From Rostratula benghalensis (lineage: Eukaryota > Chordata > Aves > Charadriiformes > Rostratulidae), in assembly GCA_013399305.1 (NCBI GenBank), contig VXAI01000015.1, positions 6,446,182-6,510,181 on the forward strand: DNA of 64,000 nt. Reading direction: 5' to 3'. The translations under genes were made by a program, and so were the position numbers. The notes beneath the pieces were generated by a model. It saw only the letters and a program-made list of their open reading frames with translations. It did no database searches and was not told the DNA's origin. Positions 1 to 64,000 of this stretch are shown piece after piece (positions within the stretch are counted from its first letter, which is position 1; each line of letters opens with the position of its first letter).

Positions 1-458
1 AATGTTTCAAGAAAATGAATATCCCCTTTCTAAGGTTGTTTGTTGTTCTCCTTGGTTATTTTGTCTGGATGTGAATATATAAAGTTTAGTTATATTCACA
101 TCTGTATGTATGACACATGCTTCTGTTATTGCTGCTTGAATAAGTCTGCCTGTATTTTTCTTTGGGGTTTTGGATTTGGTTTTTGAGCTACTTATTTTGC
201 TTCTCTCAATCAAAGACTGCTCCTGCAGCCACATGTCTCTTTGCCTGCTGTGGTGTTTGCTTTCTTCTCAAACCAGAGCTCTGATAAAATGGTTTGGTGG
301 TTGTTTTTTTGGTTGGTTTTTTTTTTTTTTATTCCAATCAGTTCTGAAAGGTTTTTGCATCTACCAGCCCTGTTTGCCTCCTTCCTCCCCTCGAGTTCAC
401 CTTGCCCAGCCTCTGTCTGTTGGTCTAATATTTTGATTTCCCTGTTTCAACTTTGTAG
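1..458 (+). other. PITPNM2: PITPNM2 intron (5' part outside window)
   Basis: T-rich sequence leading to the acceptor at 457-458. No upstream PITPNM2 coding exon was recognised. It presumably belongs to the intron before the first exon seen here. Confidence 0.7.
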
Positions 459-3400
459 CAGATGTTGTTCAGTCTCATGGTGCCGTCTTCATGGAAAACG
501 CGTCCCTGTCCACCCCCATTTCAGCCCCTCAGTTCAGGGGCTTCCGGAGGGCCAGTGAGATCAGCATTGCCAGCCAGGTCTCAGGAATGGCAGACAGTTA
601 CACTGCTTCCAACATAGCCAACAGTAAGTGTTTCACCCCCACCCCACCTTGAAACCCCCTCCCCGCGCGCTGCCGCACCGCTCTCTCAGCGCCACGCAGC
701 TTCCGTCCGTCTGTCTGTCCGTCTGTCTGGGGTTGTGCTTTCCATTTTTAACCAAAAGTTGGAAATATTCCGCCTCTTCGCCCAGTTTTGTAGTCAGTGC
801 CGAGGTGTTACCGTACCCCCTGGAGGAACTGATGGTATATTTGATTGTAACACAGAAGCCACTGCTGTGTTACGCCTGTTGGACCATGCTAGTGATAAAT
901 TATTTAAAAAATACAATAATAATTGATAACTCTGAACACCATTAGGCGTCTGTGCGTGCTGAGGGTTAATCCAAGGCGCTGCTGTTGATAAGTTCTGCAG
1001 AACTGGTAGGGATCAGCAGTGCCAGACTGATAATGCAGGACGTGGCATGTGGCTTGATGCAGATCACTTAAATGTCATCCACAAAACCAGGGATGAGTAA
1101 GCCCCTCCGTAATGCTGAGAGGGAAGAACAGGTTTGGGTTATTTATTACTTTGCAGCAGAAATTCAGCTCTTTTGTAGCCCGCAGGGCAGCTCAGAGACT
1201 CAGCCAGTTACAGCCCATATCCCAGAGCGGAATCAGGAAAGAAAGGGATTTTTTTATTTGTTATTTCTCCCAAGACCTGTATAACTTCCCAGCTAATACA
1301 GTGGAGAGCAATGGCCTTTGTTAACAGTTCAGCCCCTTCTTCATTTCAGCTGAAGTGTGAGATTAACAGTCTGTGTTCTCAGGGGGCTTTGATAATTCAG
1401 ACAGGAAAAAGCTGAAAACTAAACAATTTAAAAAAAAAATTATAGTAATTAAAATAAAAAATAATCAAAACAACACCATCACGCACACACACCCCCCAAA
1501 AAAAAAACCTTCAGCCCAAACTCTTGTTCCAGAAAGTGGCAAAAATTTAGAAATACTTCATTCCTGGCTCATTAGACAATGTAGGGCTATGAAAGACTCA
1601 CTTCGTAATTAATTGCTGAGGTTAATAATGCTCCCCCAGGCAAGTGTTAGTTACTGAAGGTCTGTGGGTGCTGGTCAGGGTCTGCTGTAACTTCTTTCCC
1701 TGTTTGAGGCAACACTCAGCAGCAGGAATATACTGCCTGCACCCTGGCAAATGAGTTTCTCCTTCCCAAATTGCATCCGAGAGCCGACACCACACTCCCG
1801 TGTGCATTCTTGTATCTGTCCTGGTAAGACATCCTGCCAAATGCTTGCTAAATATTAATGTGCTTGGGAAGCAGGCTCCTGGGGGAGAAGATGTTTGTGT
1901 TGTGCTGGTTTCATGCCCACGGAGAGCTTGCCGAGCTCAGACGGCCGGGATGGGAAGTGACGGGGGTGGGGGTGGTTGTTGGTCATGAAGTGTTTATGGT
2001 GGGGTGATGCCTGAGGGCCCACATGATGTGACAGAGGGACAGGGGACGCTGCCTCTGCGAGTTGACGGCAGGATCAGGCCCATGCAATGCTTGCCTCTCT
2101 TTGCTTTCCCCATGCTCCCCTCCCCCCCCAGTTATTTAGCTTCTGGTTTGTGTAATTTATTGCTCTACACACTTCACAGCCATCAAAACCTGTTTCTGAG
2201 ATGGGAGAGGAAGAGTCCTGCCCTGGCGGGGGCTGCACACATACCCTGACCCCACGTGCAGCCTGTCCCAGGGGTGTCACAGCCCTTTCCTTCACCTCCC
2301 AGGTGCTGATGTGTCCTCTGAGACCTCCCTCTGGCTTTGCAGCTCTTGTGCTCGGCCTTATTAGCGCAGTGTTAATGTGAAGCTGCGGCGCTGAGGGTTG
2401 GATGTGGTCCATGCTTACCCTGCAGGGAGAGGTGGAGGAGGTCCAGAGGGACACTGCAAATCCATGGCTCCCTCCCATGGGTGCAGCTTCCCTTGCACAG
2501 TGAATTTCTGGAGGATGAAACTGGTGTTGCCTGCGGTGTGTGGGTGCCATAAGTAGTGTGATTTCTGCTTTTTTTTTTTTTAAAAAATTTTATTTTTCCT
2601 TTCAGAAACCAAACACCACGTTAATTATTGTAGAGGGTTTAGCCTTCTGTCCCAACTTGCCCTCCCTCACAAGTCCCCAACACAAACCTCATCCAAGAGA
2701 CTTAGACAGCATAAACATGAAATCCTTTTGAAGGGAAGAAAGCTCAAAGGGCCATGGAGTCAGGCTGCAGACTCCGCTCTTCGGATGCCCAACCTGGACA
2801 TCAAGACAGGTATTCTGGAGATATCCACTCCAGTCAACCTCCTCTCTCATTCACTAGTCACAGAACTTCACAACAAATCTATGCACTTTCACTGAGGCAC
2901 TTGCAATTTCTGATTACATTTTAACAAATTATTCTGTCACTTGGCTCTAAAGATCGATCATAACACAGCTAACAACTTGGCAAGAGCAGTTCTTCTGGGC
3001 AGAGCCATAAGGACAACGCTTCTGCCTCCACCACTGTCTTGTGAGCATGGAAGAGCAAATTCTGCCTGCTTCCTACAAAGAATCTGAAATTACCCAAGCT
3101 GGGGACTTGCATGAGAAATGAAAGGTTGGGACATGACCAGGAGCTGCCAGTTTGGAAGACGGGGAGACAGAAATAGCTGCGAGGAGGTACCTGTGTGCTC
3201 TGGAAATGCCATGTTGATCCATCAGTGCCCTCCTCCTCCTTCCCATGGCTCTTCAGAAAAGCAAGGGCCATTAGGATGATGATGATGGTGGCCTGGGCAC
3301 TCAGCACAGCCAGGGCTGGATATGGGGATGTGCCGATGCCATAACTCTCTGCACGTTGCTGTGCTGGGAGCTTTGTGCAGGTCTCTGGAAGGAGCTGGTG

Positions 3401-6400
3401 GGTCTGTTTTTTTCAGTTCAGCATCTGTGCACATCACCAGCTAGATTTCCCTTACCAAGAGGGGTTTGGTGGATTGTACCTGATACCTGGCAGCTTTCCT
3501 GGAAGTCCGTAAAAAGGGAACGTTGTCACAGAGAAAAGGCAAGCTGGAGAAAGCTCTTGTCAAAGCCCCAGCTTGCAGCCTGCATGCAAACGTAGCTCCT
3601 TCTGTTGCTCTCTTATCTGATCCATCTTCTCTTTCCATGGCTGCTTTTCCAGGCCAGAGCATGTGGGGCTTGAAGAGGGGAAAAAAAAAAAGCAGCAGCC
3701 CTTGCCTTTGGGATCTGGGACATTGGGCTAAGATGTGTTCATTGGAGTCAGAAAGGATGTGTGTGCAGGCAGAGCTCAGGGCAGCCTTGAAGTGTGGTGG
3801 GTGAATGGTGGCCATCGGTCACTTGTGTGCTAGTTGGTGACTTCCCAGGGAAGAAGCTCTTCAGTGCTGTTGTAACCTTCCTCACCCAAAATCCCAGTGT
3901 ATTTTTCGGTCCCATGTGCAATGGATTCCTGGCACCCCTGGACACTTCTCTTGTTGACCGCTGCAGAGGATGTGCTCCTGGGGAGGCTGGGCTGGATGTC
4001 CCCATTGCCTACAATGTGCTAGCCCAGAAGGGCAACCAGGACTTGTTGGGGACTGCCAGGCCCAGCAACATGTGCCACACACTCTGCCTTGTGGTGCCTT
4101 TTAGCATCTCCTGTGGGTTCCCAGCATTCAGATCCTCTTTAGTGTGGCCAGTATCTGGGTGCTAAAGAGTCTTTTATTTCTTGGTGAAAGCTAAAGGAGT
4201 TGGAACTGGGACCATTGATGGCCTGGGAATGTGCTGTGGTGGGCAGAGCACACACATTCTTCCTCCCACAGCTCCAAGGAGACGGGTTTCTGTCTTATGT
4301 TTCATCTCATTGCCCGTGAGCCTTGGACCCCTAACCTGGGGTCTGGAGTAACAGCCAATTAATACCTGCCCTCTAGTGCCTTCCTGTTTACTTAAAGGAG
4401 AGCTTTAGTGGTGGTGTCCCTGTGTGTTCCTCCCTTGGTTTGAGCAAACACTGAGCCCTGGGGTGGATGTTCCCTCTTAGCAGTGCAACCAGCCAGGGAG
4501 CAACCTCCAGGCATTCCTGGAGCAAGGAGCCAGAGCCTCAAAGTACCGTTTGAGATGGAGACCATGAGTGCATGTGAACCCCCTTTGTCTGAACGAGTCT
4601 TTTCCTTCCAGTTGCTGCCAAGTGGTGGGGAACCAAAAGGATTGACTACGCTCTCTACTGTCCTGATGCTCTGACAGCTTTTCCAACAGTGGCTTTGCCA
4701 CACCTCTTCCATGCAAGCTACTGGGAGTCCACAGACGTTGTCTCCTTCCTGCTGAGACAGGTAGGGTTGTCCTCTGGCCCCAGTCTCCCTTGGGCTGGAA
4801 AATATTTTGTGCTCTTTGGTTTTGTCACTGCACCTTTTGTAACTCTCGCTGATGGGTAGAGCTGAAAAAATATCCTTTGCCATTGCAGATGGATTTTCTT
4901 TTCCATCTTTTTAATTCCTCGCCTGTGCTGTTATTAGAGCTGCCCCCACATACACGTCATGGGTGTGTGCTCTCACACCTGGTTAGTTTTGGTCTGGGTT
5001 TTATCGTTGGAGCAGGTTTCAGATGGGCTCACCAAGGAGCCATGGAGTGAGCCCAGGGCTGTTTCCTATCGGATCCGAGTGGTAAAAAGTTGGTGGCACT
5101 TATTTCCTGAAGTGAGCTGTTCTCTGTGTGTGCAAGTTTGGATCTCAAATCTGAAACTTAAAGAAAACTTCTCAATGTACAAATAAAAATAGCATCAAAT
5201 ACAGTAAAACTGAAGGAAAAGTTTTGTATGAATTGGAGAGGAGGTGAAAGACAGCTCGGTTGTCCGTTTTGGCTTCTGTGTTATTGTGGTCTCCTCTAGG
5301 AACTCAGACAATCGTCACTGCTTTGGGATTTAGTCTTTGTTCCTCCAGCACAAAGCAGTTCTCTCGGGGCTAGCTAAACGAGGATTGCTGGTGTTTGGAG
5401 TCCAACACCTCAGACTTCAGCAACCTATATTTGGCCTGAGATGTAAATCTACTGTTTAAAACATGTTTTTCCTAAAAATAAATATTTTTCATTCAGTTCC
5501 TTGGGGATGGGGGGGAGTTATTTGCCTTACAGAGTATGAATCCCCCAAGGAATGGTACTTAGAGAATAGAATTGGAAGAAACAAAACTAAAAGCGACTCT
5601 GTGGATTGCATTGCCCACTTTGGCGCTTGGGTTTGCTTTGTGTTAGCTCCGCTGTTAAAGCCGTCGTCACTCTCTTCCAGCCTCCTCAGCTGCAGCTCTC
5701 AATTAGTTATGACTCTGTTGGCAAACTTTGTTTCAGTGCTTATCTTCCAAATAGTCTAGGAACCCATAAACAACAGAGATGCCAGTGCTTGTGGCAGCTG
5801 AGCGGTGGTGATAAATCCGGTGAGACCCTTTCTTCTCCGGCTGTATCTCGCCCAGCAAGACACCTCTGTGCTTGCACACACCTTGTCAGATCAGCTGCTG
5901 TGAAACCCCAGCCCCACATCCAACTCAGCCCTAATGGGGCTGAAGAGAGAGAGGGCATGTTCCTACTCATTGTGCAGGAGCAGGAACAGTCACAAAAGGC
6001 TCGTTCCCAAAATGCTGTACTTGAGAAATATCCAGTCGCTCGGGATTCGGCCTAAACCCAGGTCTGTAGCACAGCGTGGTGCTTCATATCCATCCATGCA
6101 AAGCCTGAGTAGTCTGGGACCCCTCGATGCCTGTCTCTACTTGTTTGTCTCTGTCTTGAGAGCAGGATTTTTCTTCTTCCCTGTCTTCTTGCTGTCCTTC
6201 CAGAGCACCATGCCACTTCTTCCCCTAATAAGGACTTGTTTCTAATCGTCTTTGAAAGTTATCTCTGGACAAAATGTAAAAGTAAGCTGTTGAATAGTTT
6301 TAGCCTCCAAAGGCTTGTTAAAACAAGCCTAAATAGGCCTCAAAATAGATTCCTGATTTAAATAATTTTCAGTAAAACTTGCTATTTTGTTTATCTTGGA

Positions 6401-9400
6401 TTTCCATAAACTCCCTCGCCAGCAAGCTCATCCTCCCTGGGGTCCTTTTTCCATTTCCCTGGAAGAAAAACAGCTTCAGCTCTGCAAAGCAAGCTGGTGT
6501 GTGTCAGACCACTACAGCCTGGGTCAGCTGGAGAGCTGGTGGCCACACATAGTATGTTCAAGACCTTGTAAAAGAGCCTACATTTAAGAGGATCCTGGAT
6601 ATTTTGGAGAGGGAGTGGGGGGTCAGTAATGACTATTATTGATTTCAGAAGAATTATCTGTGCAGGGTCACCTCATAGCCTTACAGCAGTCTTTGATGTG
6701 ACCCCTCACCTTTGGGCTCTGTGGTATTATTCTTCCTATTCCCTTCTAGAGCCTAAAAGCAGTCTATGTAGGATCTAACCCTGCTTCTGCATCCCTACCT
6801 GCACCCTGGTGACAGGCAGGAATTGCCTCTAAAGGCTGGCTGGTGGGCACCACCTTGCTTCCTCTCTGATCTTTGCTGTGGTGCAGTAACGTAGCCACCA
6901 GCACAAAGTCCTTGAGCTCAGTCAACCTTGGAGACAAGGTCAGGATGGACAGACACACTGGGCTCTCACTTGTGTGTGGCTGAACCAGACCCTTGTGTGC
7001 CTCTGCTGCGGTCATATCGAAGGCTTTGTCTCCTCTCAAAATGAGGGGGCAGGAGCCATCCAAAATGTGTGTAAATGGAAATAAGAAATGAGTTGGAGGA
7101 ACGGTACCTGTCAGTGTGAGGTTGGTCAGAGCAGCCTCAGCTGGATCTGTTACAGGAACGGCAGAAAATGTGCTTTTGTGAAGCAGAGGGGTCTCCCAGA
7201 GGCCACGGAGAGAGGCTAACGAACGCCTTGAGGAAGGACAGATACCTTAGTGCAGAGCTCGTCCTGCTGCGTTTGAGTCAGTTTTGTATCTCCTGATAAT
7301 CTCAATAACCCATGCCCCAGCTAGGATTAAGTCAGCGCTGGCTGCAGGCTTCGCTAGTTCAGAGGAGACTACTTGTCCCTGCAATTAAGGGAGCATCCAG
7401 TAAAACCAGAAGCTGACAAGCCAAATACCCAGCAGGAAAACTCAAGCTGCTTCTGTCCAGACTTTGCCCTTACTCAGCGCTGGCTCGGGAGGTGCAGAAC
7501 AGGGTGGAGGGAAAAGAAGAGGGGGGGTCACTCTGCCGAGTGGCTGATGTGTCGGTGGGATCTGTCCTCTCGCAGGTGATGAGGCACGAGAACTCGAGCG
7601 TTTTGGAGCTGGATGGGAAGGAGGTGTCTGTTTTCACCCCCTCCAAGCCCCGAGAGAAGTGGCTCCGCAAAAGGACGCATGTGAAGCTCCGGGTAAGGGT
7701 GATTTCAGGCTGCAGTGGGTGGGAGCAGTGTCATGTTAGAGGGGTTTCAATTTAGGCTGCAGGAACAGCACTGAAGGTGGCCAACCAGTGTCTGTCCACA
7801 GCTGAGACAGAAGATCCCATTGCACTGCTGGTGTGTATTTGTGATTATATCCTGCCCATGTGGTTGTGAAAGAGTAACTCAAAAAGATCTGTACCAGCAA
7901 GGTCTGCTCTTGGCCTTAAGTCTATGAAAAATGCAGAAAGTGTTGGCTGTGGGTCAGGGAAAGAAAAGGAATGTCTTTCAAAGTCCAGAAATGCAAGTTC
8001 TCTGCTCGGTAAATGCCCTTCGCTCCCACTAAACGTCTCCAGTTCCCGAAAGAGGGCAGTTCTCTGCTAGAGCTGAGACAACGGCAGCGAATTTCTCTGG
8101 CAGCTGTTTGCATTGTCTCTTAAATCCAAAGTGTAAGAGTTAATAGACAGTATTGGAATTGCACGTACAAATTGCCATTGAAATTGGCTTTTCAGCCATG
8201 TACACTCAAACCCACCCCATCAGCGTGAGGCCCACTCTCACCTCTGCCACAGGTCAAATCCTTTTCCAAAGCTGCGAGCTGTGGGTGGAGTGGAGGGGGG
8301 GGTATGGCACAGAGAAACCCACGCTCCAATTTGTCCCATTATATTTGGCATTTCCCTGTAAGGCTGTCTATCACTGCAAACAGTTTGGTTTTGGTTTTTT
8401 TTTTTCCTTCTTGTGCAGAACGTCACAGCCAACCACAGGATAAATGACACCATTGCTAATGAAGATGGGCCCCAGACCTTAACTGGAAGGTTTATGTACG
8501 GTCCATTAGATATGGTGACACTCACAGGAGAGAAGGTACTGTGTCTGCTACGGGGTTGCACACCACGTGGTGAAAAGTGAGGGGGCTGGAGGTGGTTCTG
8601 GCCAGCACTGCCTTGGTCCCTGACAGGGTCTGCTACCCTTACATCTTGGCCAGGTTCCCCTGCAGACCTGTTATGCCTCCTGTCAGGAACAGTGTTCATC
8701 ATGGAGGTCTTCACCACCAAGGCCAGGCTTCGTTCCAGCATCCGGCTGTTTGGGTGCTTCTCAGCTCAGATCTGTGAAGTGCAGAGGGTGGAAGCAGGAC
8801 CCAGCCCTGCTGCTGCCCAAAGGGACTTGGGTGGAAGGTCCCCCTGCTTGGCCTGTTGTACTTATCTGTGTCTTTAATGCTGGTGTTGACTCAGCCTTGC
8901 TGTCTTCCCAGGTGGACATCCACATCATGACCCAGCCACCATCAGGAGAGTGGGTTTACTTTGACACTGAGATCAGCAACAGCAGTGGCAGAATTTCTTA
9001 TGTCATCCCTGAGAACCGGCGCCTGGGCATCGGCGTGTACCCTGTCAAGATGGTGGTCAGGTGAGGTACCTTGAGATGCCAGGGCTTAGTTTGCCAGAGG
9101 AATAAGAGAGGAATTTGATGACTGTAGGATATGGACCCTCCATAGAGGGACAGCTCTCTGTGTTGGGTGGGTTCAGAGCCTGGTTTGCCAGCAACCAGGG
9201 ACAAAGCCATTTGTATTCTGTGGCTGTAAGAGGAAGATCCACATTTTATTCTGACTCCTGTGTCATCAACAGCATGGCAATTGAGCTCCTATTGCAGGAG
9301 CAGGCCTTCTGCACCACAGACATATGGCCTCACAGTCATCTGCAAAACTGCACAACTGAGCATAAATTAAAGACTATAAACTTGTCCTTGAGGGACAGAT

Positions 9401-12289
9401 CTTTGTAGTAGTGATAATTCACAGCCCAGGGGTTCCAGCTCAACTCCAGTTGCTGGTGTTGAGCTCTGAAAGGGAAAGGAAGGGAACATTCTCTCAGTGG
9501 AGATCCCAGCAATGGTTTTCTGGAGTTGTTTTTTTAAGTCACTGGCACTAGAGTACTATTTCCATCCCACTTTAGCACAGAAGCCCTTGTGCAGTGCCCA
9601 TCACTGCTGTAATTGGGGGTCTGGTTGCTGTCAGACCCTTTGAGCCAGATCTGGGTGCTGCTTTGGGCTTGCAGTGCACTGCAGGACTTGGTGGTACCTT
9701 CTTGATGCCTCTAAGTACCTGCATCCCTTTCAGGGGTGACCACACGTACGCAGACAGCTACATCACGGTGCTGCCGAAGGGGACGGAGTTCGTGGTGTTC
9801 AGCATCGATGGCTCCTTTGCAGCCAGCGTGTCCATCATGGGCAGCGACCCCAAAGTCCGCGCCGGAGCAGTCGACGTTGTCAGGTCAGCAGCAGGGGCTG
9901 GGGCAGTGGCTGTGTTTCACCCTCGTGAAACAGAACACCTGATCTAGGTGTTCCTGCTCTGGCAGGGGGACTGGACTGGATGATCTTTCAAGGTCCCTTC
10001 CAATCCCTGAGAGTCTGTGATTCTGTGATTCTGTGTCACTCCTAAGTCTGGGATCCGATGACTTGTGTCTCTCTTCCTAGGCACTGGCAAGACCTCGGCT
10101 ACCTCATTATCTATGTCACGGGCCGCCCCGACATGCAGAAGCAGAGGGTGGTAGCGTGGTTAGCACAGCACAACTTCCCCCATGGGATTGTCTCCTTCTG
10201 TGATGGGCTCGTTCACGACCCGCTGCGGCACAAGGCCAACTTCCTGAAATCCCTCATCACGGACGTAAGCCTGGGTCTGCTGAAATGGGATTGTAGCACG
10301 GGTTTAGATTGCTCCTTGTCCAACTGCACCAGTCTCTTGGCAGCCATGTGACCCGCAGTGGAAGATTAATCTCTTCATTTTATTTTCATCCTTTTATTGC
10401 TCTACAAAAGTGTCTACGCTGTTAAAATGTGTCATCTCTGCTCTGCGCTGCTCCATTTCATCACTGGTCCTTCCAGCACCAAATGCCTGTGGAGGCAGCT
10501 GTGCCTCCAGTCCTGCACTTGTTTCACCTCTTTGGTGGCTTCCTGGCTGCCTGTGGTGGAACCCAGCAGGTCTGAGGGGGCACGGAGCTGCTGCTGAAAT
10601 GGCCTTGCACCACCCAGCCTTAGTGGGAGACTCCAGAGTGTTTTCCCAAATGTTTGGTCCCAGGGAGGTCTTAATATCACTCAGCCCACAGTCTCAGAAA
10701 AGTTCCAAATAAAACAAGTTTTTCTCTGTCTGGCAAGTGAAGGAACTCCCAGTGTCCTGAGGACTTGTGCCCTGCCTCGAACAGCAGAAAAAGCCCCTCG
10801 TTAACTCTCTTTTTGGCTGAGTCACAGCGGTGGGAGCAGCTGGCCCTTACTTGCTGCCTGCTCTCCCTTGTCCTCCAGAAGAACAAGTTTGTGACCAGGC
10901 TCAGAGTTTTCCTTTCCATCTCCCTGGCCTGCCTGCAGCTCTGGGGACAAAGCTGGCCAGCCTGTGGTGGCAGCAGTGTCTGCACATCCTCTGCCAGCCC
11001 CTGCCTCAGCCCACTAAGGAAAGGGTTGGCCAGGAGCTGCTTTCTGCTGGGAGTGGAGGCAGACGACTCCCTGTAAAGCAGCAATCTTTTGCTCCCTGTC
11101 CCTTCTCCCTCTGCCCAGCAGAGTTAAACAGCAGAATCACATGCACCAGCACGGCCAGTGGAGGGGAACGCTCCCCGCTAATGATCACTGCGCTGGGGGA
11201 TTGCAAACTCCTCCTCTCCACCGGTGACAAGCAGGCGGTGAAGTGTGCGGCGTCCCTGCCCCCTGCAGACCTCAAGGGAAGGCTGTGGATCAGCAAGTGG
11301 AGATCTGCTTTCATATTGCTGTTCCTCCTCTTGTTCTGCCCTGTGAACATCCCCAGCTCGGTTAATTAGCACTTGGCACAGCGGTGCATTATCTACCTGG
11401 GAACTTACATAAGTTACTGACCAAGTTACTTCCCCCAAATGCTACTTAAAATCAAATAAAACCAAGCCCTGCCTGTTGAGCACCAGGCTCCCATATGTTC
11501 TGACCGCCTGTTGCTTGCTTTCCCCACAGCTCCACATGAGGATCCATGCAGCATATGGATCTACAAAGGACATCTCTGTGTACAGCTCCATCAGCCTCCC
11601 ACCCACGCACATCTACATCGTTGGCCGACCCACCAAGAAGCTGCAGAGCCAGTGCCAGGTAGGAGCCGGCTTGTCTGAGCCCTGCAGCTGCTGCCAAGGG
11701 CCTCCCTTGGGAGGGTGATGGGAATTTGGTCATCTTCAAGCTGGTGACTGAGCTGGTGTTTGCCAAGAGGACAGGAACCGTCCCACAGACCAGGACCCAT
11801 CACATCTCTTAGAGTGGTTCCACGCCTTGTATGTGTGTAGGTCACCCCAGAGAACCCCAGAGAACCTGTTTGGCTGTCAGTGGCTATCAGGGAAACGTGT
11901 TCCATCCCTCTTTAACACCTGCCCTCATCCCTCTTGCCCTGCAGTTCATCACGGAGGGGTACGCGGCCCACCTGGCCCAGCTGGAGTACAACCACCGCTC
12001 ACGCCCCGCCAAGAACACCGCCCGCATGGCGCTGCGGAAGGGCAGCTTCGGGCTGCCCAGCCAGGCCGAGTTCCTGCGCAAGAGGAATCACCTGCTGCGG
12101 ACCATCTCCTCCCAGCCTTCGGCCACCAGCGGCGGCGCTGGCCACCGCCCCGAGCGCACCCAGAGCCAGTCTGACAGCGACAAGGAGAGGGACAGAGAGC
12201 GCAGCCAAAGAAGCATGAGCATCGCCACGGGGTGCTGGGGCCGGAGCACGGCGTCCCGACTGGAGTCTGGCCTCTTGGGGCAGAAGTAG
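459..12289 (+). CDS. PITPNM2: PITPNM2, C-terminal part (nine coding exons), membrane-associated phosphatidylinositol transfer protein 2
   Basis: Coding exons 459-623, 4612-4760, 7576-7692, 8419-8535, 8912-9060, 9734-9883, 10081-10264, 11530-11658 and 11945-12289 (TAG stop). All have AG/GT borders and the phases chain without a break, giving about 500 codons. The gene begins upstream of the window; the human protein is about 1,350 aa, so the N-terminal PITP domain is not seen. Exon 2 here carries the end of the DDHD domain ([15 protein letters not shown], then [14 protein letters not shown]). The last exons carry the LNS2 domain, from VVFSIDGSF to [11 protein letters not shown], followed by a basic, Ser-rich tail. 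The family (Nir/RdgB) exchanges phosphatidylinositol and phosphatidic acid at ER-plasma membrane contacts; LNS2 senses phosphatidic acid. The wording matches PITPNM2 better than PITPNM1 or PITPNM3. The 5' limit at 459 is the first acceptor seen; 462 is an alternative. Confidence 0.95.
624..4611 (+). other. PITPNM2: PITPNM2 intron
   Basis: A 4.0 kb intron between a GTAAGT donor and a CTTCCAG acceptor. The flanking exons join as codon phase 1 (A + TT, Ile), giving IANIAAKWWG. Inside are short A/T runs and plain unique sequence. No further exon or recognisable transposon was found. Confidence 0.85.
4761..7575 (+). other. PITPNM2: PITPNM2 intron
   Basis: A 2.8 kb phase-0 intron. The flanking exons join as [13 protein letters not shown], the expected protein continuity, so no exon is missing inside. 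Nothing else was recognised. Confidence 0.85.
9941..10037 (+). mobile_element. CR1 LINE 3' end fragment
   Basis: The sequence runs from a 'gatctaggtgttcctgctctggcaggggg' type segment through 'gatgatctttcaaggtccct' to a terminal run of TGTGATTCTGTGATTCTGTG. This is the known 3' end of avian CR1 with its octamer repeats. It is in sense orientation in the 197-bp PITPNM2 intron between 9883 and 10081 and stops about 44 bp before the next exon. It is heavily 5' truncated, as is usual for CR1. Confidence 0.85.
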
Positions 12290-13454
12290 CCAGGCCAGAG
12301 CCAGCGACTGTCGGCTGTAGCCACCAGAGGAGAAAACAGAAGGAAAGAGGGACGAGTCCGGCGTTACGGGCTGGAGGGGTAAATATGGTGCTACTTTAAT
12401 AACATCATGGTATTCTGGGAAGAGACGGGATGTTTCCCACGCAGAAGGTGCAGGCCTTGCAGCGGGAGCGTCAGGTTTGTGCAGCATGAGCCCAAGGAAC
12501 AGCTGGAAATTGGGGGGGAGGGAAGTCTCCAGGTCAAGATCGCGCTCTCTCCTGCCTCCTTCTCTTATCCAGGTTTAGTGACTGTAAATACGTGCCTCCT
12601 CGCCTTGTTAGCCATCGCTCCGATACGCGTGACCGAGAGCTGTCCTCAGAGCCACAGGAACAGGGGATGAGGCTGGGGGAACTGGTTCTTGGTTGTCCCA
12701 GGAGTCAGGCGGAGGTGCTTTGCCGATGCCGGCGCGGGGTGGGTTTGGGGGGCGATAAGCACGTTGTTTCCCTGGCACAGACAGCCCCAGGCGAGGGATT
12801 GATCGTGGGCTGTGCCGGGCAGAGCAACCGAGAGCTTTTCCTGGTCAAAGAGCTTCAAGTTCAGCCACTTCTCTCAAGGAGTGCGTGCAGTGGCAAAGCG
12901 TAACGATGTATGGATGCCGCTGGTAGAGGCAGAATGTCAGCAGACTCATGCCCAAGAAAGCGGGGTCGTTATTGTTATTACTGTTATTTTTTAAAGAGAC
13001 CTTTTCGAAGCCGATGGAATTTAATGCATTGACCTATTAAAAAAAGGAATACAAGCTAATTTGTTTGAGCTGTTACAAACCTCAGACACTTAATTTGCTG
13101 TTAAACTCTCCAAATAATCTTGCTCTATAATATTTCCAAAAGTAACCACCGTATATTTGGAAGCAGCTGGAGGCACTCAGCAGCTAGATTACGTTGCAGT
13201 TCTTCTCATCCAAATGCAGGGTCGGACTCTCTCAACACCCACCTCTGAGACGTTTCCTTCTTCCCAGGTTCTCTCCAGGTTCAGTAGCAGCTTTCATGGG
13301 AACTAAACTCACTTCTTTTACCTGTAGTTACTGAACTGTAAAACCTCATTGTTTTTTGCACTGATGATTTTTAGAATGGAAACCTGTTACCATCTCATGT
13401 AGCTACACCTAACTGTTTGTAGTGCATGACAATGAAATATTGCTAAGCCAGGGT

Positions 13455-13528
13455 GTGTGTGTATATATACATATATGCATATACATATGCACACACACGT
13501 ATATATATGTATATGTATATATATTTAA
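13455..13528. repeat. Compound TG/TA/CA microsatellite
   Basis: Alternating purine-pyrimidine run of GTGTGT, TATATACATA and CACACACG units inside the PITPNM2 3'UTR. It is likely to vary in length between individuals. Confidence 0.85.
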
Positions 13529-16220
13529 GGGAAAAAAACCACAAAAAAAAAATCTGTGCAGAAGTTTTTCCAGCAGTAAGGAGACTGTAAGGAAGTGTGC
13601 CAACGATGTCAGGCAAGCTTAAGAAAAGGCCATATCTTCATTTTCCTGGTGTGTTCCTCAGTGGCTGTGCCTGGGCCGGTGGTTTGTGCCGGGGCTGGGT
13701 GGCAGTGGAGCTGCCGGTGCGCAGGGCCCAGCGCTGGCTGCTGCCTGGCGTCCCCGGTGACACCGAGAGGCGCGTGGTGCGGGAACAGGAGAGCATCGCT
13801 CTGCAGCAGCGGGGGAGAACAGTGCCTAGAGCCAGGGCTTGCCAAAAAGCCGCTCAGTCCGGTCCCTCCCGGTTCGGCCCCGGCACAGGACCCGGTTCCC
13901 TCCTTGCACACAGTGTCCAGGGCGGAGGGGCGTCCACCCCGGGGGGTTCTGGGGTGCCCATTGACAGGCTCCAGTTGGCCTCTTCACGTGGTGATTTTAT
14001 AGTCCTACCGAGCTCCCCGACTACGTGTAACCCTGCTTTCCCCCACCACACTTTCCTGTCTTTGTATCACTTTCTACTTCTTGAGGTTCTTATTTATAAC
14101 AAAAGAATTTTTTAGACTGGCTGCTTCATTTTATTAACTTGTTTTGACTATGAAGTGCAGGACGGGCGCACTGAGACACACAGCACTGTGAACACTGCTC
14201 TGCTAATTGGCTCTGGGCCAATCTAACTCATCAGAGATCCAAGGGAGATCTCACGTGTCCGTGGCGCTGCAGGGTGGAAGCGCAGGCAGGGAAGGGCCGG
14301 TGCTGAGCTGCCCACGGCATCCGAGCCCAAACCCAACGGCCCGCCTGCCGCCCAGGGCATCCCCCACCTCTTGCAGCCTGACTGCAAAATGTTTAACCAC
14401 TTCTCCTTGGCAATTGCTCAGTTACAGAATGTACCTGATGACTTTTGTTACCGAAAACTGACTTCCCTTTCTGCCGGCTCAGCGTTAGCTCCCTCCGAAT
14501 GTACATCCAGAGCTGGCTGGGTTTGTGACCAATGTGAATTGTCCCAGCCTTTTGCCAGTCCAATGTTGTATCAAACAGATGCCATCTGAATAGGAAGCCA
14601 AGCCACAGTCCATCCTGTGTAGCCACCAAACCACGTCACAAAATTAATTTCTGCAAATTTGGATATGGCCTTTGCAAAACTCAACTCTTCCTCCAAGCCC
14701 ACAGCCAAGGCACGATCTGTCTGTTTTCCAACACCGAGGAGATGTTCACATTTTCTTACGTGTAGATAGTGTAAAACAGAGGCGAATGTAAATGTTCAAC
14801 ATAAAAAGTGGATATATAAAATTGAAAGTTATTTATTTATGTAGAGGAAAAAAAATGTCTGGAGGGACTGGAACCTTCAGGGTTTATTAATATTTAAAAA
14901 TGTAGCTTTTTGTTTCAGGCATTATGTACAAAGCAATTATTTTATGGACCAAGTTTAATGTAACTGTCAATGAATGCAGAAGTGCAATATTATCCTCACC
15001 TCTCCATCACTTCACGTTTTCATCAGCCACCAACCAGTTACACTGACATCCATGGCACCTCTGTCCTCATCTTTTGCTCAGCTGCTTGAAACTTGCCCGG
15101 GTCCTTTTCCCTGGCCCCCCCATCTGTTGCCATTGTACGGATCCAACACGGAGAAGCAATTGTAGAGCAGGACCTTTATTGCTGCAATAATACCAGATGA
15201 GGTGGGTGTAGTTACCAGGAAATATGCCAATAAGTTGTTTTGGGTTTTGTTTTTTTTTTTCTTTTTTTTTTTCCTCCACCGATTCAGTCCATCGTAGCCT
15301 ACATCAATCTATCCTCAGCCGCCCCCATCTGGCACTCATCTCTCTGAAGCAAAGATCAACGTGCTACTCACTCAAAGAACAATAGCAATAGTTTAACTCT
15401 GTGTTTATAACCTGTTTGTTCCGAGCTGTTCTGGAGAGCAATGCATGTGACCCGATGCCTTTCCACGTGTATGGAAGAGGATCCGTTTGGACGCAGCGAG
15501 GGAAAGATGAATGTATGTTCCATCCTTGCTAAAGGGGCACTGTCAGGTTACAGACCTAATTTATCTTTATTACAAATAACTTGTTTGCTTTGAAATGAAA
15601 GAATATGAAGTTTCTCCTCCTCCTCCTCCCTGCTGTTGTCTGGGCAGCCATCGGTGCGGCCCCTCCGTGGCGCTGCTTCTGCTGCTGCCCACGTCCTGTT
15701 CTCCCACAGCAGCACAACGCGGCCCGCGCTGCGCCGGCTGCCTCCGTCTTTTTTTGGTTTTTTTTTTTAATTGTTTCCATGGGAATCCAACTCTGCCGTG
15801 GAGCTCAGATTTTTTTACCAAAAGCAGCTTTTTGTATTCCTGCGCTATTGGGCTAAACTTTCTACCTGACGCTGTCCCTTTAAAGTCTTTTAAAAACCGA
15901 GAGGAAGCCCGTGCGTTCCCGCCGAGTCGTTTCCCTGGGTTTGCCTGGATCCCTCAGCCAGCTGAGGTGAAATTCTAATACCAAAAACGTTTACAGTGTC
16001 CCACAGGGGAGCCGTGCCCAGCCGAAGGGTTACTGACAAACTCCCGCTCCGCCCAGCAGCCGCCCTTCCTGCTGTAGCAGCCCCTTCTTCAGGTATCCCC
16101 ACCGTTTGCTGCATTTCCTCTTAGCTCTAGAAGCCTTACGGTCCCCTCCCTCTCCTCAGCACCCTCTGCCTGTTGATACCCTCGACTGTCAATTTTATAT
16201 TCCAACGATGTTAGTTATAT

Positions 16221-16265
16221 TTTATTTATAAAAAAAAAAAAAAANTTTATAAAAAAAAAAAAAAA
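16221..16265. repeat. Duplicated TTTAT plus poly(A) run containing an N
   Basis: Two copies of TTTAT, each followed by about 15 A, separated by one undetermined base at 16245. Either a small tandem duplication or an assembly join within a homopolymer. Confidence 0.7.
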
Positions 16266-16516
16266 CCAAGAAAAAGAAAAATCGCTTTAGGGGTACCAGA
16301 CGTGGTGGGGGGGTGTTGGTGGGGGGAACCACCGGAGGGCATGCCCCCAGGGCGCCGGCAGCCACGCCGGGTGGGCCCCTGGGTGTAGGGCTCCGTGCCC
16401 ACGACTCGCTTGTGTGTGACAAACCTTCTGTACAACTTCCTTCTCCTCCTTGCTGTTAGTGCATCGTTCCAGTGCCTGGGTGTGCTTTGTGTACAGTATC
16501 GTTGTGAGTTACACAG

Positions 16517-16522
16517 ATTAAA
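16517..16522 (+). terminator. PITPNM2: PITPNM2 distal poly(A) signal (ATTAAA)
   Basis: An ATTAAA hexamer followed within 20-40 bases by a TCTGTCTGCTTTGG / TTTTGGTG tract typical of a downstream GU-rich element. It is the last such signal before the oppositely oriented ARL6IP4. Confidence 0.65.
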
Positions 16523-16630
16523 GCAATGGGAAGGCTCTTCTCTGTCTGCTTTGGTTTTGGTGTTTTTTTTTCGTTTGGGAGACTCTAGAAACAGACAAAT
16601 CACAAACCCCCAGAGGTGAGCAGGCGCCAG

Positions 16631-16636
16631 TTTAAT
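16631..16636 (-). terminator. ARL6IP4: ARL6IP4 poly(A) signal (ATTAAA on minus strand)
   Basis: Plus-strand TTTAAT reads ATTAAA on the minus strand. It is the only canonical or common variant signal between the ARL6IP4 stop codon (17560) and the PITPNM2 3' end. This implies a 3'UTR of roughly 940 bases. Confidence 0.55.
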
Positions 16637-17559
16637 GGGGTAACAGCCATGACCAGAACGTGGACACCCTCCACACACATCAGTCCTGCAGAACCCATTT
16701 GTCCTTTAACCCATTTGTCCTTTTTTGTTTGGTTTTGGGTTTTTTTTCCTTTTTTAAACAGTCTGTAGCTGTGGGTACTTTGCAGTGGGGAAAGGCCAGC
16801 TGTTTGCTTCACAGGAGCCATGGGCACGGGCCCCCAAGAAGCTCAGAGCCCTGAGGCTGCCTGGGGCCTGTGCTGCAGGGAAGGGACACCAGTGACATGC
16901 AGGAAGACAGGAAAGCGAAGCCACCCCTGCGGGCATCCCACTGTGCTCCCCCAATGCCACCCCAGGAGGAGAAGATGGAAAAAGGCAAAGTAAAGCCCCT
17001 GGGAGGACCAGTGGAGGGTGGCACCGGGAGGTGCAGAGGAGAGCTGCAGCCTGAGCAGAGCCACAGCTGCTCCTGAGTGGGTGGGTGACTGGGAAGGGCT
17101 GGAGAGCCTGCAGCACCAGGTAAACACAGGGCATGCAGATCCAGCAAGGAATGGGTGAAGGGCAGCCCCTGAAGGGAAGAAGTGGCCGCCAGCTGTGTAT
17201 TTTACACCCAGCACAGACCCCGGCCTGGCCACAGGGTTGGCTTCTACCCACCACAGCCCAAAGCTGAGGGCCAACAGCACCTCTAGGTGCTGAGCTCCAC
17301 CAGCCCTGGAAGGGGCAGGGGGGGTAAACAGCCCAGTGGGTTACAGCCATGCTGGCCCAGTCAGGAGAAGGGAGAGGAGGAGCTATCTACTGGGAGATGA
17401 ACCATTAATGTCACTCTCTTCCCAGTCAGTAACTTACAGAGTGGCTGGAAACTGCCTCTGGGGAAGCATCCTGACACGGTGCTGTCTGCGTGGTCCAGTG
17501 ACAGAGCCTCACGCCTGGGCTGGTGCTGGCAGCACCTGGCACAGCTGGGACCCGCACAC

Positions 17560-20309
17560 TCACTGCAGCATCCCTGTCCTCACCTGGAAGGCCAGCCCGT
17601 CCCCTCGGGTGGCTTGCTGCAAAGGGAAAGACACGGCTGAAGGACCACCAGCACCCACCTGTGGGAGCTGCCAGGGCTTGGATTCCCATGGTAGAGTGGG
17701 ATGGGGTCCCCAGGGAGGCAACAGAACAGCTCTGGGTGCAGCAGCTCCCCAGCTGTGCCCACCCACTCACCCACCAGCACCTCATGCTGGTGACAAGTCC
17801 CCACTACCTTGTTAATCTCCTTGTGTCTCTCCTTGCTGACGATTTCTTCCAGTACTTCTCCGTCTCCCTTAATGAGCCTGGAAGACAAGCACGGGGTCGT
17901 GAGCCATGAGGGCTCCGCTTCGGACGAGAACTCGGCGTCCCCCTGCATGGGCCAGCTCTCCCAGCTGGGGGGCACCGTCTGCTGTGGGCAGAGCTGGTCA
18001 CACTTGCACATCTCCTTCTATCTCACCACCTGCAGAGGCTTCACTACCAACCCCTACAAAACTTCTTCCTTTTCTCACGTAAAGTTTAGGTCTGGTCCTG
18101 GCTGCCCCAGGAAACTGCAGAGACATTCAGAAACAGGAGACAGTTTGGGCCTGAAAGGCCACCAGACCAGGGAGCACCTTGCTGAGCAAATCCCAAGCAG
18201 TGTCAGAGACAGCTCAAAACTCCAAACGTGAACAGCAATTTAATTGTCTTCATCACGTGCCTTACAGGGAACCAACCTTTGTTCCACACCTTCCCGAGCC
18301 CCGCAGGCCGCCTTCTATTTTAAGACTGGACTTGTCATACCCGATTCTCTTCAGCATCGTGTTTTCTGCTTGCAGTTTATTAAAAACTGGGTCATTTCTA
18401 TTTGGCAGCTAAAGGGACTTGGGTTTGATTGTTGCCTGTAACCCCAAGGGGCATACACCCTCCCTCCTCACTTGCACCTCGATGTTAAGTGGGGCTGAGA
18501 GTGTGAGTGCTTCAGAGCTGAAAGGACATGAAGCGGTGGGGTGAGGAGACCACCCCTCTCCTTCCTCTTCTGCCCCAGTTGCAGAGTCCCATTTAATGGG
18601 AACAAGCTGAATCCTTCACAGCACAAGGAACAAACCTCCTGCCTCGGGCAGCAGGGTGCTCTGCTGTCTCACAGCTGCTGGCAGGGACACAGCCCTGTGT
18701 CCCGTGCATGGAGCCCCAGCACAACTGGGTAATTTGGTGACAAACACACCACTGCCTGGGTAAGTAACACCAGGGCTGATGGGAGGGGATCCACGAGGGA
18801 GCAGCTCAGGCCTTTCCTGCTGAAGGGGACCTGGGTCCTTGCACAGTACTGCAGTGCCATGGACCAGCCTCCTCCAACCTGTGCAATATGGATGGGTATG
18901 GACAACCTGTCTCCCTTTTTCCCTGAGATCATACCTGGTTCTCCCCGTTTCAGGATCCACGACTTTCCTTATGACACTCTGCCTCGCGTCCCATTCTTCC
19001 TTTGTCATTGGCTTCATAGCCTGGATTCGGGATTTTTGTTCATCTGTTAAAACTGGAATGCAGCAGTTAGAGCTGTGACTGGGGGAGCTCCTGGCCGAGG
19101 GGGACAGCACCACGCCTGCAGGGAGCAGCCACACGGGCTGCTCCAGTTTCCCAGTGATACCCAGGGTTCAGTGATGAACCACGCAAAGGAAGGGCCACTT
19201 TATGTCCCAAAAATGACACGAGCTTTGCCAGTGCACTACTGCTGGTCACAACCTTCCATTTGGCACCTTTACACCCCAATAACATCTATAAGCATCACCT
19301 AAATACTTCAGAAACAGATCTCTGATTGTGGCTCCTTCCATCTATTGGTGAGGCTCAAAGGTGGCCACTACTCATAGGAGGGAGGAGAGTCTGGAGCTCT
19401 TCCCTGTACAGCCCTGCTTCCCTCAGACACCTCCCGTGGGTTTCAGGAAGGGTGACACTTGTATGCCCTCAGCAGGAGGGAAACACCATCGTTACCTGGT
19501 CCAGAGTCCACCAGTGATTCCTTCTGCCACTGCTCCAGTGAGGGGCCAGGCATCACTTCTCCTTTGGCTTTCTCCTCCTTAGCCTTTTCCTTTGACTTCT
19601 TCTTTGATTTCTTCTTCATTTTCTTCTTCTGCTTCTTCTTCTTCTTGTCTTTCTGTTTCACTCGCTTTTTTTTGCTGTGTCGACTCTTCTTTGTTTTGGA
19701 GTCACTGTCACTGGAGTCATCAGAAGAGGAGCTGGAGGAAGAGGAAGACGAGGAACTGGCGGATGAAGATGCTGTCTCAGAGGAAGAGGTACTTGCCTTC
19801 CTCTTCTTTTTGTCCTTTTCTTCTTTCTTCTTTTTGTCTTTTCCTTCCTTCTTCTTTTCTGCAATACATAAGCAGAGGTTGAGTGGAGCAGCTCTGGCCC
19901 TGTGCCATCCCCTCCCAGCCTGGTTTCAGCCACACCAGCACATGGAGGGGCCGTAGGGCTCCGCACCAGCCAGAATAAAAGTGGGCACCAAGTGCACAGC
20001 AACGCAACAGGCACTGATTTATCTAAAAGGAGGGACCCTCTTCTCCCACCTGGGCCCTCTCTGTGCACCTGCCCCAGGGAAATATGGGAGAACCACGGGG
20101 TCGTGGGCCTTTCCCCCACCTTCCTTAGCTGCCGCTGAGCTCGGCTTGAGTTTGTGAGACGCAGAGGTCTGCTTCCTCGGAGGAGAGCTGCTGCCCTGGT
20201 GTGAGTCCTTGCTGCTTTTCCTCCTTTTCTTCTCCTTCCTCTCCTGTCTGCTCCGAGAATCACTTTTGCTCCTGCTGCGTGATCGCTTCCGAGACTGGCT
20301 GTGGGCCAT
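17560..20309 (-). CDS. ARL6IP4: ARL6IP4 (SRp25), ADP-ribosylation factor-like 6 interacting protein 4
   Basis: Minus-strand coding exons in order: 20309-20120, 19858-19496, 19052-18935, 17877-17808 and 17616-17560 (TGA). The phases chain exactly and give 265 aa. Residues 1-20 are an Arg/Ser-rich start ([14 protein letters not shown]). About 65-84 is Lys/Glu-rich, about 86-117 is a Ser tract ending in acidic DDSSDSDS, and then comes a long Lys-only stretch. The C-terminus is the conserved block [20 protein letters not shown], then [21 protein letters not shown], ending in [12 protein letters not shown]. The family protein is a nuclear-speckle/nucleolar splicing modulator that binds ARL6. The start at 20309 follows a 3' splice site at 20323-20324, so a 5' non-coding exon lies upstream. 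Human isoforms differ mainly at the N-terminus. Confidence 0.95.
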
Positions 20310-21714
20310 CGTGCATCAGCCCCTGGAGGGAAGAGTTTATATCAGCAACCACGGGTGAAACCACCCTCACTCAGCAGCACCAAAAACCTTAAACCCAGCC
20401 CTGAGCCCACCACTGAGCTCCCAGCCTGCAGGGGTAGGTCAGGGTTACCCATCACACAGCCGTGGCCAGGCTGAATTTCACCAGCCCACAAAGGAAAGGA
20501 CAGCCCTCGCCTGCCCCGAGACCACCATCCCCAAGCGGGTTTTCCACCAGCAAAAACCTCCAGCAGGTTTTCCCCACACTTCTCATGTTTGTCCCTAGAC
20601 GTGATGACGAGAGAATTGCTGATCCCACCACGAGCAGGCACTAAGGGGCCCAAGATACATTTGCAGGCGACGCTGTGCCCCGTGGCCACCCCCTGGGGCT
20701 GGGAGTCACCAGGAGGACACTGTCCCCGCAGACAGACGCCAGCGAGGTGTGATGGATGCGGCAGCAGCAGTCAGCAGGAGGGAACGTCCTCCCCGAGCTG
20801 AACACAGAGTCAACCGCCCCATTATTTAAAATGCCAAGAGCAGGCACAAGCCAAGGGGAGAAATGAATTTTTAATATTCCAATTTGCTTTTAGAAAACAG
20901 ATTATGCATTGAGCTGGCATCCCCGTCCATCAGCCCGACCGGCTGCCAGCAGCCACAGGCCAGAGACAGTCTGATTTGTGTTCTCATTAACTCAAACAAC
21001 AAACTGGCACCCTCGGCAGGGCAGTATCGGGGAAATGCTTTCTCACAGCCACCTTCCCTCTACTGCTTTGAATTAATTGAGTGTTTACCACCTCAACGTT
21101 CCCAAGTGGCCACTGGCTCCCAAGTGAATCAGACCTTTGCTTGATTTCTAAACAGAAATTTCAATCAGACCAAAAAAATAAATAAATAAAAAAAAAAATC
21201 AAACCAACAACAAAACAATTAAGGACAGGCAGGGGAGTTTCTGAGGATGACAGTCCCTCATTGACACAACACAGCTGCTGTCTCTCACACCAGGGCCTTG
21301 CTGGTGGGATGGCATTTGGGTCTCGTGTCCCCTCCATCTGTGGACATCCACGGCAACAGGACCCTCTTTCCTACAGCTGCAGCATCGGGGTCAATGGACA
21401 CGGGGTAGGTGCCAACAGGAGCATCCCAGTGACTCCAGCGTGATGCTGCAAGACGGGGACAACCCCTGAATCCATCATGGCAGCACCCCAGGCTGGTCAC
21501 ACCCCAAACCTGGGGTCTCACCCCAAACTTGGGGTCTCAACTCTACCCTGCCACCAGGTTCGTGGCCACAGCGGGGCAGCTCCTCCTGTCCGCCCAGTCT
21601 GGCCCAGGCCCGGCCCTCGGCGGGGAGCCGGGAGCCCGGCTGCTGCGGTGGGAGCCGTCCCCAGCTGGAGGGGGCAGCCCTTCTGGATGCAACACAGGGA
21701 TCCTGCCCCACGCT

Positions 21715-21945
21715 GGCCCTTTAAGAGTTCGGTACTGGGTGTGCTGGCCCTTTAAGAGCTCAGCACGAGGTGTGCTGGCCCTTTAAGAGTTTAGCACAAG
21801 GTGTGCAGCCGCGCTAAGAACCTGGGAAGGAGCACTGGTACTTTAGGAGCCCGGTACTGGGTGTGCTGGCCCTTTAAGAGTTCGGTAGTAGGTGTGCTGG
21901 CCCTTTAAGAGCCCGGCGCAAGGCGCAGACCCTTTAAGAGCGGGG
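21715..21945. repeat. 31-bp minisatellite with CCCTTTAAGAG core (about seven copies)
   Basis: Units of about 31 bp start near 21715, 21746, 21777, 21837 (diverged, GTACTTTAGGAG), 21868, 21899 and 21928. Each has the core CCCTTTAAGAG, a variable middle, then GGTGTGCTGG. The array lies in ARL6IP4 intron 1, beside its CpG island. The unit after copy 3 is interrupted by about 30 bp of unrelated sequence. Confidence 0.85.
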
Positions 21946-22065
21946 CCTCCCCTTATCCGCCTCTTTAGCGGCCCCCCCGCCCCTCGGGAAGGTGCTACCG
22001 TCCCCTTGGTGCCCTCGGCCGTCCCGGCCGCAGGTAAGAGGACGGGGGGAGAGGGAAGGACTCAC

Positions 22066-22200
22066 CGCGGCCGGGCCCGGCCCCAGCCCCGAGCGGGGCA
22101 CCCGCCGCCGCCGCCTCACGCTTCCGGAAGCCGCGCGCGGGGCCGGCCGGAAACCGAGCCGCGCTCTTTGGTTCCGCGCTCAGCTCTTTGGTTCCGGCTC
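22066..22200 (-). promoter_or_regulatory. ARL6IP4: ARL6IP4 CpG-island promoter and 5' non-coding exon (inferred)
   Basis: GC- and CpG-rich DNA from about 21950 to 22215. A strong minus-strand donor, CCGCG/GTGAGTCC, lies at 22065-22066 and would splice to the acceptor just before the ATG exon (20322). A palindromic ETS-type site, CTTCCGGAAG, lies near 22120. The transcription start is not visible; the exon's 5' limit is a guess. Confidence 0.6.
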
Positions 22201-22215
22201 CCGCGTGGGCATCGC

Positions 22216-23264
22216 CCCCCGGCTTGAATTTTTGGGCCTGAATCAGGCGCAGATGGGAAACGCGAACGTTTTCAGCGGAAAGACGTGGTGAAGGCGACTT
22301 GAGGATTGGTTCTGGGGATCATTTTGGCCCCGCACACAAATGCCACAGCTGATTTCCCTCCCGAGGTACAGTTTAATTTTTTTAATTATTTTTTTTTTTT
22401 TACAGTTTTACAAGTTTTTAATGGGGGTTTGCTAATGAATATCTAATCTACATTGTGTGCTAACGGCACCTCCAGCCAAAGATACAGCAGGTCTGCTGGG
22501 AAGGCTTAAATCAGCACCCTGTGTGCAAGCTGTACCAGTTTACACCAGCCTTTCACAGTTATTGATGATGCAAAGTCCATACGCTGTTAATTACTGCAGT
22601 TGAATGAATGAATGAATGAATGAATGAAAAAGCCCCTTAGAAATGCGGTGTCAGACACACGCAGTTAACTTCTTAGCTTCCAGTAGAGCAAAACACAGCC
22701 ACCAAAGCAGAAGGTATCACATGGGGGAGTCTGCACTCCAGCTCCAAGGTGGGGAAAGCATTTCACCCTCCAAAGGCATCAGCTGCTGGGGGGTCTCGGT
22801 GCCAAAAGAAACCCCAGGCCTGTCTGCTGTGTCCAGAATAAGAGTTATTTTACATTTTCACCTGTTCACATACCCCAAGGAAGGGAGTTAAATGTATACT
22901 CTTGCTTTCTTCTGGGAAATTTTGCTGTGTTGAGGGTAGCTCCCAGAGCTCTGTCTCTAAAGCTCATTTCTGCTTGCTTAATGAGGTTCAGAGAATTTTA
23001 AAGGGAAATTTCTGCTCAGAAGAGCTTGTGAGGGTCTTCAGAGATCCTCTCAGCCACCCTGTGGGATCAGTTGTTGCCTGTACTGCTCCAGATGGATTTT
23101 TCTGAGCCTGGGTTAGGTAAGCCTCTGGTGACAGCAATTTCATGACATTCACAGCAGCCTCTTGTGAATCACCTGTATCTCACTTTTAAGCAGATCCTTC
23201 ACTGTCACCCAGCAACAAAAAACTCATCCCCTTCCAGGGGAAGGGAGTCCCTGCAAACAGCAGA
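22216..23264. other. Intergenic: ARL6IP4 promoter to OGFOD2 3' end
   Basis: About 1 kb between two minus-strand genes. It holds a T-run (22376-22403) and a (TGAA)n microsatellite (22601-22629), and otherwise unique sequence. No exon was recognised. Confidence 0.7.
22601..22629. repeat. (TGAA)n microsatellite
   Basis: Seven uninterrupted TGAA units. Confidence 0.95.
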
Positions 23265-23283
23265 GCAGAGGTAAGTGCAGGGC

Positions 23284-23289
23284 TTTATT
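23284..23289 (-). terminator. OGFOD2: OGFOD2 poly(A) signal (AATAAA on minus strand)
   Basis: Plus-strand TTTATT is AATAAA on the minus strand, 381 bases downstream of the OGFOD2 stop codon. It is the first canonical signal after the stop. Confidence 0.75.
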
Positions 23290-23670
23290 GTACCATTCTT
23301 TACAGCAGGACTCATGATGCTGCTGTAGGCACAGAGGTCTCCACAAAGGCCAAGCAGCTTTGGGTGTTTTTGTTGTACACATGAATATATTTACAGAGCC
23401 TTTGCAACCAATCAAAGTGTGAAGGCTTTGCATCTCCCAAGCAGTCCTCCTGCCCCAGCATAAGCCCTGGCGAGCTGCCTACCAGCTCCTTGAGCTCTCC
23501 AAGCAGATGGCTTCCCTAACCCCAGCAGGATTGGATTTGCATCACTTTCCAAGGCTGTAGCTACATCTTACATGACTTCTACATCCATCAAAGAGTCTGG
23601 TACTGCAGTCTGACAAGTCAGAAAGGAGCTTTATGGAATTTGTTCTGGAGAAATCAGGCCCTACTGTCTG

Positions 23671-26600
23671 CTACCACAAGGAACAGACATTCACAGTCTT
23701 GGGCACATCATCGAGGGTTTCTGTGAACCCATCTCCAAACCCCTCTGCTTCCACCAGCTCAGGTTTCTTGTTGCACATGGGGCAGAGCTGGTTTCGGATG
23801 GCAGATGATCTCATCCAAATAATGAGGTTCCAGCGTTCCCCGGAGGCAATGGGAAGTGCCCCATGGATCTGCCCTCCTCGGTGTAACAGCCCCCGGGCTC
23901 CCACGTGTTCTATCTCTATGTACTTTGGCACAGGGGTAGGATCCTGGAACAAAGAGAGCTGGATACAGCATTACATCAGAAATTCCCTTGCAGAACAGTG
24001 CTCAAATAGTTGAATTTTTTACTTGTTACTTCTTCACCCCCAGCACCCATTTCACCCTCTGAAATGCAACCACTTCAGGGGTGGCTTGGCAGCATTTTGT
24101 TCCATCTGTTTCCAGGTAAGACCTTCTGAGTGCCAGGTCCAGAGGCACCTGAGTTTCAATTAAAAAGAAAAAAACTGTTTCACCAGTCCAGGGGTGCTTT
24201 TATTTCTCTCTTGCCAAGCATCCCCTGGAAGTAGGGGCTACAGATTTAGGTTTAAGTCTCATCTGAAATAAATCACTTCTCTCTCTCTCAGCACCTCCCT
24301 GCTCATTATTGCAGTGGGGGAAAGATGGACTGGGTTACTTCCCTCCAGTTTCCTCTCTCTGACTTGGCTGCAATAAGCTTGAATATTGGTTATGTGCTTG
24401 TAGCAGAAAAGGCTGTTGTATAACCAAGGCATTTTAAAAAAGGGGGAAGGGACAGAGCAGATTTGACTGTCAGAAGTGAATAATTATTTTTCAGAACTCA
24501 GTTAATGCCTTGAAACTGGAGGGTGAGTGGGTAGTGGGGAAGAGAACCAGGGTCCAGATTAGGAATAAGCTCAGTACCTGGCTGAAATCACCAAAGTACA
24601 AGTTGCCTTCTGTGAAGTCTTTTCCCAGTGAAACGTTTAAGGTGACTTCTGCATTGTCATAGTGAGAGCTCAGATCCAGATCTTCGTGTGGCGCGTACTT
24701 GACGACAAATGCTTTATGGCTGTCCAGAGAAGCACCTCCCAGCTCCGGGTAAAGCAGCGTCGTTATGGGCCGCAGGTATTTTTCACGCAGGGGTGTGATG
24801 AAAGTTTCATCCATCCCAAGCTCGTTTAGCAAAACCTGTCTCAAAGAGAGGAGATGGCAACAGCTGACCAGCTACACCTGCTTCTTCATCAGAGCTGCTG
24901 CAGAGCTGCTTGTTCTCTTCCAACCTTGCTGCTTGCTCAGATAAAGAACTTTAGAGCAAAGGCTCCAGCTACAGGCAAAAGAAGGAGGCTCACGGTGAAA
25001 AGCAATGGTGAAAAGACAAAGTAAGATGAAAAGTTGTGTTCTTTAAAAATGGACTCCTTGATTTAAACGTGTATTACTTAACTACAAGGTGCTTCTTCCT
25101 CTGAGGTACCAGCTCCCATCCAGTCTCCTTACTCCTCAACCCTTTTACTTCAAAGGGGCTGTACTCAAACTGCTCTGTGCTCAAATTACAGATATTTTGG
25201 AAGGAAAAGGAATAGGAAGAGAGGAGATAAATGGTATCTGCATGTGAATGTGCCCCCTAAAGAAGCACAAGAGCTAGTGAGTCCTACCCCATAGTTATTC
25301 ATGGTGTTGGGCCTGCCTTTGGGCATGTCCGACTGCTCAAAGTTCTCCAGCTCATCCACAAACGCTTTGCAGAATTCTTCTGTGAACACTGGGAGTCGAT
25401 AGATCCTCTTATCTGTCAAGAGAGGGGAAGAGACCATTTGCTGAGGAAAATAACAGGTGACAGTGTTGTTTGCTGTCACACTGCCTAGCTAGACCGTGGT
25501 GGTGTCAGTGAGAACACGGGGCCCTGTGCTTCACTCGGTGTTCAGGCTGCTCAAAGGGCTGGCACGATTCCTTGGGATGTGTTTATTGTTTGTCATGTTG
25601 GCTGCTCGTTTCCAGGTTTTCCCATCCAATCAGGAGACCTGGCACTGATTAAAAAGCCTGCTGAATGTGCCAAGGACATGTTTTGAGCAGGTCTGAGGGG
25701 AGAGTGGTGAATCAACAGCTCATCACAGGCAGTGTGAGCTGGAAGGAGGAGACTCAAGGCCTTATTTAGGGGATGGAGCATTCCCCTTCTGGGAAGACCA
25801 GGGCTTCTGATCTGCCCTCTAAGGGGACTGTGTACCCTCACTACAAAAAGGACATTGAAGAGCTGGAGCGTGTCCAGAGGAGAACTACCAAGCTGGTGAG
25901 GGGTCTAGAGAAGAAGTCATGTGAGGAGAGGCTGAGGGAACTGGGCATGGAGAAGAAAGAGGAGGCTGAAGGGAGCCCTTATTGCCCTCTACAACTACCT
26001 GAAAGGAGGTTGTAGAGAAGTGGGTGCTGGCCTCTTTTCACTGGTGAATAATGACAGGACCAGAGGAAATGGCCTGAAGTTGTAGCAGGGGAGGTTCAGA
26101 TTAGATACTAGGAAGAATTGCTTTACTGAAAGAGTGGTCAGGCACTGGAATAGCCCACCCAGGGAGGGGGTTGAGTCACCATCCCTGGAGGTATTTAAGA
26201 AATGAGCAGATGTGGCACTTCAGGTCATGCTCTTGTGGTTAGATTGTGGGGGGGGCTGTTGTGCGTGGATGGTTGGACTCTGTGATCTCAGAGGTCCTTT
26301 CCAACCATCATGATGGGGAGCTCAGGATTGAGGACACAGAAGCTGAGATAAAGACAGAGTCAAAGGCTGTGTCTGGAAATTGTGTCTTGGATGTACCCAG
26401 GAGCCCTGCACATACACAACAGGAAAGCAACTTTGCAGCTTCTCCTCTACATTCTGTCAGCATCTCTGGTAGGGAGAGAGCTTCATGGATGCCATCACGG
26501 AAGCTGAAAACCCTGATGTCTTTTTAAAAGACAGAAATCTAGACAAACTATTTCAGCTCAGACTAATCAAATGGGATTGTCTAAAATCACTTTGGGATGG

Positions 26601-29600
26601 AAAACCAAGCTCCCTAGACTAACAGTGTTCCTTCAGCAGGCTCCCCCATGAGTTGGTGTACAACCAAAACCCAAGCCCTGCTGCAGTTACAGCCTCTGAT
26701 GAGACACCAGCAAACTGGGACTGGAAAAGCAGAAAACAGGATCTCATCCAGAGCATGACTGCTGCACAATACTGCCTCTCCAGAGACTCTTGTCAAGCAG
26801 AAAATAACATCCTGTTTGTCTCAGCTGTGTACCAAATCTGAGTTATTAAAAGATAGGGCTTGAAAACAGCTGTCATCACTGAAGTTGCAGTGCGACTCGT
26901 GAAGATCTTTGTGACTGATGTTTTGTTTTCTTTACCTGAGAAGGACTCGATGTAGCACAGGAGGCCATGGAGATCAGCATCTGGTGATGTGCAGTATCTC
27001 ACGATTTCTAGAAAATCTGGGGCCAGGAATGAATCCTGGCATCAAGAGAATGATGATAAAAAACAAATCACAATTAGCCTGTGCAGTCTTTTACAGCCCA
27101 AAAAGGAAACGGACTTCCAGGCAGCCACAGGAAAATACCATGTAGAGTCTAGGGAGCAAAACTGATAGTCACATTTGGGTTACTTCTGTGGCAGGAAATG
27201 CAGAATGTTAGTAGTGTTTTTCTTGGTGATTTAGGTAACCTGCTGCTTGCTCTGTTTCACAGGTTCCTGAGTATAACTGGCCAGATTTGTCATTAGCAAG
27301 ATGGGAAAGAGCCTGGCTCACATTATGGACTCCTAACAGGTAAGTGCAAAGTCTTTCCTAGTAGATTTAATATCTTGCCATGGCCTCAGCACAACAGAGT
27401 GACTGTGATCTGCTTTAAGCATTCCCACCTCCCCCAGATCACGACAGACAAGAGCAGAACAGGTAACAGCAGAACTTGTTACTAAAGGATCACAGAGCAA
27501 TAAATCTGTGTGAACTTGTTTGAGTGTTACTGCTGATCTGTGGCAATTATCCAGCTGGGAAGTCTTGGGTCCAGCCAAACACAAGGAAATTCAAAGCAGA
27601 GTAGCCCACAACAAAGAGGGCAACACCTGCCTGTGTGGTGGAGTGTACACATGCAAGCAGCCTGTTGCCCCATTTCATCTGACAGTAACTAGAACTCGTC
27701 TGTGAGTTAAGCCCATAAAGGCTTTTTCTGTGGCTGCTCATTAGACCTCACCAACCCCCTTTGCTGCAAGGTCTAAATTACTAATGGTATTGGGAGTCCA
27801 GTCCCACATGCTGCTGCAGCTTCAATAATGACTGTTACCTGGCTAAAAGCCAGGCAGAATCTTGCCTGGAGAACACACTACATTCTGAAAGTTTAATTCG
27901 GTTTCAACAGGCTACATTTTAGTTTTAATTCAGCTCAGCTCTAGCACGGTGAGCAATCCCAGAAAGAGGGCTTCCTACTGCAAAAATACTCAGGCAATTC
28001 CTTGGGTGCAAAATAGATTCCAAGCATGCTGTCTACCTGCAGAATGTACAGTTCTGGGTGTTTCCGTTTGTAGCACTTGGAGATGATGGCTTTGCGTTCC
28101 TCTGACTGATGAATTAACTGTTTTCTTCTCTGCACTTCTGCCTCAATCTACAAGTAAACAATAGGGCATATTGTTAGAAAATCAAAAGGGATAACCAAAA
28201 CAATTCCAGGAATTTGCTCATTGTTTTGAAACAGTTATTTTTGTTCTGGGCACCTCTGGGAGACAGTGTATGCCTTTGCTTTTCTGTAGTCAAGACAAGT
28301 CCCATAAATATCTGAAAAGCCAAATGCCTAAAAGGGATTTGAGACACGTTCTCATTACAAATGGCTTAAAAAATAACTGAAGTCTTTCCATGGATGTGTC
28401 AAGTGGAGCTGCAAGGTTTCAGCCCTTTCAGGCATTCTGACACCTCATGAATTGCTGGCCTAAACTTTGAGAGTCTGCCTTATGTTCTGACAATAGAAGC
28501 ATTGTCCAAAACAAAGACATTTGCTGGGAGGGAGACAGGACTTGTCATGAAGGGATTACTGCTAAGTGTTGTGGGGACAGGCTAATCTGTCACTCCAGAG
28601 GAAACAGCAGGACTAGCAGCTGGTTCAGGCAGCTCTTCCTATTTAATAAACCCCCATGAGATTAGTTTATAACATTCCTCAGCAAAAAAGGAAGGAGGGT
28701 GTTAGCAGCACCCCCTGCTCCTCACCCTGGCAATGATGTTATCAACCAACACCATTTTATAAGGCAAACATCCACTCTCTGTGAAGGAGCAAGTCCTGTA
28801 TTCATTCTCTTTCCCTCATTATCAGACCCTGAAGGTCCTATGAACAAACTAGACCAACCAAAAAGATTTCTTCTTCCCCTCCCTAAGAGCATCAAGGTTG
28901 CTGGGCACTGGGTCAGTGACTCCCTTCCTTGCTGGCTTTGAAGGTCTCAGGCACCTGGTCAGCCCGGTGGTGGTGATGACCCTGTCACAGAACAGGGAAG
29001 TGTAACAGCACCCAGAGCTCTGTCTATAAAATCAAGCATTTACAAGTCCCAAATGGAAACTTAGATCTGAACTGCTGCTGGAGAGTGAGAACTGTGACCC
29101 TCTGGTGAGCAGGGACGCCTCTAATGTCACTTGCTTTCTCCAAGGACTGAGTATCTCATAATCTTTTCTATGATTTTTGAATCTAGATTACGGTTGTTAT
29201 GTGGTACAGCAAACAACATGTGTCTGACCCAATCTGCGGAGGAACCAGGTGGTTTAAAATTATGGATTAAGTTAGGATCTAGGGGACTAGAAATCCTAAA
29301 TGAAGTTCTAAGTTCTGTGTTATGCTGCTTATTGTGCTGCACTGGTTCTGCTTGTAGAAATGCTGTGCCGTTTGAATCATAAATTCTGTGCTATACTAAT
29401 CATGATACACTGATAGGAAAATAAAGCTTTAATTATAACTACAATTTGGTGCTGGCATCATCCTGCTAAGGATCCCAGAAAGAACCTGTCTGACCCTTTA
29501 ACGTTGGGATGAAACTGGAGCTGGTTATGTGACAGATCTTTGTCCCCAGCCTGGTAGGACAGACAGTTCCCCCATTAGAGGAGAGCCCAGGGGGGATGTT

Positions 29601-30375
29601 CTTGGGATGTTCTTCTGCAGCAGAGCCCACGTGAACAACACCGTGGAACCCCTGGGCCATTCCACCTGAAGGCATCCTTTAAAAGTCATTGACAAAAGAA
29701 GGGACAAGGGAAAGACAAACTAAAGGGAAGCTGGGAGCCAGCTGACCAAAACCAGTTAGGCCAGATGGCACAGAAGGCCATTTAAATAATGTGTTGGATT
29801 ATTTACTTCCAGGGCGTTGCCAGTATAAACGCACCCCTGACAGCATCCAGCCCCGGGTCCAGACGCCGCCGGGGAATTCTTCCCTTCGGTCTCTGCCCGA
29901 CACCGGGATTGACCAGGACCGGGCTCCGGGGAGCTGCGGCCCGGCTCCGTCGGGGCTTCTGTCTCCATTGAACCCCCCTCGGCTCCCTCCAGGGCCACCC
30001 AGGCCACCCGTGTCCGTCGCGATTTCGCAGGGGTGGGGTCCCCGTGAGGTCTTCGCCCCTCACCACGGGAAACAAAGCCCCCGGCCAGCCCTGACGGGAT
30101 TTACCGGCCATTTACCTCCCGCACCGCGGCTCTGAAGTCCTCCTCGCTCCGGCAGCCCCGCTCCCACAGCGCCTGCAACACACCCGGCCCGTCACCCACC
30201 GTCCGGCCTCCGCCGCCGCCGGGTGGGGGGGTGCTCGCCGCTCCGCCCTTACCCGCCCGTGCTCGCGGCGGAGCTGCCCCTCATCCCGGTACCGGACGTG
30301 CAGCCCATAGCGCCCCACGAAGACGTTGTCGGAGAAGAAGCAGGCGCAGGCCCGGAACGGGCGGCGGGCGGACAT
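23671..30375 (-). CDS. OGFOD2: OGFOD2, 2-oxoglutarate and iron dependent oxygenase domain protein 2
   Basis: Minus-strand exons 30375-30253, 30172-30116, 28147-28037, 27035-26936, 25412-25288, 24835-24578 and 23943-23671 (TAG). All have AG/GT borders and consistent phases, giving 348 aa against about 350 in human. The N-terminal part (1-130) is family specific. [12 protein letters not shown] precedes the prolyl-4-hydroxylase-like double-stranded beta-helix. The iron ligands are H230 and D232 (SSHYDNAEV) and H285 (GGQIHGALP); R295 (SGERWNL) would bind 2-oxoglutarate. A C-terminal CPMC pair lies in [11 protein letters not shown]. All residues needed for Fe(II)/2OG oxygenase activity are present, but I know of no established substrate. 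The ATG at 30375 lies in a CpG island shared with the divergent integrase-derived gene. Confidence 0.96.
25829..26309 (+). mobile_element. CR1 LINE 3' fragment, antisense within OGFOD2 intron
   Basis: Typical CR1 3' reading: 'gagctggagcgtgtccagag', then 'gaggagaggctgagggaact', 'ctacaactacctgaaaggag', 'ccatccctggaggtatttaa', and finally 'ggtcctttccaaccat'. The frame is broken by stops and small indels, so it is an old dead copy. It lies between OGFOD2 exons 4 and 5, opposite in strand to the gene. The 5' edge is approximate. Confidence 0.92.
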
Positions 30376-31240
30376 GTTTCCCGCCGGCGGCGAGCACGGG
30401 CGGCGCCGGGCGCAGGTCCAGCCGCCAAACGGCTCCGCCGCGCGACGGGGAGAGCCGCTTCCGGCCGGGCCCAGGGTGCGTCGGCAAATTGCGAACGTGG
30501 ACTAAAACGAGAGGAGGCGAAACTTGCCCGTTGTGTCCCGGTTTAGCTTATTTTTTTGTTAGCTTTGTTTTGTTTTTTTTTTTCTTCCCCGTCATTTCGG
30601 TGGCGTCGCCGCGGTCTGCAGAGGTGCCTCTCTCTCCTCCACAGTCACCCCCCGCCCCGTTCGTGGCCGGGCGCCTGCCGCACTCCCATTCCGTGTCTAC
30701 CGCTGGCCAGGACCGCCGGGGGTGCGCGCTGACAGAGCAGGGGACTGCGGCACCGCGGCCGGGACACCCGTTCCCTTGTTGCTGGCGGGGGGTGCGAGGT
30801 GAGGTGTTGTGCCGAGGAGCGGCGCTGGGGCGGCTACTGCCTTCGAGTGTTATTTGCAGACGGTCCCTAAGAGCCACCGGCACGGCACGCCCCGCCCCTC
30901 CCCGGGCCGCGCCCGCGCTTGGGCGCGCGCGGCGGGTGTGCGCGCTCCCGCGGGCGGGGGGGGGGGAGCGCGGCCCCGGGGCTCCCGTCCCGGCCTGGGC
31001 GGCCCGTGCTGGCCATGGACTCGGCGCTGCAGGTGGCCGAGGAGGAGGTGGTGGCGGCCGAGTCCTGCGGCCCCAGCAGCAAGTTCGAGGACATCTACCG
31101 GCTGCTGGCCGAGGGCTGCTTCCCCCCCAGCTTCTGCTCCATCAAGAGGAAGAACCTCAAGCGCTACGCCCAGAAGTTCGTCGTCGACGGTGGGAACCCG
31201 GGTGGCACCGCGGGACAGCCCGGACGGGGCCTGTCAAAGG
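29860..31240. promoter_or_regulatory. CpG island, shared bidirectional promoter of OGFOD2 (-) and GIN2-like gene (+)
   Basis: Very GC- and CpG-rich DNA covering OGFOD2 exons 1 and 2 (minus) and exon 1 of the integrase-derived gene (plus). The two start codons (30375 and 31015) point away from each other, 639 bases apart. No TATA box was seen between them. A T-rich stretch at 30550-30590 splits the island. The long open frames here are by-products of high GC. Confidence 0.75.
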
Positions 31241-34200
31241 AGGGAGGGGATGGGGTGGGGGGGCCGAGGCGGTAGCTCCTGCCTGGGCCGAGGAGGGGAT
31301 GGGGTGGGGGGGCCGAGGCGGTAGCTCCTGCCTGGGCCGAGGCCTCCCCGAGGGGCCTGGCGAGGCCCAGGGACGCTGCCGAAGTGTGTGGGGACAGTGA
31401 CCGGCTGGCAGGCAGGCAGGCAGGCAGCAGGCAGAGACGTGCTGGCCCTCCCCCCGCAGATGAGGACAGATATTCCTTCCTCACAGCACAGGGAGGATGG
31501 GTGGTGGTTTCTCTGCCCTCTGCGGAGAGGGAGAGGTGGGGCGGGTTTATCGTAGCAGAGGACTTTACTCAGCCCTGAGTGCGGAGGAGCAGCCCCCTGG
31601 GTTTATTTGGGGGTGATTCCAGTTTAGCAGCTTCTCCAGAGGTGTAACACAAGCTCCCAAGACAACAGTCCCCCTTTTGTTGTCTCACCTCGTTTTCCCA
31701 CTGTAGAAAATGGCCCTTTCACTGGAACCGAGTAGCTGAAGTGGCTGTGAGAGCACGCCATGTGTCATTTTAGACAAACCTCTCCCATCTGCAGGCGGCT
31801 GCCTCTACTATGTGGGACCCAAGAAGGAGGAAAAGCGTGAGGTGATCGTGGATCCTGAGCGGAGGCGGCAAGTCTTTCTGGAAAGCCATTTCACCGAAAT
31901 CGGGAACCATCTGGGCCAGAAAAAGACCGTGCACCGGATTCAGAGCCGGTACTACTGGCTGGGGATTGTGAAGGATGTTGTGGACTGGGTAAGTTGGGAG
32001 CGTTGATCACGTCAGTGACACCAGTATTTACAGGACGTTCAGGCAGCAGTCCCAAGTGAGCAGCTAGAAGAACCCTGATGCAGGGATGATGTCGTTTCTA
32101 GTGCCTGTTGCTTTGAAGCCACGCACTAAGTAACTCTGCAGGTGAAACTTGTTGGAACATCCCAAGGCAGCTGGATAGATTGGAGGATGTCTTTCCCTTG
32201 AGCGTCAGGAAACCTGCCCAGGTAGGCCTCCTCGTGCAGGGCAGTGGAGGGGAATGTGGGATTGTTTTAGATAAGCGTTGCTGAGCCTGGCTTTGAGCAG
32301 CCTGGATTCCTACCAGAGCTGCCCAGTTCCCTAAACTGCTCTAACAGGAGGAGCTCGGTGTTTCCAGTGTCTCTCCTCAGCTGCTCTGCCTTACCTGTTT
32401 TCTTGCCAAAGGTTCCCTGCAGCAGGGCTCTGCAAGAGTGTGGTTTGAGGAAGCGTGGTTGCGTTGCATGGTCTGAGCAGCCCACGCTCCTCCAGCATCC
32501 TGGGGCTGATGATTTTTCTAGCCAGCAGTAGAAGTTTAAAGTACAATAAATGTTTCCCTAAAAATAGGGTGAGAAATATCATAGCTATAGGCCATGTTGA
32601 GAAAATTGGTTATTGTGTCAGAGAAAGCTGTCGGATGAGTGTTGTGAAAGGTGAGCTGTGTCAACCTGTTGTGTTTTGTCCTCTCTTGCGTCCTGCTATT
32701 TTTATTGGGTAGAGGGAAGCTGCTTGGGCGTGCTGTCCCTCTCACCCCTTCATAACCTGTCCAGTCTGAATCTGACAGAATCTGCCAGCACGTTTTAAAG
32801 TCCTCTGATAAAATCTTTTCCCTTTCCAGATCAAAATGTGTGAAACGTGCCAGAACGCAGAGCACAACAAGAACCTATCGCGGAAAGCACGGCCTGTCAA
32901 AGTGGAATCTCCCTGGGAGGTGCTGGGATTAGACATTCACGGTGAGTGTTTGCAGCTGGCAGACAGGCTCTCCCAGGTGGGCACGCCAGCCGTGAGGAAA
33001 GCGTGGCAGACTGGGTGCTGCACACATGCTGGGGAAAGCTGCCTGCGGTGAGGAGGTGCCAAGGAGGCCACTGCAGCCTTACCAGGGTGCAACCTGATCC
33101 GTGGGGCTGGCTCGGCTCCCTCTCCACACATAATGGGACTTGTGGGCGGCCGTGCTGGCATTACTTCCCAGAACTGAGGCTGTGGTGGGTGTATTTTTTG
33201 CTGGCAAGGGTCACAGAAATGTACTGGCCAAATGACATTGCAGTAAAGGAGTGAGTTGTGGTCATTTTCGCAGTGCTTGTTTTGCTGGGCTGGGTTTTCA
33301 GCTTGCCTCATTTCAGTGATCTTATGGCATCACATTGATTTTTCTTGATGCTTGTTTATGCAGGACCTTTTCCTGAGACAAGCCAGAGCAATACACATGT
33401 CCTCCTTGTGACTGACTACTTCACTAAGTGGGTTGAGGCTGCTCCTCTGCAGAAGAAAGATCCCTTGTCAGTGGCTAAAGCCCTAGCTACGGTTTTTTAC
33501 AGGTGGGTTCTGCTGTTGTTGGTCACATTGCACCCCTGCAGTGAGATGGGGTGCACTGGGATGCGTGCTGCAAAAATACTCAATGTCCACAAGAGCAGGA
33601 ACTCTCCTGTCTACAGGAGAGACCATGCAGTGCCTCTCACTTGCTCTTTACAAAGTTGCTCTTTTGGGAAGAACCTGTTATCCTCTTGTTGCCAGGGGAG
33701 GTGGATAAAGAGGCAGAGGTTGTTCTCTGAGTAGCTCCAAGGCCAGGAGGGCTCATGCCCCAGTTCTCTGCAGAAGCTTTACAACTATTCCTTGACCCCT
33801 CTTATGCAGTGGTTATTTTACATTCAAATGGTACATGTCACCATTTAACAATGTCCTTGTGGAAAATGCACACAGCCAGTAGAGGATTGCATTTGGAGCA
33901 AGAAACTTGGCTTGTTTCTCCTGCTGCCTTATCATTCAATAGCAAACAGGCTTGGCTGGTCTGGAACAGATGGAACCAGCAGACCTCTCTCTGCTCTTGG
34001 GGCGGTGAGGTCATCTCAGCCTCTTTAGCACCAGCTCCACTGGAGAGTATCTATCCCTTTTGTATCCCATTTCCTGTGAGGGTTGAAGTCCTCTGGCTCT
34101 GCCCTGCAGCTGATGGAGTAAAACCGGTTGTGTCCCCTCTTCTTGTTCAGGTTTGGAGCGTCCAAGAACATTTACACCAGTCAGAACTGGGACTTCTGTG

Positions 34201-36932
34201 AGGAGGTAGGTCAGGTGCTGGGTGGTTCAGGGTAAAGCAGCATGACCTTCAGCAGTGGATTTGGGCAGCAGAGTTGCAGTGTGCCATTAGTAGGGGGCAA
34301 GGAGCTGATGTTGCCTTCCCCCTGCCCCAGCCCTGTTGCCAGCAGGAGATGATTTGCCAGTGCTTTCACTCTGTCAGAGATTTAAGATTGTGGTTCTGCG
34401 ATGCAAGTCCTAGAGCCACACTGCAGCTTCTCTGCTCAGAAGGGAAGGTCTTTGAGGCCATGTTCATGAGCTTCCTGCCCTACCCTGGGTTTAACTCAGC
34501 TTCCCAGTGCTGTGGGAAGCCTCAAGCATGGGAACAGTCATTGCAAAACATTTTCTCAGGCTCTAACTTTTCTGGGGACCTTTTTTTTTGCTGAGCAGCA
34601 TCTCTTGTCATGGGGACAGAGCCGTCTTGTGCTGTGGGTGCTGCTAGCTGCTGGGGTGCAAGCCTGCCTTGTTCTCCTGTGGGCATGACCCCCACCTTTG
34701 CAGGTCAGCCGGCATTTATGCGAGCGCTGGAACATCTCGCAGATCCTCACCTCTGCAGAGCCCGCAGACTGCACAGGCCTGGATGAGCGCAGCGCCGAAG
34801 TCCTCAAATCCTCCATCTGCAGCGTGGTGAACGAGAAACCCAGTGAGTGGGACACCCACCTCGACCCCGTGCTCTTCGATTTCCGCACCTCAGTCAACTC
34901 CGTCACAAAGTACACCCCCTTCTTCCTCATGTTCAACAGATACGTGTGCCTGTCGTCCGAGGTAACTTCTCGATAAAGGAGGGCCTTGTGGGAGGTTTGC
35001 CACTGGTGCGGTTACAGACCAGCACCCAAGTGTCTGTACCTTGCAGGTGGATTTTGCCAAGGACTCCAAGGAGCTGGGGGCTAGCTCTGGTAAGGCAGAC
35101 AGCCTCCCACCATTCACAGCCACGGTTCAGGAGCAGCAGAATGCAGTGAAAGAAATTGTAAGTCTTGCAGTGCTTTGAAATCACTCTGCAGCTAAGTCCC
35201 TGCAGGGTCCCATTGCACCCGGCTGCACAGGAGCTACACAGGGCAGATTTGTCCCTACAAGGATCATGCCACAAAATGTGTCTGCTCAGGTGCTCAGAGA
35301 GAACCCCTGGCCCCGTCTGTCCAGAAGTGACATCCCCTAGCAGTCCTCTGTCTGCAGGCTCTCTGCTGTCACCAAGCATAGCAGGTAGCTGATGGGCAGG
35401 GAGGCTGCGTGTCCAGCTGGGAAGGAGCGAGGCAGAAGCTGGTTAATCACTGCCTGAGACTCCACAGGCCTGGCCTGAGAGGAGAGGTGGCTGGTGGCAC
35501 CTCGATGTGTGTCAAGGGCAGCAGGAGCAGAGCCGGACCCTCTGAGCTGGCACCATTTGGTGTGACAGGGAAGCTGGTGGTGTTGCTGCTCAGAGCTGTG
35601 ATGAAATATGAGGGACTGTCTTACCCCATCAGAGCTAATGAGAGCTGTGTCCCAGCCTGCCCAGCACCCTGCCTTGTAATCTGCATCTCAAATCAGGCAA
35701 GGGAGTCCCCTCCTTAGGCAAGGACAAAAAGCCTTTAGGTACATGCTGTGTAATTAAGAAAGTTAAAAGCACACCCACCCCAGAATAGGAGGAGAGGAAC
35801 TGGGGAGGTTGGGGCTACCATGGAGACGAGTGGTCCAGTGGGCAGAGAGCTGGGTTTGGGGAGCAAGGCCAACATTCAGTTCCTGACCATCTCTTACGTG
35901 CTGGGTGACCTTGGGCCAGTCATTTTGTCTCCCTGTTTCTTGGTCTCCTGACCTGGAAAATGACCTCAGTGTCTCCTATAAAGTGCTTGGCGACCTGTGT
36001 GCCAAAAAATAATAGACAAGGCTCAAGTGCTTTGCTTGCTCAGTCATTTGTTACACTCAGACAGGGTTATGCTCTGATCCCACCAGGACTTTGATTCTTC
36101 TTGCCAGGGAATAGCAGCAGTAAAACAGGACAGGAGGGAGGAGGCCCGGGAACTGCACGTGTGGGATCTGTTCCCAGCAGATCCCTTTGGCAGCTCAGGC
36201 TCACTAGCTCGGATTCCCCTTTTGAGAAAGGGAGACACCCATTGTGGCACAGGACAGCGAGAGCTCTGTCTGGGTGACAGCCTGCTCCATGAGGACATTT
36301 CTGGTGTCCAGGTGGCTGACACTCATCTGCAGACGGGCCAGGGTTGGGGCTGTAGTTAACAGGAGGTGATCAAAGTTTCCTTTGGCTCTGTGTTACTCCA
36401 GCCGAGATCCCTTTCTGCCCTCTACAGCTGGAGAGCTAACGGCTCCCCTGAGCAGAAGGATGAAATCACAATTTTTGATTGAAAGGTCTCCTGCTAGTTT
36501 GGGGTTAGTGAGAATAAGGCTGGAAAGACCTTGCTTAGTCCCTCCCTTGCTCCCGGGTGTAACCAGCCGTGCCAGCGCTTGCTGGCACATCCTGGGCTTG
36601 CCCAGCTGAGCTCTGCACGCCGCAGCGCTGGCTCCCGCTTGCCAAGCTCACGTGAGGTGGATTTTTTTAAGTGGCATCTCAAGGCCCAACCCAAGCAATT
36701 TGCTTTCCAGGTGATGGCCAACGTGACCACAGCCTACAAGCGGGAGCGGAAGGGTGTGAAAAGGAAAAGTCGGGGCCTGCCCTCTCTTTCCTTCAAGGTG
36801 GAAGAGAACGTGTTTGGGAGCAACGCTGCCAGCTCCCTGAAGAAGCTGAAGAAGGGCCAGTTTGTGTCGTTTCAGATCGAGACAGTCCTGCCACCTGAAC
36901 AGAGTATGCCCAGCATGAAGAAAACCAGTTAG
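31015..36932 (+). CDS. GIN2: GIN2-like domesticated Ty3/Gypsy (GIN-type) integrase gene
   Basis: Eight exons: 31015-31189, 31795-31988, 32830-32941, 33364-33502, 34151-34205, 34704-34961, 35047-35157 and 36711-36932 (TAG). All have AG/GT borders, the phases chain, and 421 codons are open. Residues 90-130 form an H2C2 zinc finger (H90, H97, C127, C130) with the typical YYW between. The RNase H-like core follows: D158 in LGLDIHGPF, TDYFTKWVEAAPL, then S217 where the second catalytic Asp should be (NIYTSQNWDF), and E253 (GLDER), exactly 35 residues later. WDTHLDPVLFDFRTS and TPFFLMFNR match the end of gypsy integrase cores. The C-terminus is basic (KRERKGVKRKSR). There is no gag, protease or RT and no LTRs. 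Known family: GIN1/GIN2, derived from GIN transposons, with GIN2 reported as lost in placental mammals. GIN1 or a KRBA2-like relative are alternatives, so the symbol is tentative. Confidence 0.85.
31242..31341. repeat. Tandem duplication of a 49-bp G-rich unit
   Basis: Two near-identical copies of a unit containing GGGGATGGGGTGGGGGGGCC and GGTAGCTCCTGCC, 49 bp apart, in intron 1 of the integrase-derived gene. Confidence 0.9.
31405..31426. repeat. (GGCA)n microsatellite
   Basis: Five GGCA units in intron 1 of the integrase-derived gene. Confidence 0.85.
35830..36006 (+). mobile_element. MIR/CORE-SINE-like ancient tRNA-derived SINE
   Basis: It starts with an A-box-like stretch (GTGGTCCAGTGGGCAGAGAGC). 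The core reads GTGCTGGGTGACCTTGGGCC, then 'ccctgtttcttggtctcctg', AAAATGACCTCAGTG and AAAGTGCTTGG. The order matches the MIR consensus (tRNA head, core 'tgtgaccttgggcaagt', 'cctcatctgtaaaatg', 'aaagcgctt'). It lies in the last intron of the integrase-derived gene. Called by memory of the consensus. Confidence 0.75.
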
Positions 36933-37434
36933 CCTCTGGGGCTTTTCTGGGGGTCCCACAGGGCCGGGGACAGGAGCACGAACTGTCCCTGAGGTTTGTG
37001 GCCCAGCTGCATGGGAGTCCAGGGCACAGAGAATCCTGTCCTGGGGAGAAAGGAAGGGAGAAGGTTCAGATGTCTGTTCAGTCCCTTCCTGGTCCAGGTT
37101 TGCCCTTGGACCATCCCAAGGGAAGTAGCACCATCCTCATGGATGCTTTGGCAGCGAGAGGCTTGGTCCTGCCAAAAAAGCTCTATGACTATGGCATGGA
37201 AACTGTCCCCTGGGGAGTAGTTGTGTCAAAGCCCAGGGAATGATCTGGGGGTGGAAATGAGAACCAGAATGTAGACCCAGCTGAACCACGCTGCAGTTTG
37301 TTTCCTACAGCTTAAAACTGTCCTCCCCACTGTCCGCCTGAACATCATGCCTGGTCTGACTGCTTCCCCAGCAGATGTGGGAATGGCCTGGAGTGAGCTT
37401 TTTTTTTTTTAAGTTTTAAGCACTATTTAGCAGA

Positions 37435-37440
37435 AATAAA
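37435..37440 (+). terminator. GIN2: GIN2-like gene poly(A) signal (AATAAA)
   Basis: A canonical AATAAA about 500 bases after the stop codon at 36932. The implied 3'UTR (36933 to about 37460) has no other feature. Confidence 0.75.
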
Positions 37441-37460
37441 ATCAACAATATAACACGATG

Positions 37461-38200
37461 TTTTCATTTCTGGTTATCCAGGCAGAGAAAATGATTTTTA
37501 TTTTTTTTTCCTTTGGAACATCACCATTCTGTTCTCTCCAGAAATGTAATGAACTCCATAAACCCTGTGGTCTGTTCCTGTGCTGGTGGGGGTTATAGGG
37601 AAGTTTTTAAGTCCAACGCTCAAAAAATACAGGGAAACTGGGATAATGGCACTGACCTCTGTCACCTGTATCGCCCAGCTGGATGCAGAGATGGTGGCCA
37701 GGGAAGAGCCTGAGCACTGTTATCCCTCTGGAGCTGCCGCAGGGACTTGAAGGGGAAAAATAATTGATAAATTAGATTTCTGGAAAGTGAATCCTACTCT
37801 GCATTGGGAGTTAATTTAAAGCCCTTATTGAGACCAAGTTTAGGGGTTAGTTAAAAAAAACCAAACAAACAACAAAAACAACCCTGTTGAGCCCCTCTTT
37901 AGGGGCTAATTTAAAAAAAACCAAACAGTATCGAGCCCTTGTCCTGGTTGTTTTGAAAGCCAAGCCGCGTGTTGTGTTTTCTCCCTCCGCTGCAGAAATT
38001 AAGTGAAACCAATAAAATAATATTTAAAAAAATAATGAAAATGTTTATTTTTGAAAAAACAAAACCAAACCTTTTTAAGGTGGGGAAACCCCTTGGGCTG
38101 CCCTTGCTGGGTCGCGGCAGGGTTTAGGCAGGGTGGTACCTGGGGGGTCGGGTCCCCGGTTAACGGGAGGGCGGAGCCGGGAGGGCGCCGCAGCAAGGGG
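37461..38200. other. Intergenic between GIN2-like gene and ABCB9
   Basis: Low-GC sequence with an imperfect internal duplication around 37845-37930: two stretches of the type TTAGGGG...TTAAAAAAAACCAAAC, about 70 bp apart. No exon was recognised. GC rises sharply after 38150. Confidence 0.6.
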
Positions 38201-38660
38201 GCGGGGCCAGGAGGGGCGGAGCCATATCAAAAGCCACGCCCCCCACCGACCTTGTTCCCGGGACGCGCCGCCGCCGGACAGGACCGGGTCCACCTCTGCC
38301 GTTGCTACCGGTAAGACCCCATCCGGGCGGGTCGGGAGTGCTTTGCCCTTGGTTCTGCGAAGGGGGAAACCGTGCGTTCTCCCCCCCGCCTCCCCCTGCC
38401 GTGGCGGGCACCGGCGTCTCCCCCGGGAGGAGCAGCTCCTACGCGGGGGGAGGCTGGGGACCTTGGGCATCTCCTGCTTTGTAGCTGGGGACGCCTTTGC
38501 GTGTGGCAAGGGGCTGCGCTGGCTGCCGCCTCCTCCTCCTCCTCCTCGTTCTCCTCCTCCTCCTTCGCCGCCGCCGCCGGGCCGGAGCGGCGCAGCTTTG
38601 CAGCGGAGGGCAGCAGCGAGCACCCTGGGAAGCGCGTCCAGCTCCTCCCTGGCACCGCTG
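38200..38660 (+). promoter_or_regulatory. ABCB9: ABCB9 CpG-island promoter and 5' non-coding exon
   Basis: CpG-rich DNA with Sp1-type boxes (GGGGGCGGGGCC, CCACGCCCCCC) and a weak TATA-like CATATCAAAAG at about 38223. A non-coding exon from about 38250 would end at 38310 (TACCG/GTAAGA) and splice to 39861. A CTC/CCG-rich tract follows at 38525-38580. The start site is inferred. Confidence 0.65.
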
Positions 38661-39860
38661 CTCTGTTTTACCTCCATCCTTCCCTCCCCACCCGCCCCAG
38701 CAACCCCACTCTTCCCCAGATTGCACCTTCTGCCCTGTCTTACTCCACTCTTTAGCTTTTTATCCCTCCTGCCCAACCGTGGAGCCGCTCTCAGCCCAAG
38801 GTGCTGCTTGACCGGTGCTGGGGACTGCCCTTTCCCCCCAAGGTTTGCTTTCGGGTGGCTGCAGAGGTGGCTGCGGTCACGCAGGCCGGAGCGTGGCCGA
38901 CCCACGGCATCCTTTGTGCCATGCCTTCCGCACCCTGCACCGTCATGAGCTGCTTGGCCAGCACAAATCCGAGGAGAGGGTACCTCCCTCCTGCTGACGT
39001 GCAGCACCTCTGGGCACAGCACAGGAGCAGGTGAGCAGCTCACTCAGCTACAAGTCGAGCTTTTCACCCTTTTCTGTGTCAACCCAAATCCAGACCCACC
39101 GTTGCTGTCACCTGTCAGACCCATGGGTGACAGCGAAGGCAGCATCCCGCCCTGGAGCCTCCCTCTCCTCATGGGATGCAGCTCTGGATTTCCATCCCCC
39201 TTTTTAATTTCCTCTTGGGATCTTCCTTGTGTCGCTGAATTGCACGCTGGCAGCACGGCAGGTTTAGTGGGTTACCCCAAATTAATATTCAAGAGGGCTG
39301 AGGACAGCAAGGTGTGACAGGCTGGTGTACCTATGAGTTCTTCTTCTTTTGATGGGGGGGCGGAGGGGAGACGTGTTACAGAGCTGAGCTGCTCTCCCTT
39401 CTGCTTTCATATGGGTTTGATTGAGCACTCGGTTTCAGTTTTGTCTGGGGAAAGGTGAGGAGGGACTCTCAGATCACAAATGTTTAATGCCTACAGGGCT
39501 CCATCGCGCAGGACACGTGGGCTACACACATGTCCCAGCATCGCCCAGCTGCCAGGGACCTGGTGGCTCCACAGCCAGGGGAGGGGCTGAGGATTCCCAC
39601 CAAATGTGCAGGTTTCTGCTGAGAGATTCGGGATGGGTGGAGGCATCTGGGAGTGAAGTTTGTCTTCATTTGTGCTTCTCATTTTATGGAATGTCTCAGA
39701 GCGTATGCATCAAGAGAGGGGAGTAAGGAGTAGATAGTGGTGTCTGGGGTCAGGATATGCTGGTAGGGACCTGGCACAGTTGTCCCCCTATGCTGCTTCC
39801 CTTTCCCCACCATGTCCCCAGGGCAAATAACAACTCTGTCCCTTTCTTCTTACCCTGCAG

Positions 39861-39940
39861 TTGAGGCCAACGTGACCATGTCCTTCCTGTACTAGGGCTG
39901 TCCCCCACAGCCTTGGTGACCTACCAGCCCAGCAGCGAGG
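39861..39940 (+). other. ABCB9: ABCB9 5'UTR segment of exon 2 with a short uORF
   Basis: Exon 2 begins after the acceptor TTACCCTGCAG (ends 39860). Before the main ATG at 39941 there is an upstream ATG at 39878 in good context (ACCATGT), which opens a five-codon frame ending in TAG at 39895. Confidence 0.6.
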
Positions 39941-42900
39941 ATGCGTGCCTGGAAGGCGGTGGCCAGCACGCTGGCGCTCAGTGGGGCTGATGTGGTGGTC
40001 ACCACGCTGCTCTACACCCACGGCCGGGATGGCCAGGATATCCTGCAGGACCTGCGGCACTTCAACATCTTCAACTCGCTGCTGGACATCTGGGGGGGCT
40101 GCCTCTACCGCAGCTGCGTGCTGCTGGGGGCCGCCATCGGGGTGGCCACCAACACAGCTTATGGCCCCCGGCGTCTCAGGGCATCACGGACCTTCATTGC
40201 CATCGTCTGCCTCCTCATGGGCATCTACATGATGGTGAAGCTGCTGCTCTACTCGGAGGTACGGAGGACCATCAGGGACCCCTGGTTCTGGGGGCTCTTC
40301 ACCTGGACCTATGTGGCACTGGTGGCCACCTTTGGGCTGTGGCAGCTGCTGGCCTGTGTCACCTCCTCCCGTGAAGCACTGGGGCCTAGCTCCGAGTCCC
40401 GGGCTGAGGTGGAGGAGAGCTGCGATGGCGCTGCCCCACATGACAAGCGGGAGGAGGCAGCAGGTCCAACCATCCATAAGCTGCTGTCCTACACCAAGCC
40501 GGATGCCTTCTTCCTGGGCATTGCCTCCTTCTTCCTCCTTGTGGCTGCACTGGGTGAGTGAAGGGACCTGGGGGAGGCCACAGTGTGCTACCATCCTTAC
40601 CAGGATGGGAGGAGCTGGGGGGGGGGACGACTTGGCAGCACCCCAGGCTTGTATTTTTGGGGGTGCTGGGTAGCGCATCCTGCATGGGCTGGGTAAAAAA
40701 AATGCAATAGGGGTAAAATACACTGGGAGATTGACCATCCCCACATGCCACTAACGGCTGTACCTCCTGAGACATTTCATGCGATGGCCGAGTATCTCCA
40801 TGGTGGGGATGTGGCTGTCCATGGGCCATCACTGTTGAAAATACAGGTCCTGTGCGATGGGGCTGATACCCCTTATTCTGTGCTTATCTGGCAGGAGAGA
40901 CTTTCCTGCCCTACTACACGGGGCTGGCCATCGATGGCATCGTGGTGCAGAAGAGCATGGACCGCTTCTCCACGGCGGTGCTGGTCATGTCGCTGCTCGC
41001 CATAGGAAGGTAATCGCAGGTGCTGCTTTTGGCCTTGGTGAGGATGAGTTTGGAGTTTTCCCACAGGAGCTGGTGGTGGCAGCGGGCACGGGCTGTCTTA
41101 CCTGCAGTTGTTCCACTGGGTCCCTGCCAGACCCCAGGGATGTCCTTTAATTTCTCTGTGCTGTCACTGTGCAGAGAGGCCATGGTGGCATTCACAAGGC
41201 CATTGCATAGCTCTCTACATCCATCTGCTGGTGGTGGGCGAGCAGGAGTGGACACAGGGAACGGGTTCCTGGGGAACACTGTCCCAGCAGTGCTACATCC
41301 CTCCTGAAGCTTGTCACTACTGGGGTTAGGACCAGTCGCCCCCATGCTGGTAGTGCCCAGAAGAGCTATGGGCTGGATTTGGCATGGCTTTGCGGGGTGG
41401 AAAGTGGTACCAGCACAGCATTGCCCAAGCCTGGGCATCGGGGTGTTTGTGTTGCTGAGGAGCGGGTTTCGTGTCCATTGGTCTATAACGTTTCTTATCT
41501 GCAATTAGCTCATTTGCCGCAGGTATCCGGGGCGGTGTTTTTACACTCATATTTGCAAGACTGAACATTCGCCTTCGCAACTGCCTCTTCAGGTCACTGG
41601 TGTCTCAGGAGATGAGTTTCTTTGATGAGAATCGCACAGGTTGGTTCCTCTTTCCCCTGGTTTTGTTCTAATCCCTCTATCCCATCCTGGTATTTTTTTT
41701 CCCTTGGCTTGCCCTACCATAGCAGACTGAGGGCACCCAAGTGCTCGTGTTTAGAACAAGAACAGAAAGCACTTCCATTTTGGGTGTCTCCCACCTTGGG
41801 GTTTGGGCAGGATTGCCCAGCTCTCTGGGGATGTCCCATTGCCACTGATCACCCTGACATTCAGCAGTCCCAGGGCTGACATGCTCCAATCCAGTCATCC
41901 CCAAAACATTGACTTTCCTCCTTCTTATACCTCCCATCAGTGCCTGCTGATCAGCCACTCTCCAGCTCTACTGTGGGCATGGGAAATCTCAGATGTGTGC
42001 GGCTTGATGGGCATGCTTGTGGCTTTCTCTGCTTGCCATTCAGTCCTGTCACCGTCTGTGCCACTCTGGTGTGGTCCCAGCCAGCGGCAACTTCTTTCAC
42101 ATTTAATTTCTTCTCAGGGGTATTTTTAGTTTTGAGGCTGTTGCCATATTTAGCAATCACTGCACGATGCCCTGGTAGCTGAGGACACCAGAAATGTTAG
42201 TGTAAGTGGGATATGGGTAACCCTGGACTTACACAAAAGCCTGGGAATTCAGCTGGACTCAAACATGGGCCAAGTATTTAGGAATTCAGGGTGATGTTTG
42301 CTGGCTCTAACATTCACCATGTCCTCAGGGCCCCATGGGTTGGCTCCAGGCTGCAAGGCACATGGCTAATCCCAAAGGGTGTAGGGTGCTGCGACAGTCC
42401 CCTTCGCTGGCCTGCAGCCATCTGTGGTGACCCAGGGATGTAGCCCATGCCTTCAGGTGCATTTGATGTGCATACAGCGATTTGAGCTCCTCTGTTTTGC
42501 TTCACATCCATAGCAGTGAAGAGTCACACCCCCCTCCCTCTTCCATACCACCCTTCAGACCCCCAGCAGGGGGCTGCATTGAATGAGGAACTCCACTTGG
42601 CCCGTGGCATGAGATATGGGATGCAGCCAGGCAGTGGCCTGCTGTGGTGATGTGTCCCCGCTCTCCCCTTCCCCAACCCCTCATTGCTGCAGGGGATGTC
42701 ATCTCCCGTCTCACATCGGACACAACCATTGTGAGCGACCTCGTATCCCAGAACATCAACATCTTCCTGCGCAACTTGGTGAAAGCTACAGGGGTGATCT
42801 TCTTCATGTTCAGCCTTTCTTGGAAGCTCTCGCTTGTTACCTTCATGGGCTTCCCCATCATCATGCTGGTCTCTGATGTCTATGGGAAGTACTACAAGGT

Positions 42901-45900
42901 AAGCAGGAGTGGTTGGCATGGCTGTGGTGTGCCACAATGCTGGGCTGGTCCCCTTGTGAAGCCATCGTGGAGATTGTGGGTGGCCTTGGAGCTCAGGTGC
43001 TTTACTACCAGCATTGGGGGCAGGAAAGCAGCATTAAACCTGTATGGGCAGATAAGCATAGCCTTGGCTCTTGACTTGATGCTCAGGAGTGGAAGCATCT
43101 CAGATATCACTACCTCAGGAGAGGTAGCTTGGCTGTGGGATGTCATGTATGTGCCTGCCTATTCTGATGCAAACTCTCCCTTTGGAGTGACTTGGATGGG
43201 GGTTAAACCCAATGTTGAGCTTCCTCCCTCTGCCTGGGGCTCACGTGGGCCAAGGGCCACACCCTGTGGCTAATTCCACGTCCGATGGACCATGTGAGTC
43301 CTAAACTGCTGCTCCCTGCTTCAGTTATTGGAGACCTCCACGGTGTCAGGGACATGGCATGGGTGGGTGTTGCCAAAGCTGAGTCCTTGGGTGCTGCCTC
43401 CCCTGGCCATGGCTCCTCCTGCAGGTCAGGAGGTAGTGGGAGGAGTGGGGCTGCCCTTGGTCTCCAGCCCTGTTCCTGACTTGGAAACTCCTGGAAGGGC
43501 CCTTGAGCCAGGCTAACCCTGTCCCATCAGGGCACTGGGAACAGCAGCTCTGCTGCAGGCTTCTCAAGTGGCCTTGGGCACAATGCTTCACATCCTGCAG
43601 CCCAGGTCCCTCCTTGGGGACAGCACAACAAATCCATTCGACTCCTGGCACAGGGCACCAGGCTGTCCTGAGGTGCCTTGGAAAATGTCACTGTGCCTTC
43701 TCTTCCCAAATCCAGGGTGGGCAGGGAGAGGTGCCATGGGCCGCCTGGCACCTGCTGAGCCCCCTCTCCCTCCCCCTGCTTTCTGCAGAAGCTCTCCAAA
43801 GATGTGCAGAATGCCCTGGCCAAGGCCAACAACACTGCTGAGGAGACCATCTCCGCCATGAAGACTGTCCGCAGTTTTGCCAACGAGGAGGCGGAGGCGA
43901 ACGTGTACTGGCAGAAGCTGCAGCAGGTGTACAAACTCAACAAGCGGGAGGCCATGGCTTACACCTACTACGTCTGGTCCAGCGGGGTAGGTGGCTGGTG
44001 CCAAGGCTTCCCTACGTGGGGCTGGGGACAAACCGGGGGCATTGCTTCAGATCCCAAAATGCACATGGTGTGATGCGTGTTCTTCTCCTCCGCTTCCATG
44101 GAGCTTCGCGGGGCAAGCCCAGACTTCATGTCTGCTGCCAGTAATCCTCTGTTTCTTCATTGTTAATTTTTTCACTCATCAGAAAATATGTTCCATTGCC
44201 CCTTAGGGCAGCGCTGCATCGTGTCACGGAACAGTCTGTTTTTCTCTTGCAAATAAGAATATAATTGATAAGCACTCAAGGTCGTGGAAAACCCTGTGTT
44301 TCTGTGTTGCTGCATTGCGTGCTTGTGCCAACTCATCTCCGGGGCTCCGGCTAGGAAACAGCGGCGGCGTTGGTTGAGCTTCTGCTCAGAAACAGAGATT
44401 TTCTGTGTGGGGGTGGTGGCAGGGGGAGGCTGCTGGGGTTTGGGTTTTCTTGCTTTTTTTTTTTCTTTTGGTTTTGGGTTTTTTGTTGTTGTTGGGGGTT
44501 TTTTTAAATGCTTTTTCATCATTCAAGACCAGATGGTTTGGGGCTTCTCCTGCATGGGCTGGTAACCAGGCTGTGCAAAACCTTCACGTGAGGCTGCCCT
44601 TATCTCTGCATGTTCAAGGATCTAAGCCTCTGGTGAAGGGTTTGTAAATTATGATGTCCTCCTGCAGCTGTGGGAGACTTTATGGCTTCCCAAGTCTGAA
44701 AGAAAAATCACAGCATTTTTAGCATTGTTCCTGAGCTCCCAGGTGAAGCTCGAGCATTAACTGGGTCAGCACAGATTCCAATGAGTCAAAGAAGGCAAAA
44801 ACCCTCAAAAACTGCTCCTGTGGGGCTCACATAGAAAGAAGCTGATGGATTTAGCACAGTCCTGGTAGAGTCTTTCTTGGAGAGAAGGCAAGATCTTAAG
44901 GTCAGATTGCGGCAGAGCAGTAGAAGAGATTTTTTTTTTTTTTCCCCTGAGTATTTTTGTCTGTGTGAATTTACAGCCTGTCACACAGCACCAGGGCATC
45001 ACTGCTTTTTTCAGCACCCTGGCAGCATGGAACAAAACTGACTGAATAAAGGCAGGGGCTGGTATTTGTCATATCAGAGCTGATCTGTCTCCTTTCTGGA
45101 GTAGGTGGTACCCCCTCACACTGATTTCAGGTAAGAGTTGAGGTTATGCTTCAGGGACTTACACATGCAAGGAAGATTTTTTGCATTAACTCTTTGGCTT
45201 GATTTTGTGCTCTGAATTTAAATGTGCCGCACTCATATAACAGAAAGTTTATTTTAGTGGGGAGGTGACTGCCTGTGTTGGATAATTTGAGCATGGATTG
45301 TTATACTTGAGGATGATAGTCCAAGAGAAAAGTTCACAAGATGCTCTGTTATTTCAGATAAAGTCTCCCTTCTTGACTGTTGCCCCTCTGGACTTCCATT
45401 TTGTTGAAAGATGCCTTAAATCAGCCCATCTACTTGAGTTATTTTTCCTTTCTCATATCCATGCTCGCTGCTAGAGTTGTCAGCTGTGTGCTGTTAGGGA
45501 TGCTCAGTTTAGGGCTCAAAGAATAAATGTCAGCACAAGAATTGTGGGCTGGATGTGAGTAATTACAAATGCACCAATTATCAGTTGTCTTGCTGATCTT
45601 TGGTGTGTTTTCTTGCTTTCAGCTGACACTCCTGGTGGTCCAGGTCAGCATCCTTTACTACGGTGGGCACCTTGTGATCTCAGGGCAAATGACGAGTGGA
45701 AATCTCATATCCTTCATCATTTACGAGTTCGTTTTAGGAGACTGTATGGAGGTGAGTCTGTTTTATCCCTCTGGGCTACCCTATATTGAGATGGTATTTG
45801 TCTTCTAGAAGGTCCCAAGGCAGTTGCGGGGTCAGATCCAGTGTTAACTTCCCTTTAATGGGTTTCCTTGACGCTGCGGCTTCACCCACTGGTGGGGTGA

Positions 45901-48900
45901 TGCTCCCCTCCTGCTGTGACCTCGCAACCTGAACATGCCCAAAGCATCAGGGAATTGGCACAGAAGGGATCAGGCTGGCCCCCATGAAGGGCAGAGTCCT
46001 GACTGTCTCCCAAGCACGTTTCCTGGTGTGAAGGATGCAGGGATTATGAAGCTGCCTGTTAAATTTCAGGCTTCATTAAAAACTTAATTAAACTTATTTA
46101 TATTAGCTTTTTTTTTTCTTTTTTTTTCCCCTGGAATAGGCTGCAAGCTGCTGCGTTGGCAGCACGTTAGCAAGATGAGATTGTGGGTGGGATGGTAGAG
46201 CCCACCCAGGGCTGCCTTTCCCTTGCAAACGCGTAAGCTTGGCTAATTGAGGCAGAAATGATCAAGTTGAGGTTTTCTCACAGCCAAGTGTGTTTTTGGC
46301 GCCTTCGTGCAGCGGCAGAGCAGAGCTGGAGGCAGCATGCCTGGCTCTCACCATCTGTTCAGATGACTTGCAGGCTCTGGTGATGTTTCCAGGCTGTGGC
46401 TTTGGTGTGAGTTTGGTTTGGTTTGGGGGTTTTTGTCCCTCCTGATGGGAGGGGCAGTTGCAGTAGAAGCTGTTCTGCAACTCTGGGCTTAATATTGAGA
46501 AGAGCCAACATGACAAGTGTTTATTCCAGGGAAGCTGGTGTCAGGGTGCAGCTGTTGTAGTTGGGAAGGCACAATGGTAAATCCACTGGGACCACATCCC
46601 AGCAGCCACATGGTTGTCCCAAAAGGTCCAGCCTGGACCTGCTCTGCCTTTGAGACATGCGTGCCAGGGAATGAACTGGCTGCCCTTGGGGCTGGTGCCA
46701 TGCGCTGCCTTACTTGGACTTAGTTCAACCCTTGGGCTGGGGAATTGCTGGTCTTGAGCCAAGAAGGGTGGGTGGAAGATTCTTGTAGAAGCCTCGGCCG
46801 TGTATCTCCTGGTGCATGTCTTCTCTTCCCAATCCATCTGTGTCCTTCTGTTCCTCTCTGAGCCTAGCCATCCACAAACCCCTTTAGATGCCCATTCCCT
46901 AGATATGTCTATATAGCACCTCTGTACATTGCACAGGAGGAAAAGATTCCTTTTTCTGTGTCTGATGACTGTAGTTCATGTTAGATGATAGACTCGAGAA
47001 TGCTTCAACCATTCTCCCTACAAGTCTCACCAATTGCATTTTCCATCACACGGGAGGGTCTCACTGTTGTCTCTTCCCTCCAAGTCCGTTGGCTCCGTCT
47101 ACAGCGGCCTGATGCAGGGAGTGGGAGCTGCTGAGAAGGTGTTTGAGTTCATTGACCGCAAGCCAACCATGGTGAATGACGGATCCCTGGCCCCAGACCA
47201 TGTGGATGGCAAGGTGGAGTTCAGAAATGTGACGTTTTCCTACCGCACTCGCTCTGCAACGCAGGTCCTCCAGGTGAGCCCCACAGGCACAGAGTGCTGC
47301 CCACCACGAGGCATCACATGCTGCTTCTCCATCGTGGCCATAACCGATCCCTAGCTCGCAGGACATCAGCTGCCCTTTTGGAGATGCATAAAAGCAGGCT
47401 TGACAGCATGCTGTAAAATGGATTATAAGGAACAGCGGGTGTTTAGGGCTGGCATTCCTTACAAGGAATGAGATTTATTAATAAAACCCTTGTTCCCTGC
47501 TCAGGCATTAAACACGTCAGCGTGGTGCAGGGCTTTGTGCCAAGCTGTCTGAGACTGTTTCTATGGGAGAGGGGCTGGGGTCACAGGGCAGGGTGAGGCA
47601 GCAGAGAGGTTAGTTTGTTTTGCAGTTTTTAGAGGTCCTGCTACATCAGCAGGCAAATTTGAAGCTATTTGAGAGGCTTCTTTCTTTTTCAGAGCCAGGA
47701 GACATGGCTGAGGTGGCACATCACCAAGGTGGAGTGTCACCATGGCCAGATTCCGGCTACCTCTCTTGCATAGTGCCTGAGCCCCTGCCCCTGGATCCTG
47801 GGAAAAGCCAGGACCTGAGCATGCTCTTCCATCCATGTTGCAGAATGTGTCCTTCACCCTGCACCCTGGCAAAGTGACAGCGCTGGTGGGTCCTTCAGGG
47901 AGCGGGAAGAGCTCCTGTGTCAACATCCTGGAGAACTTCTACCCTCTGCAAGACGGGCAGGTGCTGCTGGACGGGCGTCCCATTAACATGTACGATCACA
48001 AGTACCTGCACTCAGTGGTACGAGCGACTGTATGAGTATTCTCGCTATCGCCTGTCGTGGTCAGAGGGGATGGATGGTAGCGTTGCATGTTGTTTTGGAT
48101 TTGATCTGGCAGCTTCTGAAATGTCCAGGAAGCTGGAGGCTGGAGGTGGTCCAGGCAATGAGTTCAAATAATCTGTGGGGGCGTAAGGGAAAAGGATGGA
48201 GAGTGGTTTTGTGGGGAGGGGGAAGTCTGAAAACACAAGAAACATGTTTTGTTTTGTAATTTTTGGCCAATGCAGTAGAAATATGTTTTTAGTTGCTGGA
48301 TTATTTATTTTCTAAATTGCATTTGGAAAAAGAAAAATGTTAAGGTAGTAAGTGTTGGAGGAATGCAAAAGATCTTAAAGTAAATCTCAGCTAATGGGGA
48401 GTTAAATCTCTTGGGATCCTGGCACTAGCTGGAGCACCAGAGGGGCTGGTGGTTTCCCAGGAGAGGTGTGCAGCCCCCTCAGCTCCCGTCTGTGTGGCAG
48501 CACAGATCAGCCTTCATCTCCTCTGCAAGTAACTGCCTTCTTTGTTTGCCCCCAAAGCAAATGGCCTCACCAGTCAGCAGGAAAACCTGAAAACAATTGA
48601 TCAGAGACAGGCTAGAAAGCCAAAGTCAGTGTGACTAATTTACATTCCTTGCCCGTACTGTGGAAAAATTAAAAGACAAGCTGGTCTTTCAGCTTAGAAA
48701 GCTTGGTGTGGTATTAGGAGCATAGGGAGAAGTCAGTTAAAATATGACCATGTCCTGCTGGCTCTCTTCGTGCCCAGTTCAGAGCAATAATTGGGAGGGT
48801 TCAATTTATTTTGAGTGTTTGACAAAGCAGGCTGAATTTGAGAGTGAGCACCAACAATGGCTGTAAGGTAGGACACGGAAGCTGTTGCTAAGCAATTAAG

Positions 48901-51291
48901 GAATTGCAGCAATGTCCCTAACTTGTTAATTTTGGATTAAACATGCAGGAAGGCTCACCCACATGGCCTGAGTGTGAATACTGGCCTCAAATAGAAAATC
49001 AGCAACACCCTGGGACGGGGTCTCTCCAGCCTGCCTTGTCCTAGCAACTGGTTTCCCATTCTGGGTAGAGCAAACAGTGATGAGAATGACAAGTCTGGAG
49101 CAAAACCACAGCAGAGTCTTGGCAGGGGAAGCCTGTCCCAGATGCCAACCTACCAGCCTTGCATCAGGCTTTTTTCCTGCAAAATGGCTTCCCAGCAGAT
49201 GATGCAAACTGGTCTGGGGCTGCCACTGGGCACCCTGTCGTTGGCATCCTCTCTCGAAGCTCATGTTGAGAAACTTCTTTTCTTGTTTTAATGGTGAGGC
49301 TCTGTCTGCTTACCCAGAAGGAACAAATGCCAATGACCTGAGATGCCAACCAGATATTCTTCTGCTCCCAACCACCTGCTCTTCTCTTCCTTTCTGCAGA
49401 TCTCTCTGGTGAGCCAAGAGCCAGTGCTGTTTGCCCGCTCTATTGCGGATAATATTTCTTATGGCTTAACTTCAGCCTCCTTCGAGTCAGTTGTTCAGGC
49501 TGCCCAGAAGGCCAACGCACACACCTTCATCATGGAGTTACAGGATGGATACCACACAGGTACCAAAATCCCTCTGCACTTGAAAGTGTTTTGTCCTTTG
49601 GTTGCAAAGCAGAAGTGCCTACCTGCTCTTTGCTTCAAAGCATGACACCATCCTGATTCCACTGGCTGGGAGCCGAACTTGATGGCAGCTCTTGATTTTT
49701 ATTTTGACCTCTTCTTCTCTCCCTTGACCCAACAGAGGCAGGTGAAAAAGGAGCCCAACTCTCAGGTGGCCAGAAGCAGAGAGTAGCAATTGCCAGGGCC
49801 TTGATCCGAACTCCCCCCATCCTAATTCTGGATGAAGCCACGAGTGCGCTGGATGCGGAGAGTGAACATGCGGTGAGTGGCTGACATGGGTGTTTGGGCC
49901 AAAGATACAATCTAGGTTTGGAGGAAAGACTGCAGCTCCAATTTCTAGCCCGTGGACAAGCTTAGTCTTGACATGGTGCAATCAGAGGTTTGGGCAAGAT
50001 GCTAATTCCTGAGCAGGAATTTGCTTTCCAACACTGCTGTAGCCACCAAGAAGGGAATAATCCTGTGCTCACAGCAGCTGGCGCCTGGCAAACCTCGTGA
50101 GATAGGGATCTCTGCTGATTTTTAAAATGTGAAAAGTGTTTATTGGCATGCAGCAGCACTGTGCAGACTTTTAGGACAGGTTATGGAGGAAAAACCTAAA
50201 GAATGGTACTGCAGCAGGCAGACCAGGACTGCCTGAGCTAAAATCCCAGCTGAGGCACCGAAGAAACCACACTGGCAGTAAAGGCACTGAGCTTCCTGTG
50301 AAATGAGCTGGGTTTAACTGGCTGGGATGTCACAACCAAACAGCTCTACCACTACCAGATCAGCCTCACTGGCCCAATGATATGAGGGAAAGCTACCTCA
50401 AAGTTGAGGTGTGAGGTGGGGCAGCACGAGCACTTGACCTTGGAGCAGCCTGTGGGTTTGCATGTCCTCAGCCATGTATGTGGTATCTGATGCCAGCCAG
50501 GGTCTGGTTTTGGCTAGCCAGGGGTGTAAGTGTGATGTGGTCTGGTGGCCATCTGCCTGCCTACCTTACACCCAGCAGATAGCCTCACTCTTCTGAGCAG
50601 CTGCATTTACCAGGTATTGGCTTCCCGAAGTCCATGCCAACACCACGTGGCCTCCAAATTTGTGGTGCAGCTCTAACAAGAACCCAGCTGGCAGAATCAG
50701 ACCTGTGTGCATACAGCACCTGAGGGCTGGCTGGACTGAAACGGTCTTTTGGGCTGCACAGTGAGAGCCGGGAGCTGGGACGGACGTGTTGGAGCTGGTA
50801 GTGCTGCAGGGAGTCTTGTGTCCTCTGCGTAGCCAGAGAAGAGCAAACCTCCCGTTCGCAGCTCTCTTCACACAGAGCCACAGAGCTGCTGTTCTCCCTT
50901 CCAAAGCGGAGCCGGGGATGCTCAGGCACTAATGGCTTCTCCTCCCGTGCAGATTCAGCAGGCGATTTACGGCGACTTGCAGAACCACACGGTGCTGGTC
51001 ATAGCCCACAGACTGAGCACTGTCGAGAAGGCACACAACATCATTGTGCTGGACAAGGGCCGCGTGGTGCAGCAGGGCTCGCACAAGGAGCTGATGGAAG
51101 AAGGAGGCCTTTATTCCAAGCTGGTGCAGAGACAGATCCTGGGGCTGGAGGGAGGCGGCGGGGACAGTCGCCAAGCCCCAGCCCGGGGGGATTCAGCGAA
51201 GGTGCCCAGCGGGCTGGAGGAAGAGTTCAGGATAGACCATTCCCTGCCAGCCACGGCACAGGACGATCACACCACCGTGGCTCACAAGTGA
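39941..51291 (+). CDS. ABCB9: ABCB9 (TAPL), lysosomal ABC peptide transporter
   Basis: Eleven coding exons: 39941-40553, 40895-41009, 41509-41639, 42693-42898, 43789-43986, 45623-45751, 47085-47273, 47844-48017, 49400-49559, 49736-49872 and 50953-51291 (TGA). The phases chain and give 796 aa (human about 766). Residues 1-180 form the four-helix TMD0 that in this family directs the protein to lysosomes. The six-helix ABC membrane domain follows (to about 465). The nucleotide-binding domain has Walker [10 protein letters not shown] at 543-551, Q-loop Q591, signature LSGGQ at 647-651, Walker B ILILDE ending at D671-E672, and H-loop H703. All are canonical, so an active ATPase is expected. Known role: a homodimer that moves cytosolic peptides into lysosomes. 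The C-terminal tail after [10 protein letters not shown] is Gly/Asp-rich and differs from the human tail. Confidence 0.97.
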
Positions 51292-51430
51292 GAGCGGCGA
51301 GGGCCGGCGCTCGGGACGCTCGCTGGGACGCCGAGGCAGGAGGCGACTTGCCTTGCCGATGGGCTGGTGTGCTGCTGAACGACGGCTGTTTGCTCACCCC
51401 ACGCGTGCCACTCACCCGTGCACACTCATA

Positions 51431-51457
51431 AACACACACACACACACACACACACAC
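51431..51457. repeat. (AC)n microsatellite
   Basis: About 13 AC units in the ABCB9 3'UTR. Confidence 0.95.
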
Positions 51458-52783
51458 TAGAGCTTCCTTCATTACAGTCCGGCGGGCAGGTGCTGGCTGG
51501 CTAAACAGGGAAATGGATTTATTTGAGGGAGTTGGGTCCTTAGCAATTCCCAGCATTTCTGCTGGGTTTCTTTTCTTACTACCAGTAATTCCTCTCTGGG
51601 ACTTTTCTCCCACTGATATGCATGTGTAACTGCTATTAACTGTAATGGATGTTAAATGCATGCATGGAGGGGAAGATTGAAAATCCCCTTCAGGAATTTC
51701 AGGGGGTGGCTTTTGTGGCTGGATAGAAAAACAGTGACCGTCAAACAAGGTCCTGCTCCCACTACCAATCTATGGGGCCAATCCAAAGCCTGCTGAAGTC
51801 CTTAGGGATCCCCCTTTGGCTTCAGTGAAAACTGGATCGCTCCCGTGGGGCTGAATGCCGGGAGAGTTTTGCACTGAGTGCCTGCAGGCTCAGGCTCACA
51901 ACCATTGCTGCTGAGCTTGTACCATGTAGTACCCATCCTTGCTGGAATGAGCCAGGGGACGGAGAGGCAGATGTCCCTTTCAGATTTGCTCTTGGTGCTT
52001 GGTGGGTGTTTGTTTTTATAGATTAAGAGTTTTACCATAATTGGATTAGGTTTGGGGTTTAGGTTGGGTTTTTTGTTTGTTTGGGTTTGCTCTCTTTTTT
52101 TTTTTTTTTTTTTAAAAACTATATTTGCGTGCACTGTGCAATGTCTGTCTGAAGCTCCAGCATCTGCTGAAAATTACTCTTCTATTTCAGAATTTTTTAA
52201 ACTCTCAATCCCGGTGCTGGTTTGGAGGAAAAAAAAAAAAAAAACAACCCACCACAAAACACTACAAAAGACAGGCATAAAATACTAAAAGACAGCACTT
52301 TATAAATCCCACCAAAGCTTTGTTCACCTTCAGGCCATGCTAGTGACTTCACTGCATGGGAAGTCCATAGAGTCACTTTCCTTGATGTCTGACTTCAGCT
52401 GCCTGAACTTTAAAATGTGTTTCTTTGAATGTTATTTATTAACTTACTTTTCATATGAGGGATAGAAAGAAATAGATTGCTCCTAGCCCTTTTGGGTAAT
52501 GGCTCTGGCTTAGTAGCGTCATCCTGCCGTAGACTGGTGAAGAAACCTATGCAGCCAGGCAGGTGCTGTTAACAAAAATAGCATTTGTATGAGGAAGACT
52601 GACTTCAGACTGTGCATAGTTAAGAAATTATCTCAAGCACTTTAGCTCTCATGTTTTCCAGTATTTGAATGCTGCTGTGTTTTACTTTTCAGCAGGTTTG
52701 CATTTTTGTTGTTAAAGATGTTTTGTTTTTGTTTAGTGATGTTTTACAAACTCTTTAGTGTCCTTGAGGAGGGATGCTCAAAA

Positions 52784-52789
52784 AATAAA
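52784..52789 (+). terminator. ABCB9: ABCB9 poly(A) signal (AATAAA)
   Basis: A canonical AATAAA, followed after about 40 bases by a GGGGGGGTGTGTGTTGTGTG tract that fits a downstream GU-rich element. Confidence 0.8.
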
Positions 52790-55700
52790 ATACTACCTCT
52801 GCCACTCAACATGGAGCCAATCTACTGGGGGGGTGTGTGTTGTGTGTTGCATTCAGGTAACGTTTGTCTGAGATGATGGCTGAATACAGCTGCACAGTGC
52901 ACATGTTCTGGCTCCCTTGCAGGGGAATGACAAGAAGAGCCTACAGAAAATTAGGTATGTAAAAACCTTCAGCATCTGATAATGGCAATGAGCCATAGCT
53001 GTAGGTATAACCTGTTTTAAGAACTTGTTTTCATCCCAAATGGAATGGGGTAGTCAGTCCTGCAGGAAAGGGCAGGCTGTCTAACCCGTTCTCAAAGCAC
53101 AGTCCTTCGTGACTGGAATCTTCAGCTGCTTGCTTTTGGGATATGATAAAAATCTGTGCCTTGGAAGAAGTGAGAGCTCTCTTTGTCTTATTTCCCTCCA
53201 CTTAGGAAACCTCTGTTGTGCTCTGAACTCCTCAGTTCACCACTTCAGTAAATGGCCAGTACATTTGTGCTCAATGAAAATCTGCATTGTGGGTATGAAG
53301 AGGTTGAGGGCTCCACCCATCACTGGAGGGCAAGTGATTAATTCTGCGTTTTTATCAGTACCTGTGTGCAGAATGTGGCCGGCTGCTGATAGGAGTGGAA
53401 TTAATTTCTGCTTAATTGAAAAAAAAAGGAAGGGGGTGGGGTGGAGGTGCAGGGAAATTGGGTTACCTGAGAACTAGGGGAGCCAACTCACCCTGGGAAG
53501 TACTGGTAGGACAATGCTCATTAGTACAAGAAATGCCAAAAAGAGAATTTGGTCATATCATGCATGTGCAACACAGGCAGTGCTGCAAAAAAGGGGAATT
53601 GGAGGATACAATCAGATTACTTCTATTGCAAAGACAACAGTGAATTTCAGGAAGGGAGCCCTGCTTCCCAAGCCCGTTGTGATGATAATTCCAGCATCGT
53701 CCTCCCAGATCAGGTCCAAACAGCTTGAACTGAAATGGCACACTGGAAATGGCAGATTGTCTCTGCTGGTGGCACTGGTCCAAGCTGATAACAGGGCCTG
53801 GCTTTGTTCATTGCCACAGGTGCTGAATTCTCTCTTTTGCATCCAGATAACTCAAGGCTACTCTTCCCCTTAGCCTTACATCTCGTGGCTTGGAAAAGCC
53901 CTTTCATTGTGCTGTTGGTGTGAGACAAGTGGATTTGCTTGTATGCTAAAGCCATGAGGGTTTCCTTGTGGCCTGGTGGGAGGTGCACACACCACCAGGG
54001 ATCCAGCAGCATTCATCTAACGCAGACATTTCTGCTGGCTCAGTACAAAACCTGAGACTGTACAGAAAAACCCTGCTTTACAAAATCATTCCAACTATGA
54101 CTTCTTTTCAAAGTGGAAAGTGGGGTCAGAGAGGCCTGTTAGCTGATCTAAGCCTGGCAGTGAAGATGAGCTTAACCCAGTGCAGCAATGGGCATTGCTC
54201 CAGTGCTGGAATACGAGCCAGCTCCCAGAGCTGCCAGATCCCTTGGGCTGTGCTGCTTGTGGGCAGCCTCTGTTTTTCAGGCTATCCTCCTGGGAATGAG
54301 GCCACTGTTCCTTCTGAAACCCTGAACGGCAGTATTCTGTGGCTGTGGGTTTGCCCAGAGTTGCCAGTTACATGGGAACGCGAACAAGATCTGTTTAGGA
54401 ACTTCTCAGTTACAGCCACACAGATAAAAAGTTTCCTCTCCTCAAAAGGAAGAGTCTTCTCTGCAGGGAACTCGGGTTTATTTGAAACCTTAACTCGGGG
54501 AGCACAGCTTGAAGACTGTCATGGAAGAGCTGGAAGCAGCCGGGCGTTTGAAAGCACAACTGATTACAAAGCTTGACTGTATATTCCAGAGCAGGTTGTT
54601 TTCCTCACTATTAATAAGCTCTAACGATTCCTTGTAATAGTTATAACCACAGCTTTATTTAAACACTGGAGAACCCTGGGCAAGATGACATGCCAGAGTA
54701 GATCCTATAGTCCTAGAGATCCTCCAAGGACACAGACAAGGTATGTGGCTGACTGACCCAGTAAATGAGAACTCAGTGTAATGGAAAAAACACAGCTGTG
54801 TTTATTCCAACAACTTGTTTCTCAATATACCAAACCCTGCCTGAATAAGCAACTGTATGTGTTTCTGTGGCTGCGCTTTCTAGGCCTTCAGCAGGTTTGA
54901 AAATACCACAAGCAAATAGAGTGCTTCTAGTTCAGATCCAGAGAAGCACCTTAGTCTGGGGAGGAAAACCTGCATCTGCCTTTTCTACTCCAGCTTCACC
55001 ATGAGCTTAAGGCAAAGAAAATATCTGCAGGTATATAAATCTGCTCCCCTTCCCATGCCTGAGGCTCCCTGAGAAAAAGGGGAGAAGCACTAACAATTAA
55101 TTCTTGTTCTCTCAAACAGCAGAACCACTGTTTCTTGACCAGGATTTTGAATATGCAGGTCATTTTCATGCATGAAGGAATCTACATTATGAAATCTGAA
55201 CAGGAGTACGGACTGTGATTAATACATAGAAGGAAATTAAATTGCAAATAGGCCTAAAACTTATCTGTCCATTGAGCAACCAGGCTAATAAGGGTTAATA
55301 AACGCCAACTACTAGACTTGCAAATTCAGCCTCCGTGTAACCAACCAGTTTTTCCAGGAAAAGAAATGAAGTTGTTGTGAAGGTGACTTGCAAAATATGT
55401 CTAAATCTAATAAATATGCATAGGTACAGTGCTACTGACTGTAAAAGGATACGAAGTGACAGAAGGAAACCCAGGATCAAGTTTAAAAGGAAAAAAAAAT
55501 AATCTAACTTCTAATTTAAACTAGGCTGGATGCCACCTCTCCCCAAAACTGAAGCCTGACTCCTTATGCACCATGACATGGTTTCCACTGCAATCTTCCC
55601 AATCTTTTTGTTCCATTTCTCCTGTTATAAGAAACCCTGACTCTGTACTTTGCCTGCTTACAGTTTTAATGTTCACAAATACTGTCACCCTTCAAAAGGA

Positions 55701-56698
55701 TTTTAGCAAAGACAAATAGGAACCAGAGCTTGGTAGCCGATAAATCTCAGCCTGCAGCACTGCAGTGTTTGATAATCCCTGTAACCTAAAAACCCAGTTT
55801 ATCTGCAGTCCTTCATATTCCGTCCAAGGGATGTGACATCACAAAACCTTTATCTTTCACGCAAACTACTGAATGGAAAAGCACCTTTCTACCTGTCCAA
55901 GTAGAATGCATAATTATACAAAAGTGGCTGACCCCTATCTTGTCTCATCCTCAGCTGCTTTTCTGGCTATAACATGAGGACTCAATCACATGCAGATGCT
56001 GATCAAAGTACTTAAAAAGCAGACCAGCTGTTTAATATCAACACTCCTCTCCAACATCCCTACAGAACCCAAGCATGTCTACACAGGGAGAAGTGGTATT
56101 TTTAAAGTATGTTGTACTTGAGCACAAATGATTTATGTTCATTTGTGCATTTTGTGAGGACTTCATTGTTCTGCATTATGCAGCTTCTCACTTTAATACA
56201 GATTACCTCTGACTAATTCAAATAATCCATTCCTTGATGTCTAGAGCAGTGAACTTCCATCAATCCCATGCAACGTATGCAAAAATTAGATAGTTACAGA
56301 AAAGCTCCTTAGAAGGTCACTGTAAACCATCTCTCTTGACAGCATGTAGACCATACGGTTATTATCATACTGTAGTGCCCTTCACCAGAGATACTCACCC
56401 GGAGTACCTCTACTAGCATTATTCAGCGTGAACTTCTCTCCATGCTCAGCTTGGGACTGAGCAGTTATTATTATACCTCTGTTCAAGCAAAAGGCACTAT
56501 GGTTGAGGAAAGCTGAGCACTTCACTCAGGATCACACAGAAAGGCAGTGGCAAAACGAGATTTACAACACGAAGCTGAGTCAGACTCTTCTAAACCACAC
56601 TCCCCCCATACCAATTGTTTTGCTATGCTATGAAGTTCACATCATAACATTCTTAGGAAGAAAGACCTTCTTTTATTCCCTCAACTAATTTTTCTGTT

Positions 56699-56716
56699 TG
56701 TGTGTGTGTGTGTGTA
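56699..56716. repeat. (TG)n microsatellite
   Basis: Nine TG units, then TATATG. Confidence 0.9.
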
Positions 56717-57058
56717 TATGTTTGCATGTGCAGATTTACAATCTGGTTTAACACAAGGGTGTAACACTGTCTTTTTGATGGGCATGTGCAAATACAGCAT
56801 ATGGTATCATGTTGGCATGGCAACTATCAACTGGTTTTAAATAACAAGGTCAGGCCGCGGTGGTCGTGCAAACCCATTGTGGGTACAGCTGCTCACTCAC
56901 CTGTGCTGCAAGTGGAGCACCCCACACAAGGAGGGGCTCAGCACATACCACAGCAATGGGCTGAGGTGGATGAGTGGACAACATGCCCGTGTGGCTAATC
57001 ACCTTCTCCCCACCCTAAGCCAGCCCAGCTTCCTGCTGCACAAACAGCTTGCTCTTAC

Positions 57059-57130
57059 CTGCTTCTGAATAAAGCAGCCGGAAGGCCAGGACGCCTTCTG
57101 CTAGCAGAATCATGCTGTTGGCTTTATAAC
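57059..57130 (-). other. Possible minus-strand exon of an unidentified gene
   Basis: Minus strand: acceptor TTATCTGCAG, 72 open bases in one frame only, then donor GAAGCAG/GTAAGAG. The frame encodes a hydrophobic segment containing ANSMILLAEGVLAFRLL. The length is a multiple of three and both borders are in phase 1. I do not recognise the protein and could not chain it to a second exon with confidence. It may be chance. Confidence 0.25.
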
Positions 57131-58554
57131 CTGCAGATAATAGTGACAGAGGGGACTTTAGTGGGGGTGAGAGGACTGGAGAGCTGAGTTTGGTTACAGG
57201 ACAAAAGAACAAATATACAGCTGTCATGTCTTCATTCAGTTCTGCCAGGAAGTACCAGGTCACTTTCTGAAAGTAACCTCATTACATTTTAATAGCATGG
57301 CATCAGAGATTGATTCCGTTCCCTATATTGATTTTTTTTTTCCCCAGTTAAACTGAAAATGTCAAATACAAAATAGAAAATGTCAAATACACAATGACCA
57401 CATGGCCATTCCCTGCCCTGTTCCTTTGGCTCATGTGGTCCTTCTGGTTCTCTCTCTGGTGTTGCACACACAGAACAGTGCACACCCACACCCACGATCC
57501 CTTAGCTACTATAGCAGGCCAGGCAGGTGGTGCATGCCTAGAGATGCATTCAACTTGGGCTATGTTAACACAATTAATTATTTCCAGGCATTATTGTCTT
57601 TATCAGCTATGCTAACATCAGTAGTAATTGGAGAGCCAGTGCTCCTAAGTGTTGCCACAGAGTGCCTAGCAAAGTGTTGCTAACAAACAGAAATGAGAAC
57701 AAAGTTTAGCTATAACACTTTGACGCAGAGTTTTTGATACATTTCAAAAGTATTTAAATTCACCATAAAATACATCTTTGACAGGTCATTCTTGACCTTT
57801 ACTCTTGAAGCAAGATTGATTCTGACAAAAAGACTTAGCACCGAACTTGTCAAGTTACAATTTTTAGCTATTTTTAACCTAAATAGGTATTCAGCCTGGG
57901 CTTGAGAACAATAATGCAGTCACTCTTTTGAGATTTACTGTAGCCAATTCCCAAGCTGCTAAGGAAGTGTGAGTTAAGTAATTCTACCAATTTTTCTTCC
58001 TAATTTACAGCTGTGTGGTTATAAACAAAAGGACAAGAGTGCCTAGAACACTTTCGGGCAGGAGCACCGTAACTGGCTGTGTCAGGTGTTAACGTGAAGG
58101 CCCAGAGCTCCGGCCAGGGACAGGACAGAGCCCACTCCCGGTGCTGGCCTGAGGCCCACAGCCCAACTGTGAGGTGACACCGCTGAGCCCCAGGCAACCT
58201 GGTGACGGCTTTTCCATCAGCCGCCATACCTCAGGACACCGAAGGCCTCGAGCACCGTGCGCCATCACATGAGGGAAGCAGACAAAGCATGCTCTGTGAG
58301 GGGCTGAGGCCCGCCATCTTTAGGAAACACCGAGCCAACCCCAGGCCGGCCACCGCCACCCCAGGACCCTTCTGCTGCTCTGCCTGGCTGTCACCCCATG
58401 GCGGGCTTCGTCCAACACAGACATCCCCGCATGGGCTCTCCTACAGTCCCCCAGACTCCTCCTCGCCCCCGGATTCCCTCAGGCCACCCTCAGACTCATA
58501 GCCCGCCACTCTCCTCCCCTCTGCCGGGGGGACCTTCCCCCCGCCCATACCCCC

Positions 58555-58702
58555 NNNNNNNNNNNNNNNNNNNNNNNNNNNNNNNNNNNNNNNNNNNNNN
58601 NNNNNNNNNNNNNNNNNNNNNNNNNNNNNNNNNNNNNNNNNNNNNNNNNNNNNNNNNNNNNNNNNNNNNNNNNNNNNNNNNNNNNNNNNNNNNNNNNNNN
58701 NN
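58555..58702. other. Assembly gap (148 N)
   Basis: A run of undetermined bases lying immediately upstream of VPS37B exon 1, in GC-rich sequence. The core promoter is therefore probably incomplete. Confidence 1.
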
Positions 58703-59110
58703 CACCGCGGCGGCACTTCCGGTTGGCGGCGGCGGCGGCGGGAGTGGGGTCGGGGGGAGCTGGGCCGGGGCCGACGGCGCCGTCCGCTGGGATGGCGCTG
58801 GACGTGCGGCGCCTGGAGGCGCTGAGCCTGCAGGAGCTCAGCGCGCTGCTGGACGATGAGGAGCAGCTACAGGACATGGCCCGCCAGATGGAAGAGGTGA
58901 GGGGCGCCCGCCCAGCCCCGCGCCCCGGTCGCGGCCTCTCTTCGGGCCGCCACTGCCCCCCGCCCCAGACCGCCGAGGCGCTGCCCGCGGGGCCCTGCGG
59001 CTCGGGGCTCGCTGTCCCGCCGCCTCCATTAGTAATTGCTATTGGGGGGGGGGAAATGTGTGTTAATTACCGCTTCCCCCTCACCCAGGCGCAGGTGACT
59101 CCCTCCGCCC
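58703..59110 (+). promoter_or_regulatory. VPS37B: VPS37B CpG island
   Basis: GC- and CpG-rich sequence from the gap edge across exon 1 into intron 1. An ETS-type CACTTCCGG lies at about 58714, and (GGC)n follows. No TATA box is visible in the sequenced part. Confidence 0.7.
58792..58896 (+). CDS. VPS37B: VPS37B exon 1 (ESCRT-I subunit), partial gene
   Basis: ATG at 58792; 35 codons in phase 0 to the donor GAAGAG/GTGAGG. The protein begins MALDVRRLEALSLQELSALL and continues DDEEQLQDMARQMEE. This matches the start of VPS37B (LSLVQLNELLEDEGQLTEMVQKMEE in human) rather than VPS37C, and the position next to ABCB9 agrees. VPS37B is a subunit of the ESCRT-I complex with TSG101 and VPS28, sorting ubiquitinated cargo into multivesicular bodies and helping cytokinesis. 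Only the beginning of the Mod(r) region is here. The following exons lie beyond the window. Confidence 0.88.
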
Positions 59111-62100
59111 GGTCCCTCTCGGCCGTCACGGCTCGGCCATGAAGTGGCCGGTAAATAATGAGCCCCGGTGGTGCGGGAAGCGCTGCTTGTCCTTCTCCCT
59201 CCCCGTCTTCCTCCCGGCCTTTTGTTTGCTGGCCCTCGGTAAGGGGGGGGCTGTGCCCGGGCACTGCTCCGGGGGAGGGGGGCTGAGGGCCGGCCCTGCT
59301 GAAAAAGCTGGGTTTGTACTAAATTAGGAGACACTGACGGACCGGAGGTGGGATCGGTTTTTCCGTTAGGACGGCCCTTGTTTTGTGCCTTGGCCGTGGT
59401 GGAGGATTTTGTCAGGGTGAAGTCGGTCCTATTTGTGGTCTCTGTCTCAGCAGAACTTTAATTCAGAACAATATGAAAGAGATTTCTGTGTGCCCCGGTT
59501 GGTATGCTGGGCGCAGCGAAGGCTGTCAGGCTTTCTGATGCCTTTTTCTTTTTTTTTTTTGTTTCCTGTTTGAAATATCTTTGTCGATGTATCAGAGTGT
59601 TAATCCATGGTGGTTTTGGATCTATCATTATTAAAACAAAATAGAATCCTGTTTTATTCCTCCTGCTGCAGTTGTCTTCTACTGTTTTTTCTATGTGCCA
59701 GTGCATCCTGTGTGCAGTTGTGATATGAAACTGTTCCAGGCTTATTTGAGCAGAGATGCTGTTAAAACACTCTTAACTGTGTAGTCAGCTAACAACAAAT
59801 AAGATTAAACCATTTATATGAAAATGTCAAAAGAAGGACATGTGCTGTATTTCTCTGGGTCTTGTATCTATTTGGTTTCTTGATTTCTTAAATTTTTTTT
59901 TAAATATATATATAGAGGACAACAGTCCCAGGAAAAAAGAATTACAATATATTATTGAGAAAGAAGCTTAGTTTACTAAGTAAAATCAATTCTAATTGCT
60001 TTCCTTCAAATTAATACTCCTGCCCTTTTGGTACTTCCGAGGAAATTGTTCTGGATCACCTCAAACCAGATTGTCAAAGTATGAGAGATGAAGAGCTCTG
60101 CTGAAGGTTGAGGCCGAGATAATATGGTGTTCTAGGGAATTTACTTACTGCATTGTGCAACAATTTGTATTTTGAACTTTCTGCAAATAGCTCTACGAGA
60201 GTGGGACAGTCATAATAGCTTTTCCAATGAGCTTATATGTTGAGACCTTAAACTGCTGAAGAAACAGATACTGCTGTGATAAGTAAAACATGCAGAGATC
60301 TTAGAGGCGCCATGGTTTGCCAGGGCACAGGAGTACCTTCTGTATCAAAACTAAATATTTAAGGAAAGTCAATGGGTTGTAACAGGTTTAACTTTGTAAA
60401 GATATAACTGGGTGAAGTACTGCTGATTTCAACATGACCTATGGCAGGGTACCTCAGCAGAAGTCCTGGCTCAGTGGGCTCATTTATTTGTCTTAAGACA
60501 AATACTTAAGACTGTAGGTCAGAAGTCACGGAAAATCTCATGACCATAGTAGAAAAGATCCTCTGTCTCTCCAGAACTAGACCACATTCTCAGTTTGACC
60601 CTCCGGTTTTCCTCTTTCTTTGGCAACAGAAGGCTTTTAAATTGTAGAGTTGAGTTCTCGGGGCCCGAGGGAATATTTTGTGGTGTTTGGAAAGTGTGGC
60701 TAGGTTTGAAGGTATTCAAGCTGTGTGGAAATACAGCTATGCTGCTGTCTGGTATAATCCTATTTTATTGTGTGTGGAGGCTTTTACTAGGGTCTGTTCC
60801 ACTAGAAATGCATTTACCCACCTTGGAAGGAATTGACCATGCTTGAATACTTCTTTCTCATTCTGATTTTGCCTCCATTGAATTGTTTACTGCTTGAGTT
60901 TGTGCTACTGGGTCCTCATTTTTTGCTGTGAAGTATGTGGCAGGAAGAGGGAGAGAGGGAAATCCTGAACATGAAGGAGGAACTGTGGTGACTTCACCAC
61001 TGCTCGTGTAGGTATTTGGCAGTCAGTCCACATGTATCTAGGTTGTAGGGTTATTCCAAAGTCCTTAGATCTGTCATTTCATTGTGGTATGCCAATTAAA
61101 TCATGATTCCTGAGTTGCTTCTCAGAGGTCACTTGTATTTTCAGTGACAAAGTTGGCTCAAGCTGATTGTTCCATAATTGAAAAAACCCCTTTGTTCTTG
61201 TTGTTGCAAGGGAAACCCAGCTCAAAACCCAGAGTTTTATTCACAAAGAGGTGGGTTTGGAACACCACTTGGCTTTCTTGCTAATAGCTAAAAATAGGCA
61301 CATCCAGCCTTAAAGGGAATGTATTCCTGTGCAGCATTTGAGCAGGATTTGTATATGGCATGGTGGGGGTGTGTATCTATGTGTCTGTGTGCTCACACAC
61401 ACGCTCATTTTTTCCTGGGGTAGCATGCATATAGACTGTCCCACACACTATATCCCCAGGTATGTGAAAAAGAGTTAAGCTTCTTTTTCTGTCTGTAAGG
61501 TTGTTTCTAAAGCTTTTGGGCTCTTAGTGCTTGAAAAACAAAAATCTTGTCTGATAGAAAGAGGAAGGAAGCCAATTGTCTGGTACTCCCAAGTCTTTTA
61601 AAATTGAGGAGGATTTTTTTTTTTTCACTAATCCTTTGAGGTTAGTATCTGTCGTACATCTACAGTATTCATCTTCGTGAAATAAAAGTACATTGTTTAT
61701 AGAAGTCAATCTCAGTGAGATAGCTCTAAACAGCATAGATGAGAGAACTTGTGACCCGACACTGGTGGTAGATGATGAATTTTTCTTCTGTGAAAATGAG
61801 TTTTCTTCTTATCTACTGGAACATCCCTTCAGTTACAGTGCAACATTGTGCTATTGACCACTACGGTTCTACTGCCAAAAATTATTTGCTCTTCAAGACC
61901 TTAATGAGATGAAATCAAGAAGTCAGAAATGTATTGCCTTCCTCTGGTTCCAGGATTTCAGAGCACACTGGCAAGTACAGAAGGGGTTTTCAAGCGCAGT
62001 CCTTTTCTCAAAAAGCCGATTGAAAAGATCGGCCACTGTGAAAAGTCCAAGTTAAAACTATGTGAATGCATGCCCAGATTTCTTGGATTCTCACTCCTGT

Positions 62101-64000
62101 CCTAAAACCACATTGTGTAAGTGGTTATGTTCTTCTTTGCCAAACCTGAAATTTAGTTACAAAGTTAGAAATTAGACTTGGTGACAACTATAGATTTTTC
62201 TCTTCCAGCTGAGCATCAAATGAGTAACCTGCCTGTGTCTGATAAGTGTGCAAATTGCAGTTCTGGGTGCCTCCTTCCTCTGGAATAAACATGTAGGAAT
62301 TGCAACTTACCTTTTAGCCTTCATTTTGTCATTTTCAAGCTAGTACTTATGTAATCAGGAGACCTAAACTTAGCAAATCTCATTACTTTGGACCACGTAT
62401 TTAATATTTATTACCGAACAGGTGCTGTTAGAGGGTGTGTTACCGTTTGCCAGCACTTGATGGAAAGCGCTCTTAAGTCTTCTGTAAAAGAATTCTCTAT
62501 TCTCCTACTCTGCACCTGTCAGCTCCTGTTTCGGGAGCTCATCTGACACTGCAAGTGTGCTTCATTGTACTTCCGCAGTGTGAGTGCATGTTTTATTCCT
62601 AATTTACAAGTATGGGTAAGTGAAAGAGAGAACGTGGGAACGATAAAGGCTAGAGCAAGACCAGAGAAACCCAACGTGGATGTACACTATGTATAAAGCA
62701 ATTAAAATGGTACCACTTAAAACTTCTTTTTATTTACAGCTGCTTAAGAGATTTTTTTTTTCCTTGAAAGTACAGAGAGACTACTTGCTGTGGTGCTTGC
62801 CAAAGCAAGCTTATAATTATAGCAGCACTTGATGGACTTTGTGGGTAGTTGAGGTTTCAGTCACTCAGGGGGCATCTGGTCTGGAATTGTTCTTCTGAGA
62901 ACATGCTTTGGCATGAGCAGGAGTGACACTTCTCAGAGATGTTTTGCACAAAATACTGCTGTTGCAAACCATTTTTGTGGAGCAAATGATAAGCAGTAGA
63001 AATGTTGCTGAGCTGGTACTAGCTTCTGTTTTAATGTTATTCAGCATTTTTCTTCCCTTTTGAAAAGTGGTGTGAAATGAAGCTGCAGCTGGTGAAAGTA
63101 GTAGAATCTCAATTCCCAAAGCAGTTACTGCTGCCTATTTTTGGAAGTGCTTATTTAATAAAACCTCCATTAAAATTATTCAAATTATTTCTGTTAAGTA
63201 AACTCCCTTTTTCAGCATCTTATGTTTTGAAGTGCTGCATAAATCATGAAGTTTGCTTTTTATAACCTCTGTGTGTGCATGGCTTTATTTTCTTGTAGCG
63301 TGTCCAGTTTGGTTTGACTGGTCTGCTCAGTGGTGAGCAACCCTTTGCTTGTTAGAATCCTTTTATAACCAGCTCGGTGTTACTGCCCCATTTGTCCCAT
63401 TCAGAATTCACCATAAGAATTTAACGTTTAAAAAAAAAAAAAAAAAAAAAAGCAGCAGCATATATTGGCTTTAATATTGTCTTGTCTCATTATGTCTCAT
63501 GATTCTGACTGGTATTTCTCATCTCCTCTCAGACTAATGTTTCCTGCCTGTTGAAGTGCTCATCATCTCAATAGTCTTCATAGCAATTCTGCTAGAGAAT
63601 CGCATACTCTTTGCTTATTTCTGTTAATAACTTTTTTTTCATTGCACTTCCAGTAGGCAGGGGAACATCTGATGCAGTAGCAGTTCCCAGCTAATGCATA
63701 TTTTTGTCACGCAACACATCTGACAACAAAATAACTTCTACTGGATTTATTCCTTGCTTGGCTATTGTCTTGGGCTTGTGGAACGCGGTGAATGGATGCT
63801 AAAAGCGTGCTTTGTGCCCCATTGATAATCTTAATAGACTGGCCATGCTGTACTGTATCGTTGACCCTTGGATGATTTTGCAACTGTTTTTTTTTGTTTG
63901 TTTAAAATTAGTCAATGTTTTTTGAAAGTGTTTCTATAGGGCTTTTTAAAGTAACTTCACAATGTTTGCTTTTCTGATTCCTTAAATTAACTTGAAATGC
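58897..64000 (+). other. VPS37B: VPS37B intron 1 (continues beyond window)
   Basis: At least 5.1 kb, GC-rich for the first 400 bases and then AT-rich. It contains a TA run near 59905-59920 and a poly(A) run at 63430-63451. No second exon (expected to encode an LNKEMTLASNRSLAEGNL-like block) was found. Confidence 0.75.
63430..63451. repeat. Poly(A) run
   Basis: About 22 consecutive A, followed by AGCAGCAGC. No element body was recognised upstream. Confidence 0.8.

Follow-up and report, generated by a model that had tools for sequence, protein, structure and literature searches.

The GIN2 gene and its neighbours

The window (the whole stretch of 64,000 nucleotides that was analysed) contains the gene GIN2 at 31015..36932 on the plus strand, with OGFOD2 on its left (minus strand, head-to-head with GIN2) and ABCB9 on its right (plus strand). 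The position between these two genes had been claimed in the original prediction and was borne out by a Pfam OGFOD2-like match on the left and by ABCB9 as the best-matching solved chain on the right. The OGFOD2-like match (2.7e-08) lies in an exon-bearing frame at 24497..24871 (minus strand), and a candidate frame for the first OGFOD2 exon was read by eye near 30115-30501 on the same strand. On the other side, the exon-bearing plus-strand frame at 47781..48029 contains the Walker A motif and matched ABC_tran and the solved ABCB9 chain (1.6e-30), while that at 49708..49878 (plus strand) contains the ABC signature and Walker B (ABC_tran, 2.6e-12) and by itself is not ABCB9-specific, ABCB1 chains outscoring ABCB9 (2.9e-20). 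The neighbour frames 23677-23970, 20025-20315 and 50833-51285 gave no Pfam match, and no Rfam match was obtained in the window at gathering scores. A CpG island at about 29751..31250 (G+C 0.67-0.74, CpG observed/expected 0.82-1.13 in 500-base windows) covers the OGFOD2 start and GIN2 exon 1. It is a probable two-way promoter common to both genes, from which GIN2 would probably be transcribed.

Beyond OGFOD2 lies a minus-strand SR-rich frame, ARL6IP4-like by eye and without a Pfam match, and between the two an array of ~31-base units (~72% alike) was observed at 21712-21941. Three fish annotations (P0241, P0243 and P0244) merge GIN2 and ABCB9 into a single protein (1027-1282 aa); these are likely fused gene models of neighbours or read-through transcripts.

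GIN2 consists of eight exons, which were joined in silico into an open frame of 421 codons followed by a TAG stop. All seven introns have a GT donor and an AG acceptor, with a phase chain of 1,0,1,2,0,0,0; thus the eight exons, splice sites, chained phases and open codons predicted originally were all recovered, and a pseudogene reading was rejected since the exons join in frame with all 421 codons open. Exon 1 (31015..31189) contains the start codon and the N-terminal extension and ends in phase 1 at a GT donor. Exon 2 (31795..31988), bounded by GT-AG introns, encodes the zinc ligands H90 and H97, and exon 3 (32830..32941) encodes the other two ligands, C127 and C130, together with D158, the first catalytic Asp. 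The RNase H-like core continues in exon 4 (33364..33502), exon 5 (34151..34205; S217 at the second catalytic Asp position) and exon 6 (34704..34961; E253 at the third catalytic position). Exon 7 (35047..35157) starts the linker helix, which spans 335-365 in the predicted model of the woodpecker protein, and exon 8 (36711..36932) encodes a basic tail of low confidence (residues 373-416 of that model have pLDDT <50) and the stop codon. The core of the same model mostly has pLDDT >90. An AATAAA at 37435..37440 (plus strand), 3' of the gene, is the likely polyadenylation signal.

Read-through of exon 7 into intron 7 (35047-35187) soon reaches a stop, after the ending VSLAVL, and the turkey-like protein P0007 ends VSLAVP; judged from these endings, a short form with a retained intron may be common to both. 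Intron 1 contains a 49-base G-rich unit in tandem at 31243-31342 (two copies, 100% alike).

Orthology and relation to GIN1

Relatives of the 421-aa product were analysed as the best 120 of 237 matches, and GIN1 proteins as the best 120 of 196; both sets are 90%-identity clusters with isoforms and partial rows included, and gapped rows were excluded from the triad counts. The closest match was a woodpecker protein with 92% identity over 421 residues, end to end (E 8.1e-263), which excludes chance, while identity to the five GIN1 rows compared was 28-30%. Among the best 120 matches the relatives were jawed-vertebrate proteins wherever named; marsupials were present among the named rows, and no named row was from a monotreme or a placental. 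Placental mammals have been reported to be without GIN2 (Chalopin 2012), and the distribution would require two losses.

In a 40-row tree with midpoint root, the bird protein was placed within the GIN2 clade (28 rows, 100/100), while GIN1 formed a separate clade of 12 rows; GIN1 identity was therefore rejected. The bird protein grouped with the woodpecker protein (98/89), followed by the turkey-like row and crocodile, and then by turtles and squamates, whose mutual order was unsettled. Marsupials, frogs and coelacanth were further out, then sharks, before ray-finned fish; the position of sharks with coelacanth and tetrapods (92/90), not outside bony vertebrates, conflicts with the species order.

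When the bird's own genome (1.09 Gb) was searched with the GIN2 protein, 16 matches were obtained, of which eight were its own exons. The other eight were 22-32% identical, two of them lying on contig C445, the home of GIN1. GIN2 is thus a single immobile copy, and the genome holds one copy of its exons rather than many. Based on the gene tree, the synteny, the single copy and the exon count, the bird gene is almost certainly the GIN2 orthologue, as had been predicted. The gene and its OGFOD2-ABCB9 position are already known, with eight coding exons, kept HHCC and a DDE that is not conserved (Chalopin 2012). The bird gene is like GIN2 as described (Bao 2010; Chalopin 2012) in its eight coding exons, its locus, its kept HHCC and its broken DDE, and the present stretch adds one more bird for this gene.

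GIN1 of this bird was located on the other contig (C445:418000-427500), where five matched stretches correspond to residues 1-428 of the 527-aa killdeer GIN1. GIN1 resembles GIN2 in the zinc domain, the core and three introns: those of GIN2 after residues 58, 123 and 225 (at the ends of exons 1, 2 and 5; phases 1, 0 and 0) coincide with introns of the bird's GIN1, in phase as well as in position. The first two were found by script and the third, which has an apparent GC donor in GIN1, was read by eye, the positions being paired by eye on the GIN2/GIN1 alignment. The other four GIN2 introns had no counterpart among the GIN1 introns examined. A predicted GIN1 fold was of low quality (mean pLDDT 44.3) and carries no weight in the comparison.

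Origin of GIN2

Among the 66 proteins obtained when longer relatives were sought, the RT-less Ephydatia and 'Em'-named proteins, taken to be from the same sponge, showed 35% identity across 95% of the query and scored up to 201 bits, compared with 154 bits for the best RT-bearing relative. Four RT-less sponge proteins were scanned and found to carry PHD and/or Ulp1 domains. The integrase region was also used for a tree of 38 rows; the 66 relatives included two known GIN2 rows and four GIN2 or GIN2-ABCB9 rows, and 19 of the other 60 were hand-picked for the tree, near-copies being avoided. Fourteen rows were labelled RT, 11 of which carry a Pfam domain that we take, from the domain names, to be RT or RT-RNase H, and four RT rows (P0287, P0293, P0299 and P0303) had long branches. 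GIN1, GIN2 and four RT-less sponge proteins, called Ginger1-like from their domains, formed one group (97/91), and GIN1 was joined with GIN2 at 94/93, while a fifth RT-less row (P0254) was placed among the RT rows, outside the sponge/GIN group.

The grouping at 97/91 suggests a DNA transposon of the GIN/Ginger1 type, and not a gypsy retroelement, as the source of GIN2. The available text of Bao 2010 agrees with such a source; it reports PHD and Ulp1 domains for Ginger1 transposases and three introns, universally conserved, that Ginger1-5_HM has as well. The 'gypsy/GIN-type' origin given in the original prediction is accordingly better supported in its GIN part than in its gypsy part. Like Ginger1/GIN DNA transposons, GIN2 has the zinc domain and the core and groups with the RT-less sponge proteins; unlike them, it has a broken DDE, is present in one copy, and was found without a GPY/F-type motif, PHD, Ulp1 or TIR. 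A comparable host gene, Imagin of malacostracan crustaceans (2026), is described in the available text as Ginger1-derived, with the zinc domain kept and the DDE lost as in GIN2; unlike GIN2, it is reported there as an independent domestication within an intron of MMUT.

The absence of LTR, gag and RT, claimed earlier, was confirmed within the ranges covered. Pfam gave no gag or RT match in the 421-aa product, and GIN2 is not bracketed by any direct repeat of >=25 nt in 29500-39000, the two direct repeat families there lying one within intron 1 and one wholly downstream of the gene. The three inverted pairs in this range (27-39 nt) are only 72-79% complementary, and no LTR or TIR was seen around GIN2 there (pairs of >=25 nt; best complementarity 79%).

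Zinc domain, catalytic site and proposed function

Pfam identified a strong Integrase_H2C2 (1.8e-17) and a weak rve core (5.7e-05; 23.7 bits, below the cut-off of 32.6) in the 421-aa product, in line with the predicted H2C2 finger and RNase H-like core. Each of the HHCC zinc ligands was kept in 119/119 readable GIN2 rows among the best 120 of 237 matches. In contrast, the catalytic DDE triad was intact in none of the 116 GIN2 proteins of this set readable at all three sites. The bird protein reads D-S-E (D158, S217, E253) with complete HHCC. The first Asp is present in this bird and in the woodpecker and starling rows, is Ala in the turkey row and the turkey-like row, and was found in 0/6 of the named frog rows among the GIN2 rows listed; birds had been said to be without it (Chalopin 2012), which differs from the three birds' rows here. 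Hence the 'integrase' label of the original prediction is valid as ancestry (zinc domain and core) and fails for an enzyme, the catalytic triad being broken.

GIN1 differs in these features: the DDE was intact in 65/87 readable rows, and a motif scan detected a C-terminal GPY/F-type motif in 113/120 GIN1 tails (best 120 of 196) and in 0/120 GIN2 tails (best 120 of 237). This contrast rests on the motif scan, since a Pfam scan of four GIN1 proteins likewise detected no C-terminal integrase domain. A looser GP[YFCL] occurs in six GIN2 tails, outside the GPY/F motif context. A GPY/F domain has been reported in GIN proteins (Chalopin 2012), while a C-terminal motif of that kind was not found in GIN2 here; the GPF at residues 161-163, within the core, is suspected to be the motif so named. 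GIN1, on a separate contig, thus mostly keeps the triad and the GPY/F-type motif and GIN2 does not, giving a testable prediction that the paralogues differ in biochemistry.

We consider, with good confidence, that the best explanation overall is a GIN/Ginger1-derived host gene, GIN2, encoding a non-cutting binding protein, that is, an old host gene from a transposase-type protein. It is most likely a cut-dead, zinc-dependent binding protein and is very unlikely to be an active integrase. GIN2 would descend from a DNA transposon of the GIN/Ginger1 type that became a host gene before sharks and bony vertebrates diverged; the zinc-binding N-terminal domain together with the dead RNase H-like core would hold a DNA, RNA or protein partner, and the basic tail may help the protein to enter the nucleus or to contact nucleic acids. 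We lean towards the zinc domain as the main carrier of the function. Conservation of that domain does not by itself point to the function of GIN2, because GIN1 preserves the domain well too (0.85) and preserves its N-terminal extension even better (0.90). In ZBTB11, which like GIN2 has an integrase-like HHCC finger, intact ligands are needed for repression; the finger point mutants fail, yet deletion of the whole N-terminus still rescues, according to the available text. Unlike in GIN2, that finger is accompanied by a BTB domain and by zinc fingers, and the same text does not mention an integrase core. A dedicated pseudo-integrase, in which catalysis and the multimerising C-terminal module were lost early, the zinc domain was kept as a nucleic-acid or protein reader, and a job (perhaps in early development) was perhaps taken over by GIN1 or disappeared independently in monotremes and placentals, is a speculative and rather unlikely extension. 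No later paper on GIN2 function was found in the literature covered, which includes few subscription journals.

Three other explanations were weighed against a non-cutting GIN2. An integrase or nuclease that is still active, by means of different conserved acidic residues close to the lost positions, would fit D178 (118/118 readable rows) and D221 (90/116) among the best 120 of 237 matches, the mostly high pLDDT of the core in the woodpecker model, and the presence of D158 and E253, which leaves just one catalytic residue missing in this bird; the question of alternative conserved acidic residues was left open by Chalopin 2012. However, in the alignment with foamy virus integrase S217 falls opposite an Asp and E253 opposite a Glu, which we take to be catalytic residues of that enzyme. 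The register of the catalytic site is supported by the RT-less sponge-type proteins, which have SDNG and GLDER in these columns, and the third position is not fixed among the GIN2 rows listed, where D, N, E, S, H, C, G and K all occur. Rebuilding of the active site by such residues was thus judged improbable. Still less probable is an intact, functionless relic under neutral drift: the loss of the first Asp in two bird rows, the variable tail and the reported absence from placental mammals would suit it, but shark-to-bird identity is 61% over 399 residues, 67 sites are near-invariant among the 120 proteins (best 120 of 237), and an open frame conserved for so long is unexpected without selection. 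Protein conservation from shark to bird argues that GIN2 is probably kept by selection.

That the sequence is no gene but what remains of a gypsy LTR retrotransposon or an endogenous retrovirus has a negligible probability. The integrase-type domains of the product and the many integrase cores in the genome (at least 148 PF00665 matches, 150 of 248 candidates being scored) would be compatible with it, whereas the eight spliced exons, the orthologues across jawed vertebrates and the top-scoring mobile-type relatives without RT oppose it; such a piece was rejected given the product without gag or RT, the lack of bracketing repeats in 29500-39000 and the single copy in 1.09 Gb.

Elsewhere in the same genome, C678:4860500-4869000 is provirus-like, with no direct repeat of >=40 nt within its 8.5 kb and with long open frames (502, 1214 and 873 aa) resembling gag, pol and env by eye; it may be an old retained bird retrovirus such as Ovex1.
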